Origin: Aporhodopirellula aestuarii
GTDB lineage: Bacteria > Planctomycetota > Planctomycetia > Pirellulales > Pirellulaceae
NCBI RefSeq assembly: GCF_023701485.1
Contig: NZ_JAMQBK010000104.1
Location: 1-64,000 of the forward strand
DNA: 64,000 nucleotides
Direction: 5' to 3'
The first letter of the stretch is position 1. Every line of letters starts with the position of its first letter. Shown piece by piece: positions 1-64,000 of this stretch. Position numbers and translations under genes: made by a program. Under the pieces are notes generated by a model, which saw only the letters and a program-made list of their open reading frames with translations, was not told where the DNA came from and ran no database searches.

Positions 1-113
1 AAGCGTTCGCTTGATTCAGGCCTAGTTGTCGATACGACTGCGAATAACGTTACCTCGCGGAATTCACGGCAAAACGACCGTTGCACTCGCGTACTCGATC
101 TTGCGGCTGAAAG

Positions 114-593
114 TCACTCATCTAGAACAGTTTTTAACACCCGGTAGGCCTCGATACTTTCTTCGACTTCCGCCTTGCCACCAGCTTCCTCAACGTGCTC
201 CATAATTAGCAGCAAGTTCTCCACGCTTCCCGCTGCCAAAACTGCCGCCTTCAAGTTCTCGAGCTGATGTTCCGTAGGCAGCAATGATCCGCTCTTGGCA
301 CCGCTCGCTGCTTTTTTCGAGCGAGTTGGAGTGTCCTTCTTTGCAGAGTTTGTCGTTGACGACGCTTTGGTCGGCTTGGCTGGTTTTTCTTTCACCGGTT
401 CTTTAGCCGGCTTCTCTTTCTCGGCTGGCGTCGTCTTCACAGGCGTTTCCTTTGCCGCTTTTACCGGTGCTTCCTTTTCCGCTACGTCGTCGGACTTGGC
501 CGCATCTTCGGTTACCGCCTCTTCGGTTGCCACAGCTTCTTGTTTGGGTTCGTCTTCAGGAGGAGTTTCGGTATTGTTCTGGGATTTTGCCAT
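114..593 (-). CDS. Ala/Lys/Glu-rich hypothetical protein
   Basis: A 159-residue protein starting at an ATG. Residues 1-100 are low complexity, rich in Lys, Glu, Pro, Ala and Thr with degenerate repeats of the KEKPAKE type, so this part is probably disordered. Residues 103-159 look folded and helical (an LLPTEHQLENLKAAVL-type stretch, then an acidic helix). There is no signal peptide and no catalytic motif. The Lys/Ala-rich tail recalls histone-H1-like or other nucleic-acid-binding tails, but that is only composition. It is separated by 363 bases from the repair operon upstream and has no obvious partner. Function unknown. Confidence 0.65.
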   Translation of the reverse strand: MAKSQNNTETPPEDEPKQEAVATEEAVTEDAAKSDDVAEKEAPVKAAKETPVKTTPAEKEKPAKEPVKEKPAKPTKASSTTNSAKKDTPTRSKKAASGAKSGSLLPTEHQLENLKAAVLAAGSVENLLLIMEHVEEAGGKAEVEESIEAYRVLKTVLDE

Positions 594-956
594 GGTGCGT
601 TTGATTCAATCCGATGTCGCGTCATGAGGAAATTGACTGCCGAACGAGGCCCGAATCCCCGTTGAGCAACTTGTTGCCCAACCGAGCGATACGTCTAGTC
701 GGTTCGGCTAAAGCCAGCGTTTGCGAGCAGGGATATATCAACAACAGCCAACTCGGGCAAGCCAATCTCACCACGGATATCGCACGACGAATTCCTTCGT
801 CTCGTCTGCCTACGTTACCGGTCCGATTGTTCCCCGCCACGCGGTATTTCCCCTGTAAATCCACGCCGCGTTCAGCCTCGATCGCAGGTAGCCCCGGAAA
901 TAGCCCAGCCCGCAAAAACGCAAATCAACCTCAAGTTCACTTCGTACGAGGTCATC
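594..956. other. Intergenic region without a supported gene
   Basis: This stretch separates pdeM from the Lys-rich gene. Reading frames on both strands here lack family-like composition and are arginine-rich shadows. A small perfect hairpin, GACGAA-TTCC-TTCGTC, lies at 786-801. It has no T-run, so I do not call it a terminator. The promoter of the downstream minus-strand gene (start 593) should lie here, but I see no convincing boxes. Confidence 0.4.
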
Positions 957-1646
957 TCAATTCCCCCTCGTTTCGCGATACAGACGAGAACCCGATGGGA
1001 CAGAAAAAACCTCATTTTTTGCGATCCCCCAGGCTCTGTCATCGCGACCACGATCGACGACGTGCGTGCCGGTGAAACGTCCAATCGCGGGCAAGACCAG
1101 CACGCCGCTTCGGTAGTGGAAACACGGTAATGTGCCGATGGAATCTGATACACGGACTGCAGGATGCAAATGCCCACACACCAGCAACGACGCATCATCC
1201 GGAATCGGCTGCGGATGGTGGGTCATCACGACATCACCGATCCGCTCGTACGGATCAATGATTTCGATCGGCCACTCCACCGGGAGTCGACCGATGTGGG
1301 CATCGTGGTTGCCGCGCACAAGTGTCGTCACCAAATCACGATGCCGTGCAAAAAACGATTCGAGAGCAGTAATGACATCACGAGACAATGACGAACGGGC
1401 GTGAAACATGTCACCAAGAATCACGAGCCGACTCGCACGGGTAGACTCGAGCAGGGAATCAATCGCCGCGAGCGTCCCTTTGGAACTGCCCACTGGCACC
1501 GGAATGCCGTGTCGTCGAAACGTCGCCTCCTTGCCAAAATGCGTATCGGCTACGAAGAGAACGTTCTCGTCCGGCCAGTACAGCCCGCCCTGCCAGCAAA
1601 GAGTCAACTCAACTCCGTTTAGGTTTATGTCAACGACTCCAGGCAT
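957..1646 (-). CDS. pdeM: Ligase-associated metallophosphoesterase PdeM
   Basis: Calcineurin-like phosphoesterase, 229 residues from the ATG at 1646. The frame stays open to a TTG at 1763, but the extra 39 residues are not family-like. The metal-site motifs appear in order: DTH at 34-36, GD at 78-79, GNHD at 112-115, HH at 143-144 and GHLH at 158-161. The family called ligase-associated DNA damage response endonuclease PdeM is a manganese-dependent phosphodiesterase/endonuclease encoded with Lhr-type helicase, MBL exonuclease and DNA ligase, exactly the neighbours seen here. It is the last gene of the run, about 130 bases after the helicase. Family call strong; the DNA substrate is inferred from family. 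Confidence 0.9.
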   Translation of the reverse strand: MPGVVDINLNGVELTLCWQGGLYWPDENVLFVADTHFGKEATFRRHGIPVPVGSSKGTLAAIDSLLESTRASRLVILGDMFHARSSLSRDVITALESFFARHRDLVTTLVRGNHDAHIGRLPVEWPIEIIDPYERIGDVVMTHHPQPIPDDASLLVCGHLHPAVRVSDSIGTLPCFHYRSGVLVLPAIGRFTGTHVVDRGRDDRAWGIAKNEVFSVPSGSRLYRETRGN

Positions 1647-1778
1647 TCCATTTACTTCCGTAAGTCGATCAATTCGGATGTGGTTGGAGGACAAAGCGAA
1701 TCTGATTGCCCAGCCGCAACTTTTTGCGTTCCGGCGAAGAGGATCGACCAACCCATTACGCAACTAGCCATCGCTCGC

Positions 1779-4259
1779 CTACTCATCAGCCGCTTTTTCA
1801 AGTTGTGTTTGCATCCGGGCGATCCGTTCACCGAGCGTCTCGCTACTGACGCGTTCGCGCAGTTTATCGACGAGCAAAGGAAAGGCGAGCGGTGTCACCT
1901 TTGGCGGTTCCCGGACCAAAATTTCGCTGTTCTCGATTCGTTCCAGAGCCGCGAACAACCTCGACGACTCCAACTGCAGCTCCAGCACCTCACGTCGAGC
2001 CTGTTCTAACAGCAGATTGTCGGGGTCATATTCCTGAAACACGTCGAAGAACAAGTTACTGCTCGCCTGGACGTGACTGGTACTCTTGCGTTGGCCGGGA
2101 TATCCGGGATGGATTAGCCCTGCCACGCGTGCGATTTGTCGAAACTGCCGTTTGGCCATTTCGGTGGAGTTCATGCTGCTGAGTATGTCACCGAAAAGGT
2201 TCTCCGTCGAAAACACGTTTACATCGACGACTGTCTCCAATTCAACACGGTGCGGTGATTGCAATACGATCCCATAGTCGTTGCACGCCATAGTGAACGT
2301 CGTCTTTTGCAATTTTGAAATCCGATACGCCAAGACTGCCGCCAATCCTTCATGAACCAAACGCCCCTCAAAAGGGAACACGAACAACTGATGCCCGCCT
2401 CGTGTTTCGACACGTTCAATCAGTAATTGGTTGGCACGTGGTAAAGTGCTCCACCGTGATTGGAGTTCGAACACCCCCTCCAAAGCTCGCATCTCACGAC
2501 CGACCAATTGCCCATCGGCGGCTTGCTCGATTTTTAACCGCAACTCGGCGCTCAGTTCGGACGAAAGTGGCATTCGTCCACCCATCCAGCGCGGCACCGA
2601 ATCGGGCTGCCCCTTGGCACGTTTGACGTAAGCGACGTTGTCTTTGACGCGAACGAGTTCAACGAGCTTGCCGGCAAAGAGAAACTTGTCACCACCGTTG
2701 AGTTTTGACAAAAAGCTCTCTTCAACACTACCCAGCGTCGCACCTTTTTGATACTTCACTTTCATCGAAGCGTCGGAAACGATCGTGCCGATATTCATAC
2801 GGTGCATCGTCATCGTCCGTCGCTGGGTGACCACGTATCGATCACCGTCTTGCTCCACGCGATGAAAGTCTGGGTAGGCCGTCAACGAACTGCCGCCATG
2901 GACGACGAAATCGAGAATCCATTTCCATTCCGTGTCGGTCAGCGACTCATACGCTCGGCTCGACCGCACCTCCTCGAGCAGTTCTCCGGATACAAAACCG
3001 CCACCGATCGCGACCGTGACCACATGCTGTGCGAGCACATCGAGCGGCTTGTTCAGCATCGGCCGTGCTTCCAAACACCCCTTGCGAATTGCGTCTTGGG
3101 CAGCGGCGAGTTCGATCAATTCGAGCGCGTTCGTCGGCACAAACGCGAGACGACTTTCTGCATCCGGTTGATGGCCGCTACGACCAGCCCGCTGCAACAA
3201 TCGGGCGGCCCCCTTGGGACTGCCTATTTGCAGAACCAAGTCCACGGCGGTGAAGTCAACGCCGAGGTCGAGACTGCTGGTACAAACAACCGCTCGCAAC
3301 GAACCATCGCGCAGTCCATTTTCCACCCAGCGTCGAACCGAGGTATCGAGTGAACCGTGATGCAAGGCGATCTTTCCCGCCCAATCGGGACGTTGCCGCA
3401 GCAGATGTTGATACCAGAGTTCGGTTTGCGATCGAGTGTTCGCGAACACCAACGCACTGTTGACTTGGTCCAAGCGATCTGCCACTTGAGGGACCATTTT
3501 GGTGCCGATATGCCCTGACCAGGGAAACCGATCGATTCGAGCCGGAATGATCGACTCCAATTTCATACGTTTCTTCTTGTAGCCTTCGATAATCCGCACC
3601 GTTCCGGTCGGATTCACACCCACGAGTGCGTCTTTTGCTTGTTCGAGATTACCGAGCGTAGCCGACAATCCCCAAGTACGAAGCTGCGGATTGAGTCGCC
3701 GCAATCGCGCGAGAGCCAACTCGGTTTGGATGCCACGTTTCGTACCCAGCAACTCGTGCCACTCGTCAACGATGACCGCTTCGACACCAGCGAGTTGCGG
3801 CAACAATCGCTCGTGGGTCAACATCAACGAAAGACTCTCCGGCGTCGTGACCAGGGCCGTAGGCAGTCTTTTCATTTGGCGAGATTTCGCACTCGCTTTG
3901 CTGTCGCCCGTTCGAGACTCCAATTGCCATGGCAACTGCAAAGCATCCAACGGTTCACGCAGCGACGCCTCCGTGTCACCGGCGAGCGCCCGCAACGGGG
4001 TGACCCAAAGCACGCGCACCGACGGCGACCGTTTGGGGTTCCATTTAGTCCGATCGGGGTTTTCCTGTAGCCATCGCAGCAGTGGCCCCATCCAGGCGGC
4101 GAGTGTCTTACCGGTTCCCGTTGCCGAGTGAATCAATCCACTCTGGCCGTCCTGGTAAGCACGCCACACCGATCGCTGAAATCGAAAAGGTTTCCACCCA
4201 ATCGATTCGAAATAGCGATCAACGATCTTCGTTGGCGTTTCGACAGGAAGTTTGTGCAT
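1779..4259 (-). CDS. Ligase-associated Lhr-core DEXH-box helicase
   Basis: Superfamily 2 DNA helicase, 826 residues from the ATG at 4259. A TTG at 4340 overlapping the ligase stop would add 27 Ser/Thr-rich residues and is a possible coupled start. Walker A (ATGTGKT, near residue 46), the DEWH box (about 165-168) and motif VI (QRAGRSGH) are intact. The long C-terminal half matches the winged-helix and Lhr-specific domains of the ligase-associated DEXH helicase family (usual length about 810-840). Known family members are 3'-5' ATP-dependent helicases that act on DNA-DNA or DNA-RNA hybrids and are co-encoded with ligase, exonuclease and PdeM. It follows the ligase gene closely and is presumably co-transcribed. 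Confidence 0.93.
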   Translation of the reverse strand: MHKLPVETPTKIVDRYFESIGWKPFRFQRSVWRAYQDGQSGLIHSATGTGKTLAAWMGPLLRWLQENPDRTKWNPKRSPSVRVLWVTPLRALAGDTEASLREPLDALQLPWQLESRTGDSKASAKSRQMKRLPTALVTTPESLSLMLTHERLLPQLAGVEAVIVDEWHELLGTKRGIQTELALARLRRLNPQLRTWGLSATLGNLEQAKDALVGVNPTGTVRIIEGYKKKRMKLESIIPARIDRFPWSGHIGTKMVPQVADRLDQVNSALVFANTRSQTELWYQHLLRQRPDWAGKIALHHGSLDTSVRRWVENGLRDGSLRAVVCTSSLDLGVDFTAVDLVLQIGSPKGAARLLQRAGRSGHQPDAESRLAFVPTNALELIELAAAQDAIRKGCLEARPMLNKPLDVLAQHVVTVAIGGGFVSGELLEEVRSSRAYESLTDTEWKWILDFVVHGGSSLTAYPDFHRVEQDGDRYVVTQRRTMTMHRMNIGTIVSDASMKVKYQKGATLGSVEESFLSKLNGGDKFLFAGKLVELVRVKDNVAYVKRAKGQPDSVPRWMGGRMPLSSELSAELRLKIEQAADGQLVGREMRALEGVFELQSRWSTLPRANQLLIERVETRGGHQLFVFPFEGRLVHEGLAAVLAYRISKLQKTTFTMACNDYGIVLQSPHRVELETVVDVNVFSTENLFGDILSSMNSTEMAKRQFRQIARVAGLIHPGYPGQRKSTSHVQASSNLFFDVFQEYDPDNLLLEQARREVLELQLESSRLFAALERIENSEILVREPPKVTPLAFPLLVDKLRERVSSETLGERIARMQTQLEKAADE

Positions 4260-4336
4260 GTGATTCGTGTAACGCTTTTTTCGGCTCGTCGACGTGGAGT
4301 CAGTCGCGGAGTCACAACTAGCCAACCCATCTCCAT

Positions 4337-5932
4337 TCAATCATCTAACATTTCCAATAATTCACCGAGCTGGTTGGCGTCTTCAGCTTTCTTGTCATGT
4401 CGCCATCGAAGAATCCGAGGGAACCTGGTCGCCACGCCACTTTTATGCCGCGTTGACCGCTGCAGCCCCTCGAAGGCCAACTCCATCACGAGCGTCGGCG
4501 TGACGCTTCGAACTGGACCGAAAGTGTCTTTGGTGTTTTGCCGTACAAAACGGTCAACTTGCCGGATCTCTTTGTCGTCGAGTCCACTATAGGCCTTGGC
4601 AAACGGAACCAACTGATCACCGTCCCATAACGCGAACGTGTAGTCGGTAAACAAACTGGCTCGTTTCCCGTGACCTTTTTGTGCATAGATCAGAACAGCG
4701 TCGATCGTAAAGGGTTGCACTTTCCACTTCCACCATGTTCCGCGAACCCGTCCAACATCGTAGGCGGCGTCTTTTCGTTTCAACATCAACCCTTCCGCGT
4801 TGACGTCTCGACTGCGTTCACGCACCTCCGCCCATTCATCCCAGGACTCACCCGAAACCAATTCAGTGATTTTCAAATGCGGGTGGTCGCAATCGCCTAA
4901 CAGTTGTTCGAGTTGACCACGCCGCTTCACAAATCTTTGTTGGCGGATATCAACTCCACGATGTTCGAGCAGATCGAAAGCGTGAAAAACGACGGGTACT
5001 TCGCTGAGCAGTTTCTTGCCGATTGTTTTGCGACCGATCCGTCGCTGCAATTGCCCAAACGGCAGAACGTTCCCGTCAGAGGCGACCGCCAGGATTTCGC
5101 CGTCCAAAACGGTTCCGTCCGGAAGATGTTCGGCTGCCGATTCGATCTCTGGCCAACGATTCTCCATCAGCTCTTCACCACGTGACCAAATGAAAGTTTG
5201 CCCCGATCGCCGGATCACTTGTCCGCGAATTCCATCCCACTTCCACTCGGCAACAAACTGTTCGGCATCGCCGATCGGCTGAGGGCCTTCCTCGATGTTA
5301 AGGGGGTGAGCCAAACAGAACGGATACGGCTGACTAGCCAGCGTGTCTTGCACGTCAGGATCAACGAGGCTCGCAAAAAAATCATGCGTTGGAGTCCAGT
5401 TCCCCATCAATCGATGAGATACCACATCAGCAGACACTCCGGATTGTTGAGCAATCGCCCGCGTCACCAGTCGCTTACTAACGCCCACACGAAACGCTCC
5501 CGTGATTAGCTTCATCACAACAAAACGCAGCTTCGCTGGTGTTTCCTTCCAGATTTCGACCACGAATTGTCGCTGAGTCTGTTCATCGAGCGCACGCAAT
5601 GGGAGCAGCCGATGCTCGACCCAGTAACTTAGCGACTCATCCGTTCTGATTTCGCCAGGCGGCACCACCAGAGAAAGCGTTTCGGCCAGATCGCCAACAG
5701 CGTGATAGGATTCGTCTAACAACCACGACGGGATGGATGCTTCTTCGGCCGCCCACGCTCGGAGCAGTTTCGTCGGCACAAGGCGTCGAAGTTTATTGCC
5801 GCACAAAAAGTACGTTGCCCAGGCAGCGTCGAGCGGCGGAGCGGCGACAAAGTACGACGACATCGCTGCAATCTTTTCGTTCGTTTTCGTGGTGGAGTCG
5901 AGTGCGTGATAAAGTTCGGCAAAGCGAATCAT
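4337..5932 (-). CDS. ATP-dependent DNA ligase (repair-cassette type)
   Basis: Nucleotidyltransferase ligase of 531 residues. An N-terminal DNA-binding domain spans about 1-205. The adenylation domain carries motif I KWDG at 231-234, with Lys231 the expected AMP-accepting residue, motif III-like VFHAFDLLEHRG, motif IV-like EGLMLKR and motif V-like WWKWK. A C-terminal OB fold ends the protein. It would seal nicks using ATP, in contrast to the replicative NAD-dependent LigA. The start ATG overlaps the stop of the exonuclease gene by 4 bases (ATGA), which implies translational coupling. It belongs to the ligase clade found beside Lhr-core, Exo and PdeM. Confidence 0.93.
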   Translation of the reverse strand: MIRFAELYHALDSTTKTNEKIAAMSSYFVAAPPLDAAWATYFLCGNKLRRLVPTKLLRAWAAEEASIPSWLLDESYHAVGDLAETLSLVVPPGEIRTDESLSYWVEHRLLPLRALDEQTQRQFVVEIWKETPAKLRFVVMKLITGAFRVGVSKRLVTRAIAQQSGVSADVVSHRLMGNWTPTHDFFASLVDPDVQDTLASQPYPFCLAHPLNIEEGPQPIGDAEQFVAEWKWDGIRGQVIRRSGQTFIWSRGEELMENRWPEIESAAEHLPDGTVLDGEILAVASDGNVLPFGQLQRRIGRKTIGKKLLSEVPVVFHAFDLLEHRGVDIRQQRFVKRRGQLEQLLGDCDHPHLKITELVSGESWDEWAEVRERSRDVNAEGLMLKRKDAAYDVGRVRGTWWKWKVQPFTIDAVLIYAQKGHGKRASLFTDYTFALWDGDQLVPFAKAYSGLDDKEIRQVDRFVRQNTKDTFGPVRSVTPTLVMELAFEGLQRSTRHKSGVATRFPRILRWRHDKKAEDANQLGELLEMLDD

Positions 5933-6966
5933 GATCCTTCGCCCTCGACACCGCTGGCTTGAGCACCGTCTTCATCGTTTTCGCTGCGAGTGCGTGAGTC
6001 GATCACGTGAGCCTCACGGCCGAGCTCTTGGAGATACCGAGCCACGGTCGCGGAATAACCATGGGTGACCCAAACGGTTTCGGGGTCACACAACTCCACT
6101 GCCTTCAGCAATGACGGCCAATCAACGTGATCGCTGACCACGAATCCGCGATCGACAGCTCGGCGGCGTCGGGCCCCCCGAACTGCCATCCAACCACTCG
6201 CCATCGCCGTGCTTGTTCGCCCGAACCGCCGCAACCACGGAGTGCCATTGGCGCTAGGCACGGCGACGACGATACCGCCGGTAAAATCGTGCTTGCGTTC
6301 GAGCGAACCAACGAATGTCGTCTCGGGAAGATCGACGCCAGTCTTGCGATACGCTTCATTCCCTTTCTCGACGGCGCCGTGCGTGTAAATCGGTCCGATG
6401 GAAGGATCGAGACTCGCGAGCAATCGCTGGCTTTTGCCGGCCGCATAACCATACAATACGCAACACTTGCCCTCGTCGCGGCTCTCTCGCCACCAATCGT
6501 TGATCGCATCGGCGGTGGTCTGTTCATCTTCCCAGCGATAAACGGGCAACCCGAACGTGGACTCGGTCACCAACAGGTGACAGGAAAGCGGTTGCCAAGA
6601 TTCACAGGTCGGATCGTTGCCGAGTTTGTAGTCACCAGTCACCACCGCGACCTGGCCGCGATGTTCGAGCCGCACTTGTGCCGACCCCAGCATATGACCG
6701 GCAGGATGAAAACTGACATCAACGCCGTCAATTTTTATCGACTCGCCATAGGGCAGGAACTGAAACTCAGCGTCATGGTTCATCCGCATCCTCAACAGAT
6801 GCTCGCTGCGTTGGGCAGCAAGATAACGCTTGCATCCCCACCTCGCGTGATCGGTGTGCGCATGGGTGACCACCGCACGATCGACCGGAGATCGAGGATC
6901 GATGTAGAAGTCACCCGCGGGACAATAAAGTCCGCGATCGGTCGTTTGGATGATGGAAGAAATCAC
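5929..6966 (-). CDS. Ligase-associated DNA exonuclease (MBL/beta-CASP fold)
   Basis: Metallo-beta-lactamase-fold nuclease of 345 residues, beginning with GTG at 6966. The metal-binding HAHTDH motif sits at residues 35-40, followed by family-typical GHMLGSAQVRL and TGDYKL segments and a C-terminal SDHVDW. The arrangement is that of the SNM1/Artemis-like ligase-associated exonuclease family. It would resect DNA ends before ligation by the downstream enzyme, whose start it overlaps. The gap to the UdgX gene upstream is only 40 bases. The last 20 residues (DEDGAQASGVEGEGS) are an acidic, probably disordered tail. Confidence 0.92.
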   Translation of the reverse strand: MISSIIQTTDRGLYCPAGDFYIDPRSPVDRAVVTHAHTDHARWGCKRYLAAQRSEHLLRMRMNHDAEFQFLPYGESIKIDGVDVSFHPAGHMLGSAQVRLEHRGQVAVVTGDYKLGNDPTCESWQPLSCHLLVTESTFGLPVYRWEDEQTTADAINDWWRESRDEGKCCVLYGYAAGKSQRLLASLDPSIGPIYTHGAVEKGNEAYRKTGVDLPETTFVGSLERKHDFTGGIVVAVPSANGTPWLRRFGRTSTAMASGWMAVRGARRRRAVDRGFVVSDHVDWPSLLKAVELCDPETVWVTHGYSATVARYLQELGREAHVIDSRTRSENDEDGAQASGVEGEGS

Positions 6967-7006
6967 GTACTGGGTAAGTCAGCTTGAGTATCCGAGGGGT
7001 CCGGTG

Positions 7007-8395
7007 TTACTGAGCATTCGCTTTGGCCAAGTCCCCGACGAATTCTTGGAACATTTGCTCTTTTCTCGCTGCATCGGGCATTCGCAAGATAGCGGCCGGG
7101 TGCCACGTCGCGATCGTGCGTTGACACCACTCGGTCGCTTGCACGACACCTCGGCTAGCGGTGATGCGAAAGTCGCGTCCGATTAAGGCCTGGGCAGGCG
7201 TCGCTCCCAAACACACCAGTGTATGAGGTTGAATAGCGGCGAGTTCCGCTTCCAACCACGGGCGACACGCATAGATTTCGCGTGAGTTGGGCTTCTTGTG
7301 CAGTCGTCGCTTCCCTCGCTGGGTGAACTTGAAATGCTTGACCACATTAGTGATGTACACCTCGTCGCGACCAATTTCCAATTCGGCGAATGCGCGATCA
7401 AGCAACTCGCCCGCAGGACCGACGAACGGTTTGCCCGCGATGTCCTCACGGTCACCCGGTTGCTCACCCACCAAAACAATTTTCGCGTCGCGAGGCCCTT
7501 CCCCAAAAACCGCCTGCGTTGCGAATTGATGCAAGTCGCAGGCCTCGCAGCAATTGACCGCCGACGCCAAGGAATCCAAATCCGGTTGAGGCGGAAGAAA
7601 CTTCGTAGCCGTATCCGCGAAACCTTCGTTCCGTTCGATCATGTCAGCGACTCGCTGTGGGGCGTCATCCAACAGGTCTTGAATGATGGAAGCTTCGGGG
7701 AGCGTCTGCCAATGCCGAACCGGCATCTCACGTTTCATCATCGCGACTTTCACGCGAGCCGGGTTAAAGATCGACGCATAATAAGTCTTCCAAAGCGATT
7801 CGAGAGAATCCTCATCCGACACTTCGCTTGCCGGGACGCCTGCACCGTATCGCAACGTTTGTTGATCCCAAACGACAGACTCAATCGGCGTGAAGATCGA
7901 CCAATTCATCGCCTTAAATCGGCGAGCAAAGAACGGCGCGGCAAGGCTTACGATACGATGATCGGGGCGATGCCAAGCGACGTAGGTTTCTTCGAGTGCG
8001 GAGGCAACCCTGCGGAACCTGACGAATGCTTTCATCTTGTGAACGTCCCGCGTCACCGCTTTTTTCATTTGGTGCAACTCGTGGACGTCGTCATCCGTCA
8101 CCATTTGCAGCAACGCCGGCTCGTTGTGCGTCAATCGCCATAATGTTCGGTACAACAGTTCCCATCGGACAGGACTCTGATGGCAGGCGACGGTCTGAGC
8201 GATTTCGAGAAATGATTTTGGAACGGTAACGTTTGCCCGAGCCGTTTTCGACACCGACTCGGTGTCCGCGAACAGTGTCGGTTGTTCATCAAGTGTCGAG
8301 AAATGCACGTCCGAAGGTGCGATGCCGGCACCGAGCAGCCGACGGGCTTCGGTCCGCCATTGTTCATACGTTTCGATCGAGACAAATCGTTCCAT
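7007..8395 (-). CDS. udgX: DUF4130-UdgX fusion, uracil-DNA crosslinking protein
   Basis: A 462-residue two-domain protein from the ATG at 8395 (a TTG at 8416 is less likely). Roughly residues 60-240 form a DUF4130 domain, which elsewhere is a separate protein linked to the radical SAM partner. Residues about 280-455 are a family-4-like uracil-DNA glycosylase with Fe-S cysteines (CEAC, then C-X17-C), motif A GEQPGDREDIAG and a C-terminal HPAAILR. The insertion KRRLHKKP matches the UdgX-specific loop whose His forms a covalent bond to the uracil-site sugar in characterised UdgX. It is expected to bind uracil-DNA irreversibly. It lies directly between the radical SAM gene (30-base gap) and the exonuclease. 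Confidence 0.92.
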   Translation of the reverse strand: MERFVSIETYEQWRTEARRLLGAGIAPSDVHFSTLDEQPTLFADTESVSKTARANVTVPKSFLEIAQTVACHQSPVRWELLYRTLWRLTHNEPALLQMVTDDDVHELHQMKKAVTRDVHKMKAFVRFRRVASALEETYVAWHRPDHRIVSLAAPFFARRFKAMNWSIFTPIESVVWDQQTLRYGAGVPASEVSDEDSLESLWKTYYASIFNPARVKVAMMKREMPVRHWQTLPEASIIQDLLDDAPQRVADMIERNEGFADTATKFLPPQPDLDSLASAVNCCEACDLHQFATQAVFGEGPRDAKIVLVGEQPGDREDIAGKPFVGPAGELLDRAFAELEIGRDEVYITNVVKHFKFTQRGKRRLHKKPNSREIYACRPWLEAELAAIQPHTLVCLGATPAQALIGRDFRITASRGVVQATEWCQRTIATWHPAAILRMPDAARKEQMFQEFVGDLAKANAQ

Positions 8396-8425
8396 GCCTA
8401 TGCTGCAGCGGTCCAACCGACCGTG

Positions 8426-9679
8426 CTATACCTCGCCACTGAGTGCAGAACCGGCGGCATCAAACAGCAGCAACTGCTTGTCTTTCGTTGCGACCTTCGT
8501 TTTGAGATTCAATCGATCCAAATCACGCACGCCCGGATGATGATCCGCGGTCAGCACAAATGCTTTGGTACGATTCCATGCCACACGCAACTTTCGCAAA
8601 TCGGTGGATCGCAGATTGCGATGTTTCCGAAGAGTTAGAATACGTTTCACATTCCGGACACCAATCCCGGGAATCCTTAACAGTTCTTCGTAACTCGCGC
8701 GATTCACATCGACGGGAAAGAAATGACGATTCGCGAGCGCCCACGCCAATTTCGGATCAATTTCCAATGAGAGATTGCAATCGTGTTCGGTGACAATTTC
8801 TTCGGCATCAAAACCATAGAATCTCATCAGCCAATCGGCCTGGTACAAACGATGCTCGCGAATCAGTGGCGGAGACTGACCGGGCAATCGCGCATCCGCA
8901 TGAGGAATCGGACTGTATGCCGAATAGTAAACGCGACGAAGCTTTTGTCCGGAATACAAATCCGAGGCCGTCTTGAGAACGTCGATGTCAGGTGTTTCAG
9001 TCGCACCGACGATCATCTGCGTACTCTGGCCAGCCGGAGCGAACCGAGGTGGTTTGAACCCGGCTTTTTCCTCCTGTTTGGTTTCGTCGATTTTCTCGCG
9101 GATACCGCTCATGGCCGAGACGATCTGTGGCTTCTTTTTCTCGGGAGCGAGCCGAACCAAATCGCCTTCGGTCGGCAACTCGATGTTGACGCTCAAACGG
9201 TCCGCCCACTGTCCCGCCTCTTCGATCAAAGCCTGCGACGCGTTCGGGATCGTTTTCAAATGAATGTAGCCGCCATATCGCTGGTCGGTGCGAAGCCGCT
9301 TGGCGACCAAGATCATCTGCTCCATCGTGTAGTCGGAGTTCTGGATGATCCCGGAACTGAGAAACAACCCTTCGATGTAATTGCGTTTGTAGAACTCCAT
9401 CGTCAGCGAGACGACCTCATCAACGGTGAACCTCGCTCGGGGCGTATCGCTAGACACGCGATTGACACAGTACTGGCAGTCGTAGATGCAGTAATTGGTA
9501 AGCAGAATTTTGAGCAGCGACACGCATCGGCCATCCGGCGTGTAACTGTGGCAGATGCCCATGCCTTCGGTGCTGCCGATTAAGCTGTCAGCACGCGTTT
9601 TTTTGGATCCGCTGCTGGCGCAGGAAGCGTCGTACTTCGCGGCATCGGCCAAAATGGCTAGTTTTTCTCGGACTTCCAT
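8426..9679 (-). CDS. Putative DNA modification/repair radical SAM protein (UDG-linked)
   Basis: Radical SAM protein of 417 residues from the ATG at 9679 (a TTG at 9694 is possible). The cluster motif CIYDCQYC places Cys64, Cys68 and Cys71 as the [4Fe-4S]/SAM ligands. The C-terminus has a helix-hairpin-helix (ELLRIPGIGVRNVKRIL), a DNA-binding element. This matches the radical SAM family that is almost always encoded next to DUF4130 and UdgX proteins. Its substrate is not known; a DNA lesion or crosslink is a reasonable inference from the HhH and the neighbours. It is the first gene of the six-gene repair run. Confidence 0.9.
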   Translation of the reverse strand: MEVREKLAILADAAKYDASCASSGSKKTRADSLIGSTEGMGICHSYTPDGRCVSLLKILLTNYCIYDCQYCVNRVSSDTPRARFTVDEVVSLTMEFYKRNYIEGLFLSSGIIQNSDYTMEQMILVAKRLRTDQRYGGYIHLKTIPNASQALIEEAGQWADRLSVNIELPTEGDLVRLAPEKKKPQIVSAMSGIREKIDETKQEEKAGFKPPRFAPAGQSTQMIVGATETPDIDVLKTASDLYSGQKLRRVYYSAYSPIPHADARLPGQSPPLIREHRLYQADWLMRFYGFDAEEIVTEHDCNLSLEIDPKLAWALANRHFFPVDVNRASYEELLRIPGIGVRNVKRILTLRKHRNLRSTDLRKLRVAWNRTKAFVLTADHHPGVRDLDRLNLKTKVATKDKQLLLFDAAGSALSGEV

Positions 9680-9859
9680 GCATTCGCTTGGCAAGAGTGA
9701 TCGGGAGGTCTACTAACCGCCGAAACGACGCAAGAGCAACCACCAAACCGCGGGCATTCGACACAATCACAGCGACTGGCGAACCAAGCAGGCAAGCATT
9801 TCCCGTTCCCAAAAACCGCAGGTTCGACGATCTGTCGTAACCCACACCGCTGGCGGCAT

Positions 9860-12019
9860 TTAGGCGACCCGATCGACGATTTCGATGCCTTCGGTTTCCG
9901 GTTGCACCCAATCGGCTTCGCAGTGTTCACATCGGATCAAATCCACTCGGCGGGGCTGCCCACACGACGGGCAGGGTTCTCGGTGAACCAAGCGATACAT
10001 CGCAACCATCGACAGTGGCGCCGCCAGCGTGACCGCCGGCACGGCCCACATCCACAAACGAGTTTGCCGCGAACTCAGCCCTCGCCGATATGCGACTCGA
10101 CGAACCAGCCAGAACGCGAGTGCCATCACGAACACAAAAGAAATCAATGCAGTCGAAGCCGAAATCGGATTTGCTGCGATTTCCGGGAACGGGGTTCCCG
10201 CCGACGGATGCCCGGTGAGGACCATCCAAGCCGAAATCGCTAGAAAAAGCAGGTAGAACGCACCCGGCAAGAACCCGCATGCGACCATGGTCATGCTGAA
10301 CTTGTCTTCGTGCGGGGCCGGTACCGACTCGGGTTGGACTGAAAACTTCAGTAATTTCGCCGGTACATTCGGCCGCAATTTAAGAACGTCCACATCATCC
10401 CATCGACGGGTGTTTTGCCAAATCAACAGTTCTTCGGGAGCCCAGGCGACGGAATGCATTTCAAGGTGAGTCAGCGACTCGGGAACGTCAAACGTTCGCA
10501 CCCATTCGACGTTCAGCTTCAGCGATTTCGAAGTTTGCCGAGCCTGCAGATTGCTATTCAAATCAGGCTCAACATACCAATCTTCACTCCCGGTTTCATC
10601 GATTAATCGATACTCGTGCAACTGGTTTCCGATGCCCAGGATCAGCCTCGGTGCCTTTCCAGCGGGTGTGGGAATCACCGCGCCCATCTCGATGTCCTGT
10701 TCTAGGAGCGTGCGCAAACCGACCGGATCTTGCTCGATCACCATGACGCCTTTCGACGTGACGAGCGGCCCCAGATATCCCTCATTGACCAACGTCGAAA
10801 ACAACCGCCATCCGTTACCGAGCGGATCTTGCTGAAACGGCCTCCCGGAGAAATCACCTGCGGCGTAAACGCCATCTGCAGCGATCGTTTGAACCCATCG
10901 CGATTGCGGAAACTGTTGGTATCCCAACAAATATCCACGCGAATCGTAGGCGTACAGTATCGACGAACCGAGCGCATTGCTGGGTTGAGTGAAGAATCCG
11001 TCACCGCTCCAGTAAGTCGCTTCCAGCGGCCAGAGACTAGAAAAATCTCGAAACTCTTTACCGATCGCGTCGTCAGCCTGTGCATCGATCTTGCCCCCAT
11101 TTTCAACTCGTTCGCCCCCGAGGACCTGATTGGTGTAGTTGCCAATCGTCGCATCGTACTGCTGTATTTTTGTGGTCATCCACAATTCACCTGAATCGTC
11201 TGCCACCGCAAGCGTCGCGAAGGGTACGGGCACATAGACTCGCGATCGTGTTAGGTCCTCAAACACTCCTATCGCACCGATCACACCTGCGACATGACAC
11301 AGCGTTGTTCCCACGAGCATGTAAGTCGGCAAGAGCCAACGTCGACTCAGCCTGGGGTTGGACGTCTCTGCCGACGGATCCGATGACAGTTCCCGCCATC
11401 CTTGATTAGCAACCAACATCATCCAAGCGAGCGTTGGCAAGGCGGCGAGCAGACACCATCCCGCCACCGCGAGTCCGCCGTTGTGTAGGTAGCCGAAAAA
11501 GACCACCTGCACCGCTCCGGCCGGAACGATTGGAAATAACCGCGTTCCCCACCACGAGGCGCCGCGTGCCATCATCAACATCGCGGCAGGATGCAAGGCA
11601 AACGCAATGAACGCAAACACCATTGCCGGGACAACTTGGGCGGCTCGCATCGGAGTCCACCACAATCCTTGATATCCCACCCACATCGCCAGCCCCAACA
11701 CGGGCAAGAGAATGGCAACGGCATATAGTGAAAAGCCTGCAATGGTTTTCGAGAAGAACACATCACTCGATGTGACGCTGCGATGATTCAAGTACGCTCC
11801 AGCGGCGGGCTGGAGATCTCGATAGGACTGCACCACACCGAGTGCAAAGGCTAAGAACGGCGTAACAATCGCAAAATGCGTCACCAACTCCGTTGCGAGC
11901 AACGCGTTATTCCCGACACGCGTGGGATGCACCATCCAGCAAATCGCGGTGATGACGAACAAACCGATCGGGATCCAGCGGACGTTCTCACGCAGTTCTT
12001 TCCAAATCAACGGTCTCAT
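9860..12019 (-). CDS. ABC transporter permease with large soluble insert and zinc ribbon
   Basis: A 719-residue membrane protein from the ATG at 12019, which overlaps the ATPase stop by 4 bases. Residues 1-280 contain about seven hydrophobic segments in ABC-2 style, starting with the MRPLIWKELREN motif common in NatB/YtrC-like permeases. Residues about 285-575 form a long soluble region with WMTT-, YAYDSRG- and LYSI-free beta-rich character, suggesting a propeller-like domain. Further membrane segments follow, then a cytosolic C-terminal C-x2-C ... C-x2-C zinc ribbon (CPSC and CEHC). It pairs with the upstream ATPase. The substrate is unknown; export or a membrane-stress role is likely by analogy to YtrA-controlled systems. 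Confidence 0.8.
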   Translation of the reverse strand: MRPLIWKELRENVRWIPIGLFVITAICWMVHPTRVGNNALLATELVTHFAIVTPFLAFALGVVQSYRDLQPAAGAYLNHRSVTSSDVFFSKTIAGFSLYAVAILLPVLGLAMWVGYQGLWWTPMRAAQVVPAMVFAFIAFALHPAAMLMMARGASWWGTRLFPIVPAGAVQVVFFGYLHNGGLAVAGWCLLAALPTLAWMMLVANQGWRELSSDPSAETSNPRLSRRWLLPTYMLVGTTLCHVAGVIGAIGVFEDLTRSRVYVPVPFATLAVADDSGELWMTTKIQQYDATIGNYTNQVLGGERVENGGKIDAQADDAIGKEFRDFSSLWPLEATYWSGDGFFTQPSNALGSSILYAYDSRGYLLGYQQFPQSRWVQTIAADGVYAAGDFSGRPFQQDPLGNGWRLFSTLVNEGYLGPLVTSKGVMVIEQDPVGLRTLLEQDIEMGAVIPTPAGKAPRLILGIGNQLHEYRLIDETGSEDWYVEPDLNSNLQARQTSKSLKLNVEWVRTFDVPESLTHLEMHSVAWAPEELLIWQNTRRWDDVDVLKLRPNVPAKLLKFSVQPESVPAPHEDKFSMTMVACGFLPGAFYLLFLAISAWMVLTGHPSAGTPFPEIAANPISASTALISFVFVMALAFWLVRRVAYRRGLSSRQTRLWMWAVPAVTLAAPLSMVAMYRLVHREPCPSCGQPRRVDLIRCEHCEADWVQPETEGIEIVDRVA

Positions 12020-12936
12020 GACGCGGCTCCTGTGTAAAACGAATGCCCCACGCGTGATCGTGATAGATAGGCGAGCACCGCATCCTCGAAACTCACTTCC
12101 ACTGATTCGGCATTCACGTTCCATTGCTCGATCGCCTGCCGCGTCTTCTCGTCCGCATCCGCTACCGTCACGTGCCAACGATTCCCGAGACTACGGCAAT
12201 GAACAAGACCAGGCATCGAATGCTCCCTCGTCGGATCCTCATCGCCATCGATCACCCATGCGGCGACGCGGCCTCGAAACTCATCGAGAGCGGTATCGAC
12301 GAGCATGCGTCCGTCGACCATCAAAGCAACTCGATCCGCCACCCGCTCGACGTCATCGAGCAGGTGGCTGCTCAACAAAACGGTGCGATCACCTGACTCG
12401 CTGAACTCGACGATCGTTTCATTCAATGCTCGGCGGCTGACCGGATCGAGCCCCAAGGCAGGATCGTCGAGGATGAGCAGTTCGGGATCAGCCGCGAGCG
12501 TGGACGCCAACGAGACGCCCGCACGCTGCCCGCGACTGAGCCACGACACTTTTGCCTCCGCATCCAATCCGAAACGCCGTACGGATCGCTCAAACAGCGA
12601 ACCGTCCCAGGAGCGATGAGTCTCGCGTCCGAATCGCTCGCATTCCCGCACCCGCATCCACGGATAGAGAAAGTGGCCCTCCACGGTATGACCGATCCGG
12701 CAACGCGTCTGCGGCGTCAGATGCCGACTATCGGTGCCGAGCACTTCGCAGGTCCCGCGGGTCGGGTCGAGAAAGCCGAGTAGCATCCGGATGGTTGTCG
12801 TCTTGCCAGCACCATTGAGCCCAAGCAAGCCCACAACACTGCCGCGTGGGACGACGAAATCCAGATCCCGCACGACGGCGTGACAACCAAAATAGCGCGT
12901 TAAACGTTGAGTTCGCACCACGGCAGAATCAGGCAT
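12016..12936 (-). CDS. ABC transporter ATP-binding protein (CcmA/NatA type)
   Basis: ABC ATPase of 306 residues. Walker A is LNGAGKTT (about 40-47), the signature is LSRGQ and Walker B reads LLILDD followed by PALGLD. The usual catalytic Glu after Walker B is therefore Asp, an unusual but conservative change. The C-terminal 90 residues are a non-conserved regulatory tail. It overlaps the permease start by ATGA and follows gntR by about 35 bases, so the three form one operon. It energises the downstream permease. Confidence 0.9.
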   Translation of the reverse strand: MPDSAVVRTQRLTRYFGCHAVVRDLDFVVPRGSVVGLLGLNGAGKTTTIRMLLGFLDPTRGTCEVLGTDSRHLTPQTRCRIGHTVEGHFLYPWMRVRECERFGRETHRSWDGSLFERSVRRFGLDAEAKVSWLSRGQRAGVSLASTLAADPELLILDDPALGLDPVSRRALNETIVEFSESGDRTVLLSSHLLDDVERVADRVALMVDGRMLVDTALDEFRGRVAAWVIDGDEDPTREHSMPGLVHCRSLGNRWHVTVADADEKTRQAIEQWNVNAESVEVSFEDAVLAYLSRSRVGHSFYTGAAS

Positions 12937-12971
12937 TTCGGGGCTCCACTTTCAATCAGGAATCACTCGGT

Positions 12972-13349
12972 TTACTTCAATTTGTCGAGTTTGGCCCGCA
13001 TACGAGCAAGGATTTCATCGCTGGAAAAATCCAACAGAACAGCCGCACTGACGGCCGTTTCCAAGGCCTCATCCAGTCGCCTCAAACGCTCCGCTTTTGA
13101 AAAAACGTTCCGTCGCTTGGCCACGAACGCCCCGCGACCGGCCTGCGTTTCGAGTACACCATCACGAACCAACTCGGCATACGCCTTCGCGACCGTGTTG
13201 GGGTTTACCACGAGTTCTTTCGCTAACTCGCGAACGCTCGGCATCGCATCACCGATCGAAAGCTCCCCTGATGCGACCGCCCGGCGAACCTGATCAGCGA
13301 TCTGACGATAGATCGCGGCACCACTGCCAGGGATCACTCGTATCTGCAT
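12972..13349 (-). CDS. GntR-family transcriptional regulator, YtrA subfamily
   Basis: A 125-residue repressor-like protein from the ATG at 13349, preceded by a good Shine-Dalgarno AAAGGTG. Residues 1-75 are a GntR winged helix (IYRQIADQVRRAV, SVRELAKELVVNPNTVAKAYAEL, GRGAFV). The short C-terminal helical tail of about 45 residues, without a ligand-binding UTRA or FCD domain, is the YtrA hallmark. Such proteins typically repress their own ABC-transporter operon, and here an inverted repeat lies just upstream (13378-13408). Confidence 0.92.
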   Translation of the reverse strand: MQIRVIPGSGAAIYRQIADQVRRAVASGELSIGDAMPSVRELAKELVVNPNTVAKAYAELVRDGVLETQAGRGAFVAKRRNVFSKAERLRRLDEALETAVSAAVLLDFSSDEILARMRAKLDKLK

Positions 13350-13377
13350 CACTCACCTTTCTCACCCGAACGTTTCA

Positions 13378-13408
13378 CTGTACTACTAACCACAGTACAG
13401 CAGTACAG
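13378..13408. promoter_or_regulatory. Candidate GntR operator
   Basis: A perfect inverted repeat CTGTACT (13378-13384), 9-base spacer, AGTACAG (13394-13400) is followed by a second direct copy of AGTACAG at 13402-13408. It lies about 30-60 bases upstream of the gntR start, where an autoregulatory site would be. GTAC-centred palindromes are plausible half-sites for a dimeric GntR protein; binding is inferred. Confidence 0.6.
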
Positions 13409-13681
13409 AACAAGAATCAAGAGTTTCACGAAAATATGCGTCCTCGCTTCGCGACCGCGCAATACGTCGAGCGAATCTGAAATGGCACCGCGACATCGAC
13501 AAAATGACGAATACGTCCGACAACGGGCGAGTTTCACGCATCGACTCATCGTCTTCACACCGTCTTAGCGCCGCATGCAACGGGCTTGCCGTGGGGCTGT
13601 CCATTGAGGTAAATCCAATCTCGCATCCGTCGATTCCACAACCGGTCGAATCTCCCCCAAACACACTTCGTTGAGCTCTCT
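13409..13681. other. Divergent intergenic region
   Basis: Together with the operator just before it, this fills the gap between the minus-strand gntR operon and the plus-strand secreted protein. It must hold the promoters for both directions. I see no confident -35/-10 pair and no further gene. Confidence 0.4.
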
Positions 13682-14608
13682 TTGCTTGTCGTCGCCACGC
13701 ATTACCGACGGGTCCTGATTCCTGTTGGGATCGCAGCGTTTTTAGCTGTCGCTTTGGCGGATGGAAACACGTTCGCGGAAGAGCCACCACTGACTATTAA
13801 TTCGTCGGACTGGGTCAAAGAGTATCCGGTGATCGCGGGCCAAGCGTACACAGTCTCCACTCCCGCTTGGTCGGGGACGTTGCAAGGCGTGGTGGTGGAT
13901 CGCGACGACGACATCGATCTACGGTGGAATGATTCCGGTACCGAGCGAGTTTCGACGGTGGAATCAGACTTCAATTCAGGTTTCCACCTATATCTTTCCC
14001 ACCAAACGCCCACCAGTGTTTCACAGGCAGGAAATATCGGTGAGTTTTCGTTGCTGCGCGTCACCGGTGACGGAGACACCGAGTTTCACCCCGGCAAAAT
14101 CTATTCCAACCACGGTGAACTGCTGACGACGAGGGCCGGGTATGGATGGACCAATCTGCTGCTACGTGGTCGCAGCGAAACGACATTCGGTGTGCGTTAC
14201 ACCCACATTGGCGATGAGTTCGACTCCAACACTTTCGACGATTTGGCGGTAGCCGAGAACCATGTTGTCACCTTCGACGTCTCGGCAACGGGATACTGGG
14301 ATTGGCGGGCATTCGTTTTCTCCGCGGGCCTGTCGGGTGGAATTGGGGGCAGCCTGATTGATCAGAGTGGAGTGCGGATGGACGGATCGTTCGCCAAATT
14401 CTCCGAACGAAACGCTGAGTTCGCAACGACCTACGTCGCCCATGCGGACGCGTTATGGCGGATCGCGAACATGACGTATTTACAAGTCGGCGCTCGCGGG
14501 ATGGTCGTCGGAGGCGTCGCGCAGGCCCGCGATACCTGGGGATGGGCAGACGAAGCCTCGACCGCTCGACTCATCGGTGTCTCCTTCGGATTGTGGAGAG
14601 ACTTCTAA
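13682..14608 (+). CDS. Secreted barrel-like protein of unknown function
   Basis: A 308-residue protein whose only usable start is TTG at 13682. A hydrophobic signal segment (VLIPVGIAAFLAVALA) ends near TFA before EEPP. The mature part is rich in short beta strands with aromatic and Gly positions (GYGWTNLLLRGRSETTFGVRY, MTYLQVGARGMVVGGVAQA), resembling an outer-membrane or secreted beta-barrel of the planctomycete type. No catalytic motif is seen. The next gene begins 5 bases after its stop, so the two are probably co-transcribed. Function unknown. Confidence 0.7.
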   Translation: MLVVATHYRRVLIPVGIAAFLAVALADGNTFAEEPPLTINSSDWVKEYPVIAGQAYTVSTPAWSGTLQGVVVDRDDDIDLRWNDSGTERVSTVESDFNSGFHLYLSHQTPTSVSQAGNIGEFSLLRVTGDGDTEFHPGKIYSNHGELLTTRAGYGWTNLLLRGRSETTFGVRYTHIGDEFDSNTFDDLAVAENHVVTFDVSATGYWDWRAFVFSAGLSGGIGGSLIDQSGVRMDGSFAKFSERNAEFATTYVAHADALWRIANMTYLQVGARGMVVGGVAQARDTWGWADEASTARLIGVSFGLWRDF

Positions 14609-14613
14609 TCGCC

Positions 14614-15477
14614 ATGAATTTTCGACAATCCGTTTACACGCTGTTAATCTTGAGCTTGCCTTGTGTGCTCAGCGGTTGCCACGTGATCTCACCCAAGCCG
14701 ATCGCGATGGGACCACGCAACATCGCGCCCGAATTATTACAGGTCAACGAACCCGAGATCGAAGTTGGCAGACCGATCTGGTGGCTCGACGGTGCGGGCT
14801 GGGTCTGGGGGATCCCCAGCAAATTGCTACTGTGGGATCGTCGCATCGATAACCATCACATCACGGAACGGACGATCGAAACGACAGCCGATTACATGCA
14901 AGCGGCGGAACTCGCGCACGTGAAGGTGCGAATGAATCAGTACGCACCGCTGAAGGACTTCCGTCGGTTAAGAATGAACCGCACCGTTGCTTGGCCCTAT
15001 CGCTACACACTCGGATTGCTAGCGGTTGGAGGCGAAGCGATTTTTCCAGGTCGATTAATCGGTGGCGATCACTTCAACCCGTTCACGCAAACGATTCACC
15101 TCTACAGCGACGTCCCGGCGATTGCGCTGCACGAACTCGCCCATGCAAAAGATTTTGCGAGGCGGAAATACCCGGGAACGTATGGCCTGATCTATCTGTG
15201 GACACCGCTGTACCATGAAACCGTCGCTTCGCGAGACGTGATGGATTATCTGTACTCTCGCGGCGATCGTGCGGGCATCATCGAAGCCAATCGGGTTCTC
15301 TACCCGGCATACGGAACCTATGTGGGCAGTTCCCTTGGAATGTTTGCTCCTTCGGCATCGATGCCGATCTACTACGCCACGGTCTTGGGCGGACACTTCA
15401 ACGGCCGGATGCTTTCACGGGAAGTCGACGAGCACCTGCGTGAGTACCAAACGGTCTTCGCATCTCACCGCCATTAA
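14614..15477 (+). CDS. Lipoprotein with HELAH metallopeptidase-like motif
   Basis: A 287-residue protein from the ATG at 14614. The N-terminus has a lipoprotein signal peptide with lipobox LSGC. The centre contains ALHELAHAKDF, an HExxH zinc-binding motif in a helix, followed about 25 residues on by LYHETVASRD, whose Glu could be the third ligand. The residues between read as membrane-adjacent aromatic segments. The protein therefore looks like a membrane-anchored zinc peptidase of an unassigned family, or a degenerate relative. It sits 5 bases behind the barrel-like gene. Confidence 0.7.
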   Translation: MNFRQSVYTLLILSLPCVLSGCHVISPKPIAMGPRNIAPELLQVNEPEIEVGRPIWWLDGAGWVWGIPSKLLLWDRRIDNHHITERTIETTADYMQAAELAHVKVRMNQYAPLKDFRRLRMNRTVAWPYRYTLGLLAVGGEAIFPGRLIGGDHFNPFTQTIHLYSDVPAIALHELAHAKDFARRKYPGTYGLIYLWTPLYHETVASRDVMDYLYSRGDRAGIIEANRVLYPAYGTYVGSSLGMFAPSASMPIYYATVLGGHFNGRMLSREVDEHLREYQTVFASHRH

Positions 15478-15513
15478 TTCCGAACACCTCAGATCCATTC
15501 GGAGTCGCTCACC

Positions 15514-16017
15514 CTATATCTCGGTTGCCTCCGACACCCCTTCATCGGTCTTGTCAGTGTGCGGCGTCAAGACACGAACACAGTCGGAACGGAACCACGG
15601 GTACCCGAGTCCCATCGTCAAGACACAGAAGACGATAATAAACAGCGGATGCGTACCGGCGGCGAGTAGTCGCGGGGTGTCGAGAAAGTGGTCTCCAGAA
15701 ATCCACGAGAGTGCAAGATAGCCACCGTTGGCGATGAGACAAAAGTCTGCGATGAACCATCCCCATGAGCGGCGAACCAGTACCGCGAACATGAGAGGGA
15801 AAAGCACGCCTAAGACCGGACCCGCCCAAAGCGTCACCAGCGGATGCGGGTCGGGTGCGTGAAGACTGTACGGCATTCGCCACGGAACCACGTCATAATC
15901 CGTGAGCGTCGCTCCACTGGCCGCTCCACCGATCAGATGTCCGCTTTCGTGAGTCAGCGTCATCACGATCCATGATGCAACGAGCAGTGCGAAAAAGTGA
16001 GCGATGCGTCGTTTCAA
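15514..16017 (-). CDS. Small membrane protein with HESGH motif (M50-like)
   Basis: A 167-residue membrane protein. I choose TTG at 16017 because GAAGGA lies 6 bases upstream; the frame opens at GTG 16050. After the first hydrophobic helix (FFALLVASWIVM) comes THESGHLIGG, an HExxH motif inside a transmembrane or interfacial helix, as in site-2-protease-like proteins. Three or four more hydrophobic segments follow, and the C-terminus ends in a soluble tail. The second M50 motif (NxxPxxxLDG) is not seen, so intramembrane protease activity is uncertain. It converges on the HELAH lipoprotein, 36 bases apart. Confidence 0.6.
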   Translation of the reverse strand: MKRRIAHFFALLVASWIVMTLTHESGHLIGGAASGATLTDYDVVPWRMPYSLHAPDPHPLVTLWAGPVLGVLFPLMFAVLVRRSWGWFIADFCLIANGGYLALSWISGDHFLDTPRLLAAGTHPLFIIVFCVLTMGLGYPWFRSDCVRVLTPHTDKTDEGVSEATEI

Positions 16018-16496
16018 ATTGTGTCCTTCGTTTCCGAACCTGGAAGCCACGGCTCACCGCCAGCAGCTTCACAGCATCAAGTGCCAGTGAATGCATCGTG
16101 TTGACGATGATTGTAACCGCCCGTCTTGCCAGCACCGGAATGAAATCAGCTAATTCGATAGCCGCATCGGGTGGATCTTCACGCTCTGCTACTTGCCAAG
16201 ACACGTGGCTACCACTCGCATCGGCCTCTGCGCGAGTCTTGGCGTTATTACTGCCGCGAGGAATCTTCATTTGATCCGAAGCGGATCGCTTGACAGTGAG
16301 CGTTAACCTTCAGCGCGGTATACCCAGGTCTATCCAGGTAAAGGGTATCGGTCATTACGTTTGTTCCGTCTGTTCGGTTTCATCCGTTTTCGCTAGGCAT
16401 GATTGGATCACAATGACGACTTACAACCAACGGCCTACATGATTCGTTCTGTTGTGCCTTCATTTACCTGTTGTGCCCTCGTTCGATCGATTCCTC
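16018..16496. other. Gene-free upstream region of the polysaccharide co-polymerase gene, with palindromes
   Basis: No supported gene. Two inverted repeats stand out: GATCCG-AAG-CGGATC at 16273-16287, and ATACCC (16320-16325) paired with GGGTAT (16343-16348), with two CCAGGT copies in the spacer. A TTGACA lies at 16290-16295 but has no -10 at a normal distance. The region likely carries regulation of the downstream plus-strand genes. Confidence 0.4.
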
Positions 16497-18935
16497 ATGC
16501 CTCGCACCGGTTCAAGCCGCACGATGAACGCCGAGGCAAGTGGTGTAGAAGATCCAGAGACAATGCGAAACAGATCAGCCCCGCGTTCAGGCCTTCCTGA
16601 ATTCAGCGAACTGGTGATTGCTTGCCGCCATCGACCGCGGCGAACGCTGGTATTCGGCTGCATCTGCAGCGTCGGGTTCACGATCGCGGCCTGGCTCATG
16701 ACCACGGCAACATATCAGAGTGAGAGCTATGTTCGTGTGCGGCAAAGAGAAGATGTCGTTCTTTCAGCCCAAACGTCACGATCGGAAGACTTAGCCTACT
16801 TTCGCGCTCAATCACAACTCGCATTATCGCCACAGGTGCTAGCGAAAGCATTGCAGGACGAGGATTTGCAACGCGTTTACACGGCACCCTCAGTCGCTGA
16901 AGGCGTGACATGGCTGCGTAGATTGGTGAGTGCCGAAACACAGGCTGGCGCCGAGATACTGAGCATTAGCGCAAGTCACCATTCCGCGGATGTCTCGTAT
17001 GCGGCCAGTGTTGCCGTAACAAAAGCTTACCTAAACGAAGTTACCTCCCGATCAATCGCGGATCGTAATCGACGCAGAGCCGAACTCGAAAACGCAGCAC
17101 GTGCCGCCGAACGAGAGCTCGGCGAGCAATGGGCACAATTGAATAAAGTCGCTTCCGAACTGGGCTCATCGGACACGCAGGCTCTCGCTATGCGTGACCA
17201 GGTCAAGATGCAGGCATATCGCGACTACGCCCAACAACTGCGTGCCGCACAAGTCCGAAGAAACGAACTCCAAGCGATGTTGTCGGACGAGCAAACGCGT
17301 GTTTCTGAAATGGAATCCCGACCACCGATCACGCCACTTGTGCAAAAAACGATTCCGGCACCCGTGCAGCCCATCCCCTCGCCTCAGATCGCCAGCCTGC
17401 AATATCGCATCAATGTTCTGGATACCAAGATCAGCGAAATTCGGCGGATTGCGGCTCAACCAGACACACCGCGATTGGCCCCATTGCTGGAACAACGCCA
17501 AGACTATGTCACTCAATTGTCTGAGCTGACTAAGGCACAAGAAAATGCTGAACCGTCGGAGGCTTCCACAAACACAAACGCGTCTTTGGGACAAGCCAAT
17601 TTACAGGGACCAGTTACCGACGTCGCGGATCGTCTACCCGCCAACCAATTGGCTCAAATCCAGAAAAGGATCGAGCTGAACGAATCGGAATGCCAGTTTT
17701 TAAAAGAACGCATGGCCGAGATCGACTCTAGCGTCGAGGGCAATCAAAGACGCAATGGTGTTGACCTCGAAGTGGCCAGGCACAGCGTTGACCGTCAGTC
17801 CAAACTTGCCGACGAGCTTTGGGCATCGTTGGAAGAGTTAAAGATTGAAAGCCAGTCCCAACCGCGTGCAGTGCTGATGCAACTGGCGGACTTTCCACTG
17901 CACGCGAATCATTCGCGACGTTACAAGGCCAGTGTTGGTGCGTTCGGGTTGGGGTGGTTGTTGGTAATCCTTGTTGTCGGACTGTCTGAATACCATAGCT
18001 GCCTGGTTCGTCACAGCGACGCCGTAACCGCGATCTCCAATCATCCTGTGTTTGGCAGGGACGGTGAAATGAATTCGCCTGCGAGTGGTGAGCGTTATGC
18101 AACTTCGGCAGCTTCTCGAGAAACTGCCGCGCGGTTGATGTTGCTGGCTCCCAGTGAACGCCAGATCCCCTCATTACTGGTGACTGGTGCGACCCACAAC
18201 GAACCTCACGAGAACGCGGCACTGCAGATCGCACTCGCGTTCGCCGGTTACCAGCGGCGAACATTGTTGATCGATAGCGACGTGACGAACGAACGACTCG
18301 GGAAACGACTCGGCACTGAATCACAGCCTGGCCTTATACAACTGGCCGGGGCACCTGACCAAACAATGAGGAATGTGATCCAAACGTGTCATCCGGACCT
18401 CGATTATTTGCCCAGCGGAATGAACGAATCGACGGGCACTTGGATTGACCCGCAAACCTTACAGGCAACTCTTCAAGTCGTTCGTCCCTACTACGATGCG
18501 ATTGTTATCGCCGGACCGGCATTGTGCTCCTCCGGCGAGAGCCTTTTGGTAGCTGCACAAGCTGAACTGATCGTGCTGTCGGCGATAGTCGGTTTGACGC
18601 GATGGAGCGACTTGGCGACCTGCCACGAAAAACTCGACTCGACCGGCCTCAGCATTGCTGGAACGATTTTGCTTCCGGCGTCATTCGGTGTGCAAGGCAC
18701 AGATGTGGGCATCCCGCAGATCCGGATTGGGACTCCTGCGTCCCTTAAACGTGCGAGAAGCAACGAATCTGACATTGCCAGCCCCTCTGTCTCAGCCACG
18801 CCATCGGCCATGGACGAAGCTGAAATGCAGCAAAACATTGCCGCAATGCAAGACGAGCTACAGCAGGTTGTCGCCAATACGAAACCTCCCCAACCCACCC
18901 CTTCTCCGAAGCCCCAATCGGATTCCATTTTATGA
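16497..18935 (+). CDS. Wzz/BY-kinase-like chain-length protein with degenerate ATP site
   Basis: About 812 residues from ATG 16497 (ATG 16524 is equally possible; the TTG at 16452 is unlikely). A first membrane helix (LVFGCICSVGFTIAAWLM) is followed by a long periplasmic coiled-coil region, a second helix (FGLGWLLVILVVGL) and a cytoplasmic Rossmann domain. This is the layout of polysaccharide co-polymerase plus bacterial tyrosine kinase proteins. The Walker A' strand LLIDSD is kept. However, the P-loop reads TGATHNEPHENAA without GK(S/T), Walker B reads VIAGP rather than IIDTPP, and the C-terminus is Pro/Ser-rich without a Tyr cluster. It probably lacks kinase activity. It overlaps the next gene by ATGA. 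Confidence 0.85.
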   Translation: MPRTGSSRTMNAEASGVEDPETMRNRSAPRSGLPEFSELVIACRHRPRRTLVFGCICSVGFTIAAWLMTTATYQSESYVRVRQREDVVLSAQTSRSEDLAYFRAQSQLALSPQVLAKALQDEDLQRVYTAPSVAEGVTWLRRLVSAETQAGAEILSISASHHSADVSYAASVAVTKAYLNEVTSRSIADRNRRRAELENAARAAERELGEQWAQLNKVASELGSSDTQALAMRDQVKMQAYRDYAQQLRAAQVRRNELQAMLSDEQTRVSEMESRPPITPLVQKTIPAPVQPIPSPQIASLQYRINVLDTKISEIRRIAAQPDTPRLAPLLEQRQDYVTQLSELTKAQENAEPSEASTNTNASLGQANLQGPVTDVADRLPANQLAQIQKRIELNESECQFLKERMAEIDSSVEGNQRRNGVDLEVARHSVDRQSKLADELWASLEELKIESQSQPRAVLMQLADFPLHANHSRRYKASVGAFGLGWLLVILVVGLSEYHSCLVRHSDAVTAISNHPVFGRDGEMNSPASGERYATSAASRETAARLMLLAPSERQIPSLLVTGATHNEPHENAALQIALAFAGYQRRTLLIDSDVTNERLGKRLGTESQPGLIQLAGAPDQTMRNVIQTCHPDLDYLPSGMNESTGTWIDPQTLQATLQVVRPYYDAIVIAGPALCSSGESLLVAAQAELIVLSAIVGLTRWSDLATCHEKLDSTGLSIAGTILLPASFGVQGTDVGIPQIRIGTPASLKRARSNESDIASPSVSATPSAMDEAEMQQNIAAMQDELQQVVANTKPPQPTPSPKPQSDSIL

Positions 18936-19867
18936 GTCATACTTACTCAGGACCAATCATTTTTGACCCGCCAATCAAACCCGGGCAGTTGCAAAACGCA
19001 TATTTACATCCTCCCCAAGGCTCGGGTTCTCAAAACCGCACACAATCGATTTTTGGTTTAGCCGCTGCCGACCCGGGCAAGGATGGACTGCGAAGTCTCC
19101 GCATCGACGCAGCAAGTGATTCCAGGTCTTCATTTGCCACGCCCTCACCCTACTTTCGTGTCAAATCCTTGATCGAGTTTATCGTCACGGCAGGGCTGAT
19201 GATTGTCGCAGTACCGATTATGATCCTGATCGCTGCACTCACATTGATCTCTCAAGGACGCCCCGTTTTCTATCGCCAAACCAGAGTCGGCAAAAACGGC
19301 AAGCTGTTTCGCATCTGGAAATTCCGTTCGATGCGATCCGACGCTGAGAAGGAAACGGGTGCAGTATGGTCGGATCGCAACGATCCCCGCGTCACCACGC
19401 TTGGAAAATGGCTCCGATGTTCACACCTTGATGAACTTCCGCAACTGATAAACATTCTTGCTGGCGACATGAGCCTCGTCGGGCCGCGACCGGAAAGACC
19501 CGAATTCGTTAACGAGTTGTCCAGAGAACTACCGACCTACTTGGAGCGTCTTCGTGTCCGCCCCGGCATCACTGGGTTGGCACAACTTGGACTCGGATAC
19601 GATCGCTGCGTCTGCGATGTCAAAGGCAAGATCGAACTGGACATCAAGTACATCAACTCCGCTACTTTTTTCAACGATTGCCGTCTATTTCTGCAAACGT
19701 TCCCCCATGTCATCAGCATGCTGCTGAAGAAATGGGATCGCGATCATTCAGAGACTCAGCCCGTCTCGCATCGTACGCTGACATCCTGCAAGACGTTGGC
19801 CCCTCAGTCGACCGCCGATTCTCGCGACGTCCACGCGTCAAAACCTAGCCGTTCACTTGCTGGATAG
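18932..19867 (+). CDS. Undecaprenyl-phosphate sugar-phosphate transferase (WbaP/PglC type)
   Basis: A 311-residue polyprenyl-phosphate sugar-1-phosphate transferase. A variable N-terminal 75 residues precede a single membrane hairpin ([21 protein letters not shown]), then the family blocks: [48 protein letters not shown] and [10 protein letters not shown]. The Asp-Glu pair of LDELPQ matches the catalytic dyad of the family. It lacks the extra N-terminal membrane helices of WcaJ/WbaP, so it is a short PglC-type core. It would start lipid-linked repeat synthesis for the locus. ATGA overlap with the upstream Wzz-like gene implies one operon. Confidence 0.93.
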
Positions 19868-20109
19868 CCCCGGCGCGTGGCTGAAGCACCGCTGTTCACG
19901 GCAATTGGATTGAACCAACACGGCGATCGGCACGAAGTTGCTAGTCTTAGTTGACCGAAGCGAGTCGCTGTTGACGGGGTCGTCCGTTTGTCGTGGATCG
20001 CTCCGACGATCTATGGTCCTCGCGAGCGGCGATTACGATCGATTCCAATTCATCGCTAGCTAAAAACGACTGACTGATGGCGATTGATCAGCGACGCCCC
20101 TGAGACGTC

Positions 20110-21186
20110 CTACCACGTCAAGGAACCAAAGTCCGGATCGATGACACCGAGTCGAGCTTGCGTGACGAGCTGAGCCGTTTCACGGGCCGTAACATAGTGG
20201 TACGCAAATCCGTGGCGTTCGCTGCTCTCTTTCAGCCCGCGATGCATGTTCCTCATCGCGTCCCCGAGCAACACAGCCGAATTGGCTTCTTGGGCACCAT
20301 GGGTGTGCAATTTGACGAAGAGCCAATCGGAACGTCCCTCGATGCACACCCCCGCTCGCAACCAATCATTGATACGGAACGCTGACGGAGGTTGGGATCC
20401 AGAAAGATTGCCGTTCTCCACCTTGGGCTTCCTACGCCAATTTGGACGCGAAATCACGAGCGGACCCTGTATCATCAACAAACTATCTGTTGGTCGATCA
20501 CGATTGATGCACACTGGAACCCCGACGTCATGAGACTTCGCCGTATCAGGATCATCCAGGGCATCGTAGATCGAATTGATCATTCGCGTTTGCGCTGGGT
20601 GAGGAGCAGCTGGCATCGTAAAATCTGCATAACATCCGGTTTCGCGAAGCACCGTCAGTTCATCATTGACGCCGCACCAACAGCCATCGGGATGCGAGTT
20701 ATCGAGTGCCCAATTTCCGTGAATAAATCCATAACGAAGGTCGCCGATTGAGTCCCGCGAGAGTAAACCGTGGTCGCGATTGAGCGTCTCGGTTGCGTTG
20801 AGTAAGAAAGCACGCAAGTTATCACTCGTGTCGTTGTCATGATGCAGATGAATTTCCACATCACCATAGCCTGCTCGGGCTAGACAATTGAGCGGTTCGA
20901 CCAACTGAGGCTGATAGCATTCCATCGGGTAGAAAAACGTGTGCTGCGGCGGTCGACCTCTCGAATCCACTACGCCTTCCACCGAACGAGCGTAACCACT
21001 AGCCCAGCGGGCCACTCGCTCCCGCTTTAAGGACTCCGAATTCGTTTTCCATCCCGGTTCGAAATGATCAGCGACACAAATGAACAAATGCCGAAACCGC
21101 GGGACAGGACGAAGCCCTGCCCAGAATGCGTGCGCAAATGTGGCGCCATGCATACCCTTGATTTTTGGCATCTGAATCGCTGGCAT
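20110..21186 (-). CDS. Polysaccharide deacetylase-like hypothetical protein
   Basis: A 358-residue cytosolic-looking protein, last gene of the long minus-strand polysaccharide operon, 4 bases after the glycosyltransferase. It has a VADHFEP segment, a VEIHLHHDND block and FIHGNWALDNS, with regularly spaced His and Asp residues resembling a NodB-like TIM-barrel deacetylase metal site. A late VKLHTHGAQE block would fit the catalytic His region. The canonical TFDDG motif is not obvious, so deacetylase activity is inferred from overall pattern and from context. Confidence in a real gene is high; in the function, moderate. Confidence 0.75.
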   Translation of the reverse strand: MPAIQMPKIKGMHGATFAHAFWAGLRPVPRFRHLFICVADHFEPGWKTNSESLKRERVARWASGYARSVEGVVDSRGRPPQHTFFYPMECYQPQLVEPLNCLARAGYGDVEIHLHHDNDTSDNLRAFLLNATETLNRDHGLLSRDSIGDLRYGFIHGNWALDNSHPDGCWCGVNDELTVLRETGCYADFTMPAAPHPAQTRMINSIYDALDDPDTAKSHDVGVPVCINRDRPTDSLLMIQGPLVISRPNWRRKPKVENGNLSGSQPPSAFRINDWLRAGVCIEGRSDWLFVKLHTHGAQEANSAVLLGDAMRNMHRGLKESSERHGFAYHYVTARETAQLVTQARLGVIDPDFGSLTW

Positions 21187-21190
21187 TTCG

Positions 21191-22495
21191 CTAGGTCCCG
21201 ACTCGCATCGAATCAGAACCCGTTCTCAAAGCCCCTGGTAGCCAGCGCGCCAGTTTTGGCGGCGGGACTGCTACGGAATCTACCGGAGACATCGCGTCGG
21301 TATGGGAGCCTGATGAAGGTCTTAGTGTGGGAGTCCAAATTGCATTTTGGGGACGCCACACCCACTGCGCAAATCCAGACGCCAATGCCGCGTTCATCAC
21401 AACGAACGACGTTGCGGCACGGGTAATTCGAGCCAAATGATTGTGACTCGATTTGGGCATAATCGCACCAATGATCGCCAATCCGTACGCCGACACCTGC
21501 AACACGGCCACGATGCGATACAACGTTGATTCAATCAAGCACGCATTGGAAATTGCCGCAACTATTAAGAAAAACGGGCTCATCCATCGCAACCACTTAT
21601 GCGAGACAAATGCAAAGGCCTGCTTGGCGTGCCGCCTTTGAAACAGTTCTTTCAGCACAGGCAAGCACTGAATGGCACCCGCACCGATGCGTCGGCGTCG
21701 ACGAAACTCGGCTATCAAACCTTCTCCTCCCACCGCAAAAGCGCGAGCGGACGGATCGAACTTAATTCCCACCGCGTGTCGCAAATGCACCAATGTCGGA
21801 AACACCAAGTCATCGTTGATGACTGCCGACGGAGGCGCCACAAACAACGGAAATCGCATCGCGTACAGTGCGCCACTGGCGCCCAGCATGATGCCGAGTC
21901 GTGCTTCGCAGCTTCGCACTCGCATCTCGCACTTCCAGTACAGCGACTCCGAAGGTCGGCCTTGCGAATCCGTGATGGTGACATGTCCCGTCACCAGACC
22001 AATCGCAGGATCTCGAAAGTTCTCCGCGATTCGCAATATTGCGTCCGACGCAAAGCGAGTAGTGACATCCGTGAATATCAAGAGTTCGTCTGCGGAACGA
22101 TCGCCGAGTTGCTCCACCGCATGAACCAGTGTCATCGCTTTTCCGCGACGCTCCGTAAAACTGAGGCAGGTCACACGGGGGTCATCAATCGAACGCACTA
22201 AATCGACCGTCCTATCGTGACTGCCGTCCGAGGCAACAACGACGCGAATGCGTTCAGCCGGGTAATCGTTGGCTAACACATTTTCAATCCGCTGGATTAC
22301 ATGACGTTCGGAATTATGCGCCGCAATCAGCACCGTAACGCTGGGAAGCTTCTCCCGCCCCACCACCGCCGCGGTCTTCCTGGACGTTTCACCGAACCAG
22401 CTTGCAAAACAGCAAACCAGGAGCGGATATCCGACATAGGTGTAGGCCAACGCCGACAGCGATCCCCAAGCCAACAAGGCAGCTATTGAAAACAT
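21191..22495 (-). CDS. Membrane glycosyltransferase family 2
   Basis: A 434-residue processive-type glycosyltransferase from the ATG at 22495, which overlaps the previous stop by one base. An N-terminal membrane helix (FSIAALLAWGSLSALAYTYVGYPLL) precedes the GT-A domain: TVLIAAHNSERHVIQRIENVL, VASDGSHD, and the acceptor-side DVTTRF motif. RRRRIGAGAIQ resembles the QxxRW-like region. Three or four C-terminal membrane helices follow. The architecture fits cellulose-synthase/hyaluronan-synthase-like enzymes. It is expected at the inner membrane, adding sugars to the growing exopolysaccharide. Confidence 0.9.
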   Translation of the reverse strand: MFSIAALLAWGSLSALAYTYVGYPLLVCCFASWFGETSRKTAAVVGREKLPSVTVLIAAHNSERHVIQRIENVLANDYPAERIRVVVASDGSHDRTVDLVRSIDDPRVTCLSFTERRGKAMTLVHAVEQLGDRSADELLIFTDVTTRFASDAILRIAENFRDPAIGLVTGHVTITDSQGRPSESLYWKCEMRVRSCEARLGIMLGASGALYAMRFPLFVAPPSAVINDDLVFPTLVHLRHAVGIKFDPSARAFAVGGEGLIAEFRRRRRIGAGAIQCLPVLKELFQRRHAKQAFAFVSHKWLRWMSPFFLIVAAISNACLIESTLYRIVAVLQVSAYGLAIIGAIMPKSSHNHLARITRAATSFVVMNAALASGFAQWVWRPQNAIWTPTLRPSSGSHTDAMSPVDSVAVPPPKLARWLPGALRTGSDSMRVGT

Positions 22496-23850
22496 CAGGC
22501 AGCCTTTCGTTGGACGCTTACACAATTTGACAACAATTCAGACAGCCGTTCGGTCAACGCTACCCTAGAAAACCGCAACACATCCTTGTGATTGCTAATG
22601 GGCTCTTCGCATTCGCTTCCACGAATCCGTTTTGTCAACCAATCTGAAATCCCTTGGATGTCGTTGTTACCCAAGCCTCGTACGGAGCTGTACTTGGACA
22701 GCAAGTCTCGCGTCTCACCTTGTGGACAGATCGCGAGTATCGGCCTTTGCAGCGTGAGATACTCGAACAGTTTTGCGGGTACCACCCGCTCCGCACCGGT
22801 GTCACCTGACAACAGTAGCAACAGCCCATCTGCACCAGCGGCTAGTTTCAATGCCTCGTCATGAGGCAGGTAGTCATGCCGAACCACAGAAACCGTCGTG
22901 CGTTCGAGCCGCTTTAGCACCGCATCTTGCTCAGGCGTCCGCCGGCCGGCCAACACCAAATCCAACCGACTGACCAAGTCAGGATCCTGCACGTGCAATC
23001 GAACAATCGCATCAACCAGCGGACTGATGTCAGTCAATCGCCAAAGGGTTCCCGTGTAGACCAACCGAAATCGCTCTGATGCTACTTCCGTTGATGACCC
23101 AACATCGGGGAAATCACTAGGGTCAAAACCGTTGTGAATGCACGAAACCCTTGCACGCGACTGAACTTCCAGGCAATGCTGGCTCAACTCGGCCGCGCTG
23201 GCCTGCGTCGTCGCGACCACCGCATCAGCGCAAGCCAAAACATCCAACATCATCGTGCGTTGATCATTAGCAGCTTTACCGGACTGTTGATGATTATCTA
23301 AATAACGACACGCGAGCATCCACTCATCACGAAAATCAACCACCAGTGGCAGTCCAAACGCACGCTTCAAGCGGCATGCTAATAGGAACGATGAAAACGG
23401 TGGTCCGGTCACAAAAATCGCGTCGTGTGGTTGTTTCCTCAACGCTCCACTGGCCATTCGATATGCCGAACGATTCCATAGCACTTGAGGGTCCGGCTGC
23501 AGCCACGACATCGCTTGCAGCCGTGTCCAGCGTTTCAGCGACCGCCTCCAACTGGATGTTTTCTCTTTGCGATCGCCGGAGTTTGAATCACTGGACACGG
23601 CACCGCCGGACAAGTGTTGTTTCCAACGATAACTAGGTTCCCAAGTGCGGGCTCGGATGATTTCTACCGCAGGGTCGATGTCTCGCACCAGCGTGTCATC
23701 GTGAACCGGGACGGACGGATTGGCGACGGTTAATACAGTCGGTTGCCAGCCAAACTGCGGTAAGTACTTGGTGAACTTCACCGACCGCTGGACACCACCG
23801 CCACCGGTCGGAGGATAGGCATAGCTAATAAACAAGACTCGCCGCATCAT
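22495..23850 (-). CDS. Glycosyltransferase family 4 (GT-B)
   Basis: A 451-residue GT-B enzyme. The N-terminus reads VLFISYAYPPTGGGGVQRSVKFTKYLP, the Gly-rich acceptor loop of GT4 enzymes. The C-terminal donor domain has RLVYTGTLWRLTDISPLVDAI and a LLLLSGDTGAERVVPAKLFEYLTLQRPIL block with the nucleotide-sugar-binding Glu. Sugar specificity cannot be read from sequence. It overlaps both neighbours by 1-4 bases within the polysaccharide operon. Confidence 0.9.
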   Translation of the reverse strand: MMRRVLFISYAYPPTGGGGVQRSVKFTKYLPQFGWQPTVLTVANPSVPVHDDTLVRDIDPAVEIIRARTWEPSYRWKQHLSGGAVSSDSNSGDRKEKTSSWRRSLKRWTRLQAMSWLQPDPQVLWNRSAYRMASGALRKQPHDAIFVTGPPFSSFLLACRLKRAFGLPLVVDFRDEWMLACRYLDNHQQSGKAANDQRTMMLDVLACADAVVATTQASAAELSQHCLEVQSRARVSCIHNGFDPSDFPDVGSSTEVASERFRLVYTGTLWRLTDISPLVDAIVRLHVQDPDLVSRLDLVLAGRRTPEQDAVLKRLERTTVSVVRHDYLPHDEALKLAAGADGLLLLLSGDTGAERVVPAKLFEYLTLQRPILAICPQGETRDLLSKYSSVRGLGNNDIQGISDWLTKRIRGSECEEPISNHKDVLRFSRVALTERLSELLSNCVSVQRKAA

Positions 23851-25091
23851 GACGCCCTCCTGGCGCTGTGGTTCCGTGCTTGTGCGTTGACGCTGATATT
23901 TCCGCTTGCGCGTCGTAACACGCAGCGATTGTCGAGAGTGCGAAGAAACACATCTTCAAGCCCGTTGACCATCTCAGCAGGATCCGTCGGAACGAAGTCG
24001 CGTCGGCGAGGAGACACGTCCCTAGAAACGAGCTCGATCGTTGCCTGTGCTAATTCATCCGCATCGTCATTCTCGACCAAAAAATCGATTCCCATCGTCG
24101 CGATTTCGCTAACCCCGCCTACATTCGTCGCCACAAATGGAGTTCCGCAGGCGATGGATTCGAGCAGCACATTTGGAATGCCCTCGCTATGGCTGGTCAA
24201 AAGAGTTGCATTGGCAGCCCGGTATCGAACCGCCAAATCGGCCTGCGAGAGATTCCCCTCGAAACGAATGCACTCGCACAAGCCACGCTGTCGACATTCC
24301 TGCTCCAGCGACACACGCATCGAGCCATCACCAATTATCAGAATCCGTAGGTTGGATCTCCAATGCTGCGTCAATCGTTCAGCCGCACGCAACAGCATGC
24401 GGGGATTCTTCACCGCCTCAAGTCGTCCGACCCATGCCAAAACGACATTGTCAGCCGATAATCCAGATTCATGACGAGCCTTGATCCGATCGCCCGGTGT
24501 GAAACAATCGAGATCGACACCGCGGTTGACGACGTCGATTTTGTCAGTCGACGTGCCCAAACTCTCCGCTTGCCGGCGCAACTCGCGACTAACGACCACC
24601 ACTCGATCGGCCTCATCCATGACTCGCATGATCGCTTTCCGTCGTCTACTGTTTTGCGTCAGTATTCTGAGGTCCGTTCCGCCCGACATCACCACCGCGG
24701 GAACTCCGAAATGCCTCGCCGACCGTATGGCAGCATCGCCATCGGGATGCAACCAGTATCCGAGTACCACGTCCGGCCGAAAGTCGTTAGGCAATCGCGA
24801 TAAACAGCGACGCATCGACATCCAGTAGAAGTGGTGATACTGGTTTCGAAAAATCTTTGGTGTGTAGTAGAAAACCGGATACTGGGTATCGTTTTCCACC
24901 AATTGGAATTCCTTCTTCCGCTCGAACAGATCCTTTCCGATGTCTTGCCAACACAACTGGGTCCAAGGAACTGGTGCGATCACAGCAACACGATGGTTGC
25001 GACGCAGTGCATCAACCATGATTCGATTGAACGCACCTTGTCGTGGGTGTATCGGCGATGGATAGGTCGACGTTACTACCAAGATTTGCAT
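23847..25091 (-). CDS. Glycosyltransferase family 4 (GT-B)
   Basis: A 414-residue enzyme from ATG 25091, inside the 3' end of the EEP gene (16-base overlap). Features are ILVVTSTYPSPIHPRQGAF at the N-terminus, LAWVGRLEAVKNPRMLLRA at the start of the donor domain, and the E-x7-E block SHSEGIPNVLLESIACGTPFVATNVGG. These are the standard GT4 residues for UDP- or GDP-sugar transfer. It likely adds one residue to the repeat unit made by this locus. Confidence 0.93.
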   Translation of the reverse strand: MQILVVTSTYPSPIHPRQGAFNRIMVDALRRNHRVAVIAPVPWTQLCWQDIGKDLFERKKEFQLVENDTQYPVFYYTPKIFRNQYHHFYWMSMRRCLSRLPNDFRPDVVLGYWLHPDGDAAIRSARHFGVPAVVMSGGTDLRILTQNSRRRKAIMRVMDEADRVVVVSRELRRQAESLGTSTDKIDVVNRGVDLDCFTPGDRIKARHESGLSADNVVLAWVGRLEAVKNPRMLLRAAERLTQHWRSNLRILIIGDGSMRVSLEQECRQRGLCECIRFEGNLSQADLAVRYRAANATLLTSHSEGIPNVLLESIACGTPFVATNVGGVSEIATMGIDFLVENDDADELAQATIELVSRDVSPRRRDFVPTDPAEMVNGLEDVFLRTLDNRCVLRRASGNISVNAQARNHSARRAS

Positions 25092-26092
25092 TGCAACTCC
25101 GCGATAACGGGGCAATGGTCGCCACCTAAGTTGGCACCAACTTGTGCTGACACCACGCGCCAATGCGAATCAGCCAATACATGATCAATACGAATGCCAT
25201 GAAACCGCGTGTATTTGGTGTAGTTAAATCCACTGCCAGCGAGCGACAAAGCGTTTTGATGCGTTTTCCAATGCCGGCGATAAAAGTCGCTATCAACCGG
25301 CACGTTAAAATCACCTGCAATCAAAGTGGACATCCCTGACTCTTCTGCATACCGTTCGCTCGTTTGCACCGTCTGGTCCACGATCACGTTGTATCGTTCA
25401 CTCAATTGCAGAAATGCCTCTTCCGCCCCTCCATCGAATTTACGAGCTCGCTCAAACGCAGGGCGGAATGTTGGAAAGTGAACGCCCACTATCTGGATCC
25501 ACTTTCCAGCTTCCGAGGTTCCAACGCTAGGTTTCCAATGAATATCGCAAGCGACTCCAGCGATCGCACTGAATTTGGACTTAGGCTGTCGCGTCAGCAC
25601 ACGAATCTCACTCAATTCATACGGGCTTCCGATCGCGAGGTTGGCAGCCTGACGATGGTTCCAACCGAGTTCTTCAAAGAGCGGATCAGACACCACGGTT
25701 CGGCACTCTTGCAGCAACACCACGTCAACCTGATGGAACTTCACGAGAGAGATTAACTTCGGACGATTGAGTTCGCCCTCGCCAAGATTGCAGGTCAGCA
25801 TTCGGAACGTCGGCATTGACTCTTCTCGCCGATCCGTACTCAACCCCAGCGTCGCGCCCATAATCGGGATCACGATTACGACGCCATGCACGAAGTACAA
25901 CAGACTGAACTTCGGCGACTTCCAAATCGTGAGCGGCCACAGAACCAACAGCGGCAACGCCACTACCCAACGTGGCGAAAACAAAAACAGAGTGACCGGC
26001 CAGCTGTCCCCAGTGTCGCGAAGCACGATCCCCCAGATCACTAACAACACGACTAGATACAGTCCAACAATAATGCGCAATGCTATTTTCAC
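25076..26092 (-). CDS. Membrane-anchored endonuclease/exonuclease/phosphatase (EEP) family protein
   Basis: A 338-residue protein with three N-terminal membrane helices (IALRIIVGLYLVVLLVIWGIVL; VVALPLLVLWPLTIW; LLYFVHGVVIVIPIMG) followed by an EEP domain. The catalytic set is visible: LTCNLGEGE, VDVVLLQE, AGDFNVPVDS, RIDHVLAD and GGDHCPVIAEL. EEP enzymes cleave phosphodiesters or phosphomonoesters in nucleic acids, inositol phosphates or lipids. Here the membrane anchor and the polysaccharide operon suggest a phosphoester in the polymer or its lipid carrier, which is inference. It overlaps the CapK-like gene by 4 bases. Confidence 0.88.
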   Translation of the reverse strand: MKIALRIIVGLYLVVLLVIWGIVLRDTGDSWPVTLFLFSPRWVVALPLLVLWPLTIWKSPKFSLLYFVHGVVIVIPIMGATLGLSTDRREESMPTFRMLTCNLGEGELNRPKLISLVKFHQVDVVLLQECRTVVSDPLFEELGWNHRQAANLAIGSPYELSEIRVLTRQPKSKFSAIAGVACDIHWKPSVGTSEAGKWIQIVGVHFPTFRPAFERARKFDGGAEEAFLQLSERYNVIVDQTVQTSERYAEESGMSTLIAGDFNVPVDSDFYRRHWKTHQNALSLAGSGFNYTKYTRFHGIRIDHVLADSHWRVVSAQVGANLGGDHCPVIAELQCKSW

Positions 26093-27513
26093 AGGACCGA
26101 CTCCACTTTCAGAGCGTCCTGGGGCGATGCGTCGCCGAGATAGCTGACCACGACCCGGTGTTTCCCATGCGAGGTCAATGGGATCGATTGCACTTCGTCG
26201 ATCCGCAATGTTGTCGTGTCTCCGACGCCTTCTCGAACCAGCGTCCGCAATCGCTTGGCCTGCTCAGCCGACCAACTGCCATCGACCACCACCTTCACCA
26301 CAACTTCTTCAGCGGTCGGTTGCACCACTTGGAATTGACGTACAGCCGCAAAGTCCTTCATCAGATGTGGGAAGTACTCACCCGGTAGATGTCGACCATC
26401 GGCGGTGTGCAACATGTCCAATCGGCGACCGACCACCTTCCGCAACATCGGTAACCCTCGCCCACACGGGCAATTCACCGTGCCAGCGACGGCCCGATCA
26501 CCGATCAAGTAACGAACAAACGGCGTCGACCGATTCCACAAGTCCGTGACGGCGATGTTTCCTTCTTCGCCGCTCGGAGTTGGTTGCCCATCTTCGTTAA
26601 CGACTTCAACAATCAGGTTTTCGCTGGTCAGATGCAGTCCAGCGTGTTCTGGGCATTCTGCACCAATCAACGTGAACTCACGCGACCCGTAGGTTTCAAA
26701 GACGGGCGAGTGGAACGCCGCTTCGATGCGTTCGCGTTGGTGATCGTATAGTTTTTCTGCCCCCGTAATAATCGCTCGTGGCTGATGGACCTGGACACCT
26801 CGTTCCAAAATAATCCGCGACAACATATCGATGGGATTGGTGTAGGCAACAATCACCTGTGGACGTAAGCGATTGATTTGATGGATAAACCCTTCCGCGT
26901 TGGAATCGCTCAGATGGAAACTATTGAGCATGCAACGGCGATACAACCAGCGAGAATAGACATACTCCTTCGCCGCACGCAAACGGCTTTGATCGGCGAA
27001 TGCTCCGCCCCAAATATGAACCTGCTTCGTCCCCACCCCTCCGCCAGCCATTGCATATCCACGAAGTGCCGCGGCAACTCGTCTATCATTCGCTTCGGTA
27101 TCGATCGTAAAACGAAGTGGTGTCCCGCTAGAACCGCCAGTCGATTTTGAAACGCTGGCCTGACCGGTTATCTCGGTGCGAATGCGCGCCGAATGGTCAC
27201 GCATGGTTTCGCGAGTGGTCAGCGGCAACTTCGGAAGATCACTGGCACTCTGTATATCCGCTGGCCGCACGCCCGCATCGGACCACAGATCGCGATAGTA
27301 AAGCGAATGTTGGGAACAGAAATCAATCAACGATACAAGTCGAGTCCTCTGTAGGTGCTCGATTTCAGCTTCTGACCACCACTGAGATCGTTGAAGTTCG
27401 TCAGCAAACTGAAACGTCTTTCGACGTTTAAAAACCGTTTCAAATCCTGGCAACACGATGCCACGATAAAGACGTTCACTCCAAGTCGAGCTAAATTCAA
27501 TTGGCTTGCTCAT
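26089..27513 (-). CDS. CapK/phenylacetate-CoA ligase-like adenylate-forming enzyme
   Basis: A 474-residue member of the AMP-forming acyl-CoA synthetase superfamily, capsule (CapK) branch. The phosphate loop SKSTGGSSGTPL lies near residues 121-132, the YGSREF motif follows, and WNRSTPFVRYLIGDRA with VVGRRLDML gives the adenylation and hinge regions. A thiolation partner is absent. In capsule loci such proteins are thought to activate a carboxylic acid for attachment to the glycan; the substrate is unknown. It overlaps both neighbours by ATGA. Confidence 0.88.
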   Translation of the reverse strand: MSKPIEFSSTWSERLYRGIVLPGFETVFKRRKTFQFADELQRSQWWSEAEIEHLQRTRLVSLIDFCSQHSLYYRDLWSDAGVRPADIQSASDLPKLPLTTRETMRDHSARIRTEITGQASVSKSTGGSSGTPLRFTIDTEANDRRVAAALRGYAMAGGGVGTKQVHIWGGAFADQSRLRAAKEYVYSRWLYRRCMLNSFHLSDSNAEGFIHQINRLRPQVIVAYTNPIDMLSRIILERGVQVHQPRAIITGAEKLYDHQRERIEAAFHSPVFETYGSREFTLIGAECPEHAGLHLTSENLIVEVVNEDGQPTPSGEEGNIAVTDLWNRSTPFVRYLIGDRAVAGTVNCPCGRGLPMLRKVVGRRLDMLHTADGRHLPGEYFPHLMKDFAAVRQFQVVQPTAEEVVVKVVVDGSWSAEQAKRLRTLVREGVGDTTTLRIDEVQSIPLTSHGKHRVVVSYLGDASPQDALKVESVL

Positions 27514-28580
27514 GCATTCGACTCCGCTTCATAGAGCCGCTCGTATTCATGAACCATTCGCTCAATCGTAAAATGTTGCTCGACGCGTTTCCTGCCTTGA
27601 CGTCCCATCTCGGCTGCCGCTTCAGCATGCTGATTCAACTCAACGATCGCGTCGGCCAGGGCGACGACGTCGCCAGCGGGAACCAGTAGTCCGGTCTCGC
27701 CATCGACAACCACTTCGGGCGTCCCACCTACACTTGTCGCCACGACCGGTAGGCCACGAGCCATCGCTTCCAGCAAAGTCAGCGAGATTCCTTCGGACCG
27801 CGACGGCAATACAAAGACCGAAGCTTGTGCAAGCAAGTCGGCCACGTCAGATCGCCGTCCCAGAAATTCGACAACACGCTCTAGCCCGAGTGATTGGGTT
27901 AGCGTCTCCAACTTCGCCCGTTCCGATCCATCACCAATGATCCGCAGCCTCAGAGCCTTCGATGAATCAATCGCGATGGCCATCGCGCGAATCAAGTTAG
28001 CTACGTCCTTTTCCTCGCTCAATCTCGCGACCAGAGTTACCGGGCCATCCGCACGGGGCCCCACATTTTCAAACCGAGACAAATCAACACCATTGCAGAT
28101 CGTGCTCGTTCGTTGTGGCGAGATTCCTTCGCGCACCGTCAATCGTGTCCCGTCGTCACAAACACTGACCACTCGGTCACACCCCTTGGCGAGCCAACGG
28201 AACAGAGCGTTCTGACGCACTGAGGCACCTAAACGCTGGCCGTGCCGAGTGTGAATCACCGTCCTCACCCCAGCCAGTTTCGCCGCTGGAACACCGTACA
28301 CCATGGCCGCTGTGTTATGAGTATGAACCACATCGGCATGAAGTTCGCGCAGTTGCTTCGCCAACCGAAGCACCAAGGTCGGTTGTAAACCTTCCGGTTT
28401 GCCAAAGGCGAAAACGGGACTACCCCAGCGTTCAATTTCGTCGGCAATGTTGCCACGATGCTGTAGCGAAACAAACGTTGGCTCGAATCGATCTCGATTG
28501 GAAAATTTAGCGAACTCGACTAGCAGCTTTTCCATCCCGCCCACATCCGTCCCCAACGCCACATGTACCACTCGGCGCAT
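27510..28580 (-). CDS. Glycosyltransferase family 4 (GT-B)
   Basis: A 356-residue enzyme from the ATG at 28580 (the frame opens at 28655, but the first 25 residues are Ser/Thr/Arg-rich and not family-like). VVHVALGTDVGGMEKLLVEF is the N-terminal acceptor loop, and the donor domain has TLVARLSEEKDVANLIRA and SRSEGISLTLLEAMARGLPVVATSVGG. HTHNTAAMVYG and HTRHG are family-typical His motifs. It resembles the Stp1/EpsH1-associated GT4 group. One of six glycosyltransferases in this operon. Confidence 0.93.
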   Translation of the reverse strand: MRRVVHVALGTDVGGMEKLLVEFAKFSNRDRFEPTFVSLQHRGNIADEIERWGSPVFAFGKPEGLQPTLVLRLAKQLRELHADVVHTHNTAAMVYGVPAAKLAGVRTVIHTRHGQRLGASVRQNALFRWLAKGCDRVVSVCDDGTRLTVREGISPQRTSTICNGVDLSRFENVGPRADGPVTLVARLSEEKDVANLIRAMAIAIDSSKALRLRIIGDGSERAKLETLTQSLGLERVVEFLGRRSDVADLLAQASVFVLPSRSEGISLTLLEAMARGLPVVATSVGGTPEVVVDGETGLLVPAGDVVALADAIVELNQHAEAAAEMGRQGRKRVEQHFTIERMVHEYERLYEAESNA

Positions 28581-28670
28581 GCTGGACAACGTGGCGTTAC
28601 CACGTCGTCGATTTTTGGTAGAGGAAAGCGTTTGGGTAGACACGATTTGTTTCAAACTAGCTAACGGGTT

Positions 28671-29351
28671 CTAACTGGCGTTCCGGAGTGGATAAGAAAG
28701 AGATTTCACGACACGGGCAGGATTACCCGCCACAACACAGTCCTCGGGCACGTCACGGGTGACCACGGCTCGCGCGCCGATAACCGAGCGATTCCCGATA
28801 CGCACGCCCTTTAAGATCACCGCGCCGTGGCCAATCCAAACGTCGTCTCCGATCACTACCGGGCGAACGGCATCAATTGGCGCAGGCTGTCCAGTTCGAC
28901 GGTCATCGGCATCAAGAGGGTGGCCATCAAAGTCCGTGATACGCACGCCTCCAGCAATCAAACAGTCCTTCCCGATGATGATCTCTTTGGCAACGGTGAC
29001 CGCGCAGTTATGTCCTAGAAAACAACGGTCACCAATCACCAGCGTCGCCCCGCCATGTTTTGAACTAAACGCGAACGATGACTTACCTGACAAACGAACG
29101 CCGCAGCCAATCAAAATACGACCCCGGCCCACGATGTAGGGAAGTTGTTCCATTTGAAAGCGTGCCCCGACCGATTCGCATTGGCTACGAAAAAGTGGCT
29201 CACTCCATATCACGCGCATCGCCCACAGCCACGACTCGCGCATCAAAACATGCATCTGATAAAGCAGCGAAAACCCGGGCTTTGTGACGCAGTTCACCGG
29301 AAGGTGGCACTGCAAACCACGTCGAACGATTGACTTCATGGCCTCAATCAT
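28671..29351 (-). CDS. Hexapeptide-repeat acyltransferase (left-handed beta helix)
   Basis: A 226-residue protein from the ATG at 29351, which overlaps the GT2 stop (ATGA). The C-terminal two-thirds show imperfect hexapeptide repeats: GRGRILIGCGVRLSGK, LVIGDRCFLGHNCAVTV, IIIGKDCLIAGGVRI and VVIGDDVWIGHGAVILKGVRIGNRSVIGARAVV. The last block is the WcaF/NodL/LacA-type acyltransferase signature with catalytic His in GHGAVI. It probably O-acetylates a sugar of the polymer. Confidence 0.92.
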   Translation of the reverse strand: MIEAMKSIVRRGLQCHLPVNCVTKPGFSLLYQMHVLMRESWLWAMRVIWSEPLFRSQCESVGARFQMEQLPYIVGRGRILIGCGVRLSGKSSFAFSSKHGGATLVIGDRCFLGHNCAVTVAKEIIIGKDCLIAGGVRITDFDGHPLDADDRRTGQPAPIDAVRPVVIGDDVWIGHGAVILKGVRIGNRSVIGARAVVTRDVPEDCVVAGNPARVVKSLSYPLRNAS

Positions 29352-30307
29352 TCCGATGCCCTCCTTGGCGCAATGACGCCTCGAAAGCGACACGCATTCA
29401 CGACCAGGTCACAAACGATACGAATCAGCCGTCGCGATCGCCCCAACGTTTGCATCGTCGGCATCTGGGATAGGGAAGCCGGCCAAACGCAAAACGACTT
29501 GATCAATAGACCAAGTGCCGATATCGGTCGCGTCTCCATCGCCGCCCATCGATAGAACGTGTATGACCTCCACACCGACCGATTCAACACCCCCAAGAGT
29601 TTCGGATGTCGATCGATGACTGCCAGCATCGCGTTGCAGTCTTTGTGGATGTCGACTCGCGAGATACTCCCCGCTTCCAAAACGCAAGTTGCCAGCGGTT
29701 CCGGTATCAGCCAGACCGACGTCTTGTTCGTTAGACGCACCCATAGATCACGGTCCTCTGCCGGTTCCAATCCTGAAACGAAACGGTCATCACCCAGTGC
29801 CGTGCGTTTGACAAGAATCGTCCCGGTCCAGAATCGAGTTCCTAACAAAAACGGATCCACATCCGATGAAGTTAAAACTCGATCGCACCACGACTCAGGG
29901 GCGCATCGCTGCCACTCACGATCGATACGATCAGGCAACTGCGTGTGATAATCACTCGCAATCAGTCCGACTTCAGCGTGGTGTTTGATCACCTCAACTT
30001 GTTTAGCCAGTTTTTGTTGGTCCCAATAGTCATCGGCATCCAAGAAGGCAATCCACTCTCCTCGGGAATGTTCGATGCCGGTATTTCGCGCACTTGCGGT
30101 GCCAGAATTTTCCTGACAAATCAAACGCACCGCGGCTCCGTATTGACTCACGATCGAAGCGGTGCTGTCACAGCTTCCATCGTCAACAACAACGATTTCC
30201 AGCGGCACAAAGGTTTGGGCCAGCACGCTGTCCACCGCTCGGCGGATTGTCGCGGCGGCGTTGTACACGGGAATCACGACGCTGATCGTCAAATCGGGAT
30301 GACTCAC
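29348..30307 (-). CDS. Glycosyltransferase family 2
   Basis: A 319-residue GT-A enzyme with ISVVIPVYNAAATIRRAVDSVLAQT at the N-terminus, VVDDGSCDST for the uridine site, ENSGTASARNTGI and the DADD metal motif in AFLDADDYW, then SGLEPAEDRDLWVRL. There are no clear membrane helices except a weakly hydrophobic C-terminal tail. It acts on nucleotide sugars in the cytosol. ATGA overlaps on both sides. Confidence 0.93.
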   Translation of the reverse strand: MSHPDLTISVVIPVYNAAATIRRAVDSVLAQTFVPLEIVVVDDGSCDSTASIVSQYGAAVRLICQENSGTASARNTGIEHSRGEWIAFLDADDYWDQQKLAKQVEVIKHHAEVGLIASDYHTQLPDRIDREWQRCAPESWCDRVLTSSDVDPFLLGTRFWTGTILVKRTALGDDRFVSGLEPAEDRDLWVRLTNKTSVWLIPEPLATCVLEAGSISRVDIHKDCNAMLAVIDRHPKLLGVLNRSVWRSYTFYRWAAMETRPISALGLLIKSFCVWPASLSQMPTMQTLGRSRRLIRIVCDLVVNACRFRGVIAPRRASE

Positions 30308-31485
30308 GCCGCCACCGCCTTCCTTCTAGAAATTTTGGCGTACTGTTCGACCGTTTGATCGATTACTCGATCCTGGTCGAATCGATCACGGCAGTACGCC
30401 TGGCCTGCGACGCCCATCTGCTTTCGCAGCGTTTCCTGGTCAAGCAACCGCACAAGCGTCATGGCCACGTTACCCGCAACACGCATGTCGATCGCGATTC
30501 CACCGGGACCCACAACCCACTGCATGACGGGATGTTCGTGGATGATGCAAGGAACCCCGCAAGCCAATGCTTCGGCCATCACGGTGCCAAACATCTCGAA
30601 CAAGCTTCCATGGACGAAAACGTCCCCAGTCGCATGAAATTCCGGCATCCGATCACGCGACAATTCAGGAACGAATCGAACGCGGTCCCCTAGTTTTGCA
30701 CGCCCAAATTCGATCAGCTGGTCTGACTCTTGACTACGGCCACCCGCGATCACAAACCAAACCGGCAAGTCTGGCCGCTGTTGCTGAACCATCGAGAATT
30801 CTTCGATCAGACAGTCCAATCGCTTGTGTTGGCGTTTGATCGCCGAACACACCGTGACCACCAAACCGTCCTCAGGAATTGACCACTCACGACGAAAGGT
30901 TGAGGTGATGGTCGGGCGAAAGCGGTCGGTGTCTACAAAATTGGGAATGGTACACCAACCCTCGCGAGCACCGAGTACGGATTCCGCTTCGTCTTGATGC
31001 CAAGGCGCCAAATGATGCACATGCTCGAGTTGCACAAGTGACTCGATTGGTTCCTCGGTCCCATGTCCGAAAAGCACCCTCGTCTGACACAGCCCCATTC
31101 GCGCCGCGCGCTGCACCAGCAACGCGACTTGCGGATCTTTCAAGTGCAAGACATCGACGCGTTCGCGTCGCAGTATCCCGAGCAAGTTCCAAGCGAATGT
31201 TGTTTGCTCGACGTTGTATGCATTGCCGAGTCCAACGCGCCACCCTAATGATTTTGGCAGCCAGCGAAGCAATCGCTCCGTCGCCTCGGATCGACGTGTC
31301 CAGCAGGAAACCACACGTTCGAACGGTGCTGTCGCTTCACCATCGCCTTTGCACAATAAGACGTTGTGCCCACGACGGGCGAGTGCATGCCCCAAGTCGT
31401 GTGCCCATCCCTCCACTCCGCGCATGACGTGCCCCAGCCCTGTTGAGGCAACGCAGATTCGCAAATCCTTTGCGGCTAAATTCAT
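30304..31485 (-). CDS. Glycosyltransferase family 4 (GT-B)
   Basis: A 393-residue enzyme from the ATG at 31485 (ORF opens at 31518). ICVASTGLGHVMRGVEGWAHDL is the acceptor loop and VTVCSAIKRQHKRLDCLIEEF opens the donor domain. FVHGSLFEMFGTVMAEALACGVPCIIHEHP holds the E-x7-E signature in a slightly variant form. It overlaps the GT2 gene by ATGA and follows the methyltransferase by 36 bases. Confidence 0.92.
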   Translation of the reverse strand: MNLAAKDLRICVASTGLGHVMRGVEGWAHDLGHALARRGHNVLLCKGDGEATAPFERVVSCWTRRSEATERLLRWLPKSLGWRVGLGNAYNVEQTTFAWNLLGILRRERVDVLHLKDPQVALLVQRAARMGLCQTRVLFGHGTEEPIESLVQLEHVHHLAPWHQDEAESVLGAREGWCTIPNFVDTDRFRPTITSTFRREWSIPEDGLVVTVCSAIKRQHKRLDCLIEEFSMVQQQRPDLPVWFVIAGGRSQESDQLIEFGRAKLGDRVRFVPELSRDRMPEFHATGDVFVHGSLFEMFGTVMAEALACGVPCIIHEHPVMQWVVGPGGIAIDMRVAGNVAMTLVRLLDQETLRKQMGVAGQAYCRDRFDQDRVIDQTVEQYAKISRRKAVAA

Positions 31486-31521
31486 ACTCAATCCTTTGAG
31501 TTGGTCGACGTCGACCAAACG

Positions 31522-32391
31522 CTAAAATTCGTTCGGCTGCCCCTGCAGCGCATGCCGGGAATCATTTGCTGTTTTTCGTAGCACCACGCAACGGCCTTCG
31601 ACGTGTCTTTCCAAATCGGGAATCGTAAAGCTTGGTCGAACAATACGTTGCAAGCGGTTTGACCTCCGCACCAGTCGCCGCACCAGCCGAGTGATATGCC
31701 GAGGCTTGCCTGGGCTCGGCTCAATAACCTGACCGGTTGGAAATACCTCGTAGTCCCGATTCGTCAGTGCAAAACGAATCACATGCAACACCGCGGGCCA
31801 ATCCGAATCATCAAACGCGATCAAACCACCCACGTCCAGAATCCGGTCGACGGTCATGAAGTCGGTCATCACATAATCCAGCAAGTGACTCCCGTCAATA
31901 AAAGCGAATTGCACCCGGCATTCCGCTTGTTCTAAGTCCGGAACCGCCCAATGTGAGGGTCGTTCGTCCAAGCTAACCCACGACTCCAAGCCAGCCCTGC
32001 AAAGGGACGCCAACCCCACACTTTTCCAATCCGTCGTTTGATAGGGGTCAATCGCCAAGTGATGACCAATGCCGTTATCCTGCAAACCGGTTGCGATGTG
32101 CAGAGCCGATATTCCGTTGGCAAGCCCAATTTCAAGCGTTCGCTGCGGCTCCAAATGACGCACCAAGCTATACAGCAAATCTCCCTGTCTCTTCGGGATG
32201 TATGTCTCCATTGGATGCAACTGACCATCAAAATCAAACAGTTCTCCTGTCTCGAAAATCCTGTCGATAAACGGTGAACCTGTCGCCCGAAATTCGAAGC
32301 TAGCCACATCGGGGCCAGTCCAACCCGAGGCACCTGTTGAAACTGCCGGTAAATAAGGTGCAAGCGTAGGCGTGGTGGATGGATCGATCAT
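31522..32391 (-). CDS. Class I SAM-dependent methyltransferase
   Basis: A 289-residue protein with the SAM-binding motif I TLEIGLANGISALHIA, then AIDPYQTTDW and VQFAFIDGSHLLDYVMTDF, and LIAFDDSDWPAVLHVI. This is the Methyltransf_24-type fold seen in sugar and cephalosporin-hydroxylase-like methyltransferases. A sugar O-methyltransferase role in the polymer is likely by context. Its start overlaps the ABC ATPase stop (ATGA). Confidence 0.88.
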   Translation of the reverse strand: MIDPSTTPTLAPYLPAVSTGASGWTGPDVASFEFRATGSPFIDRIFETGELFDFDGQLHPMETYIPKRQGDLLYSLVRHLEPQRTLEIGLANGISALHIATGLQDNGIGHHLAIDPYQTTDWKSVGLASLCRAGLESWVSLDERPSHWAVPDLEQAECRVQFAFIDGSHLLDYVMTDFMTVDRILDVGGLIAFDDSDWPAVLHVIRFALTNRDYEVFPTGQVIEPSPGKPRHITRLVRRLVRRSNRLQRIVRPSFTIPDLERHVEGRCVVLRKTANDSRHALQGQPNEF

Positions 32392-33665
32392 GCCGCCTCC
32401 ATTAGTTGCACTTTACAGGGAACCGCAACCGGACAATCTCGGCCATGTGAGTGCCCTGGAGGGACCTCTCCCAAGGCGATCGCCGCAACCGATTGCCATA
32501 AGCCGAGATACCGAGTACTCGAACAGTACCGAAATCCAACATCGATGGTCATGTAGTCCGACACAAATCCGTTGTTGCGAAACAGAAATTCGAACACCCA
32601 TCGATTCGATTCACTGTCGAAATGTTTGACGAATCGATCACTCTGGGCAAAGATCATTCGTCCCGCGCTGGAATTGAAGTACAGATCAACTGCCGGGTTC
32701 GCTATCGCCAGTTGTGTTTCCACGTCAACTCGCACACGAACCATCGAACCATACTTCCACATTCGCTGGTTTGGATCGCCATCAACTGCGGTTTGAACGG
32801 ACACCGTCGTCGTATCATCGCCTATCGAAGATTCGGTGCGAAACAAGTCGTCCATGTAAGCCTGCACAACGGTATCCAGATCGCCCTGTGACACAACTCG
32901 TCCTTGGGATAGCAAGACACCGGAGGTACAAAGTTGTCCAATGGCGGACATATTATGACTGACAAACATCACCGTTCGTCCCCCGCCAGCGACTTCCTTC
33001 ATTTTGCCAATGCAGCGTTTCTGAAACTCGGCATCCCCAACCGCTAAGACTTCATCGATGATCAGAATATCCGGATCCAAGTGGGCGGCAACCGAGAACG
33101 CAAGCCGAACCTGCATCCCGCTGCTATAGCGTTTGATCGGCGTGTCGAGAAACCGCTCCACACCCGCGAAATCGACGATTTGATCGTACTTGCCATCGAT
33201 TTCACGCTTCGTCATCCCCAGGATCGTGCCGTTCATGTACACGTTCTCACGGCCGGTCAACTCGGGATGGAACCCTGTCCCGACCTCTAACAAACTCGAC
33301 ACACGACCCCGGATGATCGCTTCACCAGTAGTTGGCTGCGTTATCCGGGATAGGATCTTCAGCAGAGTGCTTTTGCCGGCACCATTTCGACCGATCACGC
33401 CCACAACTTCGCCAGCGGGAACTTCAAACGTAACGTCTTGCAACGCCCAATAAAGGTCCTCATCGTCTTGTTTTGCCATGTGATTGGCGCGACTTAGCGA
33501 ACGAAGGTACTGGAAATTCCGAAACGGAGCTTTGACGATGCCTTGAATCGCACCAACAAGTGTGTCCGGCGTCGCTTGTCGCTTTGCCAAGCGATATGCC
33601 TTGCCGATTCCATGTACGGAAATTGCGTGATCGTCTGAATGATTTGAGATTACTTGCAACTTCAC
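32388..33665 (-). CDS. Polysaccharide ABC transporter ATPase (Wzt/TagH type) with C-terminal domain
   Basis: A 425-residue ATPase. Walker A is GRNGAGKST and the signature is YSSGMQVRLAF. Walker B with the catalytic Glu is ILIIDE, followed by VLAVGD, and FVSHN gives the switch His. This is the O-antigen/teichoic-acid export subclass. Residues about 275-425 form an extra beta-rich domain like the Wzt carbohydrate-binding domain that recognises the capped end of the polymer. It pairs with the permease gene 5 bases upstream. Confidence 0.94.
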   Translation of the reverse strand: MKLQVISNHSDDHAISVHGIGKAYRLAKRQATPDTLVGAIQGIVKAPFRNFQYLRSLSRANHMAKQDDEDLYWALQDVTFEVPAGEVVGVIGRNGAGKSTLLKILSRITQPTTGEAIIRGRVSSLLEVGTGFHPELTGRENVYMNGTILGMTKREIDGKYDQIVDFAGVERFLDTPIKRYSSGMQVRLAFSVAAHLDPDILIIDEVLAVGDAEFQKRCIGKMKEVAGGGRTVMFVSHNMSAIGQLCTSGVLLSQGRVVSQGDLDTVVQAYMDDLFRTESSIGDDTTTVSVQTAVDGDPNQRMWKYGSMVRVRVDVETQLAIANPAVDLYFNSSAGRMIFAQSDRFVKHFDSESNRWVFEFLFRNNGFVSDYMTIDVGFRYCSSTRYLGLWQSVAAIALGEVPPGHSHGRDCPVAVPCKVQLMEAA

Positions 33666-33670
33666 AATCC

Positions 33671-34570
33671 TTAAGCGAGGTCAGCGAAGACACGCTGTTT
33701 GGCATTAAAGTACGAGACACCCGTTGTGAACAGCAACACCGCGCTGAGCGAACCGATGAATAAGAAATCCCAGGGCATCTCCCGAGTGCCCAACCAACCG
33801 CTACGCAGGCCTTCAATCACGCCAACCATTGGATTGATCGCATAGAGTCGTTGAAAAGACTCCGGGATTAGTGATGCGGGATAAACGACCGGGGCAGCGT
33901 ACATCAAAATTTGAACGATAAATCCCATCGCGTGTTTGACATCCCGATATTGAATGGCGAATGAAGACAACCAAAGTGTTGTACCTGAGGCGGTCAGAAA
34001 CATCATCGCCAAGACGAAAGGCAACGCGAGCGCACCTAAGTTTGGAATGATGCCGTACCAGATCATCAAACCCGCCATCACCAAGGAGGCGACGCCAAAA
34101 TCAATCAAGCGAGCTGCATTGGCAGCCAGCGGCATGAATATCCTGGGAAAGTAGACCTTTGACATCATCGATGCGCCGCCGATCAGCCCATTAACGCCAT
34201 CAGTTACCGCGTTGGAAAAGAACATCCAAGGCACTAAGCCAGCAAAGCTGAACAACGCGTAAGGCGCGCCGTCAGACCCGACCTTTGCCAACCGACCAAA
34301 AATCACCGTAAACACCAGCATCGTGAACAGCGGTTGCAAAATGGCCCAACCGACACCAATCGCACTCTGGGCATATCGCACCTTGATTTCTCGTCGCACC
34401 AAATATCGAAACAGGTCTCGGTACTTATACATCTCGGCGAAATCAAATGCATGCCAAGCCGATTGAGATTGTATGTGTGAAACAGGCATCGCCGTGGCAC
34501 CACGCTCCGTCGCGTCTACCGTTGCCGATGCAATTTCTAAACTTCTTGTGTCGATACTCAGCGTTTTCAT
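33671..34570 (-). CDS. Polysaccharide ABC transporter permease (Wzm type, ABC-2)
   Basis: A 299-residue membrane protein. A variable N-terminal 40 residues precede the ABC-2 core: YRDLFRYLVRREIKVRYAQSAIGVGWAILQPLF, a family hallmark, then about six membrane helices and VIEGLRSGWLG near the C-terminus. It forms the export channel with the Wzt-like ATPase for a completed lipid-linked glycan. Confidence 0.94.
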   Translation of the reverse strand: MKTLSIDTRSLEIASATVDATERGATAMPVSHIQSQSAWHAFDFAEMYKYRDLFRYLVRREIKVRYAQSAIGVGWAILQPLFTMLVFTVIFGRLAKVGSDGAPYALFSFAGLVPWMFFSNAVTDGVNGLIGGASMMSKVYFPRIFMPLAANAARLIDFGVASLVMAGLMIWYGIIPNLGALALPFVLAMMFLTASGTTLWLSSFAIQYRDVKHAMGFIVQILMYAAPVVYPASLIPESFQRLYAINPMVGVIEGLRSGWLGTREMPWDFLFIGSLSAVLLFTTGVSYFNAKQRVFADLA

Positions 34571-34581
34571 ATCGTGCAGCC

Positions 34582-35967
34582 TTAAAATTGATTAAAAACG
34601 CGAACGGCAACTTGACAGATCAACAACACTCCGATGCCGCACATCATGCACATCACAAAGAACCTATTGTTCAATCGCAGCGTGGGTAGTGACTTCGGGC
34701 AAACCAATTGAGCTGTTGTGCCTAGACCAAGAATCAGGAATGTCGGAGCAACGAACTGGCGAGAGATGGTTGTAATTCCGATCGCATAGGCGGACACCGC
34801 CGCGAACAGGAACATCCGCAAGTGAGCCAAACGGTGCAATTCGGGAGCCGAATGTTCACTTTCAGGATCCCAAAACCGGTCTCGTAAAGACCACAATCCA
34901 AGCAACGTTGCCATGAAACTGGCCGCAAAAGCTGTCCCGCCGACGGCCCCCAATTCGACAAAGCAGTGTAAAAACGAGTTGTGTGCGACTACACCGATTT
35001 CCTCAACTAGCATTCCTTCCCCGCTTCCAAAGATGGGATACTGTCGCCACAAGACCAAACAATCTGACCAAATTTGAATTCGACTTTGTCCTGTCCCGTC
35101 AGTAATCGCTTGCACATTCGTCATCCGCGCACTGAAGAACATCGCCAAGCCAGGCAGAATGAATAAAGACGACACCGCGTACTTCCAACCAAGTCGATAA
35201 ACGACTGCAGCTGGGACAACGGCAGCTAGCGATAGCAATGCCCCACGCGAGTGCGTCAATGCCAATGTTGCCATTAAAATGCCGATCGGCGTCAGCCAGA
35301 CATATCGCCGTATTCCAGCACCCGGTCGCATGAAAGACGACGCACACAGAATCAATCCGGTTACCAAAATCATCCCGAAATCATTCGGGTCATTAAAAAT
35401 TCCCGTACCACGAATACGGTCAACCTTTACGCTCGCTTGATCCACTGTCCGCATTCGATCCTCGATCGATTCCAAGGCTCCAATCGAATACAATTCATAG
35501 CGATCCAACAAGGCAAGCAATGCGACAAATGTAATCGCAACACTCAAACACTTCACGAATAAGAACAAACGTCCTGGTGTATTAACCAATCCAACAATCA
35601 GCAGGAACAACGCAATCAATTTACTGACTTCATAGGTCGACGCTCTTGCCGCCCAAAGGAAACCGTGCGCCAAGTGAGAAAGTGTGACCGACATGAGCAA
35701 CAGCAGCACGCATGCGGTTACCGGTTGGCTTGCGATGGTTTTAAACGACAACTGTCGCAACATCGCCCGGTAAGCAACCACCAGGCAACCTATAATCAGG
35801 AACTGATAGATTGGCCACGCCTGTAGTGCCGGCAGTAGGTCCGCTGGCCGCACAAAGAGTGTTGCCACCACAGCGACCAGCAATACCAATCCCCAACCAT
35901 GTCGATCGTCAGTTGACGACAACATCGCGTTCGGGTGGTGAGATGCGGGTAGGGTCGCGGTAGACAT
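34582..35967 (-). CDS. O-antigen ligase/polymerase-like membrane protein (Wzy/WaaL family)
   Basis: About 461 residues from ATG 35967 (ATG 35982 five codons upstream is also possible). It has ten or more hydrophobic segments and a large periplasmic loop with DGTGQSRIQIWSDCLVLWRQYPIFGSGEGML and VVAHNSFLHCFVELGAVGG. The H-N-x-F/Y pattern and RIxxWxxxxxxxxxxPxxGxG block are the PF04932 signature. It could polymerise the repeat or ligate glycan to an acceptor. Its presence next to an ABC exporter is discussed as a finding. Confidence 0.9.
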   Translation of the reverse strand: MSTATLPASHHPNAMLSSTDDRHGWGLVLLVAVVATLFVRPADLLPALQAWPIYQFLIIGCLVVAYRAMLRQLSFKTIASQPVTACVLLLLMSVTLSHLAHGFLWAARASTYEVSKLIALFLLIVGLVNTPGRLFLFVKCLSVAITFVALLALLDRYELYSIGALESIEDRMRTVDQASVKVDRIRGTGIFNDPNDFGMILVTGLILCASSFMRPGAGIRRYVWLTPIGILMATLALTHSRGALLSLAAVVPAAVVYRLGWKYAVSSLFILPGLAMFFSARMTNVQAITDGTGQSRIQIWSDCLVLWRQYPIFGSGEGMLVEEIGVVAHNSFLHCFVELGAVGGTAFAASFMATLLGLWSLRDRFWDPESEHSAPELHRLAHLRMFLFAAVSAYAIGITTISRQFVAPTFLILGLGTTAQLVCPKSLPTLRLNNRFFVMCMMCGIGVLLICQVAVRVFNQF

Positions 35968-36161
35968 GAAAAACGGACTCATAGATGAATCAAAACATGG
36001 CGATTTCTGTATTGAGATTCGCCAAAATCCCCACTGCGTAGGATTTCCGGGGAAGTTCACTACTCGATTGATTGATTTATCAGTGCTTAGAAAATGGGAT
36101 CAAGACTTCAGCGGGCGAAACACGGTGTTTATGTCCCTACGGTGTCATTGCGGTAGTGAAG

Positions 36162-36896
36162 TTATGGGCGGTAGTAATCAAGGTTGACGTCGGCCACGTC
36201 TACTTGACTCTTGGGATCGACAATCTTTGTATCGAATATCTGAGGTGACTCAGCGTGCACCTGTTGGATAACGCGCCTCGAGGAGGTATTCGGAAGTGAT
36301 TGCTCACCCGAATTGGTGGAACTGACGAATTCCATGCGCAATTCGCCATCCTTTTGTTGCCAAGCAGTCACGACATGGACTTCGCGATCTCGGCTGAGTC
36401 GCCCTAAAGGTGTTTGTGGAGCGACTTCGACAGGTAATTCCTCTACTGACGATGCCTCTCCCGACGAATCGCTTCGCGATGATGGATCGTTCGGTGCGTT
36501 ATTCAGATTTGCACCTGCGGTTGGTGTGATCACTTCGGGCATCGCATCGCCGATCTCAATCGGTAGGACTGACGCTGCATAATTTTGCACCACAGGAGAC
36601 TCAAACGATGCGTCACCCATTGGGTGCCAAAGTGTTTCGTGATACCCCGCGACGGTCGTTGGCGCAAAGCAGTGGCATTCGCTCAGATTTCGCGTCAAAC
36701 AATTTGGACACACACGAGGGTTCACAATCGACTCACAGAGTTGCTGGTGGTGAACAGCACAACCGCCAAAGGCTCCTACCAAACACAGCAGACAGTTCAT
36801 CGTCATCCATTGAATGGAACGTCGCAGGCTCCCGTGATCGGAAGCAATCTTCCGCTCTGAACCGACAGTGGTTTGGATGATGAGACGCTTGCTCAT
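36162..36896 (-). CDS. Hypothetical lipoprotein of the polysaccharide locus
   Basis: A 244-residue protein starting 2 bases after the Wza-like gene. A twin-basic N-terminal stretch is followed by MNCLLCLVGAFGGCAVHH, a lipobox-like FGGC near residue 46, then a Cys-rich segment (CESIVNPRVCPNCL ... CHC). The middle is Pro/Ser/Glu-rich and the C-terminus has VHVVTAWQQKDGELRMEFVSS. No known domain. By position it may be a planctomycete-specific outer-membrane or periplasmic factor of export. Confidence 0.7.
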   Translation of the reverse strand: MSKRLIIQTTVGSERKIASDHGSLRRSIQWMTMNCLLCLVGAFGGCAVHHQQLCESIVNPRVCPNCLTRNLSECHCFAPTTVAGYHETLWHPMGDASFESPVVQNYAASVLPIEIGDAMPEVITPTAGANLNNAPNDPSSRSDSSGEASSVEELPVEVAPQTPLGRLSRDREVHVVTAWQQKDGELRMEFVSSTNSGEQSLPNTSSRRVIQQVHAESPQIFDTKIVDPKSQVDVADVNLDYYRP

Positions 36897-36898
36897 GG

Positions 36899-38044
36899 CT
36901 AGTTCCTCAGCGAGGGAGCAATAAAGCCAGAGCCGGAGTTGTTCCCCAACACGTCCCCGGACAGACGTGACGCCGTGCTCGTGCCGAGTAGCGTGAACCC
37001 GAAGATGCGTTCAATCGGAGCAACCAACTTTGCAATCGCTCCATCCAAGGCAACTAATCGATTATGGGCGATATAAAGTCGGTCTCCGGGCAACAACTGA
37101 TAATTGGTTTCCACCTCCGCACGCTGGGAAATGCCTTCCCAATCAATCGGCAGAATCTGGCTCGTCTTTGATTCCCGATTCGGTCTCGCGATCCAAATCC
37201 TACTCGACGATACGTAACTAAGCCCATTGATTTGGCTCAACGCATCCATCACTGTTTCGTTTCCGGTGTAGGGCAACCGAACGAGGCTATCCCCCAGACC
37301 GCCGCCTTGGGTGATGATGTAAAAGGCTTTGCTGTTAAACGCATACACGTTCACCGACACCATCGGTCGAACAAAGAAAGGCGACAAATGATCGGCAATA
37401 GCATGCCGCATTTCGTCGAGTGTCATTCCGGCGACGAGTAAAGAACCGTATTGCCCCAGTGTGATCGTGCCGTCGGGACCAACCAAGTGCTCACCCGAGA
37501 TCGGCTGCGTTCCGGAAGCATCTAGAAGCGATAGTGAAACACGCGGATTACGGAGCTGATTTAACAAATGGGCGTTGATGAGCGACTTGGCGTGCAGCAC
37601 TGTTTGCCCCCCCACCTCGACTTGACCATAACCAAAACCAAGGTCAATCACCCCGCCAGGCTGGACAACGTATTCGCCCGCGATCGGCTCATCCGGAAAT
37701 GTCCCAACGACCGACAACAAAACGCGATCACCGACATTCAAACCGTAGGTACTGTGTGGTACCTGTAACATGACGTCGATCGTCAAGATATCTGGTGGCT
37801 CAACGCGATAGATCGGGACGGTGGCTTTGTCGAGTTCACGCGGTACCCATGTATCCGGGCCATCGCAATATTGGGCGACTTGACTGGTCAACACCTGGTC
37901 ACAGGATCCTATTGCCATTCCACCTTGGCCGGGAATTTCGCTTAGTGGAATCGGTGCCAACACCGCGCATCCGCTACCTCCGAGCCAGCACATCGCTAGC
38001 CCAATCAGGCAGAGTTGTCGGTAGGATTGGCGTAATTGGTTCAC
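36899..38044 (-). CDS. Polysaccharide export protein (Wza-like, SLBB domains)
   Basis: A 381-residue outer-membrane export lipoprotein candidate with signal peptide and lipobox GGSGC. The polysaccharide-export domain begins at YRVEPPDILTIDV (about 75) and continues with VQPGGVIDLGFGYGQVEVGGQTV. Two SLBB-like repeats follow (YIITQGGGLGDSLVRLPYTG and LLPGDRLYIAHNRL). A hydrophobic amphipathic C-terminus (about 340-365) could insert in the outer membrane as the Wza helix barrel does. Confidence 0.92.
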   Translation of the reverse strand: MNQLRQSYRQLCLIGLAMCWLGGSGCAVLAPIPLSEIPGQGGMAIGSCDQVLTSQVAQYCDGPDTWVPRELDKATVPIYRVEPPDILTIDVMLQVPHSTYGLNVGDRVLLSVVGTFPDEPIAGEYVVQPGGVIDLGFGYGQVEVGGQTVLHAKSLINAHLLNQLRNPRVSLSLLDASGTQPISGEHLVGPDGTITLGQYGSLLVAGMTLDEMRHAIADHLSPFFVRPMVSVNVYAFNSKAFYIITQGGGLGDSLVRLPYTGNETVMDALSQINGLSYVSSSRIWIARPNRESKTSQILPIDWEGISQRAEVETNYQLLPGDRLYIAHNRLVALDGAIAKLVAPIERIFGFTLLGTSTASRLSGDVLGNNSGSGFIAPSLRN

Positions 38045-38102
38045 AATTTTCTTTGTTGGAACTCACCGGCGTGGTCACTCACGCGGGTTGAAGAATCTGA
38101 CT

Positions 38103-38564
38103 TCAACGACGAGAGGCGTTGTTCGAAGCGGGATAAAAATGTGAGTATTGCTGGAAATAGCCACCACGCCCTGTCGGGACACGGTCGCGTGAAACTCGAC
38201 TGCGATTTTGTGAAACCGTGTTGAGCTGATCGACTTGTGATCGCAAATGACGGAGTTGTGCCGACTGCTGCGTTTGTTGCTCAGCGATTCGTCGTTTTGG
38301 CAGCACAAATGAGTGGTAGGGGCTCACGACGCCACTGTCACTGCGAAGCAAATCCAAGTACGGCGATAGCGACGGTGGCAGCGGGTCGAATTCGGGTTTC
38401 GAAACACCGCCCCCTTGCAAACCGCCCATTGAATAACCCTGAGCGGACGCTGAACCGCCGGATGTGAGTGCGGTGCACGTAAACACACCGAAAACGAATA
38501 CGCTGAATAAGACGCTTTGGCGAATCACTTCGATGTTGCTCGGTTTAGGCAGTTCTGGGGACAT
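38103..38564 (-). CDS. Small secreted hypothetical protein, first gene of the polysaccharide operon
   Basis: A 153-residue protein. ATG 38564 is chosen because GGAGGG lies 7 bases upstream; an ATG at 38579 is less well placed. The signal peptide (SVLFSVFVFGVFTCTALTSGGSASAQG) has an ASA-Q cleavage site. The mature chain has SLSPYLDLLRSDSGVVSPYHSFVLPKRR and a Gln/Arg-rich C-terminus. The short SPYLxLLR...YxxFVxP motif recurs, as far as I recall, in small planctomycete secreted proteins. Function unknown. Confidence 0.7.
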   Translation of the reverse strand: MSPELPKPSNIEVIRQSVLFSVFVFGVFTCTALTSGGSASAQGYSMGGLQGGGVSKPEFDPLPPSLSPYLDLLRSDSGVVSPYHSFVLPKRRIAEQQTQQSAQLRHLRSQVDQLNTVSQNRSRVSRDRVPTGRGGYFQQYSHFYPASNNASRR

Positions 38565-38662
38565 TTGCACCCTCCACATGGCGGTTTGGCTTAGCCTCCT
38601 TACTCCTATCGTCCTCCTAACCCGCACAACTTTCGCCTCAGTTCAAAAAACCCCAAATTTTC

Positions 38663-38684
38663 CTAAATGAGACTGAAGATTTAG
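38663..38684. promoter_or_regulatory. Inverted repeat upstream of the polysaccharide operon
   Basis: CTAAAT (38663-38668), 10-base spacer, ATTTAG (38679-38684), about 100 bases before the first gene of the minus-strand polysaccharide run. It sits in an AT-rich patch, where a promoter and operator would be expected. No regulator is identified. Confidence 0.35.
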
Positions 38685-38750
38685 TGTTTCACCATCACGT
38701 GGCGGGCACATTACTCTCCGATTACGCCCGACCCACTCGTGGCCCAAAAC

Positions 38751-39164
38751 CCCGTCGATGGACGTCTTTTCCGCCGCAGTAGCTAGGGCGATGAATCCAT
38801 CTTGACCGCTGAACCGATCGCGGTTTCGAAAGCAGACGGCGATAAGATCACGGGCGGCACGCTGAACCAAACCGGATCATTTGTGATCGATGCGATCGGC
38901 GAATCGGCTGGCGTGACGCTGGTCCGGGGAGATCTGCGTGGCATGGCGGCGGTGAACCTGAGCCACAAGACAACGCTTAACATTCGCCAGAATCTGTTTT
39001 CTGCGTTCTTCTCTAACGCGATCGGCATCCCATTGGCCGCGGGGCCGTTTTATGCCGGGTTGGGCTTGCTGCTCAGCCCGATGGTGGCCGCTGCTGCCAT
39101 GAGCCTGAGCAGCGTGTCAATAATTGGCAACGCCCTACGACTGCGATCGGTCACGCGGACCTGA
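38751..39164 (+). pseudogene. Internally deleted Cu+-type P1B ATPase remnant
   Basis: The translation from 38751 reads PVDG...RSS, then a TAG at 38784, then [12 protein letters not shown] and [10 protein letters not shown]: this is the actuator-domain region of CopA-like ATPases, with the TGE loop changed to TAE. The text then jumps to [26 protein letters not shown] and [19 protein letters not shown], which is the extreme C-terminus with the last two membrane helices. The phosphorylation site DKTGT, the ATP-binding domain, GDGxND and the CPC helix are missing. Only 120 codons remain open (TTG 38802 to the TGA at 39164). Clear relic of a copper exporter. Confidence 0.85.
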
Positions 39165-39194
39165 TGACGGCCAACATCCGGCGCAACCTCCTGG

Positions 39195-40358
39195 CTACTC
39201 TTGAGCGATCAACTGAGCCGACTCGCGCGCGATTGCGAGTTCTTCATTGGTTGCGACGATGAGTGTGCGAACGGTAGCGGAACGGTGGCTGATGTCTGCC
39301 ACACTATCAATCAGTTCCGGTGATTCATTTACCGAGGGGTCGATGGTGATACCGAGATGCGATAACGGGGTGGTGACCAGTTCACGAATTTTCACGGCGT
39401 GTTCGCCTACTCCCGCGGTAAAGATCAACGCATCCAAGCCGCCCAAGATGGCCAGATAGCTGCCAATCGTCTTCTGGATCCGCCGAACATAGATCTCGAT
39501 GGCGAGATGCGCCGCCGAATCCCCCGCTTCTCGGCGAGATAAGATTGCTCGCATGTCGGCCTCGCCACACAGGCCCACTAAACCGCTCTCCTTGTTGAGT
39601 AAACGATCAACGTCATCGGCGGACATCCCGGCTGATCGGATCAGGTGCAGCGGCACCGAAGGATCCATATCGCCGCAACGTGTCGCCATGACGAGACCTT
39701 CGAGCGGCGTCATCCCCATGGACGTGTCGACCGCCACGCCATCGATCGATGCGGTCGCGCTTGCACCGCCACCGAGATGCAACGAAATAACTCTCGCCGG
39801 CGATTTTAGACCGAGCCGCTCGATCGCGAGGCGAGTCACGAAACGATGCGATGTTCCGTGGAACCCGTATTTGCGAATTCCATGTGCGTTGTAGATCGAT
39901 TCGGGAATGGCATACCGGTAGGCGGACGGCTGTAGCGTGCTGAAATACGCAGTGTCGAACACGAGCACCTGTGGCAACGGCACGCCGAGACTATCAATCG
40001 CCGCAACAACAGATCGGGCGGATGGATTGTGTAGGGGCGCGAGCGAGTCGAGTGCCTTCAGATGTTCCAGAACGTCGGCATTCACGATCGTCGGCGTGGG
40101 ATAGCTGTCGCCACCTTGGACAATACGGTGAGCGATCGCGGACAGTTTCGGTGCATCTGATGGTGCTGTCTTTCCCGTGCTCGGCAGCAACCCCGCCTGT
40201 TCGAGCACGCAGCGGGCGGCGGAGAGGTGGTCAGGTGCGTCTCCGCCGACTTGGCCAATGCGGTCGACCAGACCTTCGTAGAGACGTTCGCCCGTCGATA
40301 CCTCGACACACGCGTATTTGAGCGTGGTTGAGCCGACATTGAATACAAGGATATTCAT
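39195..40358 (-). CDS. ackA: Acetate kinase
   Basis: A 387-residue acetokinase from the ATG at 40358, overlapping the pta stop by ATGA. The N-terminus ILVFNVGSTTLKYACVEV is the first ATPase motif. HRIVQGG, FDTAYFSTL, YGFHGTSHRFV, HLGGGASATASIDG and TSMGMTPLEGLVMATRCGDMDPSV follow, with IFTAGVGEHA near the C-terminus. It interconverts acetyl phosphate plus ADP with acetate plus ATP, and works with the adjacent Pta in acetate overflow or assimilation. Confidence 0.96.
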   Translation of the reverse strand: MNILVFNVGSTTLKYACVEVSTGERLYEGLVDRIGQVGGDAPDHLSAARCVLEQAGLLPSTGKTAPSDAPKLSAIAHRIVQGGDSYPTPTIVNADVLEHLKALDSLAPLHNPSARSVVAAIDSLGVPLPQVLVFDTAYFSTLQPSAYRYAIPESIYNAHGIRKYGFHGTSHRFVTRLAIERLGLKSPARVISLHLGGGASATASIDGVAVDTSMGMTPLEGLVMATRCGDMDPSVPLHLIRSAGMSADDVDRLLNKESGLVGLCGEADMRAILSRREAGDSAAHLAIEIYVRRIQKTIGSYLAILGGLDALIFTAGVGEHAVKIRELVTTPLSHLGITIDPSVNESPELIDSVADISHRSATVRTLIVATNEELAIARESAQLIAQE

Positions 40359-42559
40359 GAGTCTGATTCTTCGTCGTTGTGGGGCGGGACCGGATCGAGA
40401 GCGATGGACTGCGAGGCTTGCGCCTGCACCGCGGTGATCGCGACGGTATTCACAATATCGGCAACCGTACAACCACGAGAGAGGTCATTGACGGGACGGC
40501 GGAGACCTTGCAACACCGGGCCAATCGCGAGTGCGTTGGCGGAACGCTGGACGGCTTTGTAGGTGTTGTTACCCGTGTTGAGGTCTGGAAAGATGAACAC
40601 GGTCGCGCGACCGGCGACTTTGCTACCGGGTAACTTCGCCGCCGCGACACTGGGGTCGATCGCGGCATCGTATTGCAGAGGGCCTTCGACCAAGAGTTCA
40701 GGACGTGCTTTTTTCAACATTGCGGTCGCAGTACGCACCCGCTCGACGTCTTCGCCATGGCCGCTCTCGCCGGTCGAATACGACAGCATCGCGATTCGTG
40801 GTTCGATACCAAACTGCGATGCCGTGTCCGCACTGCAGCTGGCGATCTCAGCGAGTTGTTCCGCCGTCGGATTGGGGACCACCGCACAATCCCCGTAGAC
40901 GAGCACCCCGCTCTTGAGACACATCAGAAACACGCTACTGACACAATTGATACCCGGACGTGTCTTAATAAACTCGAACGCGGGTCGGATCGTTGCCGCG
41001 GTCGTGTGCATGGCCCCCGAAACCATCCCGTTGGCGAGACCTCGGCGAACCATCATTGTGCCGAAGTAACTGACCTCTTGCATACGATCGCGCGCGACGT
41101 CACGAGTGAGTCCTTTGTGCCGCCGCAATTGGTAGTATTCTTCGACGAACGAGGCCAGCAATGGACTCGACGGTGGATGGATGATTTCAACAGTCGGTGT
41201 TCCTTCGGATCCTCGTTTCTTTTTGGGTGCGTTGCCATTGGCATCAAACGCATCAAGTTCCGGCAGCATCACACCCACTTGGCTGGCGGCGCCGCGAATC
41301 TTTTCCGGGTCACCCAGCAGGACGATGTCAGCGACATCACGGCGACGCAACACGTCGACGGCTTGAAGAATGCGTGGGTCGTGGCCTTCGGGCAAAACAA
41401 TGCGAACGCGTTTCTCGCGGGCGCGTTGGATCAACGAATGCTCGAACAACATCGGCGTGACACGTTGGACCCCCGGTGCCTCGAGCCGTTTGGCGAGGTC
41501 TTCGATATCGATACTGCGTTCAAACAAACCGAGTGCGGATTCGATCTTTCGCGGTGAATGTTCTCCGATCTCGGCACGGACATTCGACGCCATCGTCGCG
41601 GCGGTAAAGGTATCAACCTTGGTTGTCAGGATCGGTAATCCGCTGGTCGGATTCACCATCCGCCGCACCGCGAGCGGCGGGAGCAGCCCACCAGTCAAAA
41701 CCAACCCCGCGGGTGACGGGCTCCCTGAATGCAAGCTCGCCAGTGCGCATCCGACAATGATGTCACTGCGATCCCCCGGCGTGATCACGAGGCTGCCCGC
41801 TTGCATTCGCTCGAGAAAATCAGGCAACAACATGGCGGCGACCTTCAGACGAGCGACCTCCCGATCGAATGTCGATTCATCGCCCCCAAGGACCGAGGCC
41901 CCGAGGCCGACCTGAATCTCCCGCACCGTCGGTTGCCGCAACGAGGGTTCCTCGGGCAACATGTAAATCGGAGCGGCGCCCGCGAGACCGGCAACCGAGT
42001 AGGCTGACCGGAGTGCGTCCTGCTTCTCAGGCTCGACTTGATTGACCACCGTGGCCACCAATTGCCCGCCATGATCGGTGAGCGAATCGTTTCCGATCCG
42101 AATCGATTGCACACTTTCCTCCAGCGTGCGGTTGGCGGCTGAGTAAACCGACATGATCGCGCAACCAAGATTCACCGCGATGTCGGCGTTGAGTTCGAAC
42201 TCGATTTCAGTTGCGAGTCCTTGAAAGCTCGTGCCTTCGACCACTGCAAAATCGGCGGACTCCTGCAGCGATTTGAACTTCTGTTGAATACGCTGGATTA
42301 AGGCGTCGTAGCGATCTGCGGCCAACATCTGGCGTGCTTCCTTGCGGGTCACACCAAACATCTGCTGAGGCGACGCGGGAAGTTGATAACGAGAACGCAT
42401 CAACCGAATACTTTGGTCCTCGTCGGCAGAATCACGTACGACGGGGCGGAAGAAAATCACGCGTCGGAATCGCCGTGCCGCGAGTTCCATGACACCGAGT
42501 GCGACCATCCGTTTGCCCGTCGCGTTCTCGTTTGTTGCTAGATAAAGGCTGTCGGGCAT
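40355..42559 (-). CDS. pta: Phosphate acetyltransferase (long, three-domain)
   Basis: A 734-residue enzyme of the long Pta class. An N-terminal BioD-like domain (LYLATNENATGKRMVALGV) has a degenerate P-loop, as is usual in Pta. A DRTGG-type middle domain (DRSDIIVGCALASLHSG) follows, and the catalytic PTA_PTB domain from about residue 390 has VLPEGHDPRILQAVD, HTTAATIRPAF, DCAVVPNPTAEQLAEIA, GPLQYDAAIDPSVAAAK and FPDLNTGNNTYKAVQRSA. It makes acetyl phosphate from acetyl-CoA and couples to ackA directly downstream. Confidence 0.96.
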   Translation of the reverse strand: MPDSLYLATNENATGKRMVALGVMELAARRFRRVIFFRPVVRDSADEDQSIRLMRSRYQLPASPQQMFGVTRKEARQMLAADRYDALIQRIQQKFKSLQESADFAVVEGTSFQGLATEIEFELNADIAVNLGCAIMSVYSAANRTLEESVQSIRIGNDSLTDHGGQLVATVVNQVEPEKQDALRSAYSVAGLAGAAPIYMLPEEPSLRQPTVREIQVGLGASVLGGDESTFDREVARLKVAAMLLPDFLERMQAGSLVITPGDRSDIIVGCALASLHSGSPSPAGLVLTGGLLPPLAVRRMVNPTSGLPILTTKVDTFTAATMASNVRAEIGEHSPRKIESALGLFERSIDIEDLAKRLEAPGVQRVTPMLFEHSLIQRAREKRVRIVLPEGHDPRILQAVDVLRRRDVADIVLLGDPEKIRGAASQVGVMLPELDAFDANGNAPKKKRGSEGTPTVEIIHPPSSPLLASFVEEYYQLRRHKGLTRDVARDRMQEVSYFGTMMVRRGLANGMVSGAMHTTAATIRPAFEFIKTRPGINCVSSVFLMCLKSGVLVYGDCAVVPNPTAEQLAEIASCSADTASQFGIEPRIAMLSYSTGESGHGEDVERVRTATAMLKKARPELLVEGPLQYDAAIDPSVAAAKLPGSKVAGRATVFIFPDLNTGNNTYKAVQRSANALAIGPVLQGLRRPVNDLSRGCTVADIVNTVAITAVQAQASQSIALDPVPPHNDEESDS

Positions 42560-42589
42560 GATGACGATTCGGTTTTAGAGAGAGTTCTT

Positions 42590-43195
42590 TTAGTTCGATT
42601 TATTCGTACATGCGTCCGCGACCGCACACGAAGCGCATCCGCCACTGGTCCCACATCCGCCGCCCTCGTCAGTCCCGCAATTCGGTCCGCAGCCGTGGGT
42701 CATTAATTCGGCGAGACGAATCGTTTGCACTTGAGCTTCGTACTCGGCAACGATGCGATCGGTGATCTCTCGCCCGAGGGCGTCGACCGGCCCGAGAAAG
42801 TGCAGCACCAGGGTATTGCCGTCGAACAATTGGTCGACGTCGAGCAACACCGCTTGCGAATCGCTCGCCGCTAGCACTTCTTGGCAGCGGCGGACGGCGT
42901 CGCGTTTGTATCGCTGCAAACGCTCGACCAAGAGTCGGTCATCGGGGGTGAGCGAACGGATGATTTGCAGCGTCCGAGGAACCTGCGGCGTCTGTGAAGA
43001 GTCGTCGTTTGACCGATCGCCATCTTCGGACGGAGAAGTTTCATCCGACACCTCTCCGAGCACCTCTCCGAGTTCGATGCCGCGCGGCGTTTGCACGAGC
43101 ACTTCGCTGCCACGAGAGTACAACGCGGCCTCAACGGGTGAGGCCGCGACGAAACAATCGCCAGTGAAACCGATTCGGACGAGGTATTGAGTCAC
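42590..43195 (-). CDS. PSP1/YaaT-family protein with Cys-rich tail
   Basis: About 201 residues from GTG 43195, two bases after the glyS stop; the frame extends to 43234 inside glyS. The N-terminal half has VLVQTPRGIELGEVLG. The second half, DRLLVERLQRYKRDAVRRCQEVL, LLDVDQLFDGNTLVLHFLGPVD and IVAEYEAQVQTIRLAE, is the PSP1 C-terminal domain of B. subtilis YaaT. The acidic linker between them (about 40 residues) is unusual. The tail CGPNCGTDEGGGCGTSGGCASC carries six Cys spaced like a metal or Fe-S site. YaaT relatives affect RNA turnover and phosphorelay, but the role here is unknown. Confidence 0.82.
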   Translation of the reverse strand: MTQYLVRIGFTGDCFVAASPVEAALYSRGSEVLVQTPRGIELGEVLGEVSDETSPSEDGDRSNDDSSQTPQVPRTLQIIRSLTPDDRLLVERLQRYKRDAVRRCQEVLAASDSQAVLLDVDQLFDGNTLVLHFLGPVDALGREITDRIVAEYEAQVQTIRLAELMTHGCGPNCGTDEGGGCGTSGGCASCAVADACTNKSN

Positions 43196-43197
43196 TG

Positions 43198-44811
43198 CTA
43201 TGACAAGATCCGGCGGCGAATTTCTTCGACACAATCGTCGATCTTGATGCGGGTTTGTTCCAGCGAATCACGATCTCGAATGGTGACGGTTTTGTCGGTC
43301 AACGAATCACCATCGACGGTGATGCAGTACGGCGTTCCGGCTTCGTCTTGACGACGATATCGGCGACCGACCGCTCCCTTGGCATCGTAAAAGACGTTGA
43401 AGTGTTGCTTCAGCCCGGCGTAGATTTCCTGGGCGATCTCGGGCATCCCATCTTTTTTAACCAGCGGGAAAATGGCAGCCTTGATCGGCGCCAAACGAGG
43501 GTGCAGGCTCATCACCGTACGCGTTTGCATCTTCCCGTTCTCGTCGGGAGCCTCGTCTTCCTTGTATGCTTCGCACAAGAACGCGAGGGCGCCGCGGTCG
43601 GCACCAGCGGACGGTTCGATCACATGAGGAACGAATTTCTCATTGGTAACGTCGTCGCGGTAGGTGAGATCTTTGCCACTGCCGCGGTACTTCGGTTTGC
43701 CGTCTTCACCGAGCTGCACGGTCATCGGGTTGGTCGACGGATCCAGTTTGCCTTCCATGTGACTGCGGAGGTCAAAATCGCCACGGTGCGCGATGCCCTC
43801 GAGTTCGCCGTACTCTCCCTCGGGAAGAAACGGGAAGGCGTATTCAATGTCCGCGGTACCGACGCTGTAGTGAGCCAACTCAGCCGGGTCGTGTTCACGC
43901 ATGATCAGCGATTCACTCGACAATCCCATTTCGGTGTACCACGCCATCCGTCGATCTCGCCAATAGCGATACCATTCTTGCGATTGATCGGGGTGGCAGA
44001 AGAATTCGATTTCCATCTGTTCAAATTCACGCGACCGGAACGTGAAGTTGCGCGGCGTGATCTCGTTGCGGAAACTCTTGCCGACTTGACCGATTCCGAA
44101 CGGAATACGGACCCGCGAGCTATCGAGCACGTTCTTGAAATTGACAAAAATCCCTTGTGCGGTTTCTGGTCGCAGAAACGTCGTGTCGTCGGCACCGCCG
44201 AGGGCTCCGAGCGTCGTCTTGAACATGAGATTGAATTCACGCGGCTCGGTGAGCGTGCCGAGCGATTTGGCATCGGGTCCGAGCACATCGTCATGCGAAT
44301 CGAGTTTGTCGAGCGTGATCGATTCGTCACCAATTGTGATGTCGTCCGCGTTTTTGGGACGCAACTTAAAGAACTTCAATGATCGGCGGCGAATCTCGTC
44401 CATTTCGTGCTCGACTTCGGCGAGCGTCGTCACGAAGATTTTCTGATCGTTGTATTCGACATAGCGGCCGCGGACCTGATCGTGACGATACCGTTTTTTC
44501 GATTCGCGGCAATCGACCATGTAGTCGTGGAAAAGGTCGTAGTGGCCGCTGCACTTCCAGACCTGCGGGTGCATCAGGATCGTGCAATCCAAACCGACCA
44601 TCTCGAATGGCGACGGCGCACCGGCGGGCGCGACCAATTCGTTGTGGCCGGCGATCATGTCGCGCCACCAAGCATCCTTGAGATTGCGTTTGAGTTCGAC
44701 GCCCAAGGGGCCGTAATCCCAAAAGCCCTGAACCCCGCCGTAAATTTCGCTGGATTGAAACAAAAAACCGCGTCGCTTGCACAGCGACACCAAGGCGTCC
44801 ATGGATTTCAT
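43198..44811 (-). CDS. glyS: Glycyl-tRNA synthetase, single-chain class II type
   Basis: A 537-residue class II synthetase from the ATG at 44811 (MKSMDALVSLCKRRGFLFQSSEIYGG); the 40 residues before it are non-conserved. GFWDYGPLGVELKRN starts the catalytic core, motif 2 is FRNEITPRNFTFRSREFEQME, and RGDFDLRSH with PHVIEPSAGADRGALAFLCEAY is motif 3. The C-terminal anticodon domain begins at LAPIKAAIFPLVKK. This is the archaeal/eukaryal-like homodimeric form, not the GlyQ/GlyS tetramer. It charges tRNA-Gly. Confidence 0.96.
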   Translation of the reverse strand: MKSMDALVSLCKRRGFLFQSSEIYGGVQGFWDYGPLGVELKRNLKDAWWRDMIAGHNELVAPAGAPSPFEMVGLDCTILMHPQVWKCSGHYDLFHDYMVDCRESKKRYRHDQVRGRYVEYNDQKIFVTTLAEVEHEMDEIRRRSLKFFKLRPKNADDITIGDESITLDKLDSHDDVLGPDAKSLGTLTEPREFNLMFKTTLGALGGADDTTFLRPETAQGIFVNFKNVLDSSRVRIPFGIGQVGKSFRNEITPRNFTFRSREFEQMEIEFFCHPDQSQEWYRYWRDRRMAWYTEMGLSSESLIMREHDPAELAHYSVGTADIEYAFPFLPEGEYGELEGIAHRGDFDLRSHMEGKLDPSTNPMTVQLGEDGKPKYRGSGKDLTYRDDVTNEKFVPHVIEPSAGADRGALAFLCEAYKEDEAPDENGKMQTRTVMSLHPRLAPIKAAIFPLVKKDGMPEIAQEIYAGLKQHFNVFYDAKGAVGRRYRRQDEAGTPYCITVDGDSLTDKTVTIRDRDSLEQTRIKIDDCVEEIRRRILS

Positions 44812-45152
44812 GAGAAAATTGAGGGGAAATCGTAGTTGGGAATCAGTTTGGGATACACAGATCGAGCATTGTCGATGAAACGCTGAGTTACGCAAGCATC
44901 CGCAGAGGTGATGCCCGCCGAGACCGCACATGCCAATCCAAACGCGGCGTGCCCCCCAGTCACAGCAAGCTCAATTCGCTCAGAACACGACGAAAACGTG
45001 CTAAATCGCACGTTTCAAGTGTGCATTTCATGTTGAACTAATTCGGTCAGGTGGGATTGAGCAGATCGTTTTTCAAAACACGATTGGCGTGAATGTGCAG
45101 CCCGATAGGACAGATGGACAGGCAAGTTTTCACTTCAAAAACCATCAGAATC
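44812..45152. other. Divergent intergenic region between glyS and the barrel gene
   Basis: No gene is supported. A perfect inverted repeat AAACGTG (44994-45000), 8-base spacer CTAAATCG, CACGTTT (45009-45015) lies roughly midway. It is in a good place for an operator acting on either gene. No T-box-like or riboswitch-like conserved elements are recognised. Confidence 0.4.
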
Positions 45153-46550
45153 ATGAACATCCATTACGGCATGGCAGCATTTCTCGTCTCCTTGACGGCG
45201 GTGCTCGGACCGTTTTTGCAATCGCAGCATGCCTACGGGCAAAACGCCCAATTGGCTTCCTGCGGGGGTCCCGCGTGTGGCGGATCGATTTATGGGGCTC
45301 CGGCCATCGGCGGTGCCTGCTCGTCAGGCGGATTCAGCACGCTGCCGTACGGCGGTCCTTCGGCAGCGGACACCGCATTCCTCTACGAATCAGGTTACCA
45401 AGGCGGCGGATACCAGTCGCCGACGTATTCGGGCGGCGGATGCGGAGGCACGGGCTATTCCGGTTCGGGTGCGATGATGGGAACAGGCAGCGTGTACAGC
45501 GACGGATACACCCTCGGCGCAGCGAGTGGTTCCACCACTTACGCCCCAACCGGAGTGAATGCCTGCGGCGGTGGCGGACTGATCGTGGAAGGCAACGCGG
45601 CATACGGTCAGCCGTTCGCAGCCGCGAGCGTCTCCTCGATGCAGGCCTGCGAGCCCGGAATGTTGGGCGCGGGCGTCCTCGGAAACTTCGCCGCTGGCAG
45701 TTATGGCGGGTTTGAGTTTTTATGGTTGCGGGCAAACTTCGGCCAAAACGTTGCCCTCATCATTGATCCGCCGGTCGGTAATACGCTCGTGCCATTTGAC
45801 TATCAAAGTGATCTCAGCCCGCGGGCTTGGCTGGGGTGGCAGTCGTGTCGCGGCACCGGCGTTCGATTCACTTACTTCGGCTTCGATGATTCCGCCGACC
45901 CGGTCTCCGTGACCGCGGTCGCGGGAGCGACACCTGTTTTCGTTAACGTGTTTGGCGCGGGCAGCAACCTTACCCGCAACGCGAACGCCAACGTCGGTGA
46001 AACACTAACATCGCAACATCAACTTAAATTGCAAACCTACGACATCGAAGCGACGCAGCAGTTTTGCTTTGCTTCAACCCAAGCGATGTTCGGCCTCGGT
46101 GTGCGGATTGCCGAGATGGACCAACTGCTTCGCGCTGACGTCCACGACGCCGGTGGCGCGGCCCAAGAAGCGGTTACTAACGATTTGGAATTTCGCGGCG
46201 CCGGGCCGACCGCATCGTTGTGGTTGACGCGTCCCATCATGTCCAGTCGGTTGTCGTTCTATAGCAACTTGCGAGGTGCGTTCTTGATCGGTGACACCGA
46301 TCAACGCATCTATGAAATGAAGGGTGCGTACACCACCGAACTGGAAGACCGCGCCGTTCACCGGGAGATTCTCACCAACGCGGAATGCTCCGTCGGTCTG
46401 CAGTTCGGCCAATCCTTGACGCCACGTTGCGGATGCTTCCTGCGGGTCGGCTACGAAGCCCAAGTGTGGCTCGACGCGGGCGGCCCCGTGAACTCAGACT
46501 CGGCAATCGGCTTGGACGGTGTCACCTTCGCAACCGGTTTGGCGTTGTAA
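45153..46550 (+). CDS. Outer-membrane beta-barrel protein with Gly/Cys-rich N-terminus
   Basis: About 465 residues from ATG 45153; the signal peptide is MAAFLVSLTAVLGPFLQSQHAYGQ. Residues 25-190 are Gly/Ser/Tyr-rich low complexity with many Cys (ASCGGPACGGSIYG, GGACSSGGF, GGGCGGTGYSG). Residues 190-465 show alternating strands and aromatic girdles (FEFLWLRANFGQN, WLGWQSCRGTGVRFTYFGFDD, GFLRVGYEAQVWLDA-like end), typical of the Lpg1974-like pore-forming family common in planctomycetes. The Cys pairs may form disulphides at the surface. Confidence 0.8.
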   Translation: MNIHYGMAAFLVSLTAVLGPFLQSQHAYGQNAQLASCGGPACGGSIYGAPAIGGACSSGGFSTLPYGGPSAADTAFLYESGYQGGGYQSPTYSGGGCGGTGYSGSGAMMGTGSVYSDGYTLGAASGSTTYAPTGVNACGGGGLIVEGNAAYGQPFAAASVSSMQACEPGMLGAGVLGNFAAGSYGGFEFLWLRANFGQNVALIIDPPVGNTLVPFDYQSDLSPRAWLGWQSCRGTGVRFTYFGFDDSADPVSVTAVAGATPVFVNVFGAGSNLTRNANANVGETLTSQHQLKLQTYDIEATQQFCFASTQAMFGLGVRIAEMDQLLRADVHDAGGAAQEAVTNDLEFRGAGPTASLWLTRPIMSSRLSFYSNLRGAFLIGDTDQRIYEMKGAYTTELEDRAVHREILTNAECSVGLQFGQSLTPRCGCFLRVGYEAQVWLDAGGPVNSDSAIGLDGVTFATGLAL

Positions 46551-46571
46551 ACGATTAGGTCGCCACGAATA

Positions 46572-46605
46572 TTCCGCTGCTACCGAACACTGCTACGCGG
46601 CGGAA
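46572..46605. terminator. Possible stem-loop between convergent genes
   Basis: TTCCGCTGC (46572-46580) pairs with GCGGCGGAA (46597-46605), including one G-T pair, across a 16-base loop, between the ends of the barrel gene and flgK. It has no T-run, so termination is only suggested. Confidence 0.3.
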
Positions 46606-46645
46606 CTCAGGCAAGGCAACCGTGACGGATTTAACGTGCCGATCG

Positions 46646-48334
46646 TTATAGGTTCATCAGAATCTCAAGCATCTCAGACGCGGTGGAAATCACCCGCGAA
46701 GAAGCTTGGAACGCACGCTGATACGAGATCATCTTGATTGATTCTTCGTCGATATTGACGCCCGTGATCGCAAGGTGTTGGCTTTTCAAAGTCGCGTAGA
46801 AGTCACTCAGCCCCTCGGACGTACTGGCTTGAAGGCTGACTTCGCGTCCCACTTTCGAGAGCATCTGTTCGTGCAATCCTCGGATCGAACGCCCGTCGAG
46901 TTCGTCAACCGGTGCGTCGACCAAATCAAGCAATTGAAATAGCGTGTCGGTGTCGCGATTGATCCCTCCGGATGAAACCGCCAATAGATCGAGGTCATTC
47001 TTGATCACGTCATTGACCGCAATGTCTTTTGCAGAAACGCCGGTGAAGAACGTGTTGAGACCGGCCGCGGCTACGAACCCGCTGGTGTCTTCCCCGAAAG
47101 TGAACTGCGAAGTCGGCGAATCACTTTCGATTCGCAGTTTTCCATCGCCCGACAACGATGCGGTGATCCCCGTGATGTCATTCAGCTGCGCGACGATCGA
47201 GTTGACCGTGGAGTCACCCAATTGCCCCAGGTTTCGAACTTCGATTCGCGTCGTTGAGAGCAGCTCGCCCTGGTTGTCGACGAGATTGAAATCGAAACTA
47301 CCGTTCTTCGGTTCAAACACTAAACCCGCTTGGCTGATCGGTACTCCCGGTTCGCTGGGATACGTGCCGACGATCGAATCAAAGCCGGTGCGACCCTGAC
47401 CCTGTGAGTGGATTTCGTTGACACCTTTGATCAACGCGGCCGCCATATTATCGAGGTTCTCGAGATAGCTACCGAACACACCGCTGCGTGCCTCGACGGC
47501 GGCTCCGAGTTTGCCGCCCTTGACTTGTAAGGGGGAATCGGTGTCGACGATTCGGACTTCGATGCCGCCGGCGGACTCGTCGAACGCCGCGTATACTTCG
47601 CGGAAGTTCCGATTGCTGACCAGATAATCACCGCCGACGAAGACGTTGACGTTACCGCTCTCTTGTTCTTGAAAGTTGATGTCGACGTAGGTGGCGAGTT
47701 CCTCGAGATTGCGATAGCGTTGATCTCGCAGACCGGTCGCATCGCTGCCGAGCAAACCGCCACCTTCGATTGTCGCGATCTGCACGTTCAGTTCGGCAAT
47801 GCTTTCGGCCAAACGATTGATCTGGGTGGCCATGTCCTTCATGTCGCCGTTCCATTGGTCGGCCAAGTTGCCCACCTTTTCACGCGTCGTTCGCAAGTCC
47901 TGAGCGAGACTTTCGCCCTGGATGATCACGAACTCTCGCATTGCAGAATCGTTTGGCTGCGTCGACAAATCATGCAGAGCGTTATTGAACAATGAGAACT
48001 GCTCACTGAGTCCACCACCGTCGAGATCCGAGGTCAGATCCTCGAGCTGGTTATAGGCCGACAGCAACGATTCGCTTCCCGAGACGGCCGTTTGAGCATT
48101 GAACATCCGCTCGGCGAGCTGCTGGTCGATGATCTGTTTGACCCCGGTGGCGCGCACCCCGGTTCCCAGGATCAGACCGCCTTGGCGGACCGCCGTGGCG
48201 GGCGTCTGCTCAAGTCGCTGGCGGATGAAACCTTCGGTATTGGCATTGGCAATGTTATTGCCGACCACCTGCAATCCGACCTGAGCGGTGTTAAGCGCCC
48301 CAGCGGATTGCTGAATCGTTCCGAAAAGCCCCAT
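46646..48334 (-). CDS. flgK: Flagellar hook-associated protein FlgK
   Basis: A 562-residue hook-filament junction protein, normal length for FlgK. The N-terminal D0 signature LNTAQVGLQVVGNNIANANTEGFIRQR, a central region with INRLAESIAELNVQIATIEG and DATGLRDQRYRNLEELATYVDI, and the C-terminal D0 motif SIKMISYQRAFQASSRVISTASEMLEILMNL are all present. It is exported by the flagellar type III apparatus. No other flagellar gene is in the window, consistent with scattered flagellar genes in this group. Confidence 0.95.
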   Translation of the reverse strand: MGLFGTIQQSAGALNTAQVGLQVVGNNIANANTEGFIRQRLEQTPATAVRQGGLILGTGVRATGVKQIIDQQLAERMFNAQTAVSGSESLLSAYNQLEDLTSDLDGGGLSEQFSLFNNALHDLSTQPNDSAMREFVIIQGESLAQDLRTTREKVGNLADQWNGDMKDMATQINRLAESIAELNVQIATIEGGGLLGSDATGLRDQRYRNLEELATYVDINFQEQESGNVNVFVGGDYLVSNRNFREVYAAFDESAGGIEVRIVDTDSPLQVKGGKLGAAVEARSGVFGSYLENLDNMAAALIKGVNEIHSQGQGRTGFDSIVGTYPSEPGVPISQAGLVFEPKNGSFDFNLVDNQGELLSTTRIEVRNLGQLGDSTVNSIVAQLNDITGITASLSGDGKLRIESDSPTSQFTFGEDTSGFVAAAGLNTFFTGVSAKDIAVNDVIKNDLDLLAVSSGGINRDTDTLFQLLDLVDAPVDELDGRSIRGLHEQMLSKVGREVSLQASTSEGLSDFYATLKSQHLAITGVNIDEESIKMISYQRAFQASSRVISTASEMLEILMNL

Positions 48335-48718
48335 GACGGCGAACCCTATTTGCGAACCGAAGGACTCTCAAGCGAAAGAATCCACCTATGGGAAAGTTCA
48401 TCGACCGTTACAACCGGCATTCTTGACCGAAACCGGCTGATCACGCCCTACACAGGGAAAACAGCGCCGGCAAGAACGACCGCTCGTCGAACTTCGCGGG
48501 GGAATCATCAACGCGTACGCGTTGTTTTCGATGGAACCCCGGGGGGGCAGCAGGCGTCCTTGCCAGTCGGCGTGATGCGCGAAATCGGCTCTACCGAGAT
48601 CAGTCCCCCGAGGGTCGATAGTCGATTCGGGCGTCATGTCGTAGGATGTTGGGTTGAAATTTGAGCGACTATTTTGCTGTCTCCTTGCCCTCGTCCCCGC
48701 TTCTAGCCGGTTTCCTTG
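48335..48718. other. Divergent intergenic region between flgK and ZIP gene
   Basis: A 384-base region that must contain both promoters. Small frames on either strand are not protein-like. A C4G7 run sits at 48537-48547. I see no sigma-28-type flagellar promoter and no Fur/Zur-like box that I can support. Confidence 0.4.
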
Positions 48719-49708
48719 ATGTTCCTGTCGCCTGAGCCGTTGTTAATCGTGTACTGCGTGTTCGTCATCATGGCGTCGATGACCGGAGGGCGTTTGTCAA
48801 AATTGTTCCGCATGACGCACCTGCGAACGCAGCTGCTGATGAGCGGGGTGGGTGGTCTGATGCTGGGGATCGCGCTGCTGCACCTACTGCCCCATGCCAC
48901 CGAAGTACTCGGATCCTCATCAAAAACCGGCGCCGCCGCGTTAGTAGGTCTGATCGCGATGTTTCTGCTGATTCGGCTCTTCCACACCCATGACCACGGT
49001 GCCAAAGAACCCGAACCCGCCCCCGAGCATCACGAACACCATCATGAGCACGACCACAGCCACGGGCATGATCACGAACACGGGCATGATCACAGCCACG
49101 ATCATGGACATTCCCACGATCACTCACACCATCAACACGGGCACTCCCATTCCCACAAAGGCCTAAGCTGGGCAGGGATGTTCTTCGGGTTGGCCCTGCA
49201 CACGGTAATCGACGGCGTCGCTTTGGCGAGCAGCGTGATCGCGGATGCCCATCACGGTGCCTGGTTGGGGCTAGCGGGATTGGGCACGTTTCTGGCAGTC
49301 GCGTTTCACAAACCGCTCGATGCGTTTGCGATCACGTCGGTGATGAGCAAACAGGGTTGGTCCGAAAACGCCCAAAGTGCCGCAAACGTTTGCTTTTCGC
49401 TGGCCTGCCCCCTTGGTGCCCTTCTGATGTATTTCGGTGCCACCCACTGGACCGAGGGCACCGAGGTGCTCGGATGGGGGCTAGCGGTCTCGGCAGGATT
49501 TTTCATCTGCATCGCGTTGGCGGACCTTTTACCCGAAGTTGCTTTTCACGATCATGACCGGGGCAAACTGACGGCTGCGTTGTTATTAGGGGTCGCAATC
49601 GCGGTCGGAATCGAGAATTTGCCGGGGCACAAACACAACTCTCATGACGGGCACGATCACGCCTTTCCGAGCATTTCGGAAGTCCTCATGCCTGACGAGA
49701 CGCCATAA
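48719..49708 (+). CDS. ZIP-family metal transporter with His-rich loop
   Basis: A 329-residue membrane protein from the ATG at 48719. Eight membrane helices are expected. [15 protein letters not shown] is the ZIP helix IV HxxxD motif, and [17 protein letters not shown] is helix V with the second metal site. Between helices III and IV is a cytosolic loop (about residues 100-148) composed almost wholly of His, Asp, Glu, Gly and Ser in [12 protein letters not shown] units, from tandem-like DNA at 49025-49160. ZIP proteins import zinc, iron or manganese; the His loop suggests zinc buffering or sensing. Confidence 0.92.
49025..49160 (+). repeat. Degenerate CAT/CAC-rich repeat coding the His loop
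   Basis: Imperfect short repeats of CATGATCACG / CACGGGCATGATCAC type encode the His/Asp/Gly loop of the ZIP protein. Such runs are prone to slippage, so the loop length may vary between strains. Confidence 0.6.
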
Positions 49709-49839
49709 TTGCATCAATCTTGGCAAAAACACGGCTTCTGCCACTCGGGAACTACGCGTAATTTGGTAGCGAACTAAACTGTGCTCGCACCGTAGCACGC
49801 TTATCGCGTCGTTCTATCCGCTCCTTCCTTTCGCAACTC

Positions 49840-50334
49840 ATGCAACGTTTTACCGCCCAAATCGCTCTGATCGCCTACGTGGTCGGTGGCTGGCTATTGC
49901 CCGCCGCTCACCATCATGTGCACGATCATGCGAAGACCAGCGGAGCGTGTGCCTGCGTCGTGGCGGCGGGCATCGACTCGAATCGGGACCCGGACGCTGA
50001 ATCTGAAGCGTTCCCCACAAGCCCGGCTCCTGCCTCCCACGGCCATAGCCACGATTGTTGCTGTGACCATTCCCCCGAATCTTCGGTTGTGGAATCGGCA
50101 AACGCTGATGTTGATTCGAGTTCGAACTTAGTCGTCGGACATTCCACCTCAAGCGATTGCCAAGGGCTTTGTGCCCTGTGCTGTTCGATCAGCGTCGTCG
50201 GCCAAGTTTCCGACGCCCGGGCGATTTCGATTGCTCCGCTGACAAGTACCGGCACCTCTCGTCATGCCGGCTTGGCATGGCCACTTCCGCCCCTTTGCGG
50301 CGGGATTTCTTCTCGCGGTCCGCCCGCTGTTTGA
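49840..50334 (+). CDS. Secreted His/Cys-rich protein next to the ZIP transporter
   Basis: A 164-residue protein with an N-terminal hydrophobic segment (QIALIAYVVGGWLLPAAHHH). Metal-ligand clusters follow: HHHVHDHAK, a CAC pair, HGHSHDCCCDH, and a second Cys set (CQGLCALCC). No known domain is seen. Composition and the ZIP gene 131 bases upstream suggest a periplasmic metal-binding protein, perhaps a chaperone or scavenger; this is inference. The C-terminus (GLAWPLPPLCGGISSRGPPAV) is Pro-rich. Confidence 0.7.
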   Translation: MQRFTAQIALIAYVVGGWLLPAAHHHVHDHAKTSGACACVVAAGIDSNRDPDAESEAFPTSPAPASHGHSHDCCCDHSPESSVVESANADVDSSSNLVVGHSTSSDCQGLCALCCSISVVGQVSDARAISIAPLTSTGTSRHAGLAWPLPPLCGGISSRGPPAV

Positions 50335-50451
50335 TTGAAGCTTCAGCAAATCTCTGTCTGAATCGAAGCGTGCCCCTGCGCGCTCGTATTCAACAGTTCC
50401 TTCTTTATTCGCTCCTTTCAATCAATCGTTTTTAATCAGTCGGACTTTGAC

Positions 50452-51663
50452 ATGAAATCATCACCTACATCCTTGCGTCCTCGAACCGCCTTTACTTTGG
50501 TGGAATTGTTAGTTGTTATCGCCATCATCGGAGTCCTGGTCGGCCTCCTTCTGCCGGCGGTGCAAGCGGCTCGTGAAGCGGCCCGCCGAATGAGCTGTGG
50601 CAACAATCTGAAACAACTCGGTCTTGCGGTTCACAACTACCATTCCGCTTACAACAAACTCCCCATGCACGGCGGGGGCACGTGGGTCGATGGCGCCGCG
50701 ATCGGCAGCAACCAGAGCAACCGCATGGACCTTTCGATCTGGGTCGGACTGACTCCATTTTTCGAACAACAGGCGTTGTGGGAACAAATCGTCAACCCAT
50801 CGGTCAACAGCTCTGGCACCCCCAGCCTCTGGCCAGCGATGGGACCTGAAACCACCGCGTCGAACTATAAACCATGGACCACCGAGATCCCAACGCTTCG
50901 TTGCCCCAGCGATCCGGGAACGGGTTTGCCCGCAATGGGACGCACTAACTACGCCGCCTGCTTGGGTGACTCAATCCACTACATGGACCTCGGTTTGCTC
51001 GGCATTGATGCCGACGCGACATTAACGCTCGCCAACGCATCGACACACGCCGCTGAAACTCGCGCCGCATGCCGAGGTGCGTTTGTTTCTCACCAAGCGA
51101 CTGCGTTCCGGGACATCCTCGACGGTCTTGCCAACACCGTCATTTGTGGCGAAATCACGACCGACCTGGGGGACCGCAACATTCGCACGCTTGCCGCCGT
51201 CGGCAATGACTCCGGATCGGAAATGGTTCGCGATGAACCCGACCTGTGTTTGCACGAAGGACTCGTCGACAGCAACCGCCCTCAATTTTGGGCAACCGGT
51301 TCGCCACCAACGCTCGCACCCTCAGATCAAGGTCGCGGATACCGGTGGGCATCGTCTGGCGCGGCGTACACCGCAATCAATATGGTCCTACCTCCCAACC
51401 GTGAACTCTGTTTTGGGGGCGCAACTGCTGATAGTCATGGAATCGCATCTGTCAGTAGTCAACACCAAGGGGGTGCTCATGTTTTAATGGGTGACGGCGC
51501 GGTACGATTCGTCACCGATTCCATCGAAGCTGGTGATGTTCACCATAGCAATGTTTGGTTGGGCGGCACCGGCGAAAGCGCACCAGGATCACGCAGTCCC
51601 TATGGATTGTGGGGGGCGTTAGGTACCCGCGCGGGCCAAGAAACCGAATCCTTCGAACCATGA
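50452..51663 (+). CDS. DUF1559 prepilin-like protein
   Basis: A 403-residue protein with a type IV prepilin-type N-terminus: [19 protein letters not shown], with cleavage expected before Phe14 (Ala rather than Gly at -1), then [39 protein letters not shown], the classic DUF1559 start. The C-terminal [24 protein letters not shown] is the family's closing motif (H-x-GG-x-x-x-x-x-DGSV-type). Planctomycetes carry many paralogues, thought to form pseudopilus-like or cell-surface fibres, function unproven. Transcribed separately from tdh, 7 bases away. Confidence 0.94.
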
Positions 51664-51670
51664 TTTAAGT

Positions 51671-52699
51671 ATGAAAGCACTCGTCAAACGTCACTGTGAA
51701 CCGGGGTTGTGGCTGGAGGATGTCCCCATCCCCAACATTGGCATCAACGACGTGCTTATCCGAGTGGACCGCACTGGAATCTGCGGCACCGATGTCCACA
51801 TTCATAGCTGGGATGCCTGGGCCCAAAAAACGATTCCAGTCCCCATGGTTGTGGGGCACGAGTTCGTCGGAGAAATCGTCGAAGTCGGCTCCAACGTCGT
51901 CGACTTTCGCGCCGGTGACATCGTCAGCGGCGAAGGACATGTCGTCTGCGGACGGTGTCGCAATTGTATGGCCGGCCGTCGTCACCTCTGTGCCGACACC
52001 AAGGGCATCGGGGTGAATCGCCCGGGTGCCTTTGCCGAATACATCGCGTTACCGGTAACCAATGTATGGACCCACGATCCTAAGATTGATCGTGACATCG
52101 CCGCCATTTTTGATCCCTTCGGTAACGCCGTACATACAGCACTGTCCTTCCCCATTCTCGGGGAAGACGTGCTGATCACGGGCGCTGGACCGATCGGTTG
52201 CATGGCTGCCGCGGTCGCTCGCCACGCCGGCGCCCGACATGTCGTGATCACGGATGTGAACCCGTGGCGTCTCGAACTCGGGGCAAAACTCGGCGCCACA
52301 CGGACGGTCGACGTCCGTCACGAAAAACTCTTCGACGTCCAACGTGAACTGGGCATGAAAGAAGGGTTCAACATCGGCATGGAAATGTCAGGCAACCCGA
52401 GTGCTTTCCGCGACATGATCTCTCAGATGTGCCATGGCGGTAACATCGCGATGCTCGGAATTCCGAGCCAAGACATGTCGATCGATTGGAACACCATCGT
52501 CTTCAATATGTTGACGATCAAGGGGATCTACGGCCGCGAAATGTACGACACCTGGTATCAGATGACCATGATGCTGCAATGCGGTTTGGACCTTTCACCG
52601 ATCATCACGCATCGGTTTAATTTCGACGAATTCGAAAAAGGATTCGAGGTCATGATGTCAGGACAATCGGGCAAAGTCATTCTGAATTGGAACGTGTAG
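51671..52699 (+). CDS. tdh: L-threonine 3-dehydrogenase
   Basis: A 342-residue zinc-dependent medium-chain dehydrogenase. [15 protein letters not shown] carries catalytic Cys38, [10 protein letters not shown] the His-Glu pair, [15 protein letters not shown] the structural zinc Cys, and [28 protein letters not shown] the NAD-binding loop. It oxidises threonine to 2-amino-3-ketobutyrate. The stop codon is immediately followed by the ATG of kbl, the partner enzyme. Confidence 0.96.
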
Positions 52700-53884
52700 A
52701 TGTACGGTAACTTTCGCAATCACATTCAGAGCCAACTCGACCAAATCCGATCGGACGGTCTCTACAAATCGGAACGGTTGATCAGCACCCCGCAAGACGT
52801 GCACGTCCGCGTCGGTGGCGACCAAACCGTGCTCAACCTTTGCGCCAACAACTATCTCGGCTTGGCCGAACACCCCGCAGTGGCAAAGGCAGCGGCCGAA
52901 GGGCTCGAACAATGGGGCTACGGTCTATCTTCGGTGCGTTTTATCTGTGGGACACAGACGATTCACAAGGAGCTCGAACGAAAACTCAGCGAGTTCTTGG
53001 CCACCGAAGATACGATTCTTTACACGTCGTGTTTCGATGCCAACGGCGGCCTGTTTGAAACCCTGCTCAGTGACGAGGATGCCGTCATCTCAGACGAGCT
53101 GAACCACGCCTCGATCATCGACGGGATTCGGTTGTGCAAAGCCCGCCGCTTTCGCTATCGCAACAATGATCTTGCGGACCTCGAATCGAAACTCATCGAA
53201 GCCAAATCGGCACGATATCGTTTGATCGCAACCGATGGCGTGTTCTCCATGGACGGCACGATCGCCAATCTGCCTGGCATTTGCGATCTGGCGGAAAAGT
53301 ACGACGCCTTGGTCATGGTCGACGATTCCCACTCGGTCGGATTTATGGGCGCACGCGGGCGTGGGACACATGAACATCATGACGTGATGGATCGCATCGA
53401 CATCATCACCGGGACGTTGGGCAAGGCCCTCGGTGGCGCCAGCGGCGGGTACACCAGTGGTCGCCGTGAAATTGTCGAATTGCTTCGTCAGCGATCGCGT
53501 CCGTATTTGTTTTCCAACTCAGTCGCGCCGCCGATCGTCGCGGGTTCCATTGCCGCGATCGATCTGCTGAGCGATTCGACCGAATTGCGCGACCGCCTCG
53601 AATCGAACACCGCGTTTTTCCGAGATGGGCTGCAAAAAGTCGGATTCGAAATCGTTCCCGGCGAACACCCGATCGTCCCCATCATGCTCGGCGACGCCGT
53701 CGTCGCCGCGAAGATGGCGGATGCCATGTTGGAAAAGGGGGTCTATGTCGTCGGATTCTCGTTCCCCGTCGTTCCGCGAGGCAAGGCACGGATCCGGACG
53801 CAGGTTTCGGCCGCCCACAGCCGCGACGATTTGTCCATGGCGATCGAAAAATTCGCCCAAACCAAGGCAGAAATCGGGATTTAG
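52700..53884 (+). CDS. kbl: Glycine C-acetyltransferase (2-amino-3-ketobutyrate CoA ligase)
   Basis: A 394-residue PLP enzyme of the alpha-oxoamine synthase family. [42 protein letters not shown] and the Lys of [14 protein letters not shown], the PLP Schiff base, are in place. It converts the Tdh product with CoA into glycine and acetyl-CoA, giving the two-step threonine to glycine route. ATG directly abuts the tdh stop. Confidence 0.96.
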
Positions 53885-54033
53885 AGGGCCGCCGAGAAAA
53901 TACTTCTCATTTCCTGTGAAATTTGCCACTTCCCTGACGGAACATATTTCACCTTTCGGGATTGGATAGCATAAGATAATGCACTCTTGTATTACCTTTC
54001 CTCCCCACCTGATTGTTCCCAAGGAACCCAAAC

Positions 54034-54573
54034 ATGAGAAATTTCCTCGCTCTCGCCCTCGTCGCCACCCTCGCCATGACCGTGGTCGCTGACGAAAAGC
54101 CCAATCGCAAGAACAAGGGCGAGCGTGCTGGCAAAGCTAATCCGATGGTCACAAGATTGATGACCAGCTTGAAAGAGGCAGATCTTAGCGACGAGCAAAC
54201 GGCCAAGGTCAAATCTGCTGCTGCTGCATTCGAAGCCAAGGTCAAAGAGCTCAAAGAAAAAGGCCTGACGACTGACGTCAACAAGAAACAAGCAGAAGCA
54301 TCAAAAGCAGCTCGCGAAGCCGGCCTCAAAGGCAAAGAAATGGCCGCCAAGGTCAATGAAGCGTTGACCGAAGAAGAACAAGCTCTTGTTGCCGAAATGA
54401 AAGCCGCACTTGCTCAAATGAAGAAGAGCGTTGCCGCGGTACTGACTGAAGAACAATTGGCTGCCTTGCCTGAAGGAACACGCAAGCAACTCGCTACCCG
54501 CGGTGCGGGCGCTGCTGGCGAAAAGGGCAAAGCCAAAGGCAAAGGCAAGGGAAAGAAGAAAGACGCTGAATAA
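54034..54573 (+). CDS. Small secreted Lys/Ala-rich helical protein
   Basis: A 179-residue protein from ATG 54034. The signal peptide is MRNFLALALVATLAMTVVA before DEK. The mature chain is strongly charged and helical (TRLMTSLKEADLSDEQTAKVKSAAAAFEAKVKELKEKG, then LTEEEQALVAEMKAAL and LTEEQLAALPEGT) and ends in a Lys/Gly/Ala tail (GEKGKAKGKGKGKKKDAE). The helices with Glu/Leu patterns recall CpxP/Spy-like LTxxQ repeats of periplasmic chaperones. Its operon ends at a strong hairpin terminator. Function unknown. Confidence 0.8.
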   Translation: MRNFLALALVATLAMTVVADEKPNRKNKGERAGKANPMVTRLMTSLKEADLSDEQTAKVKSAAAAFEAKVKELKEKGLTTDVNKKQAEASKAAREAGLKGKEMAAKVNEALTEEEQALVAEMKAALAQMKKSVAAVLTEEQLAALPEGTRKQLATRGAGAAGEKGKAKGKGKGKKKDAE

Positions 54574-54640
54574 GGATCGAAACCAACTCTCTGAGTTGAA
54601 TCGCTCTTTGCCCAACGGCTGCTTGCCTGATAGATCCGTT

Positions 54641-54731
54641 TGATCCGAGGACGTCGAACTCGCGAGGCTCGCTGCGGCGGTTTAATCCACCCGGCAACCT
54701 CGCGGCACCGAACGTCCGCGGATCATTTTTT
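54641..54731 (+). terminator. Large imperfect hairpin with T-run
   Basis: An inverted repeat runs from TGATCCGAGGACGT (54641-54654) to ACGTCCGCGGATCA (54712-54725), one mismatch in 14, with inner arms CGCGAGG and CCTCGCG around a short loop. The right end is followed by a seven-T run up to 54731. This fits a Rho-independent terminator for the plus-strand Lys-rich gene; the long arm length may also act on the convergent minus-strand gene. Confidence 0.75.
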
Positions 54732-54751
54732 TGCGCCACGACAGGCCGGGT

Positions 54752-56377
54752 TTAGTAAACGTCGCGGTGATACCGACCGCTGGCGGAAAGTTCCTTGACG
54801 TAGGCGGCCGCCGCTTCTTCGCTCATGCCGCCTTCGCTTGCAACAACCTGATGCAGCGCCCGATCGACGTCTTTTGCCATTCGTGACGCATCACCGCAGA
54901 CATAGAACGAAGCCCCGGACTGCAACCACTGCCATAACTCGGCGGCATTCTCACGCATCCGGTCTTGGACATAAATCTTGCGGTCACTGTCTCGACTGAA
55001 CGCCGTATCGAGTCGGGTCAGAATCCCCGCAGATTGATACTCTTCGAGTTCTTCGCGGTAGAGGAAATCATAGGCCTCATGCTGGTCTCCAAAGAACAAC
55101 CAATTCTTGCCCGGTGCTTTCGTTTCCGCTCGCTCCTGCAAGAAAGCAACGAACGGTGCAATCCCCGTCCCGGGTCCAGTCATGATCATGGGCGTCTCAG
55201 GATCGGCGGGCACGGTAAACCCTGCGTGGTTGGGTTGCACAAACACACGTACGGTTTCACCTTCTGCGATTCGATCGGCCAACATGGTGCTGGCAACTCC
55301 TTTGCGTACCCGCCCCTCACGTTCGTAGATCACTTTGCCGACCGTCAAATGAACTTGATCACCAACGCGTTTCATGCTGCTAGCGATGGAATACAAACGA
55401 GGGTTCAGCGGATCGAGCGTCTCAATCACTTCCGTCCCCGCCACGGTTGCACCCTTGGCAACTTCGAACACATCGAGCACGTCAAACCCGTCGGGAACAC
55501 CGACATCGAGCATCTTGCGAAGTGTTTCTTGTGCGGACTTATCGGAAATTCGGTCAATCAATAGTTCGATTAATTCGTCGCTCGGATCTTTCAGGCAGTA
55601 GTCCTCACACAACGCCTGCAAGAGCGACTTAGTTTCGCCCGACGGAGTCGTCACGCTGACATTCGGATCCGCGGCCATCGCGTCGACCAATCGGGTCGCC
55701 AAGTCAGGACAATTGGTTGGGAAGACACCGAGCGCATCCCCCACATCGTAAGTCAGCCCTGATCCGGAAAGATCGATAACGACGTGGCGAGTGTCTTTCG
55801 CTGATCCTTCTTCGTTGAGTTCACGGGATTCAAGCAATTTCGCCGTGAACGGGTTGTTCCGTGACCACTGCGCCGCTTTGCCGTTACGACCGGCCGCGGT
55901 GCCGTTGGCATGTCCATTACGTGACACGCCCGCTGCGGATCCGTTGCCGTTTTCAGCGGAACCCTCGTCCGACGCGTTGTCAGCGAGAATCTTCTTGATC
56001 ATCTGTTTGGTTTCTTTGCCACCGGGACTGCACAGAGTGAGATTGGTTTCTTCGCCGCGCGCAATCGCTTCGCCATAGGTCTGGCATAGATAACCACACG
56101 AGCCGCAGTCCAACTGCGCCATCGCGGCCATCAATTTTCGCTCCTTCGGTTTCCCCTCGGCCAATTCCATGCGGTCCAGAATCGGGAGCGACGAATCATG
56201 CCACGCGAAATCCTCTTCTTCTGGCTCCGGTTCGGCGACTGCGGTCGCACCACCAATGCCGAGTGTCTGCGCAACCGATTCGGGTGAGCTGCCCGATTGC
56301 ATCCCGGTCAGACCGGCAAAAAATCCGTTAAGCCAAGCACGTTGCTCTTCGTTAAATGGGGCTGATTCTGGAATCAT
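54752..56377 (-). CDS. Fe-S/FAD/NADPH reductase (CysJ-like, electron donor)
   Basis: A 541-residue protein from the ATG at 56377. The N-terminus FNEEQRAWLNGFFAGL resembles that of the adjacent nitrite reductase. An Fe-S motif follows with Cys91, Cys94, Cys98 and Cys116 (CGSCGYLC...C), where CysJ normally has a flavodoxin FMN domain. The rest is the NADPH-cytochrome-reductase type FAD and NADPH part: RLYSIASS, GKVIYEREGRVRKGVASTML, GPGTGIAPFVAFLQERAE and CGDASRMAKDVDRAL, ending in YHRDVY. It would pass NADPH electrons via FAD to a [4Fe-4S] centre, probably to NirA or the nitrate reductase in this cluster. Confidence 0.9.
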   Translation of the reverse strand: MIPESAPFNEEQRAWLNGFFAGLTGMQSGSSPESVAQTLGIGGATAVAEPEPEEEDFAWHDSSLPILDRMELAEGKPKERKLMAAMAQLDCGSCGYLCQTYGEAIARGEETNLTLCSPGGKETKQMIKKILADNASDEGSAENGNGSAAGVSRNGHANGTAAGRNGKAAQWSRNNPFTAKLLESRELNEEGSAKDTRHVVIDLSGSGLTYDVGDALGVFPTNCPDLATRLVDAMAADPNVSVTTPSGETKSLLQALCEDYCLKDPSDELIELLIDRISDKSAQETLRKMLDVGVPDGFDVLDVFEVAKGATVAGTEVIETLDPLNPRLYSIASSMKRVGDQVHLTVGKVIYEREGRVRKGVASTMLADRIAEGETVRVFVQPNHAGFTVPADPETPMIMTGPGTGIAPFVAFLQERAETKAPGKNWLFFGDQHEAYDFLYREELEEYQSAGILTRLDTAFSRDSDRKIYVQDRMRENAAELWQWLQSGASFYVCGDASRMAKDVDRALHQVVASEGGMSEEAAAAYVKELSASGRYHRDVY

Positions 56378-56431
56378 TGGATTGCAAAGGGTTTGAGGGG
56401 AAAAGTAACACGTATCAAAACTCAAGTCGCA

Positions 56432-58252
56432 CTAGGCGACCGGAGCATGCGTGAGCGTTCGGAGCTCGTCGATCGTTTTTCGTCTCGCAAAATCGACGAA
56501 AGATTCGTCGACATGTCGTTCGGCAAGGTAGCCGTCAATCAGGTTCGTAATCAGCGGCGGAAGTTCATCAAACGCGATCGACTTCAGCAGCTCTCGGCCG
56601 ATTCCACGTCGTTCGCCCCAACCACCGCCGACCATGACGTGGTAGCCGTCGACCATGTCCTCGCCTCGCTCGACTTGGCAAGCGATCAGTCCGATATCGC
56701 CGATGTAATGCTGAGCACAACTGTGATGGCAACCGGTAAGGTGGATGTTGATGGGCACATCGATTTCGAACTGCGACTCGAGGGCGACCGCCAATGCCAT
56801 TGCGTTGGCCTTCGTGTCAGCGCCGGCATACTTGCAGCCCGCACTCCCGGTACAGGCAACCAAGCCCGCCCGGAAGGAACTGGCTCGGTAATCCAGGCCA
56901 CATGCCAGGATCGCCGCTTGAACTTCAGCGAGATCACGTTCCCGGATACCTGGGATCAACAAGTTCTGCCAAACAGTCCAGCGGATCTCACCATTGCCAT
57001 ATTCATCGGCGATCTCGGCAAGCGAACGTGCCTGATCGCTAGTCATCCGACCGACGGGTAAAACAACACCGACGTAATAGCGGCCCTTTTGTTTTTGCTC
57101 GTGGACACCCACGTGAGCCAACCGATCTTCGTTGTCGGTGAATGTCAGACGACTTTCATCCACACGCCGAAGCGGCTTGCCGTGTTCCTTTTCAACTTCG
57201 CTAATAAACCGATCGAATCCCCAATCGTCGAGCACGTATTTCAATCGTGCTTTTTTGCGATCGGTGCGATCACCGTTTTTGACAAATACTCGCACGATCG
57301 CCCCCGCCACGGGAACACACTCATCCGGCGTCAGCAAAACACCAGTCGGTCGCGCGAAATCTTGATGCCCGGTGATCCCACCGAGCGTGAGTTGGAAATA
57401 GACCCCCGCGGGCAGGTCATCGGAACTGGCCGACGCGTCGACCTGAACCGCCTTGAATCCGATATCGTTCGTGTCCTCGAGAGACGCAATCCTGCCACCA
57501 CCATCAAAGGCGATATTGAACTTTCGCGGCAAACCGTACATCTCGCGATGGTTCAAAATGTAATGGTGCATCCGCTGCGCTAAGGGAATCGTTTCGATCA
57601 GTTCATCGGGGTCGATTCCTGACAAACAACTCGCGGTGCAGTTACGAATGTTATCGCTTCCCGATCCCAGACTGATGACATCGAGTTCACGGATGCCGTA
57701 GAGCATATTGGCGGCTTGGTCGGCCGGTATCTCACGAAACTGCAGGTTAGCTCGCGTCGTGACATCGAGGTAACCGCCAGCCGAGCGGTCCGATAAATCC
57801 GCGAGGCCCGCCAATTGCCAGGCTCGCGAAAGTCCCCCTGGGATCCGCAATCGCATCATGTACGAATCCTGGGCGGGGGCGACATGGAACAGACCATGCG
57901 ATTTTTGCAAAAACACGTCTGTCCCTTTCGGGAACTCCCCCGCGTCACTTCGGGCGATAATCTCGTCCCACATATCGAGAGGATTCTTCGCCTGTTTGGC
58001 GAGTTCCTCCTTACATAATTTCTTGCCCGCTTGGATCGTCGCGGCTTGGGCCTCCAAAGCAATTCTTTCAGGCCCCACCGGCAGGGCTTGCCCGTCCACC
58101 GTGGCACTGCCATTGCCAATTGAGATCGCGGTTCCTCCCCCGGCGCTGCCGGCGAGCACCGGCAATCCACTGACCGCCCGCGCGACATCGGCTCCGAACG
58201 TGAATCCGCACAGATACTGTTTTTGCTCTTCGGTGAATGGTTTGTCGGCCAT
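56432..58252 (-). CDS. nirA: Assimilatory nitrite reductase (siroheme, NirA type)
   Basis: A 606-residue siroheme and [4Fe-4S] reductase of the nitrite/sulfite reductase fold. Cluster ligands Cys467, Cys473, Cys508 and Cys512 are in CTGSAGC and TGCHHSC. The N-terminal PFTEEQKQYLCGFTFGADV and a 90-residue Gly-rich extension before the ferredoxin-like half (DSYMMRLRIPGGLSRAWQL) are extra to the plain NirA core. DLSDRSAGGYLDVTTRANLQF and RLAHVGVHEQKQKGRYYVGVVLPVGRM are typical half-domain motifs. It reduces nitrite to ammonium. The gene follows nasA by 13 bases. Confidence 0.93.
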   Translation of the reverse strand: MADKPFTEEQKQYLCGFTFGADVARAVSGLPVLAGSAGGGTAISIGNGSATVDGQALPVGPERIALEAQAATIQAGKKLCKEELAKQAKNPLDMWDEIIARSDAGEFPKGTDVFLQKSHGLFHVAPAQDSYMMRLRIPGGLSRAWQLAGLADLSDRSAGGYLDVTTRANLQFREIPADQAANMLYGIRELDVISLGSGSDNIRNCTASCLSGIDPDELIETIPLAQRMHHYILNHREMYGLPRKFNIAFDGGGRIASLEDTNDIGFKAVQVDASASSDDLPAGVYFQLTLGGITGHQDFARPTGVLLTPDECVPVAGAIVRVFVKNGDRTDRKKARLKYVLDDWGFDRFISEVEKEHGKPLRRVDESRLTFTDNEDRLAHVGVHEQKQKGRYYVGVVLPVGRMTSDQARSLAEIADEYGNGEIRWTVWQNLLIPGIRERDLAEVQAAILACGLDYRASSFRAGLVACTGSAGCKYAGADTKANAMALAVALESQFEIDVPINIHLTGCHHSCAQHYIGDIGLIACQVERGEDMVDGYHVMVGGGWGERRGIGRELLKSIAFDELPPLITNLIDGYLAERHVDESFVDFARRKTIDELRTLTHAPVA

Positions 58253-58265
58253 GATTGAATTCGTT

Positions 58266-60539
58266 TTAGTAACTCTGTGGAATGATACGAACGGCGCAGT
58301 CTTTGTAGCTCGGCTGACCGCTGTGAGGATCGAAGTGCGCCAACGTCAATCGATTCGTCACGTCGTAGTGCATCGGAATAAAGGCTTGCCCCCGCCGAAC
58401 CGTTGCCGTGATGCTGGCGGTGACGGTGATTTCCCCTCGCCGTGATTGCACGCGAACGGTTTGCCCATGTTCGATCTCAAGTTCATCCGCATCGACGGGA
58501 TTGATCTCGACGTAAGCTTCGTTCGGATACAACATCCTGAGCACGGGACTCTGACGCGTCCGTGTCTGGGTATGCCACTGGCTGACGGTTCCCCGTCCGG
58601 TCAGCAACAGGATTGGATAAGTCTCGTTGGGTGATTCGGGCATCGATTGAATATCGTCGACGACCAACCTCGCCCGCCCATCGGCGTGAAAGAATTTGCC
58701 GTCCTCAAACAGTCGACGTTGCTGAGGCGGATCGAGGGTCCCCTGCTGTGAGTCTGCTTCCGACCATGGCCACTGAATGCCCCCGCAAGCGTCGAGTTGG
58801 CGGTAACCTTCGATCCCGGTAATGTCACACGGCTGATCACGGCTAAGTCGTTGCAAGATCCGAAACACCGCCTCGGGATCGGTCCACTCGGCAAATTGAT
58901 CAGCCACACCCCAGTAATGTGCGATGCCGCGGAAGATTTGGAAATCGGCGAGTGCTTCGCCTGGGGCACGACGCACCTTCTTGATCAGCCCATAGCGTCG
59001 TTCGCTATTGATGAACGTACCTTCCTTCTCGCCCCAACCCGCCGATGGCAAGACGAGGTTTGCGTGGCGTGCGGTCTCAGTCGTGTGATACATGTCCTGA
59101 ACGACCATGAACTCCAACTTGCCGAAGAGTTTGCGGACATCGGATTGATCGATCCAACTATGGGCGGGATTCGTTGCGATGACCCACAGCCCTTTGATCT
59201 CGCCGCGGCGGACCCCTTCGATGATCCGGTCGTATTTCCAACTGCCTTCGCTGGGGATGCACTCCACGTCCATTGACAGGGCATCGGCTACTTTACGGCG
59301 ATCCGCCTCTTCTTCAAAACGATGGTGGCCCATCAGGTTGGTCGTGTTACTCCATAACCGCGATCCCATCGCGTTGCATTGACCGGTAATGCTGTTCGCC
59401 CCCGTCCCCGGTCGACCGATGTTGCCGGTGATCAAGGCGATATTGATGATCGCTTGGGCGGTACGCGTCCCCTGATAACTTTGATTGACCCCCATCGTCC
59501 ACCACAACGAGACCGCTGTCCCTTTGCCGATCGCCTCGGCGGCACGGACGATGGAGGCGGGTGCGATTCCGGCCTCCCGGGCTACCGACTCGACATCGAA
59601 CGCAGCAACGTGCTGTTGCAGGGTTTCAAAACCGGTCGTGTTGGACGCCACGAAATCGTGATCGACCAAGTCGTTTTGAATCAGATAGTTGGTAATCGCG
59701 TAGAGTAATGCTAAGTCATTTTTGGGACGAATCTGCAGATGCTGGGTCGCGGCCATCGCCGTTTCCGTTCGCCGCGGATCAATCACGATGATCTCAGGCT
59801 GATTCTGATTTCGCAGCACCCGCTCCCACATGATCGGATGAGCGATGCAAGGGTTCGAACCGACGAACACAAGACAATCGCTTTGCTCAAAATCGTCGTA
59901 CGTATAAGGCGGAGAATCGAAGCCGAACGACTCCTTATATGCCGTCGCCGCAGTCGCCATGCATTGACGTGTGTTGCCATCACCGTGCTTGATCCCCATC
60001 CCGAAACGGGCGAGAGCACCGAGAAACGCCATTTCCTCCGACGGAATCTGACCGGTCGATAGAAACGCGACCGAATCCATTCCATGACGCTCTTGCACGC
60101 CACGGATTCCATCGACAAAGGTCTGGAACGCTTCATGCCAACCGATCGGCCGGTGCGTGCCATCGGCACCACGCAGCAATGGCGTGGTTGCCCGCTCGGG
60201 AGAGTCGAGCACACGCAGCGCTTCCCATCCTTTGGGACATGCCATGCCGAGGTTCACGGGGTACTTCGTCTCAGGCGTCAGTCCGACGGCCTGACCTTCG
60301 CGCAAATGCAAACGCAGCCCACATCCCGTCGCGCAAAAGCCGCATGTTGCCGTCGTTGTCGTGTCCGCGGCCATCGACGCATGCGTCATTCCCAGCCCAT
60401 GGTCACCGGGGTGCAACAACAACTCGCGGGTCATCTCGCCTTCGCGGCGAAGCAAGACTTGTGGCAACGCAAAAGGAACCTTCGCGCCGTTTCCGGTTGT
60501 CAGATCAACCGCTGGACTCGGACCGATCTCCATACTCAT
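58266..60539 (-). CDS. nasA: Assimilatory nitrate reductase catalytic subunit (molybdopterin)
   Basis: A 757-residue Mo-bisMGD oxidoreductase from the ATG at 60539, which overlaps the upstream stop by ATGA. The [4Fe-4S] motif is Cys66, Cys69, Cys73 and Cys101. Motifs GNTRQCMATAATAYKESFG, SIVRAAEAIGKG, WTMGVNQSYQGT, ALITGNIGRPGTGANSITGQCNAMGSR and LLLTGRGTVSQWHTQTRTRQSP place it in the NarB/NasA/formate-dehydrogenase group. The C-terminal [2Fe-2S]/NADH part of some NasA is absent. The physiological electron donor is probably the DmsBC-like subunit just upstream, or the downstream flavoprotein. Confidence 0.9.
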   Translation of the reverse strand: MSMEIGPSPAVDLTTGNGAKVPFALPQVLLRREGEMTRELLLHPGDHGLGMTHASMAADTTTTATCGFCATGCGLRLHLREGQAVGLTPETKYPVNLGMACPKGWEALRVLDSPERATTPLLRGADGTHRPIGWHEAFQTFVDGIRGVQERHGMDSVAFLSTGQIPSEEMAFLGALARFGMGIKHGDGNTRQCMATAATAYKESFGFDSPPYTYDDFEQSDCLVFVGSNPCIAHPIMWERVLRNQNQPEIIVIDPRRTETAMAATQHLQIRPKNDLALLYAITNYLIQNDLVDHDFVASNTTGFETLQQHVAAFDVESVAREAGIAPASIVRAAEAIGKGTAVSLWWTMGVNQSYQGTRTAQAIINIALITGNIGRPGTGANSITGQCNAMGSRLWSNTTNLMGHHRFEEEADRRKVADALSMDVECIPSEGSWKYDRIIEGVRRGEIKGLWVIATNPAHSWIDQSDVRKLFGKLEFMVVQDMYHTTETARHANLVLPSAGWGEKEGTFINSERRYGLIKKVRRAPGEALADFQIFRGIAHYWGVADQFAEWTDPEAVFRILQRLSRDQPCDITGIEGYRQLDACGGIQWPWSEADSQQGTLDPPQQRRLFEDGKFFHADGRARLVVDDIQSMPESPNETYPILLLTGRGTVSQWHTQTRTRQSPVLRMLYPNEAYVEINPVDADELEIEHGQTVRVQSRRGEITVTASITATVRRGQAFIPMHYDVTNRLTLAHFDPHSGQPSYKDCAVRIIPQSY

Positions 60540-62377
60540 TTCAGCGTCCCCGGCATTCGGTCGTAGACCACACTCATGAAATACAACAAACGCTCTGACG
60601 ATTCGCCGGCGAGGAAGGCGACCGAAGCGAAAGACATCAGTAGCACCGAGACCGCATCCCAACCAAACGCGATCGAAGCGATGGCAAACATGCAAGCGAC
60701 GACGCCCGACCAACCACCGATCGAACGAACCTGACTCAGCGTCTGCAAATGGGTCGTCACCAATCGCCGACTGCGGAAATCAACGGCTTTCGCCGACTCG
60801 GGTTTGGACGCCTTTTCGGCTTTGGGAGATCCTAGATAAAAACTCATCTCCCAAAACAACTTGGCCGCCCCGGCCATAGCACCGGTCAAAAGCAACAACG
60901 TTGACGCGGTCTTGAAATCGCTGGTGGCAAAAACCGCCAATGCCGTCAGCGACGCGCCGGCGATCAATCCGGTCGATAGAAAACGGGGCATCGTGCGACT
61001 GTATCGCCACAATTCACGCCGTGTCGCGATGTAAATCATCGCACTGCTGTATAAGCCAGCGATTCCAAGAACGATTGCCGCAACCAACGTGGCACTGATC
61101 GCCCAACTAGGAATCACCACCCAGTCTGGAATCGCATCAACGACCGCGACTGGCATCCAAGCCGATATGACTGGCAACCAAAGCAATCCCGTCGCGACCA
61201 CCAAGGCACCGACGAACTTGCCCAACAAGACCGCTTCACGACTTAACCACGAGGTACGCAACCCAAGAAAAACACGCCATGCTCGTAGCGGTTGCCCCAG
61301 GTGCAACGGTGCGATATTGAGTCCGATCATCGCGACAATCAACGAAACCAACGCGGTAACCCGCGTCGCTTCCACTGGCATTTCGGCTCCACCGAACCAC
61401 ATCCCCGTGGCAGCCAACCGTTCGAGCACCAACATACCGACGGAGATTTCCGTTCCGATCAACATTAACGCCAGCGGCCAATGACTCTCAGCAACCTCAT
61501 CGATACGTGAATCTTGTGGTACCGCGACCTGCAATTGCTCGCCGCGTTTTGTCACGTAACGCGTGGTCGGGCGAGTCAACGACGAGAGCGGCGCTTCGGG
61601 AACCAAGCGATCAGATTGGGTCGCAACGGACTGAGCCACGTCGACGGTGCGGATCGCGATCGCCTCGTTCGGACACGACTGAACACAGGCGGGAGCTTCG
61701 CCAGTCTTCAATCGTTGATGGCACATGTCACACTTGCGGACAATCCCCAATCGCTTGCTGTATTTGGGAACCTCGTAAGGACACATCATCGTGCAGTATT
61801 TGCAACCGATGCACTGATCATCGAGATGGCGAACGATCCCGGTCACCGGATCCTTGACATATGCCTTGACCGGACACCCGTTGAGACATCCAGGGTCTTC
61901 ACAATGGTGGCAGGCGGTGGTTACATGCTGAATACCAGCACTCGCGACCGTGATTGGTGAGTCCTCGACTTGGATCGCCGTTGGCATCACAGCAATCTCC
62001 GATTCCATTTCGCCGATCGTCAGCGTACCGACTTTCCGCCAGCTCTCTGTTTCCTCGAGGCCGTTCATTGTGTGACAGGCCACCACGCAGGCCTTGCAGC
62101 CACTACACGAATCGAGATTGACTTCGAAGGCGAGCTGCTGCCCCGGTTCCGGAGGAGTTGCGGGCAACAAACGGCGATAGTAGATCGATTGCGCCGGCTC
62201 CAATTCGCCTGTCGAGTGCGCCTGTGAAAACTCTTCCACCGCGGTCAGCGAATGTTGCTCCTCGAGCAACATCCCGACCAGATCGAAATCCGCATCGTCC
62301 CCCGAAAACGGCAGCGGCGATCGCGATGACGTCGATCGTCGTTCGGCCTTCGTTTCGAGGGGAAGTGTGCTAGACAT
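60536..62377 (-). CDS. Fused DmsB-like ferredoxin and DmsC-like anchor subunit
   Basis: A 613-residue fusion. Residues 25-70 form a conserved-looking N-terminal segment (DFDLVGMLLEEQHSLTAVEEF). Residues 85-270 are a DmsB-type ferredoxin with four clusters: CSGCKACVVAC, CHHCEDPGCLNGCP, CIGCKYCTMMCP and CDMCHQRL...CVQSCP. Residues 295-605 contain eight or so membrane helices of the DmsC family. In DMSO reductase these are two proteins that carry electrons from quinol to the Mo subunit. Here they are one chain next to an assimilatory nitrate reductase. It is predicted to be in the inner membrane. Confidence 0.92.
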   Translation of the reverse strand: MSSTLPLETKAERRSTSSRSPLPFSGDDADFDLVGMLLEEQHSLTAVEEFSQAHSTGELEPAQSIYYRRLLPATPPEPGQQLAFEVNLDSCSGCKACVVACHTMNGLEETESWRKVGTLTIGEMESEIAVMPTAIQVEDSPITVASAGIQHVTTACHHCEDPGCLNGCPVKAYVKDPVTGIVRHLDDQCIGCKYCTMMCPYEVPKYSKRLGIVRKCDMCHQRLKTGEAPACVQSCPNEAIAIRTVDVAQSVATQSDRLVPEAPLSSLTRPTTRYVTKRGEQLQVAVPQDSRIDEVAESHWPLALMLIGTEISVGMLVLERLAATGMWFGGAEMPVEATRVTALVSLIVAMIGLNIAPLHLGQPLRAWRVFLGLRTSWLSREAVLLGKFVGALVVATGLLWLPVISAWMPVAVVDAIPDWVVIPSWAISATLVAAIVLGIAGLYSSAMIYIATRRELWRYSRTMPRFLSTGLIAGASLTALAVFATSDFKTASTLLLLTGAMAGAAKLFWEMSFYLGSPKAEKASKPESAKAVDFRSRRLVTTHLQTLSQVRSIGGWSGVVACMFAIASIAFGWDAVSVLLMSFASVAFLAGESSERLLYFMSVVYDRMPGTLK

Positions 62378-62452
62378 TAATTCGCTTGAGGGTGATTTCG
62401 AACGGTGAGCTTGAAAGATTTACTTCAGTGTTCAGAACGACAAAACAATCAA

Positions 62453-63373
62453 TCAAAAGAGAAACAGGATGATGCTCGTCAGGGTGGAACCTTCGAAAAA
62501 CGGAATCGCCAACCCTGAGGCCGGCCCAGGAACTGCCGAGTCAGGATTGCGACCGGCGAGGAGTTCGTTGGGATCATCCGTCACGAGAACTCGTTTCTCC
62601 TTACGCAGACGCGAGAACGGAGCCAATTCACTTGAGCAGCGAGTTCCGACCTTCAGCGGATAGTCATCACCGAGGTTGTAGTAGGCTGCGGAGCTGAGTT
62701 GGAATTCGTTCCGCCCCGGTTGGACCTTCCACACCTCGATGCCCCGCGCGATCGGATTCTCCGAAGAACTGATCAGCACCGCGGTGGACCGAAACGCGTC
62801 CGACGCCACGGGGATGCCGATTGCCGTTCGCAACAGATCCGCCGATGCTCCGGCGGCCCGCAAGAAACCCGGGTGATTGGCGAGGTCATCGTGGATCACA
62901 CCACAACGTTCTTCCCAAACTTGACCGGGCAGACCACTGCCTCGTTCGAATCGCACAAAAGAACTGACGTTGTGGAACCGCTCCATCGTTCCGTAGTAAC
63001 CGTCTTTCAGGGCAACCTCGTCATAAATCCCGATCGGTTCCCACACTTCGAAAACGCCAATCGGCAGCGATGACGATGACTCACTACTGCGAGCCAACAA
63101 CACGACGACCGAAACCACACGTCCGTCGCAGTGGACGGGAATTGCAATTGCAGCGGCAGCGTCTAACGGCAAATCCGTCGAGGTGACTTCCGCCGTCCCC
63201 GACAACAATGCCAACTCGGCGAACGAGATCATTTCGTTGCGACGACTCGGCATCAACGCCCCCGACTCACCGACGTCATACACCACGACATCAGTGAGAA
63301 AACAATTGGAAGGCAGCGAGGAGATGCTGAGATTTGATGACCAATGGTCGATAGTATGAAAAGAAGAAGACAT
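62453..63373 (-). CDS. Tandem GAF-like protein of the nitrate cluster
   Basis: A 306-residue soluble protein from ATG 63373 (the frame opens at 63484). I see repeated units ending in a hydrophobic strand: IAIPVHCDGRVVSVVVLL, IGIPVASDAFRSTAVLI and LAIPFFEGSTLTSIILFLF, plus RGSGLPGQVWEERCGVIHDDL, a GAF-domain motif. So the chain looks like two or three GAF-type units. No output domain, HTH or kinase is present. It lies between the nitrate transporter ATPase and the nitrate-reductase genes; a regulatory ligand-sensing role (NreA-like) is a guess. Confidence 0.78.
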   Translation of the reverse strand: MSSSFHTIDHWSSNLSISSLPSNCFLTDVVVYDVGESGALMPSRRNEMISFAELALLSGTAEVTSTDLPLDAAAAIAIPVHCDGRVVSVVVLLARSSESSSSLPIGVFEVWEPIGIYDEVALKDGYYGTMERFHNVSSFVRFERGSGLPGQVWEERCGVIHDDLANHPGFLRAAGASADLLRTAIGIPVASDAFRSTAVLISSSENPIARGIEVWKVQPGRNEFQLSSAAYYNLGDDYPLKVGTRCSSELAPFSRLRKEKRVLVTDDPNELLAGRNPDSAVPGPASGLAIPFFEGSTLTSIILFLF

Positions 63374-63416
63374 GATTCGATTAGATGGAGAAGACGGTTT
63401 TATAAAAGTCAGACTC

Positions 63417-64000
63417 TCAAACAGCCTGCGCCATCTTTGATTCCTCCTCTTCCTTTTGCTTGGCTGATTCTCGGGCATCCGCATCCGCTTTGAGTTTTCG
63501 ATGATCCTGTTCTTCGAGGAACTGAATCATCTTTCCGCGGTATTCGTAATACTCGGGATGATCGAGCACGTCGGCTCGCACCCTAGGTCGGTCAAACGGC
63601 AGACTGAAGATTGCTCCAACTCGCGCCCGTGGGCCGTTGGTCATCATCACGACACGGTCGCTCATAAAGAGTGCTTCGTCGACGTCGTGCGTCACCATCA
63701 CCGTGGTGACCTTATCGCGAATCAAAATCTCCAACAGAATCTCTTGAAGTTCCATTCGCGTTAGCGAGTCGAGCATCCCGAAAGGCTCATCAAGCAGCAA
63801 CATCTTGGGCTTCAACGCAAACGCGCGGGCGATCCCGACGCGTTGTTGCATCCCTTGGCTCAGATCTTTGGCTCGTTTCTGCAGACTGCCACCGAGACCA
63901 ACAAGATTCAGGTAGTAGCTCGCCAGATCAATCCGGTCTCGCTTGGTCGCGCTGCGATAGACCTGATTGACGCCCAACATCACGTTCTCCAATGCCGTCA
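63417..64000 (-). CDS. nrtD: Nitrate ABC transporter ATPase (partial, 5' end beyond window)
   Basis: The C-terminal 194 or so codons of an ABC ATPase; the Walker A region lies past the window edge. The signature is [15 protein letters not shown] and Walker B is [44 protein letters not shown] is the NrtC/NrtD/SsuB/TauB hallmark. The charged tail ([14 protein letters not shown]) is not conserved. With the downstream nitrate and nitrite reductases, nitrate (or nitrite/cyanate) uptake is the natural call. It is the first gene of the cluster inside the window and ends 43 bases before the GAF gene. Confidence 0.88.

Follow-up and report, generated by a model that had tools for sequence, protein, structure and literature searches.

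The genes studied here resemble two described DNA repair cassettes. One is the ligase-associated DNA damage response cassette (TIGR04120-TIGR04123), whose biochemistry was worked out on enzymes of Pseudomonas putida (papers by Ejaz and Shuman, cited in the excerpted text of PMC8301817). The other is the UDG-linked radical SAM cassette (TIGR03914-TIGR03916). Each of them is widespread, and the literature searched names no lesion that either repairs. A COG1573-COG4277 pair belongs to the SOS regulon, COG4277 presumably being the TIGR03916 radical SAM family. According to extracts of PMC8565304, the UDG two-gene operon has been reported or predicted to be SOS-regulated in Bacteroidetes, Verrucomicrobia and Alphaproteobacteria. 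No report of a joined cassette, or of a clamp motif in the radical SAM family, was found in the literature searched, most subscription papers lying outside it. Here, we describe a locus of the planctomycete Aporhodopirellula aestuarii in which both cassettes form one run, together with the identity and order of its genes, the co-occurrence of the two cassettes, their recurrent neighbourhood and the conservation of a clamp-like motif.

Composition of the six-gene run

The run lies near the start of the window, i.e. the whole stretch of 64,000 nt that was analysed. Similar to the UDG-linked radical SAM cassette, it begins with a radical SAM gene (8426..9679) followed by a DUF4130-UdgX fusion gene (7007..8395). 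Similar to the ligase-associated cassette, it contains all four genes of the latter, adjacent or overlapping, encoding the ligase-associated MBL exonuclease (5929..6966, GTG start), the ATP-dependent DNA ligase (4337..5932), the ligase-associated Lhr-core DEXH helicase (1779..4340, with TTG 4340 or ATG 4259 as start) and PdeM, the ligase-associated metallophosphoesterase endonuclease (957..1763, with TTG 1763 or ATG 1646 as start). This is the order of transcription, with every gene on the minus strand, and all six products score above the NCBIfam cut-offs: 584.9 bits against 343.5 for the radical SAM protein (TIGR03916, rSAM_link_UDG), 216.8 against 112.25 (TIGR03915) and 271.1 against 189.95 (TIGR03914) for the fusion, 460.4 against 325 for the exonuclease (TIGR04122), 639.3 against 400 for the ligase (TIGR04120), 1092 against 850 for the helicase (TIGR04121) and 194.6 against 150 for PdeM (TIGR04123). 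The six genes, their order and the two-cassette make-up given in the initial annotation were thereby confirmed. Unlike the ligase-associated cassette alone, whose gene order as seen here is also annotated on Comamonas and Ideonella plasmids, the copy in the window is codirectional with the radical SAM-UdgX pair and lies immediately downstream of it. The 9.07-Mb genome has one copy each of DUF4130 and the ligase.

The junctions had been described as ATGA overlaps or short gaps, which is correct for all but one of them. Gaps of 30, 40 and 15 nt separate the radical SAM gene from the fusion gene, the fusion gene from the exonuclease gene and the helicase gene from pdeM, respectively, and the gene coordinates give a 4-nt ATGA overlap between the exonuclease and ligase genes. 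The other 4-nt overlap, between the ligase and helicase genes, is TTGA; with ATG 4259 as the helicase start, the two genes would instead be 77 nt apart. Likewise, the alternative PdeM start at ATG 1646, which lies six residues ahead of the start of the TIGR04123 match, would widen the last gap to 132 nt. Terminator-like sites between positions 600 and 10000 were at chance level (11 versus 10.8 in shuffles). The next gene 5′ of the run ends at 9860, and the 180-nt intergenic stretch (9680..9859, minus strand) is the likeliest promoter site for the run, which would be read as a single transcript from upstream of the radical SAM gene. Among the 25 of 42 PADLOC matches listed, only the helicase of the run was matched, mostly to other helicases by name.

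Downstream of pdeM by 363 nt, the minus strand encodes a 159-aa protein rich in lysine, alanine and proline (114-593) that looks histone H1-like and matched neither Pfam nor NCBIfam at E 0.001. Ordinary genes were observed elsewhere in the window, namely a glycosyltransferase cluster (20110-28655) and genes for phosphate acetyltransferase (40355-42559), flagellar FlgK (46646-48334) and a molybdopterin oxidoreductase with a ferredoxin-DmsC-like partner (58266-62377).

Co-occurrence, arrangement and putative regulation of the two cassettes

Co-occurrence was scored as TIGR03916 and TIGR04120 both being above cut-off in one genome, with p values from Fisher tests. In the class sample (248 genomes), the ligase was present in 20/24 genomes with the radical SAM gene versus 59/224 others (p value 6e-8), and a count by genus, the only one that allows for relatedness, gave 16/20 versus 38/114 (p value 1e-4). 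The phylum sample (294 genomes), which overlaps with the class sample, gave 7/9 versus 11/285 (p value 3e-8), and the Pseudomonadaceae (158 genomes) 59/71 versus 8/87 (p value 2e-22). Among Alphaproteobacteria, where 17/241 genomes carry the radical SAM gene and 62 comparison genomes were drawn from the 224 negatives, the ligase was found in 14/17 versus 17/62 (p value 6e-5). A Caulobacter genome used as a control gave matches to both families as well. Fifty radical SAM genomes from several phyla were hand-picked from the best 80 of 583 loci, leaving out mostly short contigs; 37 of them have the ligase, 36 above cut-off. The gammaproteobacterial class sample, with the radical SAM gene in 3/192 genomes (centre genome included), was too small to use. 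Overall, the co-occurrence of the two cassettes was far above expectation in the class, the Pseudomonadaceae and the Alphaproteobacteria; part of it may stem from common ancestry, genome size and life style.

Radical SAM and ligase genes were found within 10 kb of each other in 8 of the 20 class genomes that have both (0.05 expected if placed at random) and 5/59 such Pseudomonadaceae (0.24 expected, assuming 5-Mb genomes), and in none of the 14 sampled Alphaproteobacteria or of the five phylum genomes outside the class with both. Most genomes with both cassettes carry them non-adjacently (12/20 in the class and 54/59 Pseudomonadaceae, the latter counted irrespective of contig ends); in three of these 12 (G475, G301 and G379) the radical SAM gene is about 5 kb or less from a contig end, so that adjacency is possible there. 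With 13 genomes in the two clade samples, Neorhodopirellula pilleata and, as a further lineage, two Phaeobacter plasmids (3-4 kb), the possibility raised initially that the cassettes are adjacent only in this strain does not hold, and their association is real and recurrent.

Compared to the window, the other joined loci vary in order, orientation and completeness. The same order and direction were found in G393 and in N. pilleata, whose run lacks the exonuclease gene. The cassettes are divergent in G270, G465 and G491, with 308 (L052), 285 (L227) and 91 nt (L223) between hits, and more loosely so in G359 and G411 (1.7 kb). The ligase cassette comes first, in the same direction, in G313 (2.1-kb gap) and in the Pseudomonadaceae G547, G775, G809, G833 and G841, which have no UDG domain. 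Gaps between hits were as short as 14 nt in L222 and 43 nt in L072 (N. pilleata). Incomplete joined loci comprise L052 and L227, where neither helicase nor PdeM was hit, L225, where PdeM was not hit, and L072, in which no exonuclease hit was found across the 21-kb locus. On the two Phaeobacter plasmids, one of which is from Phaeobacter inhibens DSM 17395, exonuclease-ligase genes are divergent from radical SAM-UdgX genes with two or three genes in between; 58 Phaeobacter records are matched by each gene, and the pairing presumably represents one event.

Several single loci showed features of their own. In L072, UdgX leads directly into the ligase (12669-12713), and a second ligase is encoded on another contig. 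L092 (Luteimonas wenzhouensis), from a genome with no ligase match, contains an Lhr-type helicase fragment divergent to the radical SAM gene (9444-9956), which may be left over from a joined locus. In L074 (Planctomycetaceae UBA11363), an Lhr-core helicase gene is divergent from the radical SAM gene (725-3172), and the ligase is in the genome and absent from the locus.

Trees were built by a quick method with SH-aLRT support only, and rows with no ligase were scored as unlinked. In the radical SAM tree as well as the ligase tree, the joined Pseudomonadaceae did not group with the joined planctomycetes. Their ligases group with that of an unjoined member of the Pseudomonadaceae (G867) and then with that of G042 (support 98), an unjoined genome from the phylum of the window, so that a transfer of the ligase cassette is possible. 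Three changes are needed for the arrangements, and 9 (radical SAM) or 8 (ligase) for the linked or unlinked state; the starred branches force at least one change per arrangement, and fewer origins within the planctomycetes are thus possible. Two independent joinings are well supported by these trees, and more than two are likely. A single ancestral operon that was broken up everywhere is disfavoured, as the arrangements differ and 9 or 8 changes between linked and unlinked are required.

Potential regulatory sites were assessed upstream of both cassettes. The GTTCN7GTTC-type box, which we take to be the alphaproteobacterial LexA box, was found 5′ of the radical SAM gene in 27/29 Alphaproteobacteria (0/29 within the gene; 0.24 in shuffles) and in both Phaeobacter copies, and 5′ of the exonuclease gene in 0/12 loci (ten Alphaproteobacteria, two Phaeobacter). 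The CTGT-N8-ACAG-type box, presumably the gamma LexA box, was located in 12/13 Pseudomonadaceae loci (0.18 by shuffling), 30-37 nt 5′ of the radical SAM hit. All five joined Pseudomonadaceae have this box between pdeM and the radical SAM gene, and none has it 5′ of the exonuclease gene. Because of this position, the radical SAM pair can be predicted to be inducible alone even within joined Pseudomonas runs. The LexA-type boxes at the radical SAM gene agree with the SOS-regulated UDG pair as described in the extracts of PMC8565304. In 44 planctomycete-side upstream regions, known LexA-box types were scattered (GAACN4GTTC in 1, GAACN7GTTC in 1 and CTGN10CAG in 5), and the stretch upstream of the run contains one loose CTG-N10-CAG match, a pattern also present in 4 of the other 43 regions. 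A motif search among planctomycetes yielded a weak and patchy GTGAACA-N2-TGTTCAC palindrome scoring above shuffles, which was found with up to four mismatches in 8/29 radical SAM upstreams (4.9% by shuffling) and 3/18 exonuclease upstreams. In the window, the best upstream site for the GTGAACANNTGTTCAC palindrome had six mismatches, as in shuffles. Unlike the SOS-regulon COG1573-COG4277 pair, the copy in the window is followed by the ligase cassette downstream and, apart from the loose match, shows no recognisable palindrome of LexA type 5′ of its first gene, as judged by the known box types and the planctomycete palindrome.

That LexA-type boxes differ between the radical SAM and exonuclease genes, that most radical SAM/ligase pairs are non-adjacent and that plasmid copies of both genes exist (158 records at E 1e-5, 78 at E 1e-60) would fit a shared life style only, i.e. 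large environmental genomes under UV or chemical stress, in which neighbourhood results from co-transfer or repair islands and involves no joint reaction. We nevertheless consider this explanation unlikely, as the neighbour counts far exceed random placement and the cassettes abut tightly (14-308 nt between hits in five loci) in three arrangements. Moreover, at 12 unjoined planctomycete radical SAM loci, none of the 25 most frequent neighbour families, out of 149, is a repair family (75 of 76 frames used; an antisense frame in L237 was excluded). Because the two cassettes share genomes and were joined repeatedly in distant bacteria, they probably act on the same kind of damage.

UdgX, DUF4130 and the radical SAM protein

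The UdgX half of the fusion protein is approximately 50% identical to solved UdgX and contains motif A (GEQPG), an R-loop with its histidine (KRRLH) and motif B (HPAAILR), which places it by motif and closeness in the UdgX cross-linking subclass. In M. smegmatis UdgX, GEQPG, the R-loop histidine and motif B go with covalent bonding (extracts of PMC10359453). The initial annotation had proposed that the covalent adduct of UdgX is the substrate of the ligase cassette, i.e. that UdgX forms an adduct with AP-DNA and that the ligase cassette removes it and reseals the strand. Similar to the window, L222, L072, L052, L223, L225, L226 and L227 encode UdgX with GEQPG and the loop histidine, so that 8/14 joined loci are competent by motif. 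In the other 6/14, a competent domain is missing. The five joined Pseudomonadaceae encode DUF4130 with no UDG domain and, within these loci, no second UdgX match; four full frames match TIGR03915 only, whereas for the fifth (L231) the absence was judged from its length of 265 residues, and the gaps of the Pseudomonadaceae in the UdgX alignment reflect only the match range supplied. The joined planctomycete G313 (L224) has, at its locus, a degenerate UDG domain with an altered motif A and no catalytic loop histidine. In addition, three unjoined planctomycetes with degenerate UdgX (G301, G302 and G366) still have the ligase. Because of the 6/14 joined loci with no competent UdgX at the locus, the adduct chemistry described in the extracts of PMC10359453 is not the general reason for the pairing; the adduct was rejected as a general link, and we regard this explanation as decidedly improbable. 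The functional link between the cassettes that had been proposed along with it is supported by their co-occurrence and recurrence within 10 kb. The radical SAM protein and DUF4130 are the constant part, while UdgX is an optional add-on and not the link. A better fit is the second substrate considered initially, namely a lesion on which the radical SAM enzyme acts.

The DUF4130 half had no match in the structure sequence hits or among the 50 fold matches listed. Its near-invariant residues (D101, H119, R126, R159, Y205, N211, R214 and E234) suggest that it is an enzyme. Planctomycete UdgX domains that have retained four cysteines and lost both motif A and the loop histidine were also observed (in L235, which is the L078 locus, and in L236 and L237).

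The radical SAM protein of the window has a CX3CX2C motif, an HHH region (Pfam HHH_3 slightly below cut-off) and a C-terminal QLLLF, and its nearest named relatives are from N. pilleata and Stieleria sedimenti (82% identity each). A lower-scoring TIGR03916-like group from other families of the phylum (L011-L030; 154-358 bits, only one above cut-off) is perhaps a paralogous family. The profile of the radical SAM protein had no match among the sequences of solved structures (PDB) at E ≤ 0.001, and the best fold matches of the model were HydE and biotin synthase over approximately 240 residues (Foldseek, best 50 of 1305 matches), so that neither sequence nor these fold matches place the protein closest to spore photoproduct lyase. 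A photoproduct reversal enzyme similar to spore photoproduct lyase, with the ligase cassette as back-up for photoproducts that the enzyme is unable to revert, is highly improbable given the lack of a solved-structure match at this threshold and the best 50 of 1305 fold matches, which comprise HydE, biotin synthase and other radical SAM proteins and no spore photoproduct lyase.

According to extracts of PMC4549789, the beta-clamp motif has the consensus Q-L-x-L-F and is mostly C-terminal; QLLLF fits it with glutamine at position 1, hydrophobic residues at 4 and 5 and its C-terminal location. A wide clamp-like pattern, defined after inspection of the tails, was present in the last 45 residues of 103/106 radical SAM proteins versus 8.3 in shuffles (maximum 15). 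The 106 rows are frames with a stop codon inside the locus, frames with no stop being excluded, and one locus was found twice (L078 and L235), which leaves 102/105 distinct proteins; including the window and one more locus, the count was 104/108. The stricter Q[LMIV]x[LM]F was found in the last 60 residues of 47/106 radical SAM proteins, and the narrow Q[LM]x[LM]F in 48/108 radical SAM proteins and 2/25 ligases. In the other five families, the wide pattern was close to chance (UdgX 5/102 versus 2.7 by shuffling, ligase 2/25 versus 0.5, exonuclease 0/23, helicase 0/20 and PdeM 0/15). The glutamine of the motif (Q402) is almost invariant in the radical SAM family, and AlphaFold gave low confidence for the C-terminal tail, which is probably flexible. 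Because the motif is conserved in the tail, Q402 is near-invariant, the tail is of low confidence and the published consensus is matched, the radical SAM protein would likely bind the beta clamp via this QLxLF-type motif. An N-terminal LF in UdgX was also considered as a clamp motif and rejected, since a glutamine three residues before the conserved L was found in only 20/83 rows.

Proposed joint role of the two modules

Overall, we consider it reasonably probable that the cassettes are two separable repair modules acting as functional partners, with the first clamp-held, the second trimming and sealing, and UdgX optional. As we infer their clamp binding, chemistry and order of action, module 1 (radical SAM and DUF4130, the latter fused to UdgX in the window) would act on a damaged base or adduct, and the C-terminal QLxLF-type motif of the radical SAM protein would let the beta clamp keep the module at sites of replication or repair. 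Module 2 (exonuclease, helicase, ssDNA endonuclease and ligase) would unwind, trim and seal the strand in the region of the lesion or of the product derived from it. The predominance of non-adjacent pairs, together with the own LexA-type box of the radical SAM gene in Proteobacteria, argues against one obligatory unit. We put forward only tentatively that the modules could constitute a new excision-repair pathway, in which a clamp-tethered radical SAM protein with DUF4130 would convert a replication-blocking lesion, the helicase-nuclease-ligase cassette would excise and reseal, and UdgX, where present, would protect or mark the abasic intermediate.

The association makes the two cassettes worth studying together, with joined and unjoined lineages as natural comparisons. 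The clamp-like tail would offer a direct handle on where the radical SAM enzyme works, and it is the radical SAM-DUF4130 pair, rather than UdgX, that comes into focus as the core.
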